Source of the DNA: Gammaproteobacteria bacterium | GTDB lineage: Bacteria; Pseudomonadota; Gammaproteobacteria; Steroidobacterales; Steroidobacteraceae | Length of the DNA: 38,995 nucleotides | Reading direction: 5' to 3' | Assembly: GCA_027307325.1 (NCBI GenBank) | Contig: DAHUXE010000140.1 | Location: 1 to 38,995 of the forward strand | Shown here: positions 1 through 38,995 of the stretch, piece by piece | Layout: the number at the start of each line of letters is the position of its first letter | Numbering within the stretch: position 1 is the first letter of the stretch | Position numbers and translations under genes: made by a program | The notes under the pieces: model-generated | Database searches by the model: none | What the model was told of the DNA's origin: nothing | What the model saw: the letters and a program-made list of their open reading frames with translations, nothing else

Positions 1-2
1 CG

Positions 3-461
3 CCCGGGACGGCCGCCGCAGCGGCGGGCGCCGCGCCCGCCCCGGCAGCCGCCGCTGCGCCGGGAGCCGCCGAGGCGTCGTCGACCGAGCAGGCGGTCTA
101 CGGCCAGTCCTTCGACGCGCTCAAAGCCGGGAGTTATTCCATCGCGATCACGGGCTTCAGGGATTTCCTCAAGAGCTACCCGCAGAGCTCGCTCGCCGAG
201 AACGCCCAATACTGGCTCGGCGAAGCCTACTACGTGAACCACGATTACGACTCGGCGGCCGACGCATTCCGCGCGGTCCTGAAGAAGTGGCCCGACGCGC
301 GCAAGGCGCCGGATGCGCTGCTCAAGCTCGGTTACACGCAGTTCGAGCAGAAGCAGTTCGCGGCGGCGCGCAGCACGCTCAACGCGGTGACGCAGAGGTA
401 CCCGGGAACCGACGCCGCCAAGCTCGCGGCCGACAAGCTGCGGCGGATCCCCGCGCAGTAA
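3..461 (+). CDS. cpoB: Cell division coordinator CpoB (YbgF), C-terminal part
   Basis: Only the 3' end is present; the frame is open from the left edge to TAA at 459-461. The visible part begins with an Ala/Pro-rich linker, followed by TPR-type repeats: FDALKAGSYSIAITGF, then a YWLGEAYY helix pair, then LLKLGYTQFEQKQF, ending KLRRIPAQ. This is the C-terminal TPR domain of YbgF/CpoB, a periplasmic protein that works with the Tol-Pal system and coordinates outer-membrane constriction with peptidoglycan synthesis. The family normally follows tolB-pal, which would lie left of the window. queE starts 41 bases after the stop, a gene order seen in several Gammaproteobacteria. The N-terminal coiled coil and signal peptide cannot be seen. 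Confidence 0.88.
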   Translation, partial: PGTAAAAAGAAPAPAAAAAPGAAEASSTEQAVYGQSFDALKAGSYSIAITGFRDFLKSYPQSSLAENAQYWLGEAYYVNHDYDSAADAFRAVLKKWPDARKAPDALLKLGYTQFEQKQFAAARSTLNAVTQRYPGTDAAKLAADKLRRIPAQ

Positions 462-502
462 CCGCCGGACCGCTTAGGGCTTGCGCGACGGGGTAACGCG
501 AC

Positions 503-1150
503 ATGAGCGCCTCGCGCCTTAAGGTCACCGAGATCTTCCACTCGCTGCAGGGCGAGGCCGACACCGTGGGCTTTCCGACGGTGTTCGTTCGGTTGACCGG
601 CTGCCCGTTGCGCTGCCGTTACTGCGACACGCAGTACGCGTTCCACGGCGGAGAATGGTGGGAGCTCGCGCCGCTCGTGGCGCGGGTGCGCGAATTCGCG
701 ACTCCGTACGTGTGTGTCACGGGCGGCGAGCCGCTCGCACAGCAGGCGTGCCTCGCGCTGCTCACGATGTTGTGCGACGCGGGCCTGCGCGTCTCGCTCG
801 AGACGAGCGGGGCGATGTCGCTCGCGGGAGTCGATCCGCGGGTGGTGCGCGTGGTCGACGTCAAGACGCCGGGCTCGGGCGAAGAGCATCGCAACCGCTA
901 CCAGGAGCTCGGCACCCTCCGCCGGCAAGACCTGGTCAAGTTCGTCATCTGCGGCCGCGATGACTACGAATGGAGCCGGGCGAAGCTGGGCGAGCTCGCG
1001 CTGCCCGCAGGCTGCACGGTGCTGTTCTCGCCCAGCCACGATGAGCTGCCGGCGCGTGAGCTGGCGGACTGGATTCTCGAGGACCGCTTGGCCGTGCGCC
1101 TGCAGATCCAGCTGCACAAGTATCTCTGGGGCAACGTACCGGGGAAATGA
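503..1150 (+). CDS. queE: 7-carboxy-7-deazaguanine synthase QueE
   Basis: A radical SAM enzyme of 215 residues that converts 6-carboxytetrahydropterin to 7-carboxy-7-deazaguanine in queuosine/preQ0 biosynthesis. The iron-sulfur cysteines are C34, C38 and C41 (CPLRCRYC, CxxxCxxC spacing). A GGEP motif for SAM binding is at 74-77, preceded by the typical QueE opening KVTEIFHSLQGE. The length matches the family. The ATG at 503 lies directly before the conserved N-terminus. queC follows after 27 bases, so the two are probably co-transcribed, and they catalyse consecutive steps. No queD or queF is seen in the window. Confidence 0.93.
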   Translation: MSASRLKVTEIFHSLQGEADTVGFPTVFVRLTGCPLRCRYCDTQYAFHGGEWWELAPLVARVREFATPYVCVTGGEPLAQQACLALLTMLCDAGLRVSLETSGAMSLAGVDPRVVRVVDVKTPGSGEEHRNRYQELGTLRRQDLVKFVICGRDDYEWSRAKLGELALPAGCTVLFSPSHDELPARELADWILEDRLAVRLQIQLHKYLWGNVPGK

Positions 1151-1177
1151 CGTGCGCGCGCCACACGATCGCCTCGT

Positions 1178-1858
1178 ATGAGCGCTGCGCCCGCGGTGGT
1201 GCTGCTGTCCGGCGGCCTCGACTCCGCCACGGCGCTCGCCATCGCCCGCGAGCGCGGCTTCCTCTGCCATGCGCTGTCGGTCGACTACGGTCAGAGGCAC
1301 GCCGCCGAGCTCGAGGCGGCGCGCCGCGTGGCCCGCAAGGGCGGAGCGCAGGAGCACCGCATCATGCGTGTCGATCTCTCGGGCATCGGCGGCTCGGCGC
1401 TGACCGATCCGGCGATCGCAGTGCCCGAGCAGCCGACGAGCGGCATCCCGGTCACGTACGTGCCGGCGCGCAACACCATCATGCTGGCGCTCGCGCTCGG
1501 CTGGGCCGAGGTGCTCGGCGCGCGCGAGATCTTCATCGGGGTCAACGTGATCGATGCGAGCGGCTATCCCGACTGCCGCCCCGAGTTCATCGCTGCCTTC
1601 GGCGCGCTCGCGCGGCTCGCCACCCGCGCGGGCGTGGAGGGCAAGCCGTGCCGCATCGAAGCGCCGCTCATCGGTCTCACCAAGGCCGAGATCATCCGCG
1701 AAGGCACGCGCCTCGGCGTCGATTACGCCGAGACCGTGTCCTGCTATCAGGCCGACGCCGCCGGCCGGGCCTGCGGGCGCTGTGATGCCTGCCGACTGCG
1801 CCGCGCGGGCTTCGCCGCGGCTGCACTTCCCGACCCGACCCGGTATCGGTCACTGTAG
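1178..1858 (+). CDS. queC: 7-cyano-7-deazaguanine synthase QueC
   Basis: A 226-residue ATP-dependent ligase that turns the QueE product into preQ0 using ammonia. The PP-loop SGGLDS is at 11-16. The C-terminal zinc site is intact, with cysteines at 189, 199, 202 and 205. The length matches the family (about 230 residues). It lies 27 bases after queE on the same strand, so the two form a queuosine-precursor operon behind cpoB. A tRNA-Lys gene begins 68 bases after its stop. Confidence 0.94.
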
Positions 1859-1926
1859 TATCATGCCGCCCCCGCGCGGAGCGGACACTTCCAACAGCCA
1901 CCCGCCGCGCACGCTGCAGCTTCGCC

Positions 1927-1999
1927 GGGGCGTTAGCTCAGTCGGTAGAGCATCGGACTTTTAATCCGCTGGTCGACGGTTCGATTCCGTCACGCCCCA
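1927..1999 (+). tRNA. tRNA-Lys (anticodon UUU)
   Basis: A complete cloverleaf of 73 bases. The acceptor stem GGGGCGT (1927-1933) pairs perfectly with ACGCCCC (1992-1998), and the discriminator is A1999. The D arm reads TAGCTCAGTCGGTAGAGCA. The anticodon loop is CTTTTAA, giving anticodon TTT. The T arm GACGG-TTCGATT-CCGTC is perfect. The outermost anticodon-stem pair is T-C, a mismatch. CCA is not encoded: the discriminator is followed by CAT. It closely resembles the E. coli tRNA-Lys sequence in both loops. Confidence 0.97.
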
Positions 2000-2030
2000 C
2001 ATCGATTGCCCGCACCCACTCCCACTAGAC

Positions 2031-2048
2031 TGTGGCTAAAAAGCCACA
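2031..2048. other. Perfect hairpin upstream of the TonB receptor promoter
   Basis: TGTGGCT (2031-2037) pairs with AGCCACA (2042-2048) around an AAAA loop, a 7-bp stem. It lies between the tRNA-Lys gene and the candidate receptor promoter. It is not followed by a T-run on either strand, so it is a poor intrinsic terminator. It could be an operator or an RNA-processing structure; its role is not known. Confidence 0.5.
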
Positions 2049-2054
2049 AAAGTG

Positions 2055-2082
2055 GTGACAAAGGTATGCCTCTGAGTATCAT
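2055..2082 (+). promoter_or_regulatory. Candidate sigma-70-type promoter for the TonB-dependent receptor
   Basis: A -35-like GTGACA (2055-2060) and a -10-like TATCAT (2077-2082), each one mismatch from consensus, are separated by 16 bases. A transcript would start near 2089, giving a leader of roughly 90 bases before the receptor ATG at 2178. The assignment rests on sequence similarity only. Confidence 0.5.
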
Positions 2083-2177
2083 GTTCCCGGCGGCCTTGCG
2101 GGAGCTGAGAAGAATAGAGGCAAGCACCGCCATTGCATAAACGAAACACAGTTCGTCACAGCCTGGGGAGGCAAGAC

Positions 2178-4835
2178 ATGAAGGCAGTAGTAATGCTGGG
2201 ACTCACGTCCGTCCTGGCACTGGGTTCGAGCGCCATCGGGGCGCAGACCAAGCCGGCCGAAGAGACCGAGAGCAACGCAACTTCGGCGACGCAGGAGGTG
2301 ATCATCACGGGAACGCGGCGTAAGGACCGCACCGTCGCCGAGTCGTCGGCGCCGATCGACGTCATCGCCGGCAACGACCTGGCGTCGCAGACGACTTCCA
2401 ACATGCTCGACACGCTGTCGAACCGGGTGCCGTCCTTCATCGTCGGCCAGAATTCGATCTCCGACGCTTCGAGCTTCGTGCGCGCGCCTTCGCTGCGCGG
2501 GCTGCCTTCGGACGAGATGCTCGTCATGCTCAACGGCAAGCGCATGAACCGCTCGGCGCTCGTGCAGGTCTACCAGGGCGGCGAGACGGAGCTAGCGTTC
2601 GGCTCCCAGGGTCCCGACCTCGCCTCGATTCCCTCCATCGCCGTCAAGTCGCTGGAGATCCTGCGCGACGGCGCCTCCGCCCAGTACGGCTCGGATGCGA
2701 TCGCGGGCGTGCTCAACTACCAGTTCCGCGACAACCCATCCGGTATCGAAGTCAACGGGCATCTCGGCGAGTACTTCCCGGGACAGGGCTACAAGAACGA
2801 CGGCACCGACCGCCAGGTCGCCGCGAACATCGGTCTGCCCCTCGGCGGGCAGGGCTTCCTCAATCTGAGCGCCGAGTGGTCGAAGTACGACCAGACGGTG
2901 CGCAACCCGACGCGCCCCTCGGCGCTGGCATTCTCCGAGCTCTTTCCCAACCTGGCCCCGCAGCTGCCGCACTGGCCGGGACCCGTGCAGCAGTGGGGTA
3001 CGCCGCCGAGTGACGACTTCAAGGCCGTGGCCAATGCCGGCATCAAGCTCGACAACGGCGACCAGCTCTACCTGTTCATGAACTGGGCCAACATCGAGAC
3101 CAACGAGAGCTTCAACTACCGCCTGCCGGTGACCGTCACCGATCCCAACACCGGCGATGTGTTCAGCCACCACCCGGCGTTCAGCAACATCTTCCTGGAT
3201 GCGTGCGCCTCCGCGGCTTTCGCCACGTACTCCGGGTGCCCGGCCGGCGGATATGTCAACGACGCCAACACGTTCAACTTTGCCTCGTTCTATCCGGCCG
3301 GCTTCACGCCGCGTTTCTTCGGCACGACGCAGCAGTCCTTCGAAGCCGTGGGCTACAAGGGCGTGAATGCCTGGGGCATGACGTACGACATCTCCGGGAC
3401 GAGGGCTACCAATTCGCTCGCGGTGTCGCTGCAGGGCACCCTTAATCCGTCGCTCGGACCGCAGTCGCCGAAGAGTTTCTACGACGGCAAGTTCGTGCAG
3501 AACGAGACCAACTTCAACGTCGACGTGACCTACCCCTGGCAGGTCGCAGGGTTTGCCTCACCCGTCACGGTGGCGGCCGGTCTCGAGTGGCGCGACGAGA
3601 ACTATCAGCAGCTGCAGGGCGACCAGGCGTCCTACGCCGCCGGGCCCTATACCTCCCAACCGCTCTACAACTGCGTCGCGGCGACCCTCTCCTGCGCGCC
3701 GGACATCGTCGGCGGCTCGCAGGTGGTCGCCACGCAGTCGACCGCGTCCAACGGGTATGGCGGCATCTCGGCGGACGTGGACGCTTCCCAGATCAGCTAT
3801 GCCGGCTACATCGATCTCGAGGCGGACGTGCTGAAGAACCTGACGCTCGGCGTCGCGGGCCGCTTCGAGGACTTCTCGTCCTACGGCAACACGACGCTCG
3901 GCAAGGTGCAGGCGCGCTGGAAAGTCAGCGACGCGGTGGCACTGCGCGGCACCGCCAGCACCGGCTTCCACGCGCCGACGCCGGGCCAGTACAGCGTCGA
4001 GACACTGAGCACGACGTTCCTGCCCGGCACTACGACGCAGGTACAGATCGGCACCTACCCGGTGACGAGCAGCATCGCTCAGTTCTTCGGTGCCAAGGCA
4101 CTGCGGCCCGAGGAATCGACCAACTTCAGCGCCGGCATCGTGCTGACGCCGATCGATCGGCTGCTGGTGACGCTCGACACCTACCAGATCGACGTCCGGC
4201 ACCGCATCGGGATCTCGCAGCAGTTCACCGTGTCGGCGGCCGACATCATCCAGCTCCCCGCCCTCGGGTACGTCGGACCGGGTGGAACCGTCCAGTACTT
4301 CACCAACGGCTTCAACACCCGGACCAAGGGTATCGACCTGGTGGGCACCTATCCCTTCGAGCTGGGTAACCTGGGTCGCCTCGGCACGACGCTGGCCTAC
4401 AACTACAACAAGACCGACGTCACGTCCTTCGACCCGACGGTCATCACGCAGGCGCGCATCATCGATATCCAGCACAACGCGCCGAACAACCGCGCCAACC
4501 TGAGCCTCGACTGGAGCCGCGGAGCCTGGGGTGCGACGCTCTACGAGAACTATTACGGCACGTGGCGCGACGAGAACGACTATCCGGGGCAGCTGTTCTC
4601 CGCCAAGGAGACGACCGACCTCGATGTCTCCTATCAGGCGCTCAACTGGCTGACGCTGGCGGTCGGCGGACGTAACATCTTCAACGCCTACCCCGACGCG
4701 ATCGCCAACACCGCGGCGAGTCACATCTATCCGCAGACCGGCGGCGAGTCGGACGGCGAGAAGTACCCGCGCACCGGCGGGCCGTTCGGCTTCAACGGCG
4801 CCTTCTGGTACGTGCGTTTCGTGGCGAAGTTCTAG
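2178..4835 (+). CDS. TonB-dependent outer-membrane receptor
   Basis: A protein of 885 residues. It starts with a signal peptide ([23 protein letters not shown]), then an N-terminal plug ([17 protein letters not shown], followed by the plug segment around [12 protein letters not shown] and [17 protein letters not shown]). A long beta barrel follows, ending in the terminal aromatic residue typical of outer-membrane barrels ([10 protein letters not shown]). Such receptors import scarce large or bound nutrients using TonB energy. The substrate cannot be read from the sequence. The ATG at 2178 is chosen because GGGGAGG lies just upstream and the signal peptide begins there. A longer in-frame reading from a TTG at 2133 would place extra charged residues before the signal peptide. 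It has its own candidate promoter and is followed by a terminator-like hairpin, so it is probably a single-gene unit. Confidence 0.9.
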
Positions 4836-4848
4836 GGAAAACGACGCG

Positions 4849-4876
4849 CCCGCCGCAGCCACGAGGCTGCGGCGGG
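4849..4876 (+). terminator. Strong hairpin after the TonB receptor
   Basis: A perfect 12-bp stem, CCCGCCGCAGCC (4849-4860) with GGCTGCGGCGGG (4865-4876), and an ACGA loop, 13 bases after the receptor stop. No T-run follows on the plus strand. On the minus strand a short T-run (GTTTTCCC) follows a few bases beyond the stem. It probably separates the receptor from acdS, but the missing U-tract makes it atypical. Confidence 0.55.
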
Positions 4877-4926
4877 TCCGGCGAGATCCGTGCGAGGTGC
4901 GGGGTGAGCGTGCGCAATATCCGTTC

Positions 4927-5943
4927 ATGAGCCTGAAGCGCTTTCCCCGCCATCAGCTGACTTTCGGCGTAACGCCCATACACCCGCTGAAGCGCCTGAG
5001 TGCGCACCTCGGCGGCAAGGTCGAGCTCTACGCCAAGAGGGATGACTGCAACAGCGGGCTCGCTTTCGGCGGCAACAAGACCCGCAAGCTCGAATACCTG
5101 ATCCCCGAAGCTCTCGCCCAGGGTTGCGACACTCTGGTGTCGATCGGAGGCGTGCAGTCCAATCAGACCCGGCAGGTGGCAGCGGTGGCCGCACACCTGG
5201 GAATGAAGTGCGTGCTCGTACAGGAGAACTGGGTCGAGTACCCGGATGCACTGTATGACCGCGTCGGCAATATCGAGCTCTCCCGTATCCTGGGTGCCGA
5301 CGTGCGCCTCGATACGGCGGGCTTTGACATCGGCATTCGTCCGAGCTGGGAGCGGGCGCTGGAGGATGTGCGTCGCGCGGGCGGCAGGCCCTTTCCCATT
5401 CCGGCAGGATGCTCCGAGCATCCGCTCGGCGGGCTGGGTTTCGTGGGCTTTGCAGACGAGGTGCGCGCCCAGGAAGAAGAGCTCGGGTTTCGCTTCGACT
5501 ACGTCGTGGTCTGCTCGGTCACGGGGAGCACGCAGGCCGGCATGGTGGTCGGTTTCGCGGCCGACGACCGTGCGCGGTGCGTGATCGGTATCGATGGGTC
5601 CGCCACACCCGCCAAGACGCACGCGCAGATCCTGCGTATCGCTCAGCATACCGCGCGTCTCGTGGAGCTCGGTCGCGAAATCACCGCCGCCGATGTGATT
5701 CTCGATACGCGCTACGCCGCCCCCGTGTACGGCCTTCCGGGCACCGGCACGCTCGAGGCCATTCGTCTCTGCGCGCGCCTGGAAGGCATGCTCACCGATC
5801 CCGTATACGAGGGAAAGTCCATGCACGGGATGATCGCGAGGGTCCTCGCAGGCGAGTTTCCCGCGGGATCCAAGGTGCTCTACGCGCACCTGGGCGGTGT
5901 GCCGGCGCTGAGTGCCTACAGCTACCTGTTTCGTAACGGCTGA
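4927..5943 (+). CDS. acdS: 1-aminocyclopropane-1-carboxylate (ACC) deaminase
   Basis: A PLP enzyme of 338 residues that cleaves ACC, the plant ethylene precursor, to 2-oxobutyrate and ammonia. The length is the same as Pseudomonas AcdS when started at the ATG at 4927 ([14 protein letters not shown]); an in-frame GTG at 4897 would add ten residues. The PLP lysine is K51 in [10 protein letters not shown]. The residues that distinguish true ACC deaminases from D-cysteine desulfhydrases are present: E295 ([10 protein letters not shown]) and L322 ([10 protein letters not shown]), with Y294 beside E295. Sequence agreement with Pseudomonas AcdS extends over the whole length. No acdR-type Lrp regulator is adjacent. 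The upstream gene is the receptor, separated by a strong hairpin. The gene suggests association with plants or plant litter. Confidence 0.93.
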
Positions 5944-5980
5944 GAGGCGACCGTCACGGCGACCGCAGTGAGTTCGTCCT

Positions 5981-7024
5981 TCACAGCCGGCCGGCCAGCT
6001 CGACACTGCGTGGCGCAGCGAGCCCGCCGAAGCGCTCGTCGATCGCCCTGAGGCGCCCCGCGGCCTCTCGGGTCGCACCGCGGTCGAGGAGCTCCTCGAC
6101 TGCGCGCAGGCGCGCGGTAAGGTCCGCATCGAGCGCCGCGCGACAGCGCGCGAGCTTCCCGGGCTCCGGGGTCCGTGGCTCCAACAGCCGCTCGAGTGCC
6201 TGCGACAGCGCTCCGGGAAGGGCGATGTCGTGCTGCATGCGCGGTTGCACCGCCTCATCGACGTTCGCCACGCACCACTGGTGCAGCGAACGGACGCTCA
6301 GGGCGTCGTCGGCGAGATGGTCCGGGTCGCGCTCGCCGGTGATGTAGACGAGGCGCGTCTGCGACTGGAACAGAGCCAGCAGATCCTGCGGCGGCAGGGG
6401 CAGCTGCGGCGTTCCGATGGGATCGCTTCCGGCATCGAGGATCGCGCCCCGGAACAGGTCCGGGTAGGCGAGCGCGATCCGCAGCGCGACCCGCGAGCCG
6501 CCGGAGAATCCTCCCACGTACACGCGCCCGGGGTCGATCGGAAAGCGGCGTTGCGCTTCGGCGGCGGCCAGCAGCGCGAGCGGGACGCGGCGGCCCATGG
6601 GACTCTCGTCGTTCCCGGAGCGCGCGGCTGTAATGAACACCACGCCGAACCGCTCGAGGACCATCGCCCAGCCGGCCGGCAAACGCGCGTCCCGCCACGG
6701 GGGCACGAAAACCAGCAGGGCGAAGCCGTGCGACGGTGGTGGCGCGGCCGGCCGGTAGATCAGAAAGCGTTCGGAGCTAACGTCGAGAGGATAACGCGCC
6801 AGCGTCGCGCCCGAGTCGGCGAGCCTGCGCTCCTCGGCAAGCCGGGTGAGCGGACTCGCCATGCGGCGCAGCAGCTCGGTGTTCTCCGCATACGGGGCAT
6901 GGTCCGCGGCGACGACGTCGTGCAGCGTCGCGCCTGCGGCGTGCGCTGCGACGCCCACAGCGGGAATCAGGGCCGCCGCCACGCAGCCGAGCGCGAGGAG
7001 TCGCATCTGGGTTGAAGGCTGCAT
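5981..7024 (-). CDS. Secreted alpha/beta-hydrolase-fold protein
   Basis: A protein of 347 residues with an N-terminal signal sequence (MQPSTQMRLLALGCVAAALIP, cleavage probably near AAHAAG). The hydrolase core shows a nucleophile elbow GGFSGGSR (Ser as nucleophile), an Asp in GERDPDH and a later His (RMQHDIALPG) that could complete the triad. It resembles esterases and depolymerases of the PHB depolymerase or carboxylesterase type, but the substrate is unknown. The C-terminal 80 residues are helical and Arg/Ala/Leu-rich. The start is uncertain: ATG at 7024 and 7006 are both in frame and neither has a good ribosome-binding site. It is convergent with acdS (38 bases apart) and divergent from the SRAP gene. 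Confidence 0.7.
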   Translation of the reverse strand: MQPSTQMRLLALGCVAAALIPAVGVAAHAAGATLHDVVAADHAPYAENTELLRRMASPLTRLAEERRLADSGATLARYPLDVSSERFLIYRPAAPPPSHGFALLVFVPPWRDARLPAGWAMVLERFGVVFITAARSGNDESPMGRRVPLALLAAAEAQRRFPIDPGRVYVGGFSGGSRVALRIALAYPDLFRGAILDAGSDPIGTPQLPLPPQDLLALFQSQTRLVYITGERDPDHLADDALSVRSLHQWCVANVDEAVQPRMQHDIALPGALSQALERLLEPRTPEPGKLARCRAALDADLTARLRAVEELLDRGATREAAGRLRAIDERFGGLAAPRSVELAGRL

Positions 7025-7195
7025 CACGGTTGCATGCGCTGCGATTTCCGATCGCAACAGTCTGACTGATTTCGGCGCGACGCGCTGGTGGCCCGTACGT
7101 GAATTCGGGGCCGGGCGACTCACGGTCGGAGCGGGCATTTGTCGTAGCGGGCGGACAGGTTCTCTCAGGGGCCGGCGCACCGTACGCTGCGCGGC

Positions 7196-7867
7196 ATGGC
7201 TGAGCGTCTCGTCATCCCGGGCCGGGAGGAAGTCGACCGGGAGCTTCAGGTGGCGCGCCCCTGGTGGCAGTTTTCCGCCCGCTTCAACGTTGCCATCTCG
7301 CAGAGCGTGCCGGTCGCGCGGCTGCACGGCCGCGAATCCGAAGGCGTAATGATGCGGTGGGGCCTCGCGCAGCGCAGCGTCCGCGGCACCATCGATCTCA
7401 CCGACTGCGGCGCGGTCCGCAGCGACGCCCTGATGTCGGCGCAGGACCTGAAGAGCATGTGGATATGTGGCCAGCGCGGCATCGTGCCGCTTGCCGGCTT
7501 CTACCTGTGGCAGCGCGCGGCGGCGGGCTTCCATCAGCCCTTCTACGTGCGCGTGGTGAATCGGCCGGTCTTCGGTGTCGCGGTGCTGTGGACCCGCGCG
7601 GAAGCCAACGACGAAGTCATCGAAAGCTGTGCGCTGCTGACCGTCGCCGCCAATCCGCTCCTGGCGGAGATCAGCCCTGCGACGCTGCAGATGCCGGCAA
7701 TACTCCGCTCGCAGGACTACCACGCGTGGCTCTCATCCGGCGCGGGCGAGGTGCAGGAGCTCCTGCAGTCGTACCCGCACAGCCAGATGGTCTGTCATCC
7801 CGTTGCGCCCTTCGTGAATCACCTCGAGTTCGACGAGCCGGGTCTGATCAGACCGGCTCATGGCTAG
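7196..7867 (+). CDS. SRAP (YedK/HMCES)-family protein lacking the catalytic residues
   Basis: A 223-residue protein that aligns with the SRAP fold throughout: FNVAISQSVPVAR, MMRWGL, IVPLAGFYLWQ, QPFYVR, the MPAIL strand, DYHAWL and HPVAPFVN. SRAP proteins attach covalently through Cys2 to abasic sites in single-stranded DNA. Here the start reads MAER where the family has MCGR, so Cys2 is Ala. The active-site Asn (NAR[AS]E) corresponds to AVRSD. The Glu of FYEW is Leu (FYLW). The His of IHDRMP is missing and replaced by ISPATLQMP. The reading frame is otherwise intact and no in-frame alternative start supplies a Met-Cys (a TAG lies at 7145-7147). It may bind DNA without cross-linking, or have a new function. 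Confidence 0.8.
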   Translation: MAERLVIPGREEVDRELQVARPWWQFSARFNVAISQSVPVARLHGRESEGVMMRWGLAQRSVRGTIDLTDCGAVRSDALMSAQDLKSMWICGQRGIVPLAGFYLWQRAAAGFHQPFYVRVVNRPVFGVAVLWTRAEANDEVIESCALLTVAANPLLAEISPATLQMPAILRSQDYHAWLSSGAGEVQELLQSYPHSQMVCHPVAPFVNHLEFDEPGLIRPAHG

Positions 7868-7932
7868 AAGCGTGCGGGAACCCGAAATCCTGCCGATGGT
7901 CGAATGAGTTTTGAGGCAAGGAGGAGCAACCC

Positions 7933-8127
7933 ATGGACACCACCGTGTGGGAACAGGTGAAGGGCAAGGTCAGGCAGCAGTGGACGAAGCTCACGCATGA
8001 GGACCTGAGGCAGCTCGAAGGCCACGGCGAGCAGCTTGCCGCGAAACTCCAGCAGCGCTACGGCTTCACCAGAGAGGATGCCGAGCGGCAGGCAAAGGAA
8101 TTCCGCAACCGCAACAACTGGAACTGA
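7933..8127 (+). CDS. CsbD-like small stress protein
   Basis: A small hydrophilic protein of 64 residues: VWEQVKGKVRQQWTKLTHEDL followed by a helical segment ending in FRNRNNWN. This is the CsbD/YjbJ family, often induced by general stress; its biochemical role is not known. A strong ribosome-binding site AAGGAGG lies 7 bases before the ATG. It is not overlapped by neighbours. The gene on its right is on the opposite strand and convergent. Confidence 0.85.
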   Translation: MDTTVWEQVKGKVRQQWTKLTHEDLRQLEGHGEQLAAKLQQRYGFTREDAERQAKEFRNRNNWN

Positions 8128-8165
8128 CCGGCACGCCGCGCCGCGAGGATGAGCTGACTACACGC

Positions 8166-9064
8166 TCAACGAGCACCCGCGGCGCCGATGCTCGCCATCG
8201 GCCGGGAGGCAAGGACGGCCGCGAAGGGGCCGAACCAGATTGCGGCTGCGAACAGGATCGGAACCGCTGCCACGACGCCGGGTGGCACTGCGTCCTGTGC
8301 GCCGGCCGCGTACAACGCAAATGATTCCAGCGTGCCGGCGGAAATGAGCAGCGCCCCGAGCGGCCGATTCCCCCTGAGCGCAAGCGCGTGAAAGCCGATG
8401 CCCGTGACGAACCAGGGCAGGAAGAGCGGCATGAGCAGATTGTTCGACAGTGGCGAGGCAAGCGGAATCCTGACGATCAGCAGCCCGCAGCCAATTGCAG
8501 ACAGCAGTGCGAGGCCCAGACGGAAGTGCTCGCGCGCGGCGAAGTAGACGAGGCACGCCAACGCGTAGAACTGGACCTCGACGTACAGCGACCAGTACAC
8601 CCCGTCGATGCTGCGGAAGCCGGGCGTAGGCGCGAGGCGGCTCAGGATTACGGGGTCAATGAAGGTCACGGAGGACACAAACCAGGCCGCGCGCGCCGCA
8701 AACGGCGCGCGCGGGATCACCTGCATCGCGGCGAAGGTGATCACGCTGAAGATCAGCATGGCGGGCGCGAGGCGGGCGTAGCGCGCACTGCGAACTCGCC
8801 CGGCGTCCGGCAGCGCTCGAGCGTCAGCGCGATTACAAACCCGGAAATCACGAAGAACAGCTGCACGCCGTACTGCCCGAGGCGCACGTCCGGCAGGCCG
8901 GCGAGCGCGGTGCCATAGGGGTACAGACTCGCGGGATTGAGGGGCGGTCCCCAGCGGTAGCAGTAGTGAAATGCGACCACGGCGAGAATCGCGATCGTGC
9001 GCAGTCCGTCCAGGGTCGCGAGTCTTTGGCTGTCCAGCGGCGCACCTCCTCGCGAGACATTCAA
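8166..9064 (-). pseudogene. Acyltransferase-3 (OafA-like) membrane protein, frameshifted and truncated
   Basis: The N-terminal part is read from about 9064 (RLATLDGLRTIAILAVVAFHY, then QLFFVISGFVIALTLERCRTPGEF). This is the classic opening of acyltransferase-3 membrane enzymes, which O-acylate sugars or lipids. Near 8785-8795 the homology jumps to another frame that continues as YARLAPAMLIF, with GVYWSLYVEVQFY and several membrane helices. A one-base loss in a GCGCG run would explain the jump. The second frame stops at 8166 after MASIGAAGAR, before the usual last helix (SYPLYLxH type), so the C-terminus is also missing. The start is unclear (TTG at 9064). A sequencing error could explain the frameshift but not the short end. 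Confidence 0.7.
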
Positions 9065-9174
9065 GTACGCGCGCTCGAAGACAGTTGGCGCGGGCGACCG
9101 CAGACAAATGAGCCGCTCGGCCCATGGCGGCCGGGGAGTGGCAGGGAGCCGGGCGTTCGTCTTTAATCCGCTCC

Positions 9175-11208
9175 ATGCCGACAGAGATATGGATCGGGCT
9201 CGACACCGGAGGCACCTATACCGACGCTGTCGCGCTCGATGGCGCGCGCCGGGTCATCGCCAGTGCCAAGGAGCTCACCACGCACTGGGACCTGTCGCTC
9301 GGCCTCGCGGCGGCGTTGCGCGCCGTGCTCGCGCAGCTCGGCGCGCGGCGCGTGCAGATCTCCCTCGTCTCGGTGTCGACGACGCTCGCGACCAACGCGG
9401 TGGTGGAGGGGCGCTTCAGCCCGATCTGCACGATCCTGATCGGCTTCAACGAGCAGATGGTCGAGCGCTCCGGCCTCAGAAGGGCAGGGGATGGCATCAT
9501 CGTGCGCGTGCGCGGCGGCCACGAGGCGACCGGCGAGGAGGTCGAGCCGCTCGATGAGGCGGCGATCGACGCCGCGGTGCGCGAACACGGCTCCGCGGTC
9601 GAGGCCTTCGCGGTGGCGGCGATGTTCTCGGTCCGCAATCCCTCGCACGAGCAGAGTGCCCGGGCGCGCATCCGCGCGCAGTGCCCGCGCCCGGTTACCT
9701 GCAGCTACGAGCTGAGCTCGCAGCTCGACGCGCCGAAGCGCGCCCTCACCGCGGCGCTGAACGCCCGTCTCACGCCGCAGATCCGCCATCTGCTCGAGGC
9801 CCTGGAGCGGGTGCTGGCGCTCGAGGGGATTGCCGTCCCGGTGATGGTCGTCAAGGGCGACGGCACTCTCATAAGGGCCGAGGTGGCCCTCGAATATCCG
9901 GTCGAGACCGTGCTGTCGGGCCCGGCGGCGAGCGTCGTGGGTGCCGGATTTCTCAGCGGTCTATCCGACTTCGTGGTCGCCGACATGGGTGGCACGACGA
10001 CCGATGTGGCGATCGTCCGCGACGGCCGGCCCGTGGTGCGTGGCGAGGGCGCGGTGATCGGCGGCTGGCGCACGATGGTCGAGGCCATCGACGTTCACAC
10101 CTGCGGCCTCGGCGGCGACAGCGAGGTACACATCGACCGCGACGGTCACCTGCGCGTCGGCCCGCGTCGGGCCACGCCGCTCGGCCTCCTCGCGCAGCGC
10201 TTTCCGGATCTGCTCGCCGATCTTGCCAAGCTCGCCGCCAGCGAGCGGCTGCCGCCGTTCGCCGGGCGCTATGCCTTGCGCAACCCCGGCCGCGGTCCGG
10301 GAGCGCAGCTCGATCGGCTCGAGGGGCGGGTGTGGGACATGTTGACGGAGGTCCCGCGGCGGCTCGGGGACGTGGCCCGCACCGCTCAGGGAGTCGAGGC
10401 GGTGCGCAGACTCGTCGACCGCGGCCTGGTGACGGTCGCGGGCTTCACGCCGAGCGATGCGATGCACGTGCTCGGCCGGCAGCAGGGCTGGAGCGTCGAG
10501 GCGGCGCGTCTCGGGGCCGCCATCCTCGCAACCGAGGAGCGCAACGCGCGCGCGCGCGCAACGGGGGACAGTCCCGAGGCGCTGTGCGAGCGCACCTACC
10601 AGCACGTGGTGCGCGAGGCGGCGCGCGTCGTGCTCGAGTGCGCGCTGGCGCACGACCCGGGCATCGAGCCGAGCCATGGACGCTGGGGACCCCTCGGGCG
10701 TCTGGTCGAGGACGTGGTCGCGGGCCTGCCGTTCTCGCGGCTGATCGACGCTCCGCTGCGCCTGGCGACACCACTGGTCGCGGTCGGGGCACCGGCGGGT
10801 GCCTACTACCCGGAAGTTGCGCGCCGCCTCCGTGCCGAGCTCACCGTGCCGGAGCTTGCCGCCGCGTGCAATGCGGTAGGGGCCGTCGCCGGAGTGGTGT
10901 CCGAGATCTGCGAGGTTCTCGTCAACCAGCCGGCGCTGGATCTGTTCCGGGTGCACGATCCGGCCGGCAACCGGGATTTCGGCGATGCCGGCGCGGCGAT
11001 CGAATATGCGCGCAGCGTATCGCGCGAGCTGGCCCTCGCCGCCGCGCGCCGTGCCGGGGCGAGGGACCCTCATGTCGAAACCTGGGTCTCGGAGCGCCGT
11101 GCCCAGGCGGGGGTTGCTGCCCGCGTCGACTATCTTGCCGAGGCCACCGTGCGCTCGCGGGCGACCGGGCGGCCGGCGAGTCACCTGCCGGCGCCGCCCC
11201 GCGCGTGA
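9175..11208 (+). CDS. Hydantoinase/oxoprolinase family protein (HyuA-type ATP-dependent subunit)
   Basis: A protein of 677 residues matching the HyuA family. The N-terminal ATP-binding segment is WIGLDTGGTYTDAVAL, followed by STTLATNAVVEG, and the second phosphate motif is VVADMGGTTTDVAIV in the middle domain. Family members hydrolyse or carboxylate cyclic amides or ketones with ATP. Characterised members (N-methylhydantoinase, 5-oxoprolinase, acetone/acetophenone carboxylases) usually need a HyuB-type partner. No hyuB is found next to this gene, and the substrate cannot be named. The start ATG at 9175 lies just before the ATP-binding strand; an in-frame ATG at 9124 would add 17 residues with no homology. 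It is divergent from the broken acyltransferase. Confidence 0.82.
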   Translation: MPTEIWIGLDTGGTYTDAVALDGARRVIASAKELTTHWDLSLGLAAALRAVLAQLGARRVQISLVSVSTTLATNAVVEGRFSPICTILIGFNEQMVERSGLRRAGDGIIVRVRGGHEATGEEVEPLDEAAIDAAVREHGSAVEAFAVAAMFSVRNPSHEQSARARIRAQCPRPVTCSYELSSQLDAPKRALTAALNARLTPQIRHLLEALERVLALEGIAVPVMVVKGDGTLIRAEVALEYPVETVLSGPAASVVGAGFLSGLSDFVVADMGGTTTDVAIVRDGRPVVRGEGAVIGGWRTMVEAIDVHTCGLGGDSEVHIDRDGHLRVGPRRATPLGLLAQRFPDLLADLAKLAASERLPPFAGRYALRNPGRGPGAQLDRLEGRVWDMLTEVPRRLGDVARTAQGVEAVRRLVDRGLVTVAGFTPSDAMHVLGRQQGWSVEAARLGAAILATEERNARARATGDSPEALCERTYQHVVREAARVVLECALAHDPGIEPSHGRWGPLGRLVEDVVAGLPFSRLIDAPLRLATPLVAVGAPAGAYYPEVARRLRAELTVPELAAACNAVGAVAGVVSEICEVLVNQPALDLFRVHDPAGNRDFGDAGAAIEYARSVSRELALAAARRAGARDPHVETWVSERRAQAGVAARVDYLAEATVRSRATGRPASHLPAPPRA

Positions 11209-11241
11209 GCACCCGCGGGAGTCTCCTTTATATGGGGACGG

Positions 11242-11282
11242 ACCTGTCCGGGCACGAACGTCCGCGGGGTTACCTGTCCGGG
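11242..11282. repeat. Short direct repeat in the hyuA 3' intergenic region
   Basis: The 11-mer ACCTGTCCGGG occurs at 11242-11252 and again at 11272-11282, with a 19-base spacer. It sits in a short spacer after the hydantoinase gene that also holds a TATATGGGGAC stretch. The gap between the two convergent genes is only 82 bases. It may be the remnant of a small mobile repeat. No function is claimed. Confidence 0.35.
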
Positions 11283-11290
11283 GAAATCGG

Positions 11291-12136
11291 TCAGTGCCCT
11301 GGGCCCATCGACGAGGGCAGGCGCATTGCGCCGGGATACGCCTGTCCAAGCTGCAGCACGTCGCTCTTGACGGATACCCGCGCCGCGGCCGCCTCTAGCG
11401 TCGAGTCGAGATCGATCGGCACCTCGATCGTGAGCTTGTCGAGGATCGTCGCGTCGGGTTTCGGCGCGCGTGCGACGGCTTTGCCCCAGGCCCGGGTGAT
11501 CTCCGTGGCGGGAGCGACGGTCGCGCGGTGCACTTTCGTGCCGGTATCGGCCTCGGAGATGTGAGCGCGCGGGACGCTGCGGATTTCCATGGCCCCGGTG
11601 CTCGGGGTGAAGTCTATGAGCGCGATCCCGGGCTGGAGCGCACCGCGCGGCAGCGTCGTGCGCAGCAGCTCGGCGGTTACGCCGCCGAGCGTGCAGGCGT
11701 AGCCGCGCGAATAACGCGAGATCTGGCCCTGTGGGTCCACGCCGGCCACACGGCAGACCTCCCCGGCGCGCTCGTAACTCTGCTGAACCCCGTCCCCGAG
11801 TCCGATCCTGGTCGCCCAGTCGAGCGCGGAGCCGGTGGCTCCGAGCATCAGGGCGCGCTCGAAGTAGGCCGCGGCGGCAGCGGGATTCCGCGGGGTGCAG
11901 ATGCCCTCGTTCACCATTCGCCCGACCAGGAAGGCAACTTCCCCGACGTCGAAAACTCCATCGTTCGCCGTCTTCACCGCCGAGTCGCAATCGCCGCGCT
12001 GGACGGCGGCAATGATGGAGCGCACGACGGGCGAAGACTGGAACTCGGGAACCTCGAGCGCCCGGGCCGTCGGCGCCGCGCCCAGGATCAGCGTAGCGCA
12101 GCAGGCGAGCAGGAAGCCTTTGTTGGAAATCCGCAT
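11291..12136 (-). CDS. Secreted protein of unknown function with Sel1-like repeats (paralogue 1)
   Basis: A protein of 281 residues beginning with a signal peptide (MRISNKGFLLACCATLILGAA, cleavage near ARA-LE). The ATG at 12136 has GGAG 6 bases upstream. Two Sel1-like helix pairs follow (RMVNEGICTPRNPAAAAAYF and a LGDGVQQSYERAGEVC segment). A domain I do not recognise comes next, with GYACTLGGVTAELLRTTLP, DFTPSTGAMEIRSVPR and PKPDATILDKLTIEVPIDLD, and the C-terminus is MGPGH. Paired cysteines suggest disulfides and a periplasmic location. It is a clear paralogue of the gene just upstream, almost the same length, and the two are probably one operon. Function unknown. Confidence 0.75.
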   Translation of the reverse strand: MRISNKGFLLACCATLILGAAPTARALEVPEFQSSPVVRSIIAAVQRGDCDSAVKTANDGVFDVGEVAFLVGRMVNEGICTPRNPAAAAAYFERALMLGATGSALDWATRIGLGDGVQQSYERAGEVCRVAGVDPQGQISRYSRGYACTLGGVTAELLRTTLPRGALQPGIALIDFTPSTGAMEIRSVPRAHISEADTGTKVHRATVAPATEITRAWGKAVARAPKPDATILDKLTIEVPIDLDSTLEAAAARVSVKSDVLQLGQAYPGAMRLPSSMGPGH

Positions 12137-12206
12137 GACGATCTCCAGCTGCTCAGCGCCCGCGAGCATGCCACAGCCGGCTACCCCGGGCGATAGCGGT
12201 GGCGGC

Positions 12207-13049
12207 TCAGTGCCCCGGCTTCATGCCGCTCACGTTCAGGGGCATCGCCAGCTTGATGTCGGCGGGCTGCGGGCGGCCCTCGCCGCTTCCGGTGCGCAGC
12301 CCGGCCGACTCGAGTGTCATATCGACGTCGAGCGGCATTTCGACGGAGAGCTTATCGAGGATCGCCGCGTCGGGCTTGGGCACCTGCGCGAGAGCGTTCT
12401 TCCACGCCCGCGTAATCTCGCGCGGCGCATCGACGAGCGGATGGCGCAGGTTCGAGCCGGTGCCTTCCTCAGCGAGCGCGACCGAGGGGGTACTGCGGAT
12501 CTCCATGGCGCCGGTACCGGGCGTGAATTCGACCCGCAGCGCTCCCGAGCGGAACGCGCCGCGCGGCACGCTCGTGCGCAGCAACTCGGCGGCGAGGCCC
12601 CCCACCGTGCACGCGTAGCCGAGGGCATAGCGCGACATCCGCCCTTGCGGGTCCAGGCCACCGGTGCGGCACAGCTCACCGGCGCGCTCGTAGCTCTGCT
12701 CGACGCCTTCGCCGAGCCCGACCTTGGTCGCAAAGTCGAGCGCGGAGCCGTGGTCGCCGAGCTCGTTCGCACGCGCGAAGTAGCTGGCGGCGGCATTGCG
12801 GTCCTGCGCCGTGCAGATACCCTCGTTCACCATGCGGCCGAGGGCAAACACCACCGGCGCCTCGCCGGACGTGACACCTTCGTTTCCTGCCTTCACGGCC
12901 GCGGCGCAGTCGCCGTGGCTCATGGCCGAGAGGATGGGGCGCACCACCGACGCTCGCCATGCAACTGCATCCACCGCCTGGGCTGCAGGCACCGCACCAA
13001 GGGCCGCAACAGCGCAGCCTGCCAGCCAAACATTGTTCAGAACTCTCAA
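12207..13049 (-). CDS. Secreted protein of unknown function with Sel1-like repeats (paralogue 2)
   Basis: A protein of 280 residues that matches the next downstream gene along its length: RMVNEGICTAQDRNAAASYF, LGEGVEQSYERAGELC, GYACTVGGLAAELLRTSVP, FTPGTGAMEIRSTPS, PKPDAAILDKLSVEMPLDVD, and the end MKPGH. The start is best placed at the TTG at 13049. It has AGGGAGA just upstream and begins a good signal peptide (LRVLNNVWLAGCAVAALGAVP, cleavage near AQA). The reading frame extends further upstream but has no signal-like start there. Its stop is 70 bases before the start of paralogue 1. Function unknown. Confidence 0.73.
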   Translation of the reverse strand: MRVLNNVWLAGCAVAALGAVPAAQAVDAVAWRASVVRPILSAMSHGDCAAAVKAGNEGVTSGEAPVVFALGRMVNEGICTAQDRNAAASYFARANELGDHGSALDFATKVGLGEGVEQSYERAGELCRTGGLDPQGRMSRYALGYACTVGGLAAELLRTSVPRGAFRSGALRVEFTPGTGAMEIRSTPSVALAEEGTGSNLRHPLVDAPREITRAWKNALAQVPKPDAAILDKLSVEMPLDVDMTLESAGLRTGSGEGRPQPADIKLAMPLNVSGMKPGH

Positions 13050-13171
13050 GTCGACTCTCCCTGGGCCGCAGCGGCGGCCGGTCGTGACGGGCAGCATGCC
13101 ACAGCCGCCCGCCGCCGTAACAGGGCATCCCCGGCGGCGCGTAGAATCTCCTGACGGTTCGCGGGGCGGCA

Positions 13172-14764
13172 ATGGCAACTGACTACGACGTCGTAGTGAT
13201 CGGATCCGGTCATAACGGACTGGTGTGCGGCGCTTACCTCGCGAAGGCGGGGCTGCGGACGCTGGTGCTCGAGCGGCGCGGGCTCGTGGGTGGGGCCGCA
13301 GTGACCGAGGAGTTCTCGCCGGGCTTCCGCGCTTCGCGTTTCTCGTACGTGATGAGCCTGCTGCACCCGCGGGTGATCGGCGATCTCGAGCTGCGCAACC
13401 ACGGTCTGGAGGTGCTGCCGGCGAACGACCTGTTCTGCCCGCTCGGTGGCGATCAGTACATCGTCTTCAGCGACGATCTCGCGAAGACGCAGGCGGAGTT
13501 CGCGCGCTTCTCGCGTCGCGATGCTGAAATTTACCCCGAGTTCGCGCGCCATCTGGAGGAGGCGGCCGCTCTGGTGCGGGGACTGCTGTTCGAGACGCCC
13601 GTCGACCCCACCCGCCGCCGCTGGAAGAACTTCCGCGACTCGGCCTCGCTCCTCTGGCGCCAGCGCACCGTCGGTGAGCGCATGTACCGGCTGATCGACC
13701 TCCTGACCCAGAGCGCCTACGACTATCTCTCGGTGTGGTTCGAGAGCGACGTCGTCAAGGCGGTGCTCGGCTATTACGCCTGTATCGGCACGTTCGCAGG
13801 TCCGCGCTCTCCGGGTACCGCCTACGTCATCCTGCATCACCTGATGGGAGAGCATGCCGGGGCCGGAGGCTGGGGCTTCATCCGTGGCGGCATGGGCGCG
13901 ATCACGCAGGCGATCGCGCGCTCGGGACAACGCTTCGGCATGCAGATCCTGACGGACGCGCCGGTGACGGAGGTGCGGGTTGCGGACGGCGGGGTGCGCG
14001 GCGTCGGCACCGGCGACGGACGCGAATTCACCGCAAGGGTCGTCGTCTCGAATGCCGACGCGAAGACCCTGTTCCGCCGCCTGGTGAGACCAGAGCACCT
14101 GCCGCCCGAGCTGCTCGCGGAAGTCGACGCCTTCAGGACCTTCTCCACGGCCTTCAAGATGAACATCGCCGCGGAGAGTCCGCCGCACTACCGGGCCTTC
14201 GATCCGGGCCGGGCGGGATTCCGCTACCCGACCTACGTGCACCTCGCGCCCGGGATCGATTACCTCGAGCGTGCCTACGACGATGCGAAGTACGGCTGGT
14301 ATTCGCGGCAGCCGTTCCTCACTCCGGTGGTGCCGACCATCGTCGACGACACGCTGGCGCCCGCGGGCAAGCACGTCGTCAACGTGTTCGGCGGGCATGC
14401 TCCCTATGCGCTGCGTGGCGGAGCCGACTGGGCGCAGGAGAAGCCGAATCTCGCGCGCGCCGCGTTCGCAGTGCTCGATGAAATGGCGCCCGGCTTCTCG
14501 AAGCAGGTGATCGATTTCGAGCTGCTGGTGCCGCCCGACCTCGAGCGGATCGTCGGCCTCCCGCAAGGACATATCTTCCACGGCGAGTTGAGCACCGATC
14601 AGCTCTTCTGGCAGCGCCCCGTGCCGCATTGGGCCGACTACCGCACGCCGGTCCGTGGGCTCTACCAGTGCGGCTCCTCGACGCATCCGGGCGGGGGCGT
14701 GTCGGGCATCCCGGGCCACAACGCGGCGCGCGAGATCCTCAAGGACTGGAAGCGGCTCAGATGA
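13172..14764 (+). CDS. FAD-dependent oxidoreductase, PYROXD2/phytoene-desaturase-like (first of three)
   Basis: A flavoprotein of 530 residues. The FAD dinucleotide-binding fold is DVVVIGSGHNGLVCGAYLAKAG (residues 6-27), followed by LVLERRGLVGGAAVTEEF. The middle carries GPRSPGTAYVILHHLMG and GFIRGGMGAITQAIA, and the C-terminal FAD motif is QCGSSTHPGGGVSGIPGHNAA. This pattern is shared by PYROXD2-type amine-oxidase-superfamily proteins, which are often called phytoene dehydrogenases by similarity. There is no phytoene synthase nearby, so carotenoid synthesis is unlikely. The substrate is unknown. It is divergent from the secreted paralogues and convergent with the EamA gene (7 bases between stops). 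Two relatives lie at 36251-37855 and 37852-38995. Confidence 0.83.
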   Translation: MATDYDVVVIGSGHNGLVCGAYLAKAGLRTLVLERRGLVGGAAVTEEFSPGFRASRFSYVMSLLHPRVIGDLELRNHGLEVLPANDLFCPLGGDQYIVFSDDLAKTQAEFARFSRRDAEIYPEFARHLEEAAALVRGLLFETPVDPTRRRWKNFRDSASLLWRQRTVGERMYRLIDLLTQSAYDYLSVWFESDVVKAVLGYYACIGTFAGPRSPGTAYVILHHLMGEHAGAGGWGFIRGGMGAITQAIARSGQRFGMQILTDAPVTEVRVADGGVRGVGTGDGREFTARVVVSNADAKTLFRRLVRPEHLPPELLAEVDAFRTFSTAFKMNIAAESPPHYRAFDPGRAGFRYPTYVHLAPGIDYLERAYDDAKYGWYSRQPFLTPVVPTIVDDTLAPAGKHVVNVFGGHAPYALRGGADWAQEKPNLARAAFAVLDEMAPGFSKQVIDFELLVPPDLERIVGLPQGHIFHGELSTDQLFWQRPVPHWADYRTPVRGLYQCGSSTHPGGGVSGIPGHNAAREILKDWKRLR

Positions 14765-14771
14765 GAGCCGC

Positions 14772-15740
14772 TCAGCGCCGCGGGCGCAGGCGCGGAAACA
14801 GGCGCAGGTTCCGCACCAGCACCACGCCCGCGAAGATGACCGCCGTGCCGGCCCATTGCCGTACGTTCAGCCGCTCATCGAGCAGCGCCCAGCCGGCGAA
14901 CACCGCGACCAGCGGGTTGACGTAGGCGTAGGTGCCGATGCGCGCCGGCGGCTCGTGGCGTAACAGATAGGTGTAGGCGAGGAACGCGAGCGTCGAGCTG
15001 AAGATGGCCAGAAACACCATCGCCGCAAGTCCCGCCGGCGACCACGCCCAGCGCGCGGCATCGCCGGTCGCAAGTCCGATGGCGGCCAGCGTCACCCCTC
15101 CCACCAGGAGGTAACTGGCGGTGAAGGCGAGTGGGTCGCACTCGGGCTGCGACTCGCGGATCGCCGCCGTGGCAAGCGCCCAGGCGAGGGCGCTTCCGAG
15201 CACCACCAGCTGCCAGCCGAAGCGGGCATGGAGGCCGACTCCGTGCGCCGACACGAGGATTGCCACGCCGACGAAGCCCACCAGCAGCCCGAGCCAGGTG
15301 CGCCTGCTCACCGGCGCCGGGTGGCGTCCGTACATGCCGGTCCACGCGATCCAGAACGCCGAGCTCGCACTGATGAGCGCGACCTGGCTCGAGGCGACGT
15401 GTTGCAGCGCGAGCACGTTGAGGCCGTTGCTCACCGCGATGCCGAGCAGCGAGGCGGAGACGGCCAGGCGCCAGTCGCGGGCGCGGGTCGGGAGCGTGAG
15501 GCCGCTGGCGTAGACGAGGAGTGTGAGCAGCGTCCCCGAGAAGCAGAAGCGCACGCCGGCGGCGAGCAGTGGCGGCAGCTCGGTCGCCATGATGCGGCCC
15601 ACCGCGTAGCTGACACCCCACACGAGGTAGATGGTGAGGAAGCAGGCCTGGACCAGCGAGCGCCGGCGCGTCGCGAACAGGGCCGCGAGCAGCGGAGCGG
15701 GCGCCCCGGCAGTGCGGGCGCCGGACGGCGCGTCGCTCAT
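14772..15740 (-). CDS. EamA-family (DMT) transporter
   Basis: A membrane protein of 322 residues with about ten hydrophobic segments in two homologous halves, each an EamA domain (for example ACFLTIYLVWGVSYAVGR at the start and AIFSSTLAFLAYTYLLRHE with GTYAYVNPLVAVFAGW in the second half). Members export amino acids, other metabolites or drugs. The ATG at 15740 overlaps the TGA of the upstream decarboxylase gene (TGATG), so translation is probably coupled. This links it to arginine or 2-ketoarginine metabolism, but the substrate is not known. Confidence 0.85.
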   Translation of the reverse strand: MSDAPSGARTAGAPAPLLAALFATRRRSLVQACFLTIYLVWGVSYAVGRIMATELPPLLAAGVRFCFSGTLLTLLVYASGLTLPTRARDWRLAVSASLLGIAVSNGLNVLALQHVASSQVALISASSAFWIAWTGMYGRHPAPVSRRTWLGLLVGFVGVAILVSAHGVGLHARFGWQLVVLGSALAWALATAAIRESQPECDPLAFTASYLLVGGVTLAAIGLATGDAARWAWSPAGLAAMVFLAIFSSTLAFLAYTYLLRHEPPARIGTYAYVNPLVAVFAGWALLDERLNVRQWAGTAVIFAGVVLVRNLRLFPRLRPRR

Positions 15741-17338
15741 CAGAAGTCCGTGTCGCGCGCTTCGAGGAGCGTCGGGCCCGGGGCCGCGAGCGCGGCGCGC
15801 ACCCCCTGAATCAGGGCGTCGGGTCCCTGCACCCTGACTCCGCGTGCCCCGCAGGCGGCGGCCAGGCCAACGAAGTCCGGGTTGCGACCCGCCACCCCGA
15901 TCGGCTCGATCCCGGCGGCGACCATGTCGTCGCGGATCTGCGCGAGCGCCTGGTTGTTCCACACGACGACCGGCAGGGGCAATTGCAGCTCGACCGCCGT
16001 CAGGAGCTCCTGCAGCGTGAACTGCACGCCGAAATCGCCGGCGAGCGCGACTACCGGTCTCTGCGGCTGTGCGATCTTTGCCCCGATCGCCGCCGGCAGC
16101 GCGAAGCCCAGGGTGCCGTAACCTGCAGGATGAAACCAACTGCCGGGCCGATCGGCTGCGAACGCATAGTTGCCCGTGTAGGCGATCTGAGTCATGTCGC
16201 TGAACACGACTCCCTCGGGCGGCACGGCGGTCCGCAACGCCCGCAGCGCGGCGAGCGCGGGGCTCCAGTGCGCGGCGATCTGCGCTTCGATCGCGAGCCG
16301 CTTAGCCTGCGCATCGCCTGCCACGCTGCGCCAGCCGCGGCGTGCGTGCACCGCGGCGGTGAGCTGCTCGAGCGCCGCCCGGGAGTCGCAGTGGATCGCG
16401 ACCTCCTGCGCTGCTCCGTCGGCGAGCTGCGCCGCGTCGATGTCCACCCGGATGAGGCGGCCGGGAAAGGTGAGCCGGATCGCGGTGTAGACGTCGGTCT
16501 CGGCGAGTTCGGTGCCCACGGCGAGCACCACGTCCGCGGCGGCGATGAGCTCCCGGGTGGCGCGATAGGGGAGGCTGGCGCCGAGATTCGCGGGGTGGCT
16601 CTCCGGGAGGACGCCCTTGCCCGCGGTGGTCGTGACGAGGTAGCCGTCGAGCGCCTCGGCGAGTCGTGCGAGCGCCGCGCCCGCGTGCCGCGCGCCGCCG
16701 CCCGCGACGATCAGCGGCCGCTGCGCGCCCTCGAGCAGCGCGCCCGCCCGCCCGATCGCAGAGGCGTCCGCTTGCGGGACGGGCCCCGCAGGCGCGCAGC
16801 GCTCGGGCTCGAGTGCGGTCTTCTCCGCCAGCAGGTCGAGGGGAATGCCCACATAGGCGGGGCGCGGCCGACCGCCGCTTAAGTATGCAAGTGCGGCGGC
16901 GAGGTGCGCACGCACTTCGCCGGCGGAGCTGGCGTGCAGCGCCAGCCCGGCGACACCCGCCGCCGTGGCGCGCTGGTCGGCGAGCTCGTGCAACACACCC
17001 CAGCGGCGGCCGAGCGAGGCGCGCACCGGGGTGCTGGCGATGACGAGCATCGGCACCGAGTCCGAAGCGGCCTGGGCGATGGCCGTGAGTGCGTTGGTGA
17101 GGCCGGGGCCGGAGATGACGAATGCGGCGGCAGCCCGGCCGCTCGCCCGGGCAAAGCCGTCGGCAGCGAAGGCGGCGTTCTGCTCGTGGCGGGCGAGCAC
17201 GTGGCGCACCCGCCGGGAGTCGAGCCCGCGGTACAGCTCGATGTTGTGTACGCCGGGGATGCCGAACGCGGTATCGATGCCGTTGGCCGCCAGCATCTCG
17301 ATGACGTAGCGTCCGACTGTCCTTGAGGCTGCGCTCAT
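15740..17338 (-). CDS. aruI: Thiamine-diphosphate enzyme, probable 5-guanidino-2-oxopentanoate decarboxylase (AruI-like)
   Basis: A ThDP-dependent enzyme of 532 residues with the three usual domains. The PYR domain carries the catalytic Glu in ARHEQNAAFAADGFARASG. A central DHS-like domain contains IVAGGGARHAG. The PP domain has the GD...NN cofactor motif (ALAGDFGVQFTLQEL, then VVVWNN). The opening FGIPGVHNIELYRGL closely matches Pseudomonas AruI and differs from typical acetolactate synthases. AruI decarboxylates 2-ketoarginine to 4-guanidinobutyraldehyde. An AruH-like transaminase, which makes that substrate, is divergent 40 bases away. The start is ATG at 17338. EamA follows with overlapping stop and start. 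A different 2-oxoacid substrate is possible. Confidence 0.65.
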   Translation of the reverse strand: MSAASRTVGRYVIEMLAANGIDTAFGIPGVHNIELYRGLDSRRVRHVLARHEQNAAFAADGFARASGRAAAAFVISGPGLTNALTAIAQAASDSVPMLVIASTPVRASLGRRWGVLHELADQRATAAGVAGLALHASSAGEVRAHLAAALAYLSGGRPRPAYVGIPLDLLAEKTALEPERCAPAGPVPQADASAIGRAGALLEGAQRPLIVAGGGARHAGAALARLAEALDGYLVTTTAGKGVLPESHPANLGASLPYRATRELIAAADVVLAVGTELAETDVYTAIRLTFPGRLIRVDIDAAQLADGAAQEVAIHCDSRAALEQLTAAVHARRGWRSVAGDAQAKRLAIEAQIAAHWSPALAALRALRTAVPPEGVVFSDMTQIAYTGNYAFAADRPGSWFHPAGYGTLGFALPAAIGAKIAQPQRPVVALAGDFGVQFTLQELLTAVELQLPLPVVVWNNQALAQIRDDMVAAGIEPIGVAGRNPDFVGLAAACGARGVRVQGPDALIQGVRAALAAPGPTLLEARDTDF

Positions 17339-17378
17339 GCGCTTGAAATGTTAGCACCGGCCACGCAGAGTTAGCGGT

Positions 17379-18563
17379 GTGAAATTCTCATCCCTCACGA
17401 AGCGGATCTCCGGCACCGGGGCCGACGCCTGGCTTACGCACTACGAGGCGGTCGCGGCGCGCACCCGGGGCGAGGACGTCATCGTGCTGAGCGTCGGTGA
17501 CCCCGACATCGACACCCCGGCCCCGGTGCTCGAGCGCGCCATCGAGCAGCTGCGCCGCGGCGACACGCACTACGTCGCGGCGGCCGGGCGGCTCGAGCTG
17601 CGGCAGGCGAGCGCCCGCGCGCACGCGGCCCGCACGGGCCAGGCGGTCGGAGCCGAGAACGTCGTCTATCTCGCGGGGGCGCAGAACGCCCTGTTCGTCG
17701 CGTCGTTGTGCCTCCTGGGTCCCGGGGACGAGGTCGTGACCTTCGAGCCCATGTACCCGACCTATCCGGCGACGCTGGAAGTCGGGGGCGCGCGGATGGT
17801 GTGTGCGCCCACGGACGCGGGACTGCGCCCGGACCTGGCGGCGCTCGCGGCGCTCGTGACGAGCCGCACGCGCGCAATCCTCTGGGCGAGTCCCAACAAT
17901 CCGAGCGGCTTCGTCTTCAACGAGGCGGAGCTTGCGGTCATCGGCGAGCTGGCCCGGCGCCACGATCTGTGGCTGATTGCGGACGAGGTCTACGCAGGTC
18001 TCGCTCCGGGGGGCAGGGTGCCGGGGCTCGCCGCGCGCCTCCCGGAGCAGGTGGTGACGCTCGGGAGTCTCTCGAAGTCGCATGCCATGACCGGCTGGCG
18101 CGCCGGGTGGCTCGTCGGCCCGCGCGAGCTCGCGGTCAACGCCGAGCTGCTCGCCATGTGCATGCTGTTCGGCTTGCCGGGCTTCGTACAGGAGGCGGCG
18201 ATCACCGCGCTCGGCATCGCGCCCGAGGCCGAGCAGCGCACGCGCGAGTACTGCCGCATGCGCCAGCAGCGCTTCACGGCCGGCCTGCGCGGCATCGGCG
18301 GGCTGCGGCCCATCGAGCCCGAGGCCGGCATGTTCATGCTGATCGACGTGAGCGCCACCGGGCTCTCGGGCCGTGAGTTCGTACGCGCCCTGTACGGCTC
18401 GCAGAAGGTCTCGGTGATGGATGGGGCGGCGTTCGGGGCGGCGACCGCCCACTGCGTGCGGGTGTGCTTCGCGACCGACGAGTCGGGCATCGACTCGGCC
18501 TGCGAGCGGATCCGGCGCTTCTGCGCCACGGGGCTGTCAGGCACGTGCGCTGCCGCCCGCTGA
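17379..18563 (+). CDS. aruH: PLP aminotransferase, probable arginine:pyruvate transaminase (AruH-like)
   Basis: A class I/II aminotransferase of 394 residues. K233 in SLSKSHAMTGWRAGW is the PLP lysine. The motif SPNNPSG is at 171-177, the PLP-binding Asp is in ADEVYAG, and the substrate arginine is expected in the C-terminal domain. The N-terminal run VLSVGDPDIDTPAP, HYVAAAGRLELRQ and the AGAQNALF segment closely resemble Pseudomonas AruH. AruH converts L-arginine and pyruvate to 2-ketoarginine and alanine. The start is GTG at 17379. The AruI-like gene is divergent at 40 bases, and an APC permease overlaps its 3' end by 27 bases on the other strand. These neighbours favour arginine use over other amino acids. 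Confidence 0.68.
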   Translation: MKFSSLTKRISGTGADAWLTHYEAVAARTRGEDVIVLSVGDPDIDTPAPVLERAIEQLRRGDTHYVAAAGRLELRQASARAHAARTGQAVGAENVVYLAGAQNALFVASLCLLGPGDEVVTFEPMYPTYPATLEVGGARMVCAPTDAGLRPDLAALAALVTSRTRAILWASPNNPSGFVFNEAELAVIGELARRHDLWLIADEVYAGLAPGGRVPGLAARLPEQVVTLGSLSKSHAMTGWRAGWLVGPRELAVNAELLAMCMLFGLPGFVQEAAITALGIAPEAEQRTREYCRMRQQRFTAGLRGIGGLRPIEPEAGMFMLIDVSATGLSGREFVRALYGSQKVSVMDGAAFGAATAHCVRVCFATDESGIDSACERIRRFCATGLSGTCAAAR

Positions 18564-20033
18564 CGGGCCCGCATCCCGCAGCCGCGAGTGGCGCCGGCCA
18601 TAGGCCGCGTAGATCACGAGCCCGAGCGCGGCCCAGACGCCGAGCTGCAGCCAGGTTCCGCCCGGCAGGCTCACCATGAGCGCCACGCAACTCACGATGC
18701 CGAGCACCGGTACCACCGGGACCCAGGGAGCGCGGAACGGGCGCTGAGCGGCCGGATCGATCCGGCGCAGCACCAGCACCCCGACGCACACCATCGTGAA
18801 GGCGAGCAGCGTGCCGAGGGAGATGAGCTCGCCGAGCGCTCCGAGCGGGATGACGCCGGCGATCAGCGCAGCGACGGCGCCCGTGAGCAGCGTGCCGATG
18901 AGCGGTGTCCGATGCGGGCCGCGCACCCCGGCCAGGGCCGGCGGCAGGAGCCCATCGCGCGCCATCGAGTAGAAGATGCGCACCTGTCCGACGATGCAGG
19001 CCAGCACGACCGACACGAGGCCTGCCAGCGCCACGACGCTCACCAGCGCCTTGACGGGGCCGAGCGGGACGCGCGCGGCCGAGAGCGCGTAGTAGAGCGG
19101 ATCGGCGACGGCGAGCGAGCGGTAGTCGGCGAGGCCGGTGATGATGAAGCTGACGCCGACGTACAGCACGGTGCAGACGAGGAGCGAGGCGAACAGGCTC
19201 CAGGGGAGCGTGCGCTGCGGGTTGCGGGCCTCCTCCGCCAGCGTCGAGACGCCGTCGAAGCCGAGGTAGGCGAAGAACAGGATCCCCGCGCCGCGGGCGA
19301 GTCCCGACCAGCCGAACTGCCCGAAGCTGCCGCCGTTGGGGGGAATGAACGGCTGCCAGTTGGCGGGATGCACATAGCGCGCACCGACTGCCACCAGCAC
19401 GATGAGCGCGAGCACTTTGGCGAGCACGATCGCGGCGTTGACTGCCGCCGAGGTGCGCGTGCCCGCGAGCAGCAGCGCCGTGCAGGCGAGTACCACCGTG
19501 ACGGCGGGCAGGTCGAGCCAGGCGCCGGTCGCGAGCACATGGCGGCCGGCGTCGACGGTGAAGGGCGCCTGCGCGAGGAGCGGCGGGAACGCGAGACCCA
19601 GATCGTGCAGCGCCGCCTGCGCGTACCCCGACCAGCTGATCGCCACCAGCGAGGCGGAGAACAGCCACTCGAGCACCAGGCTCCAGCCGATGATCCACGC
19701 CGTGAGCTCGCCGAGCGTCACATAGGCGTAGGAGTAGGCGCTGCCGGAGATCGGCACCATGGCGGCGAACTCGGCGTAGCACAGACCCGCCAGAAAGCAG
19801 GCGACGCTCGCCAGCACGAAGGCGAGCGAGACCGCGGGCCCGGTCTGGTGGGCGGCCACCTCGCCGGTGAGCGAGAAGATGCCGGCGCCGATGGTGCAGC
19901 CGACACCGAAGGCGGTCAGGCTCCAGAAGCCGAGCGTGCGCTCGAGGTTCGGACCGCGCTCCCCAAGGCTCTCGGCGACGCACAGTGCGACGGACTTGCG
20001 CCGCAGGATCGTCAGGCCGCGTGCGCCCGCCAC
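18537..20033 (-). CDS. APC-superfamily amino-acid permease (cationic amino acid transporter type)
   Basis: A permease of 498 residues with about 12-14 hydrophobic helices. The first membrane helix region is LTAFGVGCTIGAGIFSLTG, the APC substrate-binding signature. Later segments include YAEFAAMVPISGSAYSYAYV, FAYLGFDGVSTLAEEARNP and IVGQVRIFYSMARDGLLP. This matches the CAT/YfnA-like branch, which often carries cationic amino acids. The start is a GTG at 20033. Its end overlaps the tail of the AruH gene by 27 bases, convergently. It lies 3 bases after the YidB-like gene and is probably co-transcribed. Arginine uptake for the AruHI pair is a reasonable inference, not proved. Confidence 0.8.
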   Translation of the reverse strand: MAGARGLTILRRKSVALCVAESLGERGPNLERTLGFWSLTAFGVGCTIGAGIFSLTGEVAAHQTGPAVSLAFVLASVACFLAGLCYAEFAAMVPISGSAYSYAYVTLGELTAWIIGWSLVLEWLFSASLVAISWSGYAQAALHDLGLAFPPLLAQAPFTVDAGRHVLATGAWLDLPAVTVVLACTALLLAGTRTSAAVNAAIVLAKVLALIVLVAVGARYVHPANWQPFIPPNGGSFGQFGWSGLARGAGILFFAYLGFDGVSTLAEEARNPQRTLPWSLFASLLVCTVLYVGVSFIITGLADYRSLAVADPLYYALSAARVPLGPVKALVSVVALAGLVSVVLACIVGQVRIFYSMARDGLLPPALAGVRGPHRTPLIGTLLTGAVAALIAGVIPLGALGELISLGTLLAFTMVCVGVLVLRRIDPAAQRPFRAPWVPVVPVLGIVSCVALMVSLPGGTWLQLGVWAALGLVIYAAYGRRHSRLRDAGPSAGGSARA

Positions 20034-20036
20034 GGA

Positions 20037-20369
20037 CTACTTCGGGATCGCCCCCCCGGGGGTGAGCTTGTCGATGGCGGCCGGCAGCGCCTGCGACAGC
20101 TTCTGCGCGAGATCCTGCGGGCTCATGCCGGTCTTGGCGGCAAGCTGGGCGAGGACCGCGCTGCTGCCGAACACCTTGCTGATCTCAGCGGGCGAGATGG
20201 CCTGATTCGCCCCGGTCGATACCCAGGAGCGCGCCGTAGCACCGAGTCCCTGGCTCTCGAGCTGGCCCACGATCCCCGGTACGCCGCCGTGCTGCTGGAT
20301 GAACGTGTTGACCACGCTCGCCATCTCGGCACCGACCACGCCGCCGATCAATCCATCGAGAAGTCCCAT
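20037..20369 (-). CDS. YidB/DUF937-family protein
   Basis: A small protein of 110 residues starting MGLLDGLIGGVVGAEM, with GGVPGIVGQLESQGLG and the AISPAEISKVFGSS segment, ending TPGGAIPK. This is the YidB (DUF937) family, whose function is unknown. The ATG at 20369 has a strong GGAGGGG ribosome-binding site. It lies 3 bases before the APC permease start, on the same strand, so the two probably form an operon. No membrane segment or signal peptide is evident. Confidence 0.8.
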   Translation of the reverse strand: MGLLDGLIGGVVGAEMASVVNTFIQQHGGVPGIVGQLESQGLGATARSWVSTGANQAISPAEISKVFGSSAVLAQLAAKTGMSPQDLAQKLSQALPAAIDKLTPGGAIPK

Positions 20370-20526
20370 AGGCCCCTCCGTTTCGTAATCCCAAGGGTTG
20401 GCGTTGAGGTGGCGCATTGTGCGCGCGAGGCCGAGGTGCGCTCAAGTCGCCGTGCTGCGCGGCATGGGCGGCGCCCTGCGCCGCGGCTGCCCGCTGCGGC
20501 GGGCGTGCGCTGCGCGCCGCGCTGCC

Positions 20527-20540
20527 TTATTATATTATTA
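20527..20540 (+). promoter_or_regulatory. AT-rich element upstream of the carnitine dehydrogenase gene
   Basis: TTATTATATTATTA stands out in very GC-rich DNA. It contains the decamer TATATTATTA (20531-20540), which recurs on the opposite strand at 28219-28228 upstream of the BKACE operon. Here the decamer ends 57 bases before the dehydrogenase ATG; at the second site it ends 47 bases before the BKACE start. It may be a promoter or a binding site for a shared regulator, possibly the BetI-like repressor encoded at 22093. No clear -35 box was found. Confidence 0.45.
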
Positions 20541-20596
20541 CGACGACATTAAAAAGAGCCGCCGCCCGAGGGGGCGCGCGGCTGGTGCTAACGAAC

Positions 20597-22093
20597 ATGA
20601 GACAGGTCAGAACACTGGGACTGCTCGGCACGGGGGTGATCGGCGGCGGCTGGGCGGCGCGAGCGCTGCACTTCGGCATCGATGTGATCGCCGCGGACGT
20701 CAAGCCCGAGATGGAGGCCTGGATTCGCGGCGCCGTTGCCAACGCTGAAGGGGCCTTGTCGCGACTCACGTTCGCGCCGCTGCCGCCGAAGGGGAAGCTG
20801 AGCTTCACCACCGATCTCGCGGCTATGGCGCGCCAGGCTGACTTCATCCAGGAGAACATCCCCGAGCAGCTCGAGCTCAAGCAGCGCACCCTGGCCGCCG
20901 TCAGCCGTCACGCGCCGCGCGAGGTGGTGATCGCTTCCAGCACGTCGGGCCTCATGCCGAGCGATCTGCAGCGCGACATGGAGTGTCCCGAGCGCTTCCT
21001 GGTCGCACATCCCTTCAACCCGGTGTATCTGCTGCCGCTGGTGGAGCTGGTGGGCGGCAAGGCGACTTCTGACCTGGCCATCGAGGCGGCGTCGCGCTTC
21101 TACACCTACATCGGCATGCACGCGCTCAAGGTGCGGCGCGAGGTCCCGGGCCACCTCACCGACCGGCTGCAGGAGGCGCTGTGGCGCGAGATTCTTCACA
21201 TGGTGAACGACGGCGTCGCGAGCACCGGGGAGCTCGATGACTCGATCGTCTACGGACCTGGCCTGCGCTGGGCAGCCATGGGCACCAACCTCATCTACCA
21301 CCTCGCCGGCAGCGAGACCGGCATGCGCCACATGCTCAGGCAGTTCGGCCCCTGTCTCAAGTGGCCATGGACCCGCCTCGAGGCGCCCGAGCTCACCGAG
21401 CAGCTGATCGACCGCATGGTGGAGGGCACGCGCGCCCAGGCCGCGGGGCGCTCGATCCGCGAGCTCGAGCGGCTGCGCGACGATTACCTGGTGGCGATTC
21501 AGCAGGTGCTGCGCCAATTCAACATCGGGGCGGGGGCGACGCTGCGGGCGCTCGAGGAGCGGCTCTACGAGGCGGGGGCCGCGGCCGCGCGCGGCGCGCT
21601 GCTGGCGGCGGCCGCGGGGGATTCTCCGGGCGCGCTGCGGCTCGTGGAGACGGAGGTGCGCCCGGAGTGGGTCGACTACAACGGACACATGACCGACTCG
21701 CGCTACCTGCAGGTGTTCGGCGATGCGACCGATGCGTTGCTGCGCTACGCGGGTGTCGACGATGCCTACCGGCGCTCCGGACGGGCGCTTTATACGGTCG
21801 AGACCCACGTCACGCACCAGGCCGAGGCGCGTGCCCTCGAGCCGCTCTATGTCGCGAGCCGGGTGCTCGAGGTCGACGACAAGCGCGTACGGCTCTTTCA
21901 TGCGTTATGCCGCGGGCGCGACGCTGCGCAGGTCGCCACCGCCGAGCAATTGTACCTGCACGTCGACGCCACCGCTGGCAAGGCCGCGGCGATGGACGAG
22001 GGGGTGCGTGCGCGCCTCGCCGCGCTGCAGGCGGCGCAGGCGCGGCTGCCGCTGCCGCCCGAGGCCGGTCGCCTCGCCGGCAAGGCGCGCTGA
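20597..22093 (+). CDS. L-carnitine dehydrogenase fused to betainyl-CoA thioesterase
   Basis: A two-domain protein of 498 residues. The N-terminal 3-hydroxyacyl-CoA-dehydrogenase-type domain has the NAD fold GTGVIGGGWA (11-20), the segment QENIPEQLELKQ, SSTSGLMPSDLQ, and the catalytic His in AHPFNPVYLLPLVELVGG (H138). It continues with KWPWTRLE and AAGRSIRELERLRD, as in Agrobacterium/Sinorhizobium L-carnitine dehydrogenases. The C-terminal hotdog thioesterase has WVDYNGHM (D360 to H364). The same fusion occurs in those rhizobial enzymes. The first domain oxidises L-carnitine to 3-dehydrocarnitine; the second hydrolyses betainyl-CoA to glycine betaine. The ATG at 20597 begins at the NAD fold. 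An AT-rich element lies upstream, and a BetI-like repressor gene overlaps its stop. Confidence 0.9.
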   Translation: MRQVRTLGLLGTGVIGGGWAARALHFGIDVIAADVKPEMEAWIRGAVANAEGALSRLTFAPLPPKGKLSFTTDLAAMARQADFIQENIPEQLELKQRTLAAVSRHAPREVVIASSTSGLMPSDLQRDMECPERFLVAHPFNPVYLLPLVELVGGKATSDLAIEAASRFYTYIGMHALKVRREVPGHLTDRLQEALWREILHMVNDGVASTGELDDSIVYGPGLRWAAMGTNLIYHLAGSETGMRHMLRQFGPCLKWPWTRLEAPELTEQLIDRMVEGTRAQAAGRSIRELERLRDDYLVAIQQVLRQFNIGAGATLRALEERLYEAGAAAARGALLAAAAGDSPGALRLVETEVRPEWVDYNGHMTDSRYLQVFGDATDALLRYAGVDDAYRRSGRALYTVETHVTHQAEARALEPLYVASRVLEVDDKRVRLFHALCRGRDAAQVATAEQLYLHVDATAGKAAAMDEGVRARLAALQAAQARLPLPPEAGRLAGKAR

Positions 22094-22746
22094 TGCCGAA
22101 GATCGTCGATCACGAGCGGCGCCGCGACGAGATCGCTCTGGTCGCCTGCCGGGTCGTGGCGGAGCACGGCTTCGAACAGGCGACCATCGTGCGCATCGCG
22201 CGCCAGGCTGGCTACACCACCGGCATGGTGGCGCACTACTTCGACACCAAGCAGGAGATCGTCATCGCGGCGTTGCGCCTCATACTGCGCCGGATCGAGG
22301 AGCGGCTGACGGCGGCGGCCGGGGAGGGCGACCGGGAGCTGCTCGCTTTGCTCACCGAGGCGCTGCCGGTCGATGCCACACGCTTCACCGAATGCGCGTT
22401 CTGGGCGGCGTTCTGGGGTCAGGTATCGGCCGACGGGCGGTTGAAGCGCATCAACGCCTGGGTGCACCGCGAGTACCTGAAGCTCTTCGAACGCTGCCTG
22501 GCACGCGGCTGGCCCGAATGGCGGCAGTGGCCACCACAGGTCCGCGACCGGGTGCTGCGCTCGGTAGTCACCTTCATCAACGGCCTCACGGCGAGCGTAG
22601 TGGCGAGTCCGCGCGACTGGCCGGCGGCACGCCAGGTCGGGCAGCTGCGGCTGCAGCTCGAGATGCTGCACGCCTGGGCGGCGGGCGGGCGCGCCGCGGG
22701 CGCAGAGATGCGCGCAGCCAAGCGCGCGGCCGCCGCCCAGGCTTAA
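22093..22746 (+). CDS. BetI-like TetR-family transcriptional regulator
   Basis: A regulator of 217 residues. The helix-turn-helix is ATIVRIARQAGYTTGMVAHYF (about residues 27-47), typical of BetI-type TetR repressors. The ligand-binding domain includes ECAFWAAFWGQVSADGRL, also like BetI. BetI responds to choline in other bacteria. Here the context suggests carnitine or betaine as ligand, which is an inference. The ATG shares one base with the stop of the dehydrogenase gene (TGATG), indicating translational coupling. The acyl-CoA dehydrogenase gene follows after 9 bases, so the three form one operon. It could bind the AT-rich elements at 20527-20540 and 28205-28228. Confidence 0.85.
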   Translation: MPKIVDHERRRDEIALVACRVVAEHGFEQATIVRIARQAGYTTGMVAHYFDTKQEIVIAALRLILRRIEERLTAAAGEGDRELLALLTEALPVDATRFTECAFWAAFWGQVSADGRLKRINAWVHREYLKLFERCLARGWPEWRQWPPQVRDRVLRSVVTFINGLTASVVASPRDWPAARQVGQLRLQLEMLHAWAAGGRAAGAEMRAAKRAAAAQA

Positions 22747-22755
22747 GGAGTTACC

Positions 22756-23919
22756 GTGGATTTCAGCCTCACCGAAGAGCAACAGCTGATCGTCGATACG
22801 ACACGCAGGTTCGTGCGCGAGGAGCTGGTTCCGCACGAGAGCGAGGTAGAGCGCACCGGCGAGGTGCGCGGGGATCTGCTCGCAGAGCTCAGGACGAAGG
22901 CCATGGGCGCGGGTCTGTACGCCGCCAACATGCCGGTCGAGGTCGGCGGCGCGGGGCTCGACGGCGTCGCCTGGGTGCTCTACGAGAAGGAGCTCGGCCA
23001 CACCAGCTACGCGCTGCAGTACGGCTGCGTCGCGCGCCCGTCCAACATCCTGCTCGCCTGCGAGGGCGAGCAGCGCGAGCGCTATCTGCTGCCGGCGGTG
23101 CGCGGCGAACGCACCGAGTGTCTGGCGATGACCGAGCCGGAGGCGGGTTCGGACCTGCGCGGCATGAAGACCTGCGCGACGGCGCACGGCGGGGATTTCG
23201 TGATCGACGGGACCAAGCACTTCATCAGCCACGCCGATCACGCCGACTTCGTGATTCTGTTCGCGGCGAGCGGCGAGGAGGAAGGAGCACACGGGCGCAA
23301 GAAGCTGATCACCGCCTTCCTGGTCGACATGGGAACGCCCGGCTTCGAGGTGCGCCGCGGCTACCGGAACGTGTCACACCGCGGCTATACCAACAGCATC
23401 CTCGAGTTCACCGGCTGCCGCGTGCCGCGCGCGGCGGTGCTCGGCGAGCTGCACCGGGGCTTCGAGGTGGCGAACACCTGGCTCGGCGCCACGCGCCTGC
23501 AGGTCGCGGCCAACTGCCTGGGACGGGCCGAGCGCGCGCTGGCGCTCGCGACGCAGTGGGCGGCGCAGCGGCGCCAGTTCGGCCAGCAGATCGGCAAGTT
23601 CCAGGGCGTCGCCTTCAAGCTCGCCGACATGGCGGTCGAGCTGCGTGCCGCGGAGCTGCTGACGCTCGAGGCGGCCTGGAAGCTCGAGCGCAACAGCGCC
23701 ACCGACATGGACATGGCGATCGCGAAGCTCAAGGCGAGCGAGATGCTGGCGATGGTGGCGGATGAAGCGCTGCAGATCCACGGGGGCATGGGGCTCATGA
23801 CCGAGCTGCCGCTCGAGCGGATCTGGCGCGATGCGCGCATCGAGCGCATCTGGGACGGCACCAGCGAGGTGCAGCGGCATATCATCTCGCGCGCGCTGCT
23901 CAGGCCGCTCGGTGGCTAG
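22756..23919 (+). CDS. Acyl-CoA dehydrogenase, probable crotonobetainyl-CoA-forming (CaiA-like role)
   Basis: A FAD enzyme of 387 residues with the full acyl-CoA dehydrogenase layout. The N-terminal helices begin MDFSLTEEQQLIVDTTRRF, the middle strand holds LAMTEPEAGSDLRGMKT, and the C-terminal signature is QIHGGMGLMTELPLERIWRDARI, followed by EVQRHIISRALL. It starts at a GTG (22756), with AAGGAG seven bases upstream. Its neighbours are CaiD-like and carnitine genes, so oxidation of gamma-butyrobetainyl-CoA to crotonobetainyl-CoA is a plausible role. Another acyl-CoA substrate cannot be excluded. Its stop shares CTAG with the stop of the convergent CaiD gene (23916-23919). Confidence 0.78.
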   Translation: MDFSLTEEQQLIVDTTRRFVREELVPHESEVERTGEVRGDLLAELRTKAMGAGLYAANMPVEVGGAGLDGVAWVLYEKELGHTSYALQYGCVARPSNILLACEGEQRERYLLPAVRGERTECLAMTEPEAGSDLRGMKTCATAHGGDFVIDGTKHFISHADHADFVILFAASGEEEGAHGRKKLITAFLVDMGTPGFEVRRGYRNVSHRGYTNSILEFTGCRVPRAAVLGELHRGFEVANTWLGATRLQVAANCLGRAERALALATQWAAQRRQFGQQIGKFQGVAFKLADMAVELRAAELLTLEAAWKLERNSATDMDMAIAKLKASEMLAMVADEALQIHGGMGLMTELPLERIWRDARIERIWDGTSEVQRHIISRALLRPLGG

Positions 23920-24713
23920 CGGCCTTTCCACACGGGCTTGCGCTTCTCGGCGAAGGCGCGCGCGCCTTCCTTCAGGTCCTCGGAGCGGATCACCTTCTGC
24001 ACGGCGTTGAGCGCGTCGTGCACCTCGAAGGCCTGATGCTCGGGAATCATCTCGGTGTGGCGCAGCAGCTGTTTGATCGCCGGGAAGAGCAGCGGCGGCC
24101 CTGCGGCCAGTGACTGCGCGATCTCGCGCGCCCTGGCGAGTGCGGTGCCCTTCGGCACCACGTGGCTGGCGAGTCCCCAGTGCTTGGCTTCCGCGGCCTC
24201 CATCCAGCGGCCGGTCATGAGGAACTCCACCGCGACGTGGTACGGGACGCGGCGGCGCAGCTTGATCGTGCCGGCGTCCGCCAGCACGCCGACGTTGATC
24301 TCGGGCAGGGCGAATTTCGCGTGCTCCTCCATGACGATGATGTCGGTGCCGAGCACCAGCTCGAAGCCGCCGCCGCAGGCGATGCCGTTCACGGCCGAGA
24401 TGAGCGGCTTGTCCAGGTTGCGCGGGTAGTTGAGTCCGCCGAAGCCGGCGGCGCCCCAGTCGGTGTCGGATTCCTCCCCGGCCGCAGCGCCCTTCAGGTC
24501 CCAGCCGGCGCTGAAGAAGCGCTCGCCGGCGCCGGTGACGATGCAGATACGCAACGCCGGGTCGTCGCGGAACTCCTCGAACACCTTGTTGAGCCGGCGG
24601 CTCGCGGCGAGATCGATCGCGTTCGCCTTGGGGCGATCGAGCGTCACTTCGAGGACGGCGCCGGTGACGGCCGTGTGGACGCCGGCGGATGTGCTGTGGG
24701 TAAGGTCTGACAT
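23916..24713 (-). CDS. caiD: Enoyl-CoA hydratase/isomerase, carnitinyl-CoA dehydratase (CaiD-like)
   Basis: A crotonase-fold protein of 265 residues very similar to E. coli CaiD. It shares LEVTLDRPKANAID, GAGERFFSAGWDLK, GGGFEL and the C-terminus AFAEKRKPVWKGR (AFAEKRDPVWKGR in E. coli). The two catalytic glutamates of CaiD correspond to E118 (GGGFELV) and E138 (ALPEINVG). CaiD interconverts crotonobetainyl-CoA and L-carnitinyl-CoA. The start is ATG at 24713, 5 bases after the acyl-CoA ligase stop. It is the last gene of the minus-strand operon BKACE-thioesterase-ligase-CaiD. The other Cai genes (caiB, caiC, caiT) are not seen here. Confidence 0.85.
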   Translation of the reverse strand: MSDLTHSTSAGVHTAVTGAVLEVTLDRPKANAIDLAASRRLNKVFEEFRDDPALRICIVTGAGERFFSAGWDLKGAAAGEESDTDWGAAGFGGLNYPRNLDKPLISAVNGIACGGGFELVLGTDIIVMEEHAKFALPEINVGVLADAGTIKLRRRVPYHVAVEFLMTGRWMEAAEAKHWGLASHVVPKGTALARAREIAQSLAAGPPLLFPAIKQLLRHTEMIPEHQAFEVHDALNAVQKVIRSEDLKEGARAFAEKRKPVWKGR

Positions 24714-24718
24714 TGCTG

Positions 24719-26773
24719 TTACTCCGCGAGGCGGATCAGGGCGTCCACGGCCACCGCGCCGAGCGTCGCCGGACGCACGATGACGGGATTGATATCGAGC
24801 TCCGCCAGGGTCTCGAGATTGGCCTGCGCATAGCGGGCGCACGCGAGGGCGGTCTGCACCAGCGCCGGCACGTCGCCGGCAGGTCGGCCGCGGAAGCCCG
24901 CCAATAATCTTGACACACGCAGCCCAGCGAGCGCCGCCTCGATGGACGGGGCATCGAAGGGCGGCAGCAGAGTCACGCTGTCGCGCAGCAGCTCGGTGAG
25001 CACGCCGCCGGCGCCGAGAGTGAGCAGCTGGCCGAACTGCGGATCGACCGTGACGCCGACGAGTACCTCGGCCACGCCGTCGGTGACCATCTCCTCGATG
25101 AGCAGCGAATCGGAGAGCCGGGCGAGGCGCTGGGCGGCCTGCGCCGCCTCGGCGGCGCTGCGCACATTGAGCAGCACGCCGCCGGCTTCGGCCTTGTGCT
25201 CGAGGTCGGGGGTCGCGGCCTTGACGACGACCGGGAAGCCGAGCGCCTCCGCGGCACCGGCCGCATCGCGCGGGTGCACCACGGCGGAGCGCGGCACGCG
25301 TATGCCGTAGGCGGCGAGCGCCGCCTTGGCCTCGTGCTCACTGAGCGCGCGGGCGGGCTCCTTGAGGGCTCGCGGGCGCCGCAGCTCGACGCCCGCGCCG
25401 TGGCGCCAGGCCGCGCCGACGCCGCCGGCGAGGTCCAGTGCCTCGAGGCCTTCGCGCTGCCCCTGCAGCGGCACGACTCCCGCGGCCAGGCAGCGTTCGC
25501 GTGTTGCGGCGCCGAGCGACTCGGGGAGGGAGGAAATCACCGCTCCGCGGCTCGGTGCCCCGGGAATCGCCGCGATGAACTCTTCGATGCCGTTCAGGTA
25601 GGCGCTGGCGTCCGCTTCACCCTCGGGCGGACAGTCGATCATGAAGCCGACGGCGTCGAAGCCGGAGCGCTGCGCCACCGAGAACATGGCGCGCATGCGC
25701 GGGCGGTCGAACCAGACGTAGGTCTGGAAGTCGAACGGGTTCGCGACCGCCACCCGCTCGGAGAGAATCTCGCGCAGGCTCGCGGCGCTCGCCGCCGGCA
25801 GCGCAGCAAACTCGAGACCGAGCTGCCGCGAGCTGTCGGCGGTCATCGCCATGTCGCCGCCGGAGGCGCCCATGACGAGCACGCGCTTGCCGGGGAGCGG
25901 TCCGCCGCAATGAAATACCTTCAGCGTCTCGCACAGGGTGCCGAGCGAGTCGCAGCGCGCGATCCCGGCGCGGGCGCAGAAGGCGTCGAAGGCGGCGTCG
26001 GCGCCGGCGAGCGCGCCGGTGTGCGTGTGGGCGGTGCGTGCGGCCGCGGCGGTGCGCCCGGCCTTGACGAGCGCGATGGGCTTGTGGGCAGCGCGCGCAG
26101 CCGCGACGGCGTGCGCGAAGCGGCTCATATCCTTGACGCCCTCGAGGTACAGGCCGAAGGCGGTCACGCGCTCATCGGCGGCCAGCAGCTCGATCAGGTC
26201 CTCGGCCGCGAGGCGCGTCTGATTGCCGACCGTGAGGAGGCAGCCGATCGGCAGCGAGCGGCGGTTGAAGAGCAGATTGAGCGAGATGGTGCCGCTCTGG
26301 CAGATCAGCGCCACGCCGCGCTCGCGGCGCGCGCCCACCACCTGATCCGGCCACAGCGCCACCCCATCGAAGAAGTTGATGAAGCCGTAGCAGTTCGGGC
26401 CGAAGAAGGGCAGGTCCGGCGCGCTCGCGAGCAGCTCGTCCGTGAGGCGCTGCCCGTCCGCCGTGCCGCTCTCGGAGAAGCCGGCGGCAAAGCACACGAA
26501 GCCGCCCGCGCCGCGGGCGGCGAGCGCCGCGGCGATCGCCGGCACCTCGCGATTGGGCGCGGCGACGAACGCCGCATCCGGCGCGCCCGGTAGCTCGGCG
26601 ACCGAGCGGAAGTAGCGTTGCCCGGGGGTGGAGGGGCGCGACGGATGCACGCGCCAGAGCTCGCCCGAGTAGCCGACCCTGCTGCTGGCGGCGGCCACCG
26701 CGTCCGCCCACTCGCCGCCGACCAGCGCGACGCTGCGCGGGGCCAGCAGCCGCTGCATGGCACGGGGGTTCAT
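24719..26773 (-). CDS. ADP-forming acyl-CoA ligase (acetyl-CoA synthetase/ATP-grasp type)
   Basis: A protein of 684 residues with the layout of NDP-forming acyl-CoA synthetases. An N-terminal CoA-binding domain (LLAPRSVALVGG to FFGPNCYGFIN) is followed by a ligase-CoA region carrying the phosphohistidine motif (AHTHTGALAGADAAF). A C-terminal ATP-grasp domain runs from about residue 470 (EHEAKAALAAYGIRVPRS, then FPVVVKAATPDLEHKAEAGG, and LAELDINPVIV near the end). It makes a CoA thioester from a carboxylate, ATP and CoA. In this operon it could activate gamma-butyrobetaine, crotonobetaine or carnitine in place of CaiC. Its ATG overlaps the stop of the thioesterase gene by 4 bases. CaiD follows 5 bases after its stop. 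Confidence 0.82.
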   Translation of the reverse strand: MNPRAMQRLLAPRSVALVGGEWADAVAAASSRVGYSGELWRVHPSRPSTPGQRYFRSVAELPGAPDAAFVAAPNREVPAIAAALAARGAGGFVCFAAGFSESGTADGQRLTDELLASAPDLPFFGPNCYGFINFFDGVALWPDQVVGARRERGVALICQSGTISLNLLFNRRSLPIGCLLTVGNQTRLAAEDLIELLAADERVTAFGLYLEGVKDMSRFAHAVAAARAAHKPIALVKAGRTAAAARTAHTHTGALAGADAAFDAFCARAGIARCDSLGTLCETLKVFHCGGPLPGKRVLVMGASGGDMAMTADSSRQLGLEFAALPAASAASLREILSERVAVANPFDFQTYVWFDRPRMRAMFSVAQRSGFDAVGFMIDCPPEGEADASAYLNGIEEFIAAIPGAPSRGAVISSLPESLGAATRERCLAAGVVPLQGQREGLEALDLAGGVGAAWRHGAGVELRRPRALKEPARALSEHEAKAALAAYGIRVPRSAVVHPRDAAGAAEALGFPVVVKAATPDLEHKAEAGGVLLNVRSAAEAAQAAQRLARLSDSLLIEEMVTDGVAEVLVGVTVDPQFGQLLTLGAGGVLTELLRDSVTLLPPFDAPSIEAALAGLRVSRLLAGFRGRPAGDVPALVQTALACARYAQANLETLAELDINPVIVRPATLGAVAVDALIRLAE

Positions 26774-27252
26774 TGGCGCGCGCCGCCCGCGAGGCTGAGG
26801 GCGCGCGATGCCGGACCGAAGCCGGCGGCGGGAGCTGCCGCGGCGAGCGCGGCAATCGCCGCAGCGACCTCGGGCGGAAAGGGCGCGGAGCCCGCAGCAT
26901 CGCCCTGACGCACGTGCAGCAGCATGAACTCGACGGTCGCGGCCACGGGACCTGCGGGGAGGCGGCGGAGCGTGAAGCCCGCGTGCAGCCGCTTGACATC
27001 GCTGCCGAGGATCGTCACCTCGACCGCGCGGCGGTCGCTCTCCTTCACCTCGGAGAGGTAATGCACGTGCATTTCCAGGGTGTAGAGGGTGCAGCGCGTG
27101 CGCCTGCGGTAGGCGGCATCGATGCCGATACGGTCCATGAGCGCATCGCACGCGCTGCTCGCGATGAGCCCGTAGTACGCGTCGCGAACGTGGCCGTTAT
27201 AGTCGATCCACTCCGGCAGCATCGCCGTCTCGTAAATGGGAACTGCAGCCAC
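26770..27252 (-). CDS. Hotdog thioesterase, probable free betainyl-CoA thioesterase
   Basis: A thioesterase of 160 residues of the 4-hydroxybenzoyl-CoA type, with EWIDYNGHVRDAYYG (catalytic Asp17, YNGH to residue 21), then TLEMHVHYLSEV and GFTLRRL. It resembles the thioesterase domain fused to the carnitine dehydrogenase at 20597-22093 (EWVDYNGHMTDSRY). It lies directly after BKACE, whose product is expected to be betainyl-CoA, so hydrolysis to glycine betaine is the likely role. The GTG at 27252 is chosen because it keeps the VPIYETAMLPEW strand; an internal ATG at 27222 is possible. Its stop overlaps the ligase ATG by 4 bases. Confidence 0.78.
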   Translation of the reverse strand: MAAVPIYETAMLPEWIDYNGHVRDAYYGLIASSACDALMDRIGIDAAYRRRTRCTLYTLEMHVHYLSEVKESDRRAVEVTILGSDVKRLHAGFTLRRLPAGPVAATVEFMLLHVRQGDAAGSAPFPPEVAAAIAALAAAAPAAGFGPASRALSLAGGARQ

Positions 27253-27272
27253 GGCAGGAATTCGCGCCCGGC

Positions 27273-28172
27273 TCAGTGGAGCTCGAGACGGTCGCGGGCC
27301 TCGGCCGCGGTGACGACCCGCGCGCCCATGGCCTCGATGATCGTGCGGGCCTTCTCGACCAGCTGCGCGTTGCTCGCATAGACGCCGCGGCTCAGGTACA
27401 GGTTGTCCTCGAGTCCGACGCGCACGTTGCCGCCGAGCAGCACCGATTGCGCTACCCACGGCATCTGCATGCGGCTCACCGCGAACGAGGTCCAGACGCA
27501 CCGCGGCGGCAGGTAGTTCACCATGGCGAGCAGATGGGCGGTGTCCGCCGGCACTCCGTAGGGAATACCGGTGCACAGCTGGATGAGCGCCGGCGCGCCG
27601 ATGAGCTCTTCCTTGATCAGCTGCCTGACGAACCAGAGATTGCCGGTGTCGAACACCTCGAGCTCCGGCTTCACCCGCAGGTCGCGCAGGATGGCGGCGC
27701 CCTTGCGCAGGTAGCCGGGCGTCGAGACATAGGCACGATTGCCATCGCCGAAGTTGAGCGAGCCGCAGTCGAGCGTGGCGATGTCCGGGCGGTAGAGCCC
27801 CTCCTGGCACAGGTCGATCACGTGCCGCATGCGCTCTTCCTGACTGACGAAGTCCGTGCCCGCCGCCGGCGTGTCGGCGAGCCCATGGTCGCCGACGCAG
27901 ATATATCCGCCCATGCCGCAGGTGAGGTTCACGAGCACGTCGACCTTGCTTTCGCGGATGCGCCGCACGACCTCGCGATAGTGGCGCGTCGCCATGCTGA
28001 AGGCGCCGGTTTCGGGATCGCGCACGTGAATATGTACGATGGCGGCTCCGGCGCGGGCCGCCGCGACCGCGGATGCCGCGATCTGCTCGGGGGTGATCGG
28101 GCAGTGCGGACTCTTGGTAACCTTGGTGTCGTCGCCGGTGACGGCGCAGGTGATGATGACGTCGGAGTTCAT
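27273..28172 (-). CDS. BKACE-family beta-keto acid cleavage enzyme, probable 3-dehydrocarnitine cleavage enzyme
   Basis: A TIM-barrel metalloenzyme of 299 residues in the DUF849/BKACE family. The zinc-binding HIHVRD (H47, H49) is present, along with IITCAVTG at the N-terminus and QLCTGIPYGVPAD later. BKACE enzymes cleave a beta-keto acid with acetyl-CoA. The dehydrocarnitine type gives acetoacetate and betainyl-CoA. The substrate is inferred from its neighbours, a betainyl-CoA-type thioesterase 20 bases downstream and the carnitine dehydrogenase nearby. The start is ATG at 28172; the longer open frame upstream runs through an AT-rich promoter-like region. It is the first gene of a four-gene operon and is divergent from the aldehyde dehydrogenase. 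Confidence 0.86.
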   Translation of the reverse strand: MNSDVIITCAVTGDDTKVTKSPHCPITPEQIAASAVAAARAGAAIVHIHVRDPETGAFSMATRHYREVVRRIRESKVDVLVNLTCGMGGYICVGDHGLADTPAAGTDFVSQEERMRHVIDLCQEGLYRPDIATLDCGSLNFGDGNRAYVSTPGYLRKGAAILRDLRVKPELEVFDTGNLWFVRQLIKEELIGAPALIQLCTGIPYGVPADTAHLLAMVNYLPPRCVWTSFAVSRMQMPWVAQSVLLGGNVRVGLEDNLYLSRGVYASNAQLVEKARTIIEAMGARVVTAAEARDRLELH

Positions 28173-28204
28173 GTCGGCCCTCGAGCGCGGCGCGGGTGAC
28201 GTGG

Positions 28205-28228
28205 TAATATTATGGCGATAATAATATA
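28205..28228 (-). promoter_or_regulatory. AT-rich inverted repeat between BKACE and the aldehyde dehydrogenase
   Basis: TAATATTAT (28205-28213) and ATAATAATA (28218-28226) form an imperfect inverted repeat (8 of 9 positions) around GGCG. Read on the minus strand, the site begins TATATTATTA, which matches the decamer at 20531-20540 upstream of the carnitine dehydrogenase. The site lies in the 107-base gap between two divergent genes, 33 bases before the BKACE start and 52 before the aldehyde dehydrogenase ATG. It is a good candidate operator for a carnitine-responsive regulator. Confidence 0.5.
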
Positions 28229-28279
28229 GCTTCGCGGCGCGGCGCGGCAAGCAGCGCCCGGGTGCGAAAGGAGCGGCTC

Positions 28280-29704
28280 ATGCAGACTCAGTTGTTGATC
28301 GGCGGACGGCTCACAGGCGGCGAGGGGCCGCCGGAGACGGTGCTCGATGCGGCGAGCGGAGCGGCGATCGCCACGGTGGCGTCGGCGAGTGTCGAGCAGG
28401 TCGGGGCGGCGGTGGCCGCTGCCCAGGCGGCCTTCGACGGCTGGGCGGGCACGGCCCCCAGGGACCGTGCGGCGCTGCTGCTCAAGATCGCCGACGGGCT
28501 GGAGCGCGAGGCGGCCGCTTACGCGGGCCTCGAGTCGCGCAACACCGGCAAGCCCCTCGCGGCGATGCTCAACGACGAGATGCCGTCCATCGCGGACGTG
28601 TTCCGTTACTTCGCCGGCGCCTGCCGCATTCCGCAGGGGCTCGCGGCGGCGGAATCCCTGCCGGGCCATACCAGCATGATCCGCCGCGACCCGGTGGGTG
28701 TCGTGGGCTCGATCGCGCCATGGAACTATCCGCTGATGATGGCGGCGTGGAAGATCGCGCCGGCGATCGCCGCTGGCAATACGCTCGTTCTCAAGCCCTC
28801 CGAGCAGACGCCGCTCACGGCGCTCAAGCTCGGCGAGCAGCTCGCCGGGCTCCTGCCCCCCGGGGTCGTCAACATCGTGTGCGGGCGCGGCGAGCCGGTC
28901 GGCGCGGCGCTCGCGGCCCATCCGGGCGTGCGCATGGTGTCGCTCACCGGGGATGTCGGCACGGGCCAGAAGGTGCTGGCCGCGGCCGCCGCTAACCTCA
29001 AGCGCACCCACCTCGAGCTCGGTGGCAAGGCGCCGGTCATCGTCTTCGACGACGCCGATCTCGAGGCGGTCGTGGCCGGAGTACGCACCTTCGCCTTCTA
29101 CAACGCCGGCCAGGACTGCACCGCGGCCTGCCGCCTGTATGCGGGCGAGCGCATCTACGAGCGGCTGGTGGCGGATCTCAGCAGCGCGGCCCGCAGCATC
29201 CGGGTCGGTACGCAGCAGGAGGCGGGCGTCGAGATGGGCCCGCTGATCTCACAGCGGCAGCGCGAGCGCGTCGCGGGCATGGTGGCGCGCGCGGCGGCGT
29301 CGCCGCACATGGAGGTCACGACCGGCGGCAAGCAGCGTGCCGGCGGCGGCTTTTTCTACGAGCCGACGGTGATCGCCGGCGCCCGCCAGGGGGACGAGAT
29401 CGTGCAGCGCGAGGTGTTCGGGCCGGTCGTGTCGGTCACGCGCTTCGGCGACGACGCCGAAGCGCTCGCCTGGGCCAACGATTCCGAGTACGGGCTCGCC
29501 TCCTCGGTGTGGACCCGGGACATCTCGCGGGCGATGCGGGTCGCCGCGCGGCTGCAGTACGGGGCCACCTGGATCAACACGCATTTCGCCACGGTGAGCG
29601 AGATGCCGCACGGCGGCTTCAAGCGCTCGGGCTACGGCAAGGACCTGTCGGTGTACGCGCTCGAGGACTACACCGTGGTGCGCCACGTCATGGTGAAGCT
29701 CTGA
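28280..29704 (+). CDS. patD: PatD-type aldehyde dehydrogenase (gamma-aminobutyraldehyde or related amino-aldehyde)
   Basis: A dehydrogenase of 474 residues, the same length as E. coli PatD (YdcW), with strong agreement over the whole length: [30 protein letters not shown] and [19 protein letters not shown]. Catalytic residues are Glu246 (HLELGGK) and Cys280 ([11 protein letters not shown]). PatD oxidises 4-aminobutyraldehyde to GABA. The ATG at 28280 has AAGGAG six bases upstream, and it is preferred over a GTG at 28262. The location opposite the carnitine operon suggests that trimethylaminobutyraldehyde (giving gamma-butyrobetaine) or 4-guanidinobutyraldehyde (from AruI) could also be substrates. 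That is an inference. Confidence 0.82.
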
Positions 29705-29721
29705 TTTGAAGCTCGCATCGG

Positions 29722-29802
29722 ACATTGCGCTGCGCTGTCCTGCTGCGCGCAAGCCCTGGGCGCACATCCCTGTGCGCCCGCTCGGCGCGCTGCGCCTCGC
29801 CC
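29722..29802 (+). repeat. Hairpin repeat copy A
   Basis: An 81-base unit repeated at 29874-29954 with one mismatch (76 identical bases, then C/T, then GCCC). Inside is a hairpin GGGCGCACA-tccc-TGTGCGCCC (29758-29779). It lies directly after the aldehyde dehydrogenase stop. A related third copy with a different stem follows the binding-protein gene. Such repeated palindromes in intergenic DNA resemble REP/BIME elements. Confidence 0.8.
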
Positions 29803-29817
29803 TGGCACGATGCTCGC

Positions 29818-29872
29818 GGCGGCGCGCCAAAAGCGCGGTTTCGGCGCGCCGCCCGCCGCCGGCGGCGGCGGG
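29818..29872. repeat. Two palindromes between repeat copies A and B
   Basis: GGCGGCGCGCC (29818-29828) pairs with GGCGCGCCGCC (29843-29853), an 11-bp stem with a 14-base loop. It is immediately followed by CCCGCCGCCG (29852-29861) pairing with CGGCGGCGGG (29863-29872), separated by one base. They fill the interval between the two direct repeats. The whole block 29722-29954 is thus a chain of hairpins. Confidence 0.7.
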
Positions 29873-29873
29873 C

Positions 29874-29968
29874 ACATTGCGCTGCGCTGTCCTGCTGCGC
29901 GCAAGCCCTGGGCGCACATCCCTGTGCGCCCGCTCGGCGCGCTGCGCCTTGCCCATGTGCCTGGGCAG
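29874..29968 (+). repeat. Hairpin repeat copy B, running into the binding-protein start
   Basis: The second copy of the 81-base unit (29874-29954), with hairpin GGGCGCACA/TGTGCGCCC at 29910-29931. The following TGTGCCTGGGCAG (29956-29968) also follows copy C at 31105-31117, so the element extends to at least 29968. The proposed binding-protein ATG at 29955 lies inside the element. Confidence 0.75.
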
Positions 29969-31055
29969 CGGATTGCTGATTTCCGTGCTGGTCCTCGCCG
30001 CCTGCGGCGGCGGCGCGCACCGCGGCGGCGAGCAGCCCGTGCTGCACGTCTACAACTGGGCGGATTACATCGGCACGGACACCGTCGCCGAGTTCGAGCG
30101 CACGAGCGGCATCCGCGTCGACTATGACACCTACGACTCCGACGAGACCCTCGAAGCCAAGATGATGGCGGGCGACTCGGGTTACGACATAGTCAGCACC
30201 TCGACCGACTATTTCGCGCGCCAGATCAAGGCCGGCATTTACCAGCGCCTCGACCGCAGCAAGCTCCCAAACTGGGGCAACCTCGACCCCCACGCACTGG
30301 CGATCGAGGCCGCAGCCGACCCCGGCAACGCTCACGCGATGCCCTACCTGCACGCGGTCAACGGCTTCGCCTATAACGTGGACCAGATCCGGGCGCGCAT
30401 GCCGGACGCCCCGGTCGACAGCCTCGACCTGATCTTCAAGCCGGCGATTCTCGCCCGCTTCGCCGACTGCGGCGTGTCGTTTCTCGACTCCGCCGAGGAC
30501 GTGCTGCAGCTCGCGCTCAATTACCTGCACCTCGACCCGAACACGCAGAGCGCCGCCGACTATGCCCAGGCGGAGAAGCTGCTGCTCGCGGTGCGCCCGT
30601 ACGTCAGGGCCTTCGACTCCTCCGAGTACATGAACGGGCTCATCAACGGCGAGTTCTGCATCTCCATGTCGTGGTCGGCGGATTACTCGACCGCGCGCGC
30701 CCGCGCCCGGGCGGCGGGGGTCGACGTGCACCTGGCGTTCACCGTGCCGAAGGAGGGCGCCAACGGCACTTACGACGCGCTGCTGATCCCAGCCGATGCG
30801 CCGCACCCGCAGAACGCGCACAAGTTCCTCAACTTCATCCTCGAGCCGAAGGTGATCGCGGCCATCACCAACGAGATTCACTACGGCAACGACAACCGCG
30901 CGGCCGATGCTTACGTCGATCCGCAGATCCTCCATGACCCGACGATCTACCCGACGCCCGCAGTCGAGGCGCGGCTCTATCACTCCCACGAGGTCGCGCC
31001 GCCGCTCGAGCGGCTGCGCACGCGCACCTGGACCCGCCTCAAGACCGCGCTTTAA
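29955..31055 (+). CDS. PotF/PotD-like polyamine-type substrate-binding lipoprotein
   Basis: A binding protein of 366 residues (E. coli PotF has 370). It begins with a short lipoprotein signal peptide, LLISVLVLAAC, with the acylated Cys at 17. The mature part has LHVYNWADYIGTDTVAEFE, YDTYDSDETLEAKMMAG, SGYDIVSTSTDYFARQIKAG and the ligand-pocket region EFCISMSWSADYSTA. It binds a polyamine or similar amine for an ABC importer. The start is uncertain: no good ribosome-binding site is visible, the signal peptide lacks N-terminal positive charge, and the ATG lies in repeat copy B. The open frame extends upstream to 29706 through the repeats. Permease genes of the same type lie convergently at 31130-32858. 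Confidence 0.78.
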   Translation: MCLGSGLLISVLVLAACGGGAHRGGEQPVLHVYNWADYIGTDTVAEFERTSGIRVDYDTYDSDETLEAKMMAGDSGYDIVSTSTDYFARQIKAGIYQRLDRSKLPNWGNLDPHALAIEAAADPGNAHAMPYLHAVNGFAYNVDQIRARMPDAPVDSLDLIFKPAILARFADCGVSFLDSAEDVLQLALNYLHLDPNTQSAADYAQAEKLLLAVRPYVRAFDSSEYMNGLINGEFCISMSWSADYSTARARARAAGVDVHLAFTVPKEGANGTYDALLIPADAPHPQNAHKFLNFILEPKVIAAITNEIHYGNDNRAADAYVDPQILHDPTIYPTPAVEARLYHSHEVAPPLERLRTRTWTRLKTAL

Positions 31056-31058
31056 TTA

Positions 31059-31117
31059 TGGGCGGCCATCCTGGCCGCCCGCTCGGTCCTTCGGCCCTCG
31101 CCCCTGTGCCTGGGCAG
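31059..31117 (+). repeat. Hairpin repeat copy C with compensatory stem changes
   Basis: A hairpin GGGCGGCC-ATCCT-GGCCGCCC (31060-31080) occupies the same place as the GGGCGCACA/TGTGCGCCC stem of copies A and B. The flanks GCTCGG and TGTGCCTGGGCAG (31105-31117) match copy A or B. Stem bases differ on both sides so that pairing is kept. It starts 4 bases after the binding-protein stop and may act as a terminator between the two convergent units. Confidence 0.65.
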
Positions 31118-31129
31118 GGCGCGCAGCGC

Positions 31130-31960
31130 TCACTGCTCTGCGAGCTGCATCTCGAGCCGCCGGCGGCGCTCGGCGCGTTTCATGAGCCATCCGGCGGCGA
31201 GGATGACGGCCCCCACTGCGCAGACGATGAGGCTCGCGAGCGCGTTGATATCCGGGCTCACGCCGAGCTTCACTTTCGAGTAGATCACCATCGGCAGCGT
31301 GCTGGCTCCCGGGCCGGAGACGAAGCTCGAGATCACGAGGTCATCGAGGGAGAGCGTGAAGCACAGCAGCCAGCTGGACACGATCGCGGGGGCGATGATC
31401 GGCAGCGTGATCTCGAGAAAGGCGCGCGCGGGACCTGCGCCCAAGTCCATGGCGGCTTCCTCGAGCGAGCGGTCGGCGCTTGCGAGGCGCGCCTGAACGG
31501 TGATCGTCACATAGGCGGTGCAGAAGGTGACGTGCGCGAGGACGATGGTGGTGAAGCCGCGGTGCGGCCAGGAGATCAGCTGCATCATCGAGACGAACAG
31601 CAGCAGCTGCGTGATCCCGGTGATGATCTCCGGCATGACGAGCGGCGCATTCACCATCCCGGTGAGCAGGAGCCTCCCGGGAAATCTGGCGAACCGCACC
31701 AGCGCGACGGCTGCCAGCGTGCCGAGGACCACCGCGCCGCTGGAGGCGCTCACCGCCACTTCCAGCGACAGCAGCGCGGCTTCGAGCAGCTGGCGGTTGT
31801 GCCACAGCGTCCCGTACCAGGCGGTGGAGAAGCCACCCCAGACGTTGACCAGCGGCGAGGCGTTGAACGAGTAGCCGATCAGCACCAGGATCGGGATGTA
31901 GAGGATCGCGATGCCGAGGCACAGCACCGAGAGCAGGAACAGGGACGAGCGGCGTTCCAT
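31130..31960 (-). CDS. PotI-like polyamine ABC transporter permease
   Basis: An inner-membrane permease of 276 residues with six hydrophobic segments. It begins with a membrane helix (SLFLLSVLCLGIAILYIPILV) and the PotC/PotI segment LIGYSFNAS. The conserved ATPase-contact loop is EEAAMDLGAGPARAFLEITLP, followed by FTLSLDDLVISSFVSGPG. It matches the PotI/PotC family. The ATG at 31960 follows the PotH stop after 7 bases. It ends convergently 74 bases from the binding-protein gene. No ATPase gene follows. Confidence 0.87.
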   Translation of the reverse strand: MERRSSLFLLSVLCLGIAILYIPILVLIGYSFNASPLVNVWGGFSTAWYGTLWHNRQLLEAALLSLEVAVSASSGAVVLGTLAAVALVRFARFPGRLLLTGMVNAPLVMPEIITGITQLLLFVSMMQLISWPHRGFTTIVLAHVTFCTAYVTITVQARLASADRSLEEAAMDLGAGPARAFLEITLPIIAPAIVSSWLLCFTLSLDDLVISSFVSGPGASTLPMVIYSKVKLGVSPDINALASLIVCAVGAVILAAGWLMKRAERRRRLEMQLAEQ

Positions 31961-31967
31961 GCCTTCT

Positions 31968-32858
31968 TCAGGCCTCGAGCTGGCGCACGTTGTAGTACTG
32001 GTAGATGGCGATCGGGCCGACCAGCAGCAGCAGGAACGCGATCGCGACCGCCGCGGCCACCGGCCAGTCGTGATTACCGAAGAACTCGTCCCACAGCACG
32101 CGGCCGATCATCAGGTTGTTGGGTCCGCCGAGCAGCGAGGGGATGACGAACTCGCCCACCGCCGGGATGAACACCAGCATCGACCCGGCGATCACTCCCG
32201 GTACCGAGAGCGGCAGCGTGATGTCGAGGAAGGCGCGCCACGGCGTGCTGCCGAGATCGGCGGCCGCCTCGAGCAGCGTCGGGTCGAGCTTCTCGAGGGT
32301 CGCGAACAGCGGCAGCACCATGAAGGGCAGATAGGAGTAGATGATGCCGAGGTAGACGGCGAGGTTGGTGCGCATGATGCGCAGCGGATGCTCGATCAGG
32401 CCGAGGTGCAGCAGCACGGTGTTCAGCAGGCCGTTGTCGCGGATGATGCCCTCGAGGGCATACACGCGCAGCAGGAACGAGGTCCAGAAGGGCAGCATGA
32501 TGACGAGCAGCAGCACGCTCTGGGTGGCGCGCGGGGCGCGGGCGATGGCGTACGCCATGGGATAGCCGAGCGCGAGGCAGATGAGCGTGGAGAAGAAGGC
32601 GGTGCGCAGCGAGAACAGGTAGGCGACCCCGTAGACCTCGTCGGTGAGGAGGTAGCGGTAGTTCGCGAGCGTCGCGAAGACCCGCCAATGGTGGTCGGGC
32701 GTTACCTGCAGCACGTCCGTGTACGGCGGGACATGCGCGGCGGTCTGCGCCAAGCTGATCTTGAACGCGAAGGCGAAGGGGATGAGGAAGAAGAGCAGCA
32801 GGAAGACGAGCGGCGGCAGGATGATGAGCCAGCGCCCCTGACTGCCGGTGGGTTTCAT
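31968..32858 (-). CDS. PotH-like polyamine ABC transporter permease
   Basis: A permease of 296 residues. It shares with E. coli PotH the run FKISLAQ, VPPYTDVL, LPFWTSFLLRVYA, TNLAVYLGIIYSYLPFMVLP, the ATPase-contact loop EAAADLGSTPWRAFLDITLPL, and SMLVFIPAVGEFVIPSLLGGP. Such permeases import putrescine, spermidine or related cations. It forms a permease pair with PotI downstream (7 bases). The TetR gene lies 80 bases upstream on the same strand, so a separate promoter is possible. The neighbours suggest that the transported amine may be carnitine- or betaine-like rather than a polyamine, but this is inference. Confidence 0.88.
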   Translation of the reverse strand: MKPTGSQGRWLIILPPLVFLLLFFLIPFAFAFKISLAQTAAHVPPYTDVLQVTPDHHWRVFATLANYRYLLTDEVYGVAYLFSLRTAFFSTLICLALGYPMAYAIARAPRATQSVLLLVIMLPFWTSFLLRVYALEGIIRDNGLLNTVLLHLGLIEHPLRIMRTNLAVYLGIIYSYLPFMVLPLFATLEKLDPTLLEAAADLGSTPWRAFLDITLPLSVPGVIAGSMLVFIPAVGEFVIPSLLGGPNNLMIGRVLWDEFFGNHDWPVAAAVAIAFLLLLVGPIAIYQYYNVRQLEA

Positions 32859-32938
32859 GATGGCCGGCTATTGTGCGCGATAACCCGCGTGGCCGGTAGG
32901 ACGTGCGCGCACGCTCGGGGAACGGACCGGCGGTGTGC

Positions 32939-33619
32939 TCAACGCCCGCGGCGCGCCCGCTGCGGAGCAGGTGCGGGAAACTGTCCCGGGAAGACCGAGC
33001 GCAGGTAGGCGAGGGCGCGCGCCACCAGGGCACGCCGGTTGAGACCCGCCTCGCTCTGGAATGCGATGCCCTGCCAGAGCACTTCCAGCACGCCGATCAG
33101 GCCGAGAGCCACGCCGTCGGCATCGAGATGGCCGGCGCCGGTCCGGGCAATCAGCGAAGCCGTGAGCTCGCGCACCAGGGCGGCGAAGTCCTCGTCCTTC
33201 TGACCGCAGATGTCGAGATATTCCTGCCGCGAGCTCGCCTCGCCCCAGAACGAGTACCACACCGAGACCTTGCGCGGGCTGGCAATCTCGGGATCGAGGT
33301 AGAGCTCGACCAGGAGTCCGAGCGCCACGACCGGGGAATCCTTAAGCGCGGCGACCGGTTTCAGCACCCGCTCCTCGAACTCGGCGGCGAGATATTCCAG
33401 CGCCGCGACCAGCATCGCCGCCTTGGAGTTGAAATAGAAGCGCACGATGCCGGGCGACAGCCCGGCGAGCGCCACGACGCGGCTCACCGTGGTGCGCGAG
33501 GGGCCGTAGATATGCAGGGCGGAGATGGTGGCCTCGATCAGGCGCTGGCGCGCACGCACCCTCCCCGGGCGCGAGTCAGCGGGGTTTGCCGCTGTCACGG
33601 CGGCGGCGGCGGTCGACAT
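32939..33619 (-). CDS. BetI-like TetR-family regulator (second)
   Basis: A regulator of 226 residues. The helix-turn-helix is TTVSRVVALAGLSPGIVRFYFNSKAAM (about 43-69), and the effector domain includes KVSVWYSFWGEASSRQEYLDI, as in BetI-type repressors. The ATG at 33619 is chosen because it starts after the Rieske stop (33642-33644); an in-frame start at 33664 would overlap that gene. It lies between the Rieske oxygenase and the PotHI genes on the same strand and probably regulates them. The perfect palindrome at 34863-34880 is a candidate operator. Its ligand is unknown. Confidence 0.82.
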   Translation of the reverse strand: MSTAAAAVTAANPADSRPGRVRARQRLIEATISALHIYGPSRTTVSRVVALAGLSPGIVRFYFNSKAAMLVAALEYLAAEFEERVLKPVAALKDSPVVALGLLVELYLDPEIASPRKVSVWYSFWGEASSRQEYLDICGQKDEDFAALVRELTASLIARTGAGHLDADGVALGLIGVLEVLWQGIAFQSEAGLNRRALVARALAYLRSVFPGQFPAPAPQRARRGR

Positions 33620-33641
33620 GCGGCGCAGCCCGCTGCGCGAC

Positions 33642-34811
33642 TCAGGCGAAGCGCGCCGGCGCACTGGGCAGGCGCACTTCGGGGATCCGCGCGCGCAGCA
33701 GATTGTGGAACTCGAGCATCCAGGTCTCGATCTGCGACAGCGGCCCGGGCCGGTAGTGGCTGTCGGCGATGCCGCGCTGCAGGCGCTCGCACAGCTGCCG
33801 GTCCTCGTCGTTGACCTGCATGTTGATGCGGTTGCCGAGCCAGCGGACCAGGCGCATCTCGCGCCGCTCGTCGGGCAGGCCGAAGGAGGCGCTGCGGATC
33901 AGCGCCTTGCCGGGTCCGCGCGGCAGCACCTGAAAGAAATCCATCTGCTCGGGGAAGATGTCCAGCCCGAGATTCGGCAGGTAGCTGTAGAAGCGCCAGC
34001 TGCGGCGCTCGCGCTCCGGCAGATGCGCCGCCGTCACCTTGCCGACGTACTGCTGATAGATGCGCTCGCTCCAGCGCGGCGAGGGCGTGTCACGCATCCA
34101 GCTGATGCCGCGGCGGATGCCGGGAACGCCGCGCTGATCCTCGTAGTCGGGCGTGAACATGCGGTTGAGGCCCGGATGGCCGATGGGCACGTGATAGGAC
34201 TCGAGATAGTTGTCCATCGCGATCTTCCAGTCGACCTCCCACTCCTCGCGGAACTCGGGCTGGGTCGGCACGAGCTCCTCGAGCCGGTAGGGGACCAGCT
34301 CCTCGATGAGCGGCGCCCACGTCTGCGAGGGCGGTGGCGGAGGGTCTGCCGCGAGGCACACCCAGACGAGACCGAGCGCGAGCTCGACACGCACTACGCC
34401 CAAGCCGTGCGCGCGCAGGTCGAGATCGGGAAAGCTGTCGCGCGCGGGGGTCGCGAGCAGCGAGCCGTCATAGCGGTAAGTCCAGCCGTGGTAGGGGCAG
34501 GTGATGCGCCCCGGGCAGTGGCCCGCACCCTCGAGCAGGCGCGTGCCGCGATGGCGGCAGGTGTTCGCGAACGCGCGGATCGCGCCGTTCGCTTCGCGCA
34601 GCACGATCACACTGTCGTTACCCAGCTCGAAGGTTACGTAGTCCCCGGCGCGCGGAATCTGGCTGACGTGGCAGGCGACCTGCCAGCTCGGTCTCAGGAT
34701 CCGCTCGAGCTCGAGCCGCGTCATCTCCGGGTGGTTGTAGACCCAGGCCGGCAGCGAGATGGGGGCGGCGCCGGGGCCGGCTTCCAGGGGGCGCGACATC
34801 GGGGAGCTCAT
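33642..34811 (-). CDS. Rieske oxygenase alpha subunit, quaternary-amine type
   Basis: A protein of 389 residues. The [2Fe-2S] ligands are C85, H87, C105 and H108 (CRHRG, later CPYHGW). The mononuclear iron site has H207 and H212 in NYLESYHVPIGHPG, with a later Asp in VNDEDRQL (D335 or D337). Most Rieske dioxygenases have Asp as the residue linking the two metal centres; here that place is Glu204 (ESYH). Carnitine monooxygenase CntA and glycine betaine monooxygenase GbcA also have Glu there. The C-terminal stretch NDEDRQL...RGI...YRPGP also resembles GbcA. Demethylation or cleavage of a betaine-like amine is likely. No reductase gene is adjacent. It heads a probable operon with TetR and PotHI. 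Confidence 0.82.
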   Translation of the reverse strand: MSSPMSRPLEAGPGAAPISLPAWVYNHPEMTRLELERILRPSWQVACHVSQIPRAGDYVTFELGNDSVIVLREANGAIRAFANTCRHRGTRLLEGAGHCPGRITCPYHGWTYRYDGSLLATPARDSFPDLDLRAHGLGVVRVELALGLVWVCLAADPPPPPSQTWAPLIEELVPYRLEELVPTQPEFREEWEVDWKIAMDNYLESYHVPIGHPGLNRMFTPDYEDQRGVPGIRRGISWMRDTPSPRWSERIYQQYVGKVTAAHLPERERRSWRFYSYLPNLGLDIFPEQMDFFQVLPRGPGKALIRSASFGLPDERREMRLVRWLGNRINMQVNDEDRQLCERLQRGIADSHYRPGPLSQIETWMLEFHNLLRARIPEVRLPSAPARFA

Positions 34812-34831
34812 GATGGGGTTTCCGCGCAGCG

Positions 34832-34859
34832 TTTATACGACTGTTTAATTTTAACCCAA
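34832..34859 (-). promoter_or_regulatory. Candidate promoter of the Rieske operon
   Basis: On the minus strand, TTGGGT (34854-34859) and TATAAA (34832-34837) are separated by 16 bases, giving a -35/-10 pair with 3/6 and 5/6 matches. The transcript would start about 15 bases before the Rieske ATG. The 18-bp palindrome at 34863-34880 lies directly upstream of the -35 box. Confidence 0.45.
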
Positions 34860-34862
34860 AAA

Positions 34863-34880
34863 ACTATATGATCATATAGT
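34863..34880. promoter_or_regulatory. Perfect 18-bp palindrome, candidate operator
   Basis: ACTATATGATCATATAGT is identical to its reverse complement. It lies in the 87-base gap between the divergent Rieske and aminotransferase genes. It contains TATGAT (34867-34872), a good -10 box for the plus-strand aminotransferase, with a weak TTTAAT (34844-34849) 17 bases upstream as -35. A protein bound here would block that promoter and touch the Rieske promoter. The likely binder is the TetR regulator at 32939-33619, which is inference. Confidence 0.7.
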
Positions 34881-34898
34881 CACATGGGAGCGAGCGCC

Positions 34899-36254
34899 AT
34901 GGCGAGAACCATGACGAAGAATCACGAGCACTTCCGGCGCGCTCTCACGCGACTGCCGCTCGGGGTCGCCTCGAATTTCCGCTACTGGGGCGAGGAGCGG
35001 ACGATTTACGTGAAGGAGGGGCGGGGGGCGCGCGTCACCGACCTCGACGGCAACGTGTACGTCGACTACCGCATGGGCTATGGGCCCTCGATTCTCGGCT
35101 ACGCCGATGCGCGGGTCGATGCGGCGGCCCGCGAGGGCATGAAGGTCGGTGGGGTATTCGCGCTGTCGACCGAGGCCGAATACGAGGTGGCCGAGCGCAT
35201 CGCGCAGATGGTCCCCGCCGCCGAGCTGGTGCGCTTCTCCAACTCCGGCACCGAGGCGGTGATGGCGGCGCTGCGCCTGGCGCGTGCCTACACCGGGCGC
35301 GACGATTACGTGATCCTCGAGGGCAGCTACCACGGACTGTTCGATGCGGCCATGTGGTACACGCCGATGGACAAGTGGAAGCAGGTGGGCGATCCGGAGG
35401 TGCATCCGTACAGCGAGGGAGTGCCGCTTGCCACGCGCCACTTCGCCCATTTCGTGCAGGCGAACGACGCCAACCAGCTCGAGGACGTCCTGAAACGGCA
35501 CGGTGACCGCATCGCCTGCCTGCTGGTCGAGCCGATCATGGGCAATTGCCTGGGCATCGCCGCGGAGCCGGATTACGTACGCGCCGCGCGCGAGCTGTGC
35601 GACCGCTACGGCGTCGTGATGATCATCGACGAGGTGAAGACCGGTTTTCGCGTCGCCCGCGGCGGAGTGCAGGAGCTGTACGGCGTGCGCGCCGACCTTT
35701 GCACCTTCGCCAAGGCGCTCGCCAACGGTTATCCGATCTCGGTGCTCGCGGGGCGCGCAGACATCATGCGCAAGCTCGGCCGCGGCGTCGCCCACGGCGG
35801 CACCTACACCGCGCACCCGGTATCGCTGGCAGCCGCGGCCAAGACGCTGGAGATCCTCAAGGAGACGGATGCGCTCGCATCGCTCGCCGCCTATGGCACG
35901 CGCCTGCGCTCGGGGCTGAGCCAGATCCTCAGGAGCCGCGGCATCGCCCACAGCTTCGTCGGCCATCCTTCCATGAGCGGCCTCTATTTCGCGCACGATC
36001 CGCCGCGCACCTACCGCGACTGGAAGGGGAGCGACTACACCTTCTACGATGCCACCGCCAGGGTGCTGCACGACGAGTGCATTCTGTGCGAGCCGGACTC
36101 GCGCGAGCCGTGGTTCGTGTCGGCCGCGCACGATGACTCGTGCTTCGTCGACACGCTGCGCGCCTTCGAGGTGGCGATCGACCATACCCTGGACACACTC
36201 CCCGGCAAGCGGCGGACGCAGTTCGGGCTCATGCGCGGAGAGCCGGCGTCGTGA
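34899..36254 (+). CDS. Class III aminotransferase (glutamate-1-semialdehyde aminomutase-like)
   Basis: A PLP enzyme of 451 residues with class III features. LGVASNFRYWGEERTIYVKEG is followed by DLDGNVYVDYRMGYGPSILGY. The phosphate-binding site is SNSGTEAVMAALRLAR, EGSYHG lies in the middle, MIIDEVKTGFR holds the PLP-contacting Asp, and the lysine is K272 in FAKALANGYPI. Such proteins are often named aspartate aminotransferase family or GSA-aminomutase-like, but the neighbours suggest catabolism of an omega-amino or related compound. The ATG at 34899 is preferred because GGGAG lies 8 bases upstream. An ATG at 34884 lacks a ribosome-binding site and lies against the palindrome. A flavoprotein gene overlaps its stop. 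Confidence 0.82.
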   Translation: MARTMTKNHEHFRRALTRLPLGVASNFRYWGEERTIYVKEGRGARVTDLDGNVYVDYRMGYGPSILGYADARVDAAAREGMKVGGVFALSTEAEYEVAERIAQMVPAAELVRFSNSGTEAVMAALRLARAYTGRDDYVILEGSYHGLFDAAMWYTPMDKWKQVGDPEVHPYSEGVPLATRHFAHFVQANDANQLEDVLKRHGDRIACLLVEPIMGNCLGIAAEPDYVRAARELCDRYGVVMIIDEVKTGFRVARGGVQELYGVRADLCTFAKALANGYPISVLAGRADIMRKLGRGVAHGGTYTAHPVSLAAAAKTLEILKETDALASLAAYGTRLRSGLSQILRSRGIAHSFVGHPSMSGLYFAHDPPRTYRDWKGSDYTFYDATARVLHDECILCEPDSREPWFVSAAHDDSCFVDTLRAFEVAIDHTLDTLPGKRRTQFGLMRGEPAS

Positions 36255-37855
36255 GTCGACCCGTGCGCCGGCGCCACGATGCCGTCGTAGTGGGCGCGGG
36301 GCACAACGGCCTGGTCGCGGCCTGCTACCTGGCGCGCGCCGGGCTCGACGTGCTGGTGCTGGAGCGCAACCCCTACGTCGGCGGTGCGGCGGTAAGCCGC
36401 CGCCTCTACGACGGCTTCACCTACTCGAACTGCTCGTACGTCTGCAGCCTGCTGCGCACCGAGATCATCCGCGCGCTCGAGCTGCCGCGCTTCGGTCTGC
36501 AGATCATTCCTTACGAGGGCGGCTGCACGCTGATGCGGGGCGGCGGGCACCTCGCGCTCTACGACAATCACGACGCCCTGCGGCGCGAGATCGCGCGCCA
36601 CTCGCACCGCGATGCTGAAGCCTACGACCGCTTCGTGCGCGACATGCTGCGGCACTGCCGCTTCATCAAGCCGCTGCTGTTGCGTACGCCGCCGGATCCC
36701 ACCTCGTTCAGGCCGCGCGACCTCTCCGAGCTCCTGTGGCTCGGCAGGCACTTCAACCGCCTCGGCGAGGCGCGCCTGTACGACACCTTGCGCTTCTTCA
36801 CCATGAGCTGCGCCGACATGCTCGAGGAGTACTTCGAGAGCGAGATCGTGAAGGCACACCTCGCCGGGAGCTCCATAATCGGCACCGCGCTCGGGCCGCG
36901 CTCGCCCGGCAGCGCCTACGTGCTGCTGCATCACTACATGGGCAGCATCGACGGCGCCGTCGGCGCGTGGGGTTTCGCGCGCGGGGGCATGGGGGCGATT
37001 ACCCGGGCGCTGGCCGCGTCGCTCGAGGCGAGCGGCGGCAGCGTGCGGGCGGAGGCGGAGGTCACGCAGATCCTGGTGCGCGACGGACGCGCCACGGGCG
37101 TGGTGCTGGCCGGCGGGGAAGAGATCACGGCGCCCATCGTGGTGTCGAATCTCGACGTGAAGCGCACGTTCCTCGAAAGCATCGATCCGAAGGTACTGCC
37201 CGCGGAGTTCCTCGCGCAGGTGCGCGCCTTCAAGATCCGGGGCTCCTCCGGAAAGCTCAACATCGCGCTCGACGGCCTGCCGGAGTTCCCCGCGATCCCG
37301 CACGGGTCTCCCTGCATCCGCGGCGACTTGCACGTGACCGACACGCTCGAGATGCTCGAACGTGGTTACGACGACTGGAAGGAGGGGCGCTGGTCCCGGT
37401 CGCCGTACGTCGACATGCTGCTGCCCTCGCAGATCGATCCCACCATGGCCCCCGACGGCAAGCACTACATGTCGGTGTTCGTGCAGTACTGTCCGTACCG
37501 CCTCGCCGACGGCGAGTGGACTGCCGAGAAGCGCACCGCCTTCGGGGCGACGGTGATCGAGGCGATCGCGCGCCATAGCCCGAATTTCCGCGCGCTGATT
37601 CTGCACGCCGAGATCCGCACTCCTCAGGACATCGAGAACGAGGTGGGACTCACCGAGGGCAACATCTTCCAGGGCGAGCTCACCTTCGATCAGCTGCTCT
37701 TCAACCGTCCGCTCCCGGGATACGCCCAGTACCGCGGCCCGCTCGGCGGCCTCTACCTGAGCGGCGCCAGCACCCATCCCGGCGGCGGTGTCATGGGCGC
37801 GCCGGGCGCCAATGCCGCCCGCGAGATTCTGCGCGACCTCGGGAGGGACTCGTGA
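36251..37855 (+). CDS. FAD-dependent oxidoreductase, PYROXD2-like (second of three)
   Basis: A flavoprotein of 534 residues beginning with a GTG at 36251 that overlaps the aminotransferase TGA (GTGA). The FAD fold is AVVVGAGHNGLVAACYLARAG, then VLERNPYVGGAAVSRRL. The middle has ALGPRSPGSAYVLLHHYMG and GFARGGMGAITRALAAS, and the C-terminal FAD motif is LSGASTHPGGGVMGAPGANAA. It resembles the protein at 13172-14764. The coupled start points to a shared role with the aminotransferase, perhaps oxidation of an amine or unsaturated product. The substrate is unknown. The third family member follows, again with a 4-base overlap. Confidence 0.83.
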   Translation: MSRPVRRRHDAVVVGAGHNGLVAACYLARAGLDVLVLERNPYVGGAAVSRRLYDGFTYSNCSYVCSLLRTEIIRALELPRFGLQIIPYEGGCTLMRGGGHLALYDNHDALRREIARHSHRDAEAYDRFVRDMLRHCRFIKPLLLRTPPDPTSFRPRDLSELLWLGRHFNRLGEARLYDTLRFFTMSCADMLEEYFESEIVKAHLAGSSIIGTALGPRSPGSAYVLLHHYMGSIDGAVGAWGFARGGMGAITRALAASLEASGGSVRAEAEVTQILVRDGRATGVVLAGGEEITAPIVVSNLDVKRTFLESIDPKVLPAEFLAQVRAFKIRGSSGKLNIALDGLPEFPAIPHGSPCIRGDLHVTDTLEMLERGYDDWKEGRWSRSPYVDMLLPSQIDPTMAPDGKHYMSVFVQYCPYRLADGEWTAEKRTAFGATVIEAIARHSPNFRALILHAEIRTPQDIENEVGLTEGNIFQGELTFDQLLFNRPLPGYAQYRGPLGGLYLSGASTHPGGGVMGAPGANAAREILRDLGRDS

Positions 37856-38995
37856 GCGCGACCCGTCGAGCGGCCGAGGCGCGCTACGACTGCATCGTCG
37901 TCGGTGGCGGCCATAACGGGCTGACCTGCGCGGCCTATCTCGCGCGGGCCGGCCGCTCGGTGCTGGTGCTCGAGGCTGCCGGGCGACTGGGAGGCGCGGC
38001 GGTGACGCGCGAGTTCGCGCCGGGATTTCGCGTCTCGGCCTGCGCGCACCTGCTGCATCTGATGCCGGGCTGGCTGATAGCCGAGCTGCGGCTGGCCTCT
38101 CACGGCCTCAAGCTCGCCGCCGAGCACATGCCGACGATCGCGCTCTCGGCCGACGCTGCACATCTGCCGGTGGGAGACAGCGGGGCGCTGGCGGCGCGTT
38201 CGGCAGCCGATGCCGCCGCCTGGCCCGCCTGGAGTGCGCGGCTGACGCGGCTCGCCGCGGCACTCCGCCCGGTGCTGAGCACCACGCCGCCGCGGCTCGG
38301 CACCACCGCCTGGAAGGACCGCGCTGCGCTTCTGCGGCTCGGCTGGCGGCTGCGCGCCCTCGGCAGGCGTGACATGCGCGAGTTGCTGCGCATCGGCGCC
38401 ATGTGCGTGCAGGACCTGCTCGATGAGCACTTCGAGTCGCCGCTGCTGAAGGGCGCTCTCGCCCTCGATGCGGTGCTCGGCACCAATTATGGCCCGCGCT
38501 CTCCGGGCACGGTTTTCACGCTGCTGTACCGCCTGGCGGCTGCGGCCGGCGAAGGCGCCGGGCTCGCACAGCCGGCGGGCGGGCTCGGTGCGCTGTCCGA
38601 GGCTCTGGGACGCGCGGTCACGGCCGCCGGCGCCGAGACCCGTACCGGGGTGGCGGTCAGGCGCATCCTGGTGCGCGACGACCGGGCGGCAGGAGTCTTG
38701 TTGGAGAGCGGTGAAGAGATAACCGCGCGAGCAGTGATCTCGAGCACTGATCCCAAGACCACTTTCCTCAGCTTGCTGGGCAGTGAGCATCTGGACGCCG
38801 GATTCGTGCGCCGCATCTCGCACCTGCGCTCGCGCGGTCTCGCCGCGAAGCTGCACCTCGCGCTCGACGGGCCGCCGCGGTTCGCGGGTCTCGATCCGGC
38901 GGCGCTCGGCGGCAGGCTCCTTTGGGCGCCGACGCCCGAGCACATCGAGCGTGCCTACAATCACGCCAAGTACGGCGAGTTCTCCGCGCACCCGA
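37852..38995 (+). CDS. FAD-dependent oxidoreductase, PYROXD2-like (third of three), 5' part
   Basis: The frame starts at a GTG (37852) that overlaps the previous TGA by 4 bases and is open to the window edge (381 codons). The FAD fold is IVVGGGHNGLTCAAYLARAG, followed by LEAAGRLGGAAVTREFAPG. LGTNYGPRSPGTVFTLLYRL and AQPAGGLGALSEALGRAV match the family, and the visible end reads AYNHAKYGEFSAHP, like AYDDAKYGWYSRQP in the first paralogue. The C-terminal FAD motif is beyond the window. The aminotransferase and two flavoproteins look like one translationally coupled operon. Confidence 0.8.
   Translation, partial: MSATRRAAEARYDCIVVGGGHNGLTCAAYLARAGRSVLVLEAAGRLGGAAVTREFAPGFRVSACAHLLHLMPGWLIAELRLASHGLKLAAEHMPTIALSADAAHLPVGDSGALAARSAADAAAWPAWSARLTRLAAALRPVLSTTPPRLGTTAWKDRAALLRLGWRLRALGRRDMRELLRIGAMCVQDLLDEHFESPLLKGALALDAVLGTNYGPRSPGTVFTLLYRLAAAAGEGAGLAQPAGGLGALSEALGRAVTAAGAETRTGVAVRRILVRDDRAAGVLLESGEEITARAVISSTDPKTTFLSLLGSEHLDAGFVRRISHLRSRGLAAKLHLALDGPPRFAGLDPAALGGRLLWAPTPEHIERAYNHAKYGEFSAHP

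What the first reader, a model, noticed from the sequence alone, without database searches (positions are those of the whole stretch)
20597..28172. Two facing operons assemble a hybrid gamma-butyrobetaine/carnitine to glycine betaine pathway
Plus strand: carnitine dehydrogenase-thioesterase fusion, BetI-like repressor, acyl-CoA dehydrogenase. Minus strand: BKACE, thioesterase, ADP-forming acyl-CoA ligase, CaiD-like dehydratase. Known family functions connect into one chain from a CoA-activated betaine through crotonobetainyl-CoA, carnitinyl-CoA, carnitine and 3-dehydrocarnitine to betainyl-CoA and betaine. This joins the aerobic carnitine dehydrogenase/BKACE route with CaiD-type chemistry known from E. 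coli crotonobetaine metabolism. No caiB, caiC or caiT is visible. The convergent stops share CTAG at 23916-23919.
Basis: partly seen in the sequence, partly recalled or inferred. Interest (0 to 1): 0.78.

Follow-up and report, generated by a model that had tools for sequence, protein, structure and literature searches.

The report
Butyrobetaine-to-betaine gene regulon
A bacterium carries, in two facing gene groups with one shared control element, what looks like the known enzyme set that turns gamma-butyrobetaine and carnitine into glycine betaine; the pathway is already described in rhizobia, but the control element, a spare thioesterase and a diverged cleavage enzyme make this a variant.

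Summary
The seven genes are real and correctly named. The chain is not a new hybrid: the same set (BKACE, CDH-thioesterase, acyl-CoA dehydrogenase, ADP-forming ligase, CaiD-like hydratase) stands together in Rhizobium etli and Sinorhizobium meliloti, at 40-64% identity to R. etli. S. meliloti BcoAB is used in print as the gamma-butyrobetaine:CoA ligase.

New here: a 21-bp element lies before both operons and nowhere else in the 2.98-Mb assembly at up to one mismatch. In relatives it precedes 62 of 74 BKACE and 29 of 36 CDH starts, with no other site in 1.2 Mb of loci. Where the cluster has split, both halves keep it. So the two operons, probably with an aldehyde dehydrogenase at 28280, look like one regulon; the BetI-like TetR inside it is the likely regulator (untested).

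The BKACE sits in its own clade with a changed active-site loop, and the CDH scores just under its equivalog cut-off, so the substrate may differ. Rival: a guanidino or longer cationic acid made from an amino acid. Verdict: new variant of a known pathway.

The parts
20531..20551 (+). 21-bp AT-rich element (TATATTATTRYNNNNAYAWTA) 45 nt before the CDH-TE start codon; putative operator or promoter
   Evidence: conserved in relatives
20597..22093 (+). carnitine 3-dehydrogenase domain fused to a 4HBT_2 thioesterase domain (CDH-TE); thioesterase motif DYNGH intact
   Evidence: Pfam; NF005716 575.1 bits against cut-off 592; alignment
22093..22746 (+). BetI-like TetR regulator, candidate binder of the element
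   Evidence: PF13977 and PF00440; BetI models 68.8 and 66.5 bits, below their cut-offs; binding untested
22756..23919 (+). acyl-CoA dehydrogenase, probable GBB-CoA dehydrogenase
   Evidence: 64% identical to the R. etli and 62% to the S. meliloti cluster gene
23916..24713 (-). CaiD-like crotonobetainyl-CoA hydratase
   Evidence: 53% identical to the R. etli and S. meliloti cluster genes
24719..26770 (-). ADP-forming acyl-CoA ligase, one chain (BcoAB-like)
   Evidence: 40% identical to the R. etli cluster gene; the S. meliloti region reads in two frames
26770..27273 (-). stand-alone 4HBT_2 thioesterase (TE2)
   Evidence: only NCBIfam match is the CDH-TE model, through its thioesterase part
27273..28172 (-). 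BKACE, probable dehydrocarnitine cleavage enzyme of a separate clade
   Evidence: PF05853 299.5 bits; tree; loop
28208..28228 (-). second copy of the element, 35 nt before the BKACE start and 51 nt before the aldehyde dehydrogenase start; overlaps an inverted repeat
28280..29704 (+). aminobutyraldehyde-type aldehyde dehydrogenase, divergent from BKACE; possible supplier of GBB from the aldehyde
   Evidence: NF010000 761.7 bits, cut-off 615; beside the ligase in 3 of 5 split clusters
29706..32858 (.). Pot-type ABC transporter genes: PotF-like binding protein (+), PotI- and PotH-like permeases (-); possible uptake; association only
   Evidence: next to the ligase half in 4 of 5 split clusters
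32939..34811 (-). second BetI-like TetR (32939-33664) and a Rieske oxygenase (33642-34811) related to quaternary-amine demethylases; association only
15740..18563 (.). AruI-like ThDP decarboxylase (15740-17338, -) and class I aminotransferase (17379-18563, +); possible amino-acid feed-in; association only
   Evidence: NF005712 572.9 bits, cut-off 500; near the cluster in 6 of 20 genomes

Best explanation
The two facing operons are one regulon for breaking down gamma-butyrobetaine (GBB) and carnitine to glycine betaine. Upper half: the ADP-forming ligase makes GBB-CoA, the acyl-CoA dehydrogenase makes crotonobetainyl-CoA, the CaiD-like hydratase makes carnitinyl-CoA, and a thioesterase frees carnitine. 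Lower half: the CDH domain oxidises carnitine to 3-dehydrocarnitine, BKACE with acetyl-CoA gives betainyl-CoA and acetoacetate, and a thioesterase frees betaine. The BetI-like TetR at 22093-22746 probably binds the 21-bp element before both operons (and before the aldehyde dehydrogenase, which may make GBB) and lets go in the presence of a pathway compound. Shown: families, conserved grouping, the element and its placement. Inferred: every reaction, the substrate, the direction of flow, and TetR as the binder.
For: Families. Same gene set in R. etli and S. meliloti, 40-64% identity to R. etli; S. meliloti BcoAB ligates GBB to CoA (passages). All seven genes together in 29 of 80 relatives; a Nocardioidaceae locus, L082, also has ACAD, ligase, hydratase, BKACE, CDH and thioesterase. 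Element before both operons: only two sites in the 2,984,702-base assembly at up to one mismatch (both defined the pattern); before 62 of 74 BKACE and 29 of 36 CDH-TE starts, 0 other sites in 1,201,487 bases (window included as one of 75 sources). In 5 split clusters the GBB-to-carnitinyl-CoA genes stand apart from the carnitine-to-betaine genes and both parts keep the element. Quaternary-amine neighbours: GbcA/CntA-related Rieske; FAD-GcvT enzyme between the halves in one relative; MTTB-family gene beside CDH-TE in L012 and L030.
Against: The BKACE is outside the S. meliloti type, with a changed loop. CDH-TE scores 575.1 against a cut-off of 592, while S. meliloti scores 946.2. Hydratase, ligase and BKACE reach no equivalog cut-off; nor does the S. 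meliloti BKACE. The aminotransferase and AruI-like gene nearby have no place in a GBB route. Five of 35 loci with both starts have the element before neither. The Pot binding protein is of the polyamine family, not a known carnitine or betaine binder, and no Pot ATPase was seen in the window.
Confidence: 0.68

Rival explanations
1. Same chemistry, another substrate: the chain handles an amino-acid-derived acid whose cation lies further out, such as 4-guanidinobutyrate from arginine or 5-trimethylaminovalerate from trimethyllysine. The aminotransferase, AruI-like decarboxylase and aldehyde dehydrogenase make the acid; the ligase-to-BKACE chain shortens it by two carbons.
For: BKACE clade (100/100, 76 of 91 rows) has TGDD[TSA]K and GGY instead of TG[AS]GDT and GGD. 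Kce Glu14 holds the C5 amine (PMC10470551, passage); it appears to align with Asp15 here and Gly in S. meliloti (residue numbering inferred). AruI-like gene over its cut-off in the window and near the cluster in 6 of 20 genomes; in ten loci it and an aminotransferase are divergent from BKACE, across the element in G002 and G006. A dimethylargininase-like gene follows the hydratase in 7 loci (209.5 bits, cut-off 450).
Against: 4 of 20 genomes have no AruI-like match at E <= 1e-120, two of them with the full seven genes (L009, L021). The dimethylargininase-like gene has only a 35% match elsewhere in this genome. Orthology to the GBB cluster and the quaternary-amine neighbours favour GBB.
Confidence: 0.2
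2. The genes make carnitine and betaine as osmoprotectants from an internal GBB supply rather than break them down for food.
For: An aldehyde dehydrogenase shares the control region and sits beside the ligase in 3 of 5 split clusters, as expected if GBB is made in the cell; recalled: Bazire et al. report GBB synthesis in S. meliloti.
Against: FAD-GcvT enzymes and a Rieske oxygenase that could take betaine further are in the genome or beside the genes. Transport genes and TonB receptors stand nearby in window or relatives.
Confidence: 0.08
3. The 21-bp element is merely the promoter of each operon, and the operons are not under one regulator.
For: It is AT-rich in a 69% G+C window and lies 35-51 nt before start codons, where a promoter could be.
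Against: A general promoter would recur: no further site in the genome at up to one mismatch, and 31 of 37 distinct places in 14 relatives lie by these genes. Genes that moved keep it. One copy overlaps an inverted repeat.
Confidence: 0.12

Closest known systems
S. meliloti / R. etli GBB-carnitine-betaine cluster (BKACE, CDH-TE, acyl-CoA dehydrogenase, BcoAB-type ligase, CaiD)
   Same: Same five enzyme families together, 40-64% identical to R. etli; CDH fused to thioesterase; ADP-forming ligase.
   Different: There one co-directional row with a divergent GlxA-family regulator; here two convergent operons with a BetI-like TetR inside, a second thioesterase, and a BKACE of another clade. The ligase is one chain here and in R. 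etli, two frames in the S. meliloti record.
Pseudomonas/Burkholderia-type carnitine operon (caiX-cdhCAB; CdhR)
   Same: BKACE, L-carnitine dehydrogenase and thioesterase side by side in Caballeronia; CdhR control in P. aeruginosa (PMC5806209, passages).
   Different: No ligase, acyl-CoA dehydrogenase or hydratase in the Caballeronia stretch; AraC-family regulator; CDH not fused.
E. coli cai operon (CaiTABCDE)
   Same: The hydratase is closest to the CaiD model in NCBIfam, below cut-off.
   Different: No CaiT, CaiB or CaiC among 30 window proteins; no BCCT in the genome; recalled: cai is anaerobic and reduces carnitine to GBB.
Arginine transaminase pathway (AruH-AruI-KauB, recalled)
   Same: Aminotransferase, AruI-like decarboxylase and aldehyde dehydrogenase families occur in the window.
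   Different: Not one operon here; the aldehyde dehydrogenase goes with the betaine genes; the link is not obligatory.

Membership tests
GBB-to-glycine-betaine cluster of the S. meliloti type | BKACE, CDH-TE, acyl-CoA dehydrogenase, ADP-forming ligase and CaiD-like hydratase together | tested here: met
GBB-to-glycine-betaine cluster of the S. meliloti type | CDH-TE over the NCBIfam carnitine 3-dehydrogenase cut-off | tested here: not met
   575.1 against 592; S. meliloti 946.2, R. etli 941.9
GBB-to-glycine-betaine cluster of the S. meliloti type | BKACE with the loop of the S. meliloti enzyme and inside its clade | tested here: not met
   some rows of the tree have long branches and the tool warns of L075 with L077/L078
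GBB-to-glycine-betaine cluster of the S. meliloti type | enzymes act on GBB, carnitine and their CoA esters | not testable with these tools
   needs assays
BKACE family (PF05853) | profile match and metal and catalytic residues (HxH, R-x-G-x-EDN; roles recalled) | tested here: met
   299.5 bits against 24.8; residues seen
BetI (choline-binding repressor) | equivalog score | tested here: not met
   68.8 against 201.3 and 66.5 against 118; BetI-type C-terminal domain PF13977 is present
E. coli cai operon | CaiT, CaiB, CaiC present | tested here: not met
   none among 30 window proteins; no BCCT in the genome; CaiB and CaiC not sought genome-wide
Arginine transaminase pathway | 2-ketoarginine decarboxylase-type enzyme | tested here: met
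   NF005712 572.9 bits, cut-off 500; model is a subfamily, so the substrate is not fixed by it
Arginine transaminase pathway | these genes act in the regulon of the window | tested here: inconclusive
   no element before them in the window; near the cluster in 6 of 20 genomes, no match in 4 of 20

The most novel reading that the evidence does not exclude
This lineage's module is a carnitine-like chain for a different cationic acid made from an amino acid by aminotransferase, AruI-like decarboxylase and aldehyde dehydrogenase: 4-guanidinobutyrate from arginine or methylarginine, or 5-trimethylaminovalerate from trimethyllysine. It would be cleaved by a BKACE clade of new specificity and run by a new TetR regulon.
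Probability: 0.18. Interest if true: 0.78.

Novelty: new variant of a known kind. Interest (0 to 1): 0.42.

Why it matters
It puts the aerobic GBB/carnitine-to-betaine route in a large group of mostly uncultured gammaproteobacteria (MAG titles), under a control element unlike the AraC/GlxA control of the carnitine operons seen here. The 21-bp element gives a direct handle on the whole regulon. The diverged BKACE clade poses a clear and cheap substrate question; if the answer is not carnitine, it would be a new breakdown route for methylated or guanidino compounds.

Tried and rejected
Hybrid-pathway novelty: rejected after the R. etli and S. meliloti clusters were read.

Relatives that seemed to lack CDH or the ligase (two locus groups): not real losses. 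CDH-TE is in 15 of 15 genomes searched (in one, cut over two contigs), and a ligase at 66-69% identity in 5 of 6, the sixth having only a 115-residue piece.

Second BKACE of the genome (L002) as the real partner: it stands between an aminotransferase and an oxidoreductase with no CDH in the 3.9-kb stretch; left aside.

AruI-like gene as a fixed partner: rejected, no match in 4 of 20 genomes at E <= 1e-120.

Structure prediction was not used: its stated output has no coordinates, so the pocket could not be read. The Kce structure paper and the Bazire paper are not held. Paper searches for a guanidinobutyryl-CoA/carnitine link, for TetR control of carnitine or GBB use, for trimethyllysine breakdown in bacteria and for Steroidobacteraceae with carnitine returned listings with nothing that I took to bear on the point (listings only, no paper from them read); this covers only that open library.

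Error of mine: the EamA query was out of frame, so its rows are not used; the right frame is. In one search the row b_L073 of the CDH alignment was a wrong-strand translation and is not used.
Full report
What is there. Landmarks can be seen in the alignments: HIH and LEDN in BKACE, an intact DYNGH motif in the fused thioesterase and in TE2 (translation); their roles are recalled. The minus-strand operon starts at 28172.

Is it known? As a pathway, yes. R. etli p42c has BKACE, carnitine 3-dehydrogenase, acyl-CoA dehydrogenase, an acetate-CoA ligase family protein and carnitinyl-CoA dehydratase in a row. An S. meliloti record has the same order, the ligase being unannotated there (the record is titled pSymB, yet is 3.7 Mb long). 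Window proteins are 40% (ligase), 49% (CDH-TE), 50% (BKACE), 53% (hydratase) and 64% (dehydrogenase) identical to those of R. etli. The S. meliloti ligase region reads in two frames, as the name BcoAB suggests; PMC8364193 used S. meliloti BcoAB to make GBB-CoA (passages). PMC12482172 says that the S. meliloti CDH acts on carnitine and on betainyl-CoA (passage). The original paper, Bazire et al. 2019, is not held; that it describes five enzymes for seven steps is my recollection of its abstract.

Relatives. A scan of genome contigs found 482 relatives of the BKACE and kept the best 80, most of them MAGs titled Gammaproteobacteria, Proteobacteria or Steroidobacteraceae. 29 of the 80 hold all seven genes, and 34 hold all but the TetR; many others are cut by contig ends. 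In ten loci an aminotransferase and an AruI-like decarboxylase stand divergent to BKACE. In six others (L012, L020, L022, L024, L027, L030) ligase, hydratase and dehydrogenase are not in the fetched stretch. Whole-genome searches found the missing parts. For five of these six genomes I fetched the ligase region: in five of five it holds dehydrogenase, hydratase and ligase together, with the aldehyde dehydrogenase beside the ligase in three and the Pot genes close by in four. In one of the five (L123) the two halves are only some 4 kb apart. So the cluster comes apart between GBB-to-carnitinyl-CoA and carnitine-to-betaine, as expected if carnitine is a meeting point. In those six loci the fused thioesterase has lost the DYNGH motif (6 of 6), while TE2 keeps it (6 of 6); over all fused thioesterases read, 29 of 37 keep YNxH. 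TE2 has probably taken over there.

The shared element. Both operons are preceded by an AT-rich stretch in a 69% G+C window. A 21-letter pattern drawn from the two sites has three matches in the window at up to two mismatches, one being the overlapping reverse of another, against none in 100 shuffles. The two exact matches are there by construction. What informs: no further site in the 2,984,702-base assembly at up to one mismatch; presence within 250 nt before 62 of 74 BKACE starts and 29 of 36 CDH-TE starts, both in 27 of the 35 loci with both starts, and no other site in 1,201,487 bases (up to two mismatches, the window being one of 75 sources); and in 14 whole genomes 50 matches at 37 distinct places, of which by position I place 31 at these genes and six elsewhere, while the reversed control pattern matched in three of the 14. 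In the five split clusters the ligase has the element (four at two mismatches, one at three) and so does the dehydrogenase (two at two, three at three); apart from a CDH-TE copy in L123, nothing else matches at up to three mismatches in those stretches. Against it: in L036, L042, L051, L055 and L058 neither start has a match. The simplest regulator is the BetI-like TetR between CDH-TE and the dehydrogenase, but it scores below the BetI cut-offs and its binding is untested; a second TetR of the same type lies at 32939-33664.

Where it departs from the known type. The BKACE falls in a clade of 76 of 91 rows with 100/100 support and a long stem (0.86). Of 86 loci read, 75 share DD after TG and 75 share GGY, in place of [AS]G and GGD. 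L075 and L077/L078, titled as alphaproteobacteria, share it, though the tree tool warns that their long branches may meet falsely. Kce binds the C5 amine of its substrate through Glu14 (PMC10470551, passage); that residue appears to align with Asp15 here and with Gly in S. meliloti (numbering inferred). CDH-TE is just under its equivalog cut-off. These facts would allow a cation held further from the keto group.

Which substrate? For GBB and carnitine: orthology, gene set, the break at carnitine, and quaternary-amine neighbours: a Rieske oxygenase related to glycine betaine and carnitine monooxygenases, FAD-GcvT enzymes in the genome and, in one relative, between the two halves (no dimethylglycine model reached its cut-off), MTTB and NCS1 genes beside CDH-TE in some relatives. 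For another acid: an AruI-like decarboxylase near the cluster in 6 of 20 genomes, by position, in two arrangements with an aminotransferase; a dimethylargininase-like gene after the hydratase in 7 loci; and the BKACE loop. Against the latter: no AruI-like match in 4 of 20 genomes, and no element before these two genes in the window. I hold GBB/carnitine at 0.68.

Verdict. A real and coherent regulon; the pathway is known; the two-operon arrangement, regulator type, shared element, second thioesterase and BKACE clade make it a new variant. The substrate is the part worth an experiment.

Noticed in passing
L063 14209-15015 and L065, L066, L068, L069, L071, L072: A dimethylargininase-like gene directly follows the hydratase in 7 loci, hinting at methylarginine or another guanidino compound in that sub-lineage.
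   Followed up: partly
window 13172-14764 and 36254-37855: Two phytoene-desaturase-like FAD oxidoreductases of unknown substrate; the second stays near the betaine genes in many relatives, in some with a GcvT-like gene.
   Followed up: partly
window 29706-32858: Pot-type transporter with binding protein and two permeases but no ATPase seen beside them; a PotG-like ATPase lies in the cluster region of several relatives.
   Followed up: partly
L002 (G000:C133:4820-5680): A second BKACE in the genome, with the S. meliloti-like SGDS/GGD loop, between a class III aminotransferase and an inositol-dehydrogenase-like gene (gene names by eye).
   Followed up: no
L077 and L078, about 5200-13050: A BKACE of the window's clade in alphaproteobacteria, behind a Pot-type ABC transporter and an SDR dehydrogenase, with no CDH match; its substrate is unknown.
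   Followed up: partly
window 34884-36254: A class III aminotransferase closest to the guanitoxin transaminase GntE model (445.1 bits, cut-off 525), kept beside the Rieske gene in many relatives.
   Followed up: no
window 11291-12169 and 12207-13178: Two similar-looking predicted proteins in a row, no Pfam match.
   Followed up: no
window 4897-5943: ACC deaminase by NCBIfam (612.9 bits, cut-off 392).
   Followed up: no
L086 (CP090106.1): S. meliloti record titled plasmid pSymB is 3.7 Mb long and carries the chromosomal-type carnitine cluster; possibly mislabelled.
   Followed up: no
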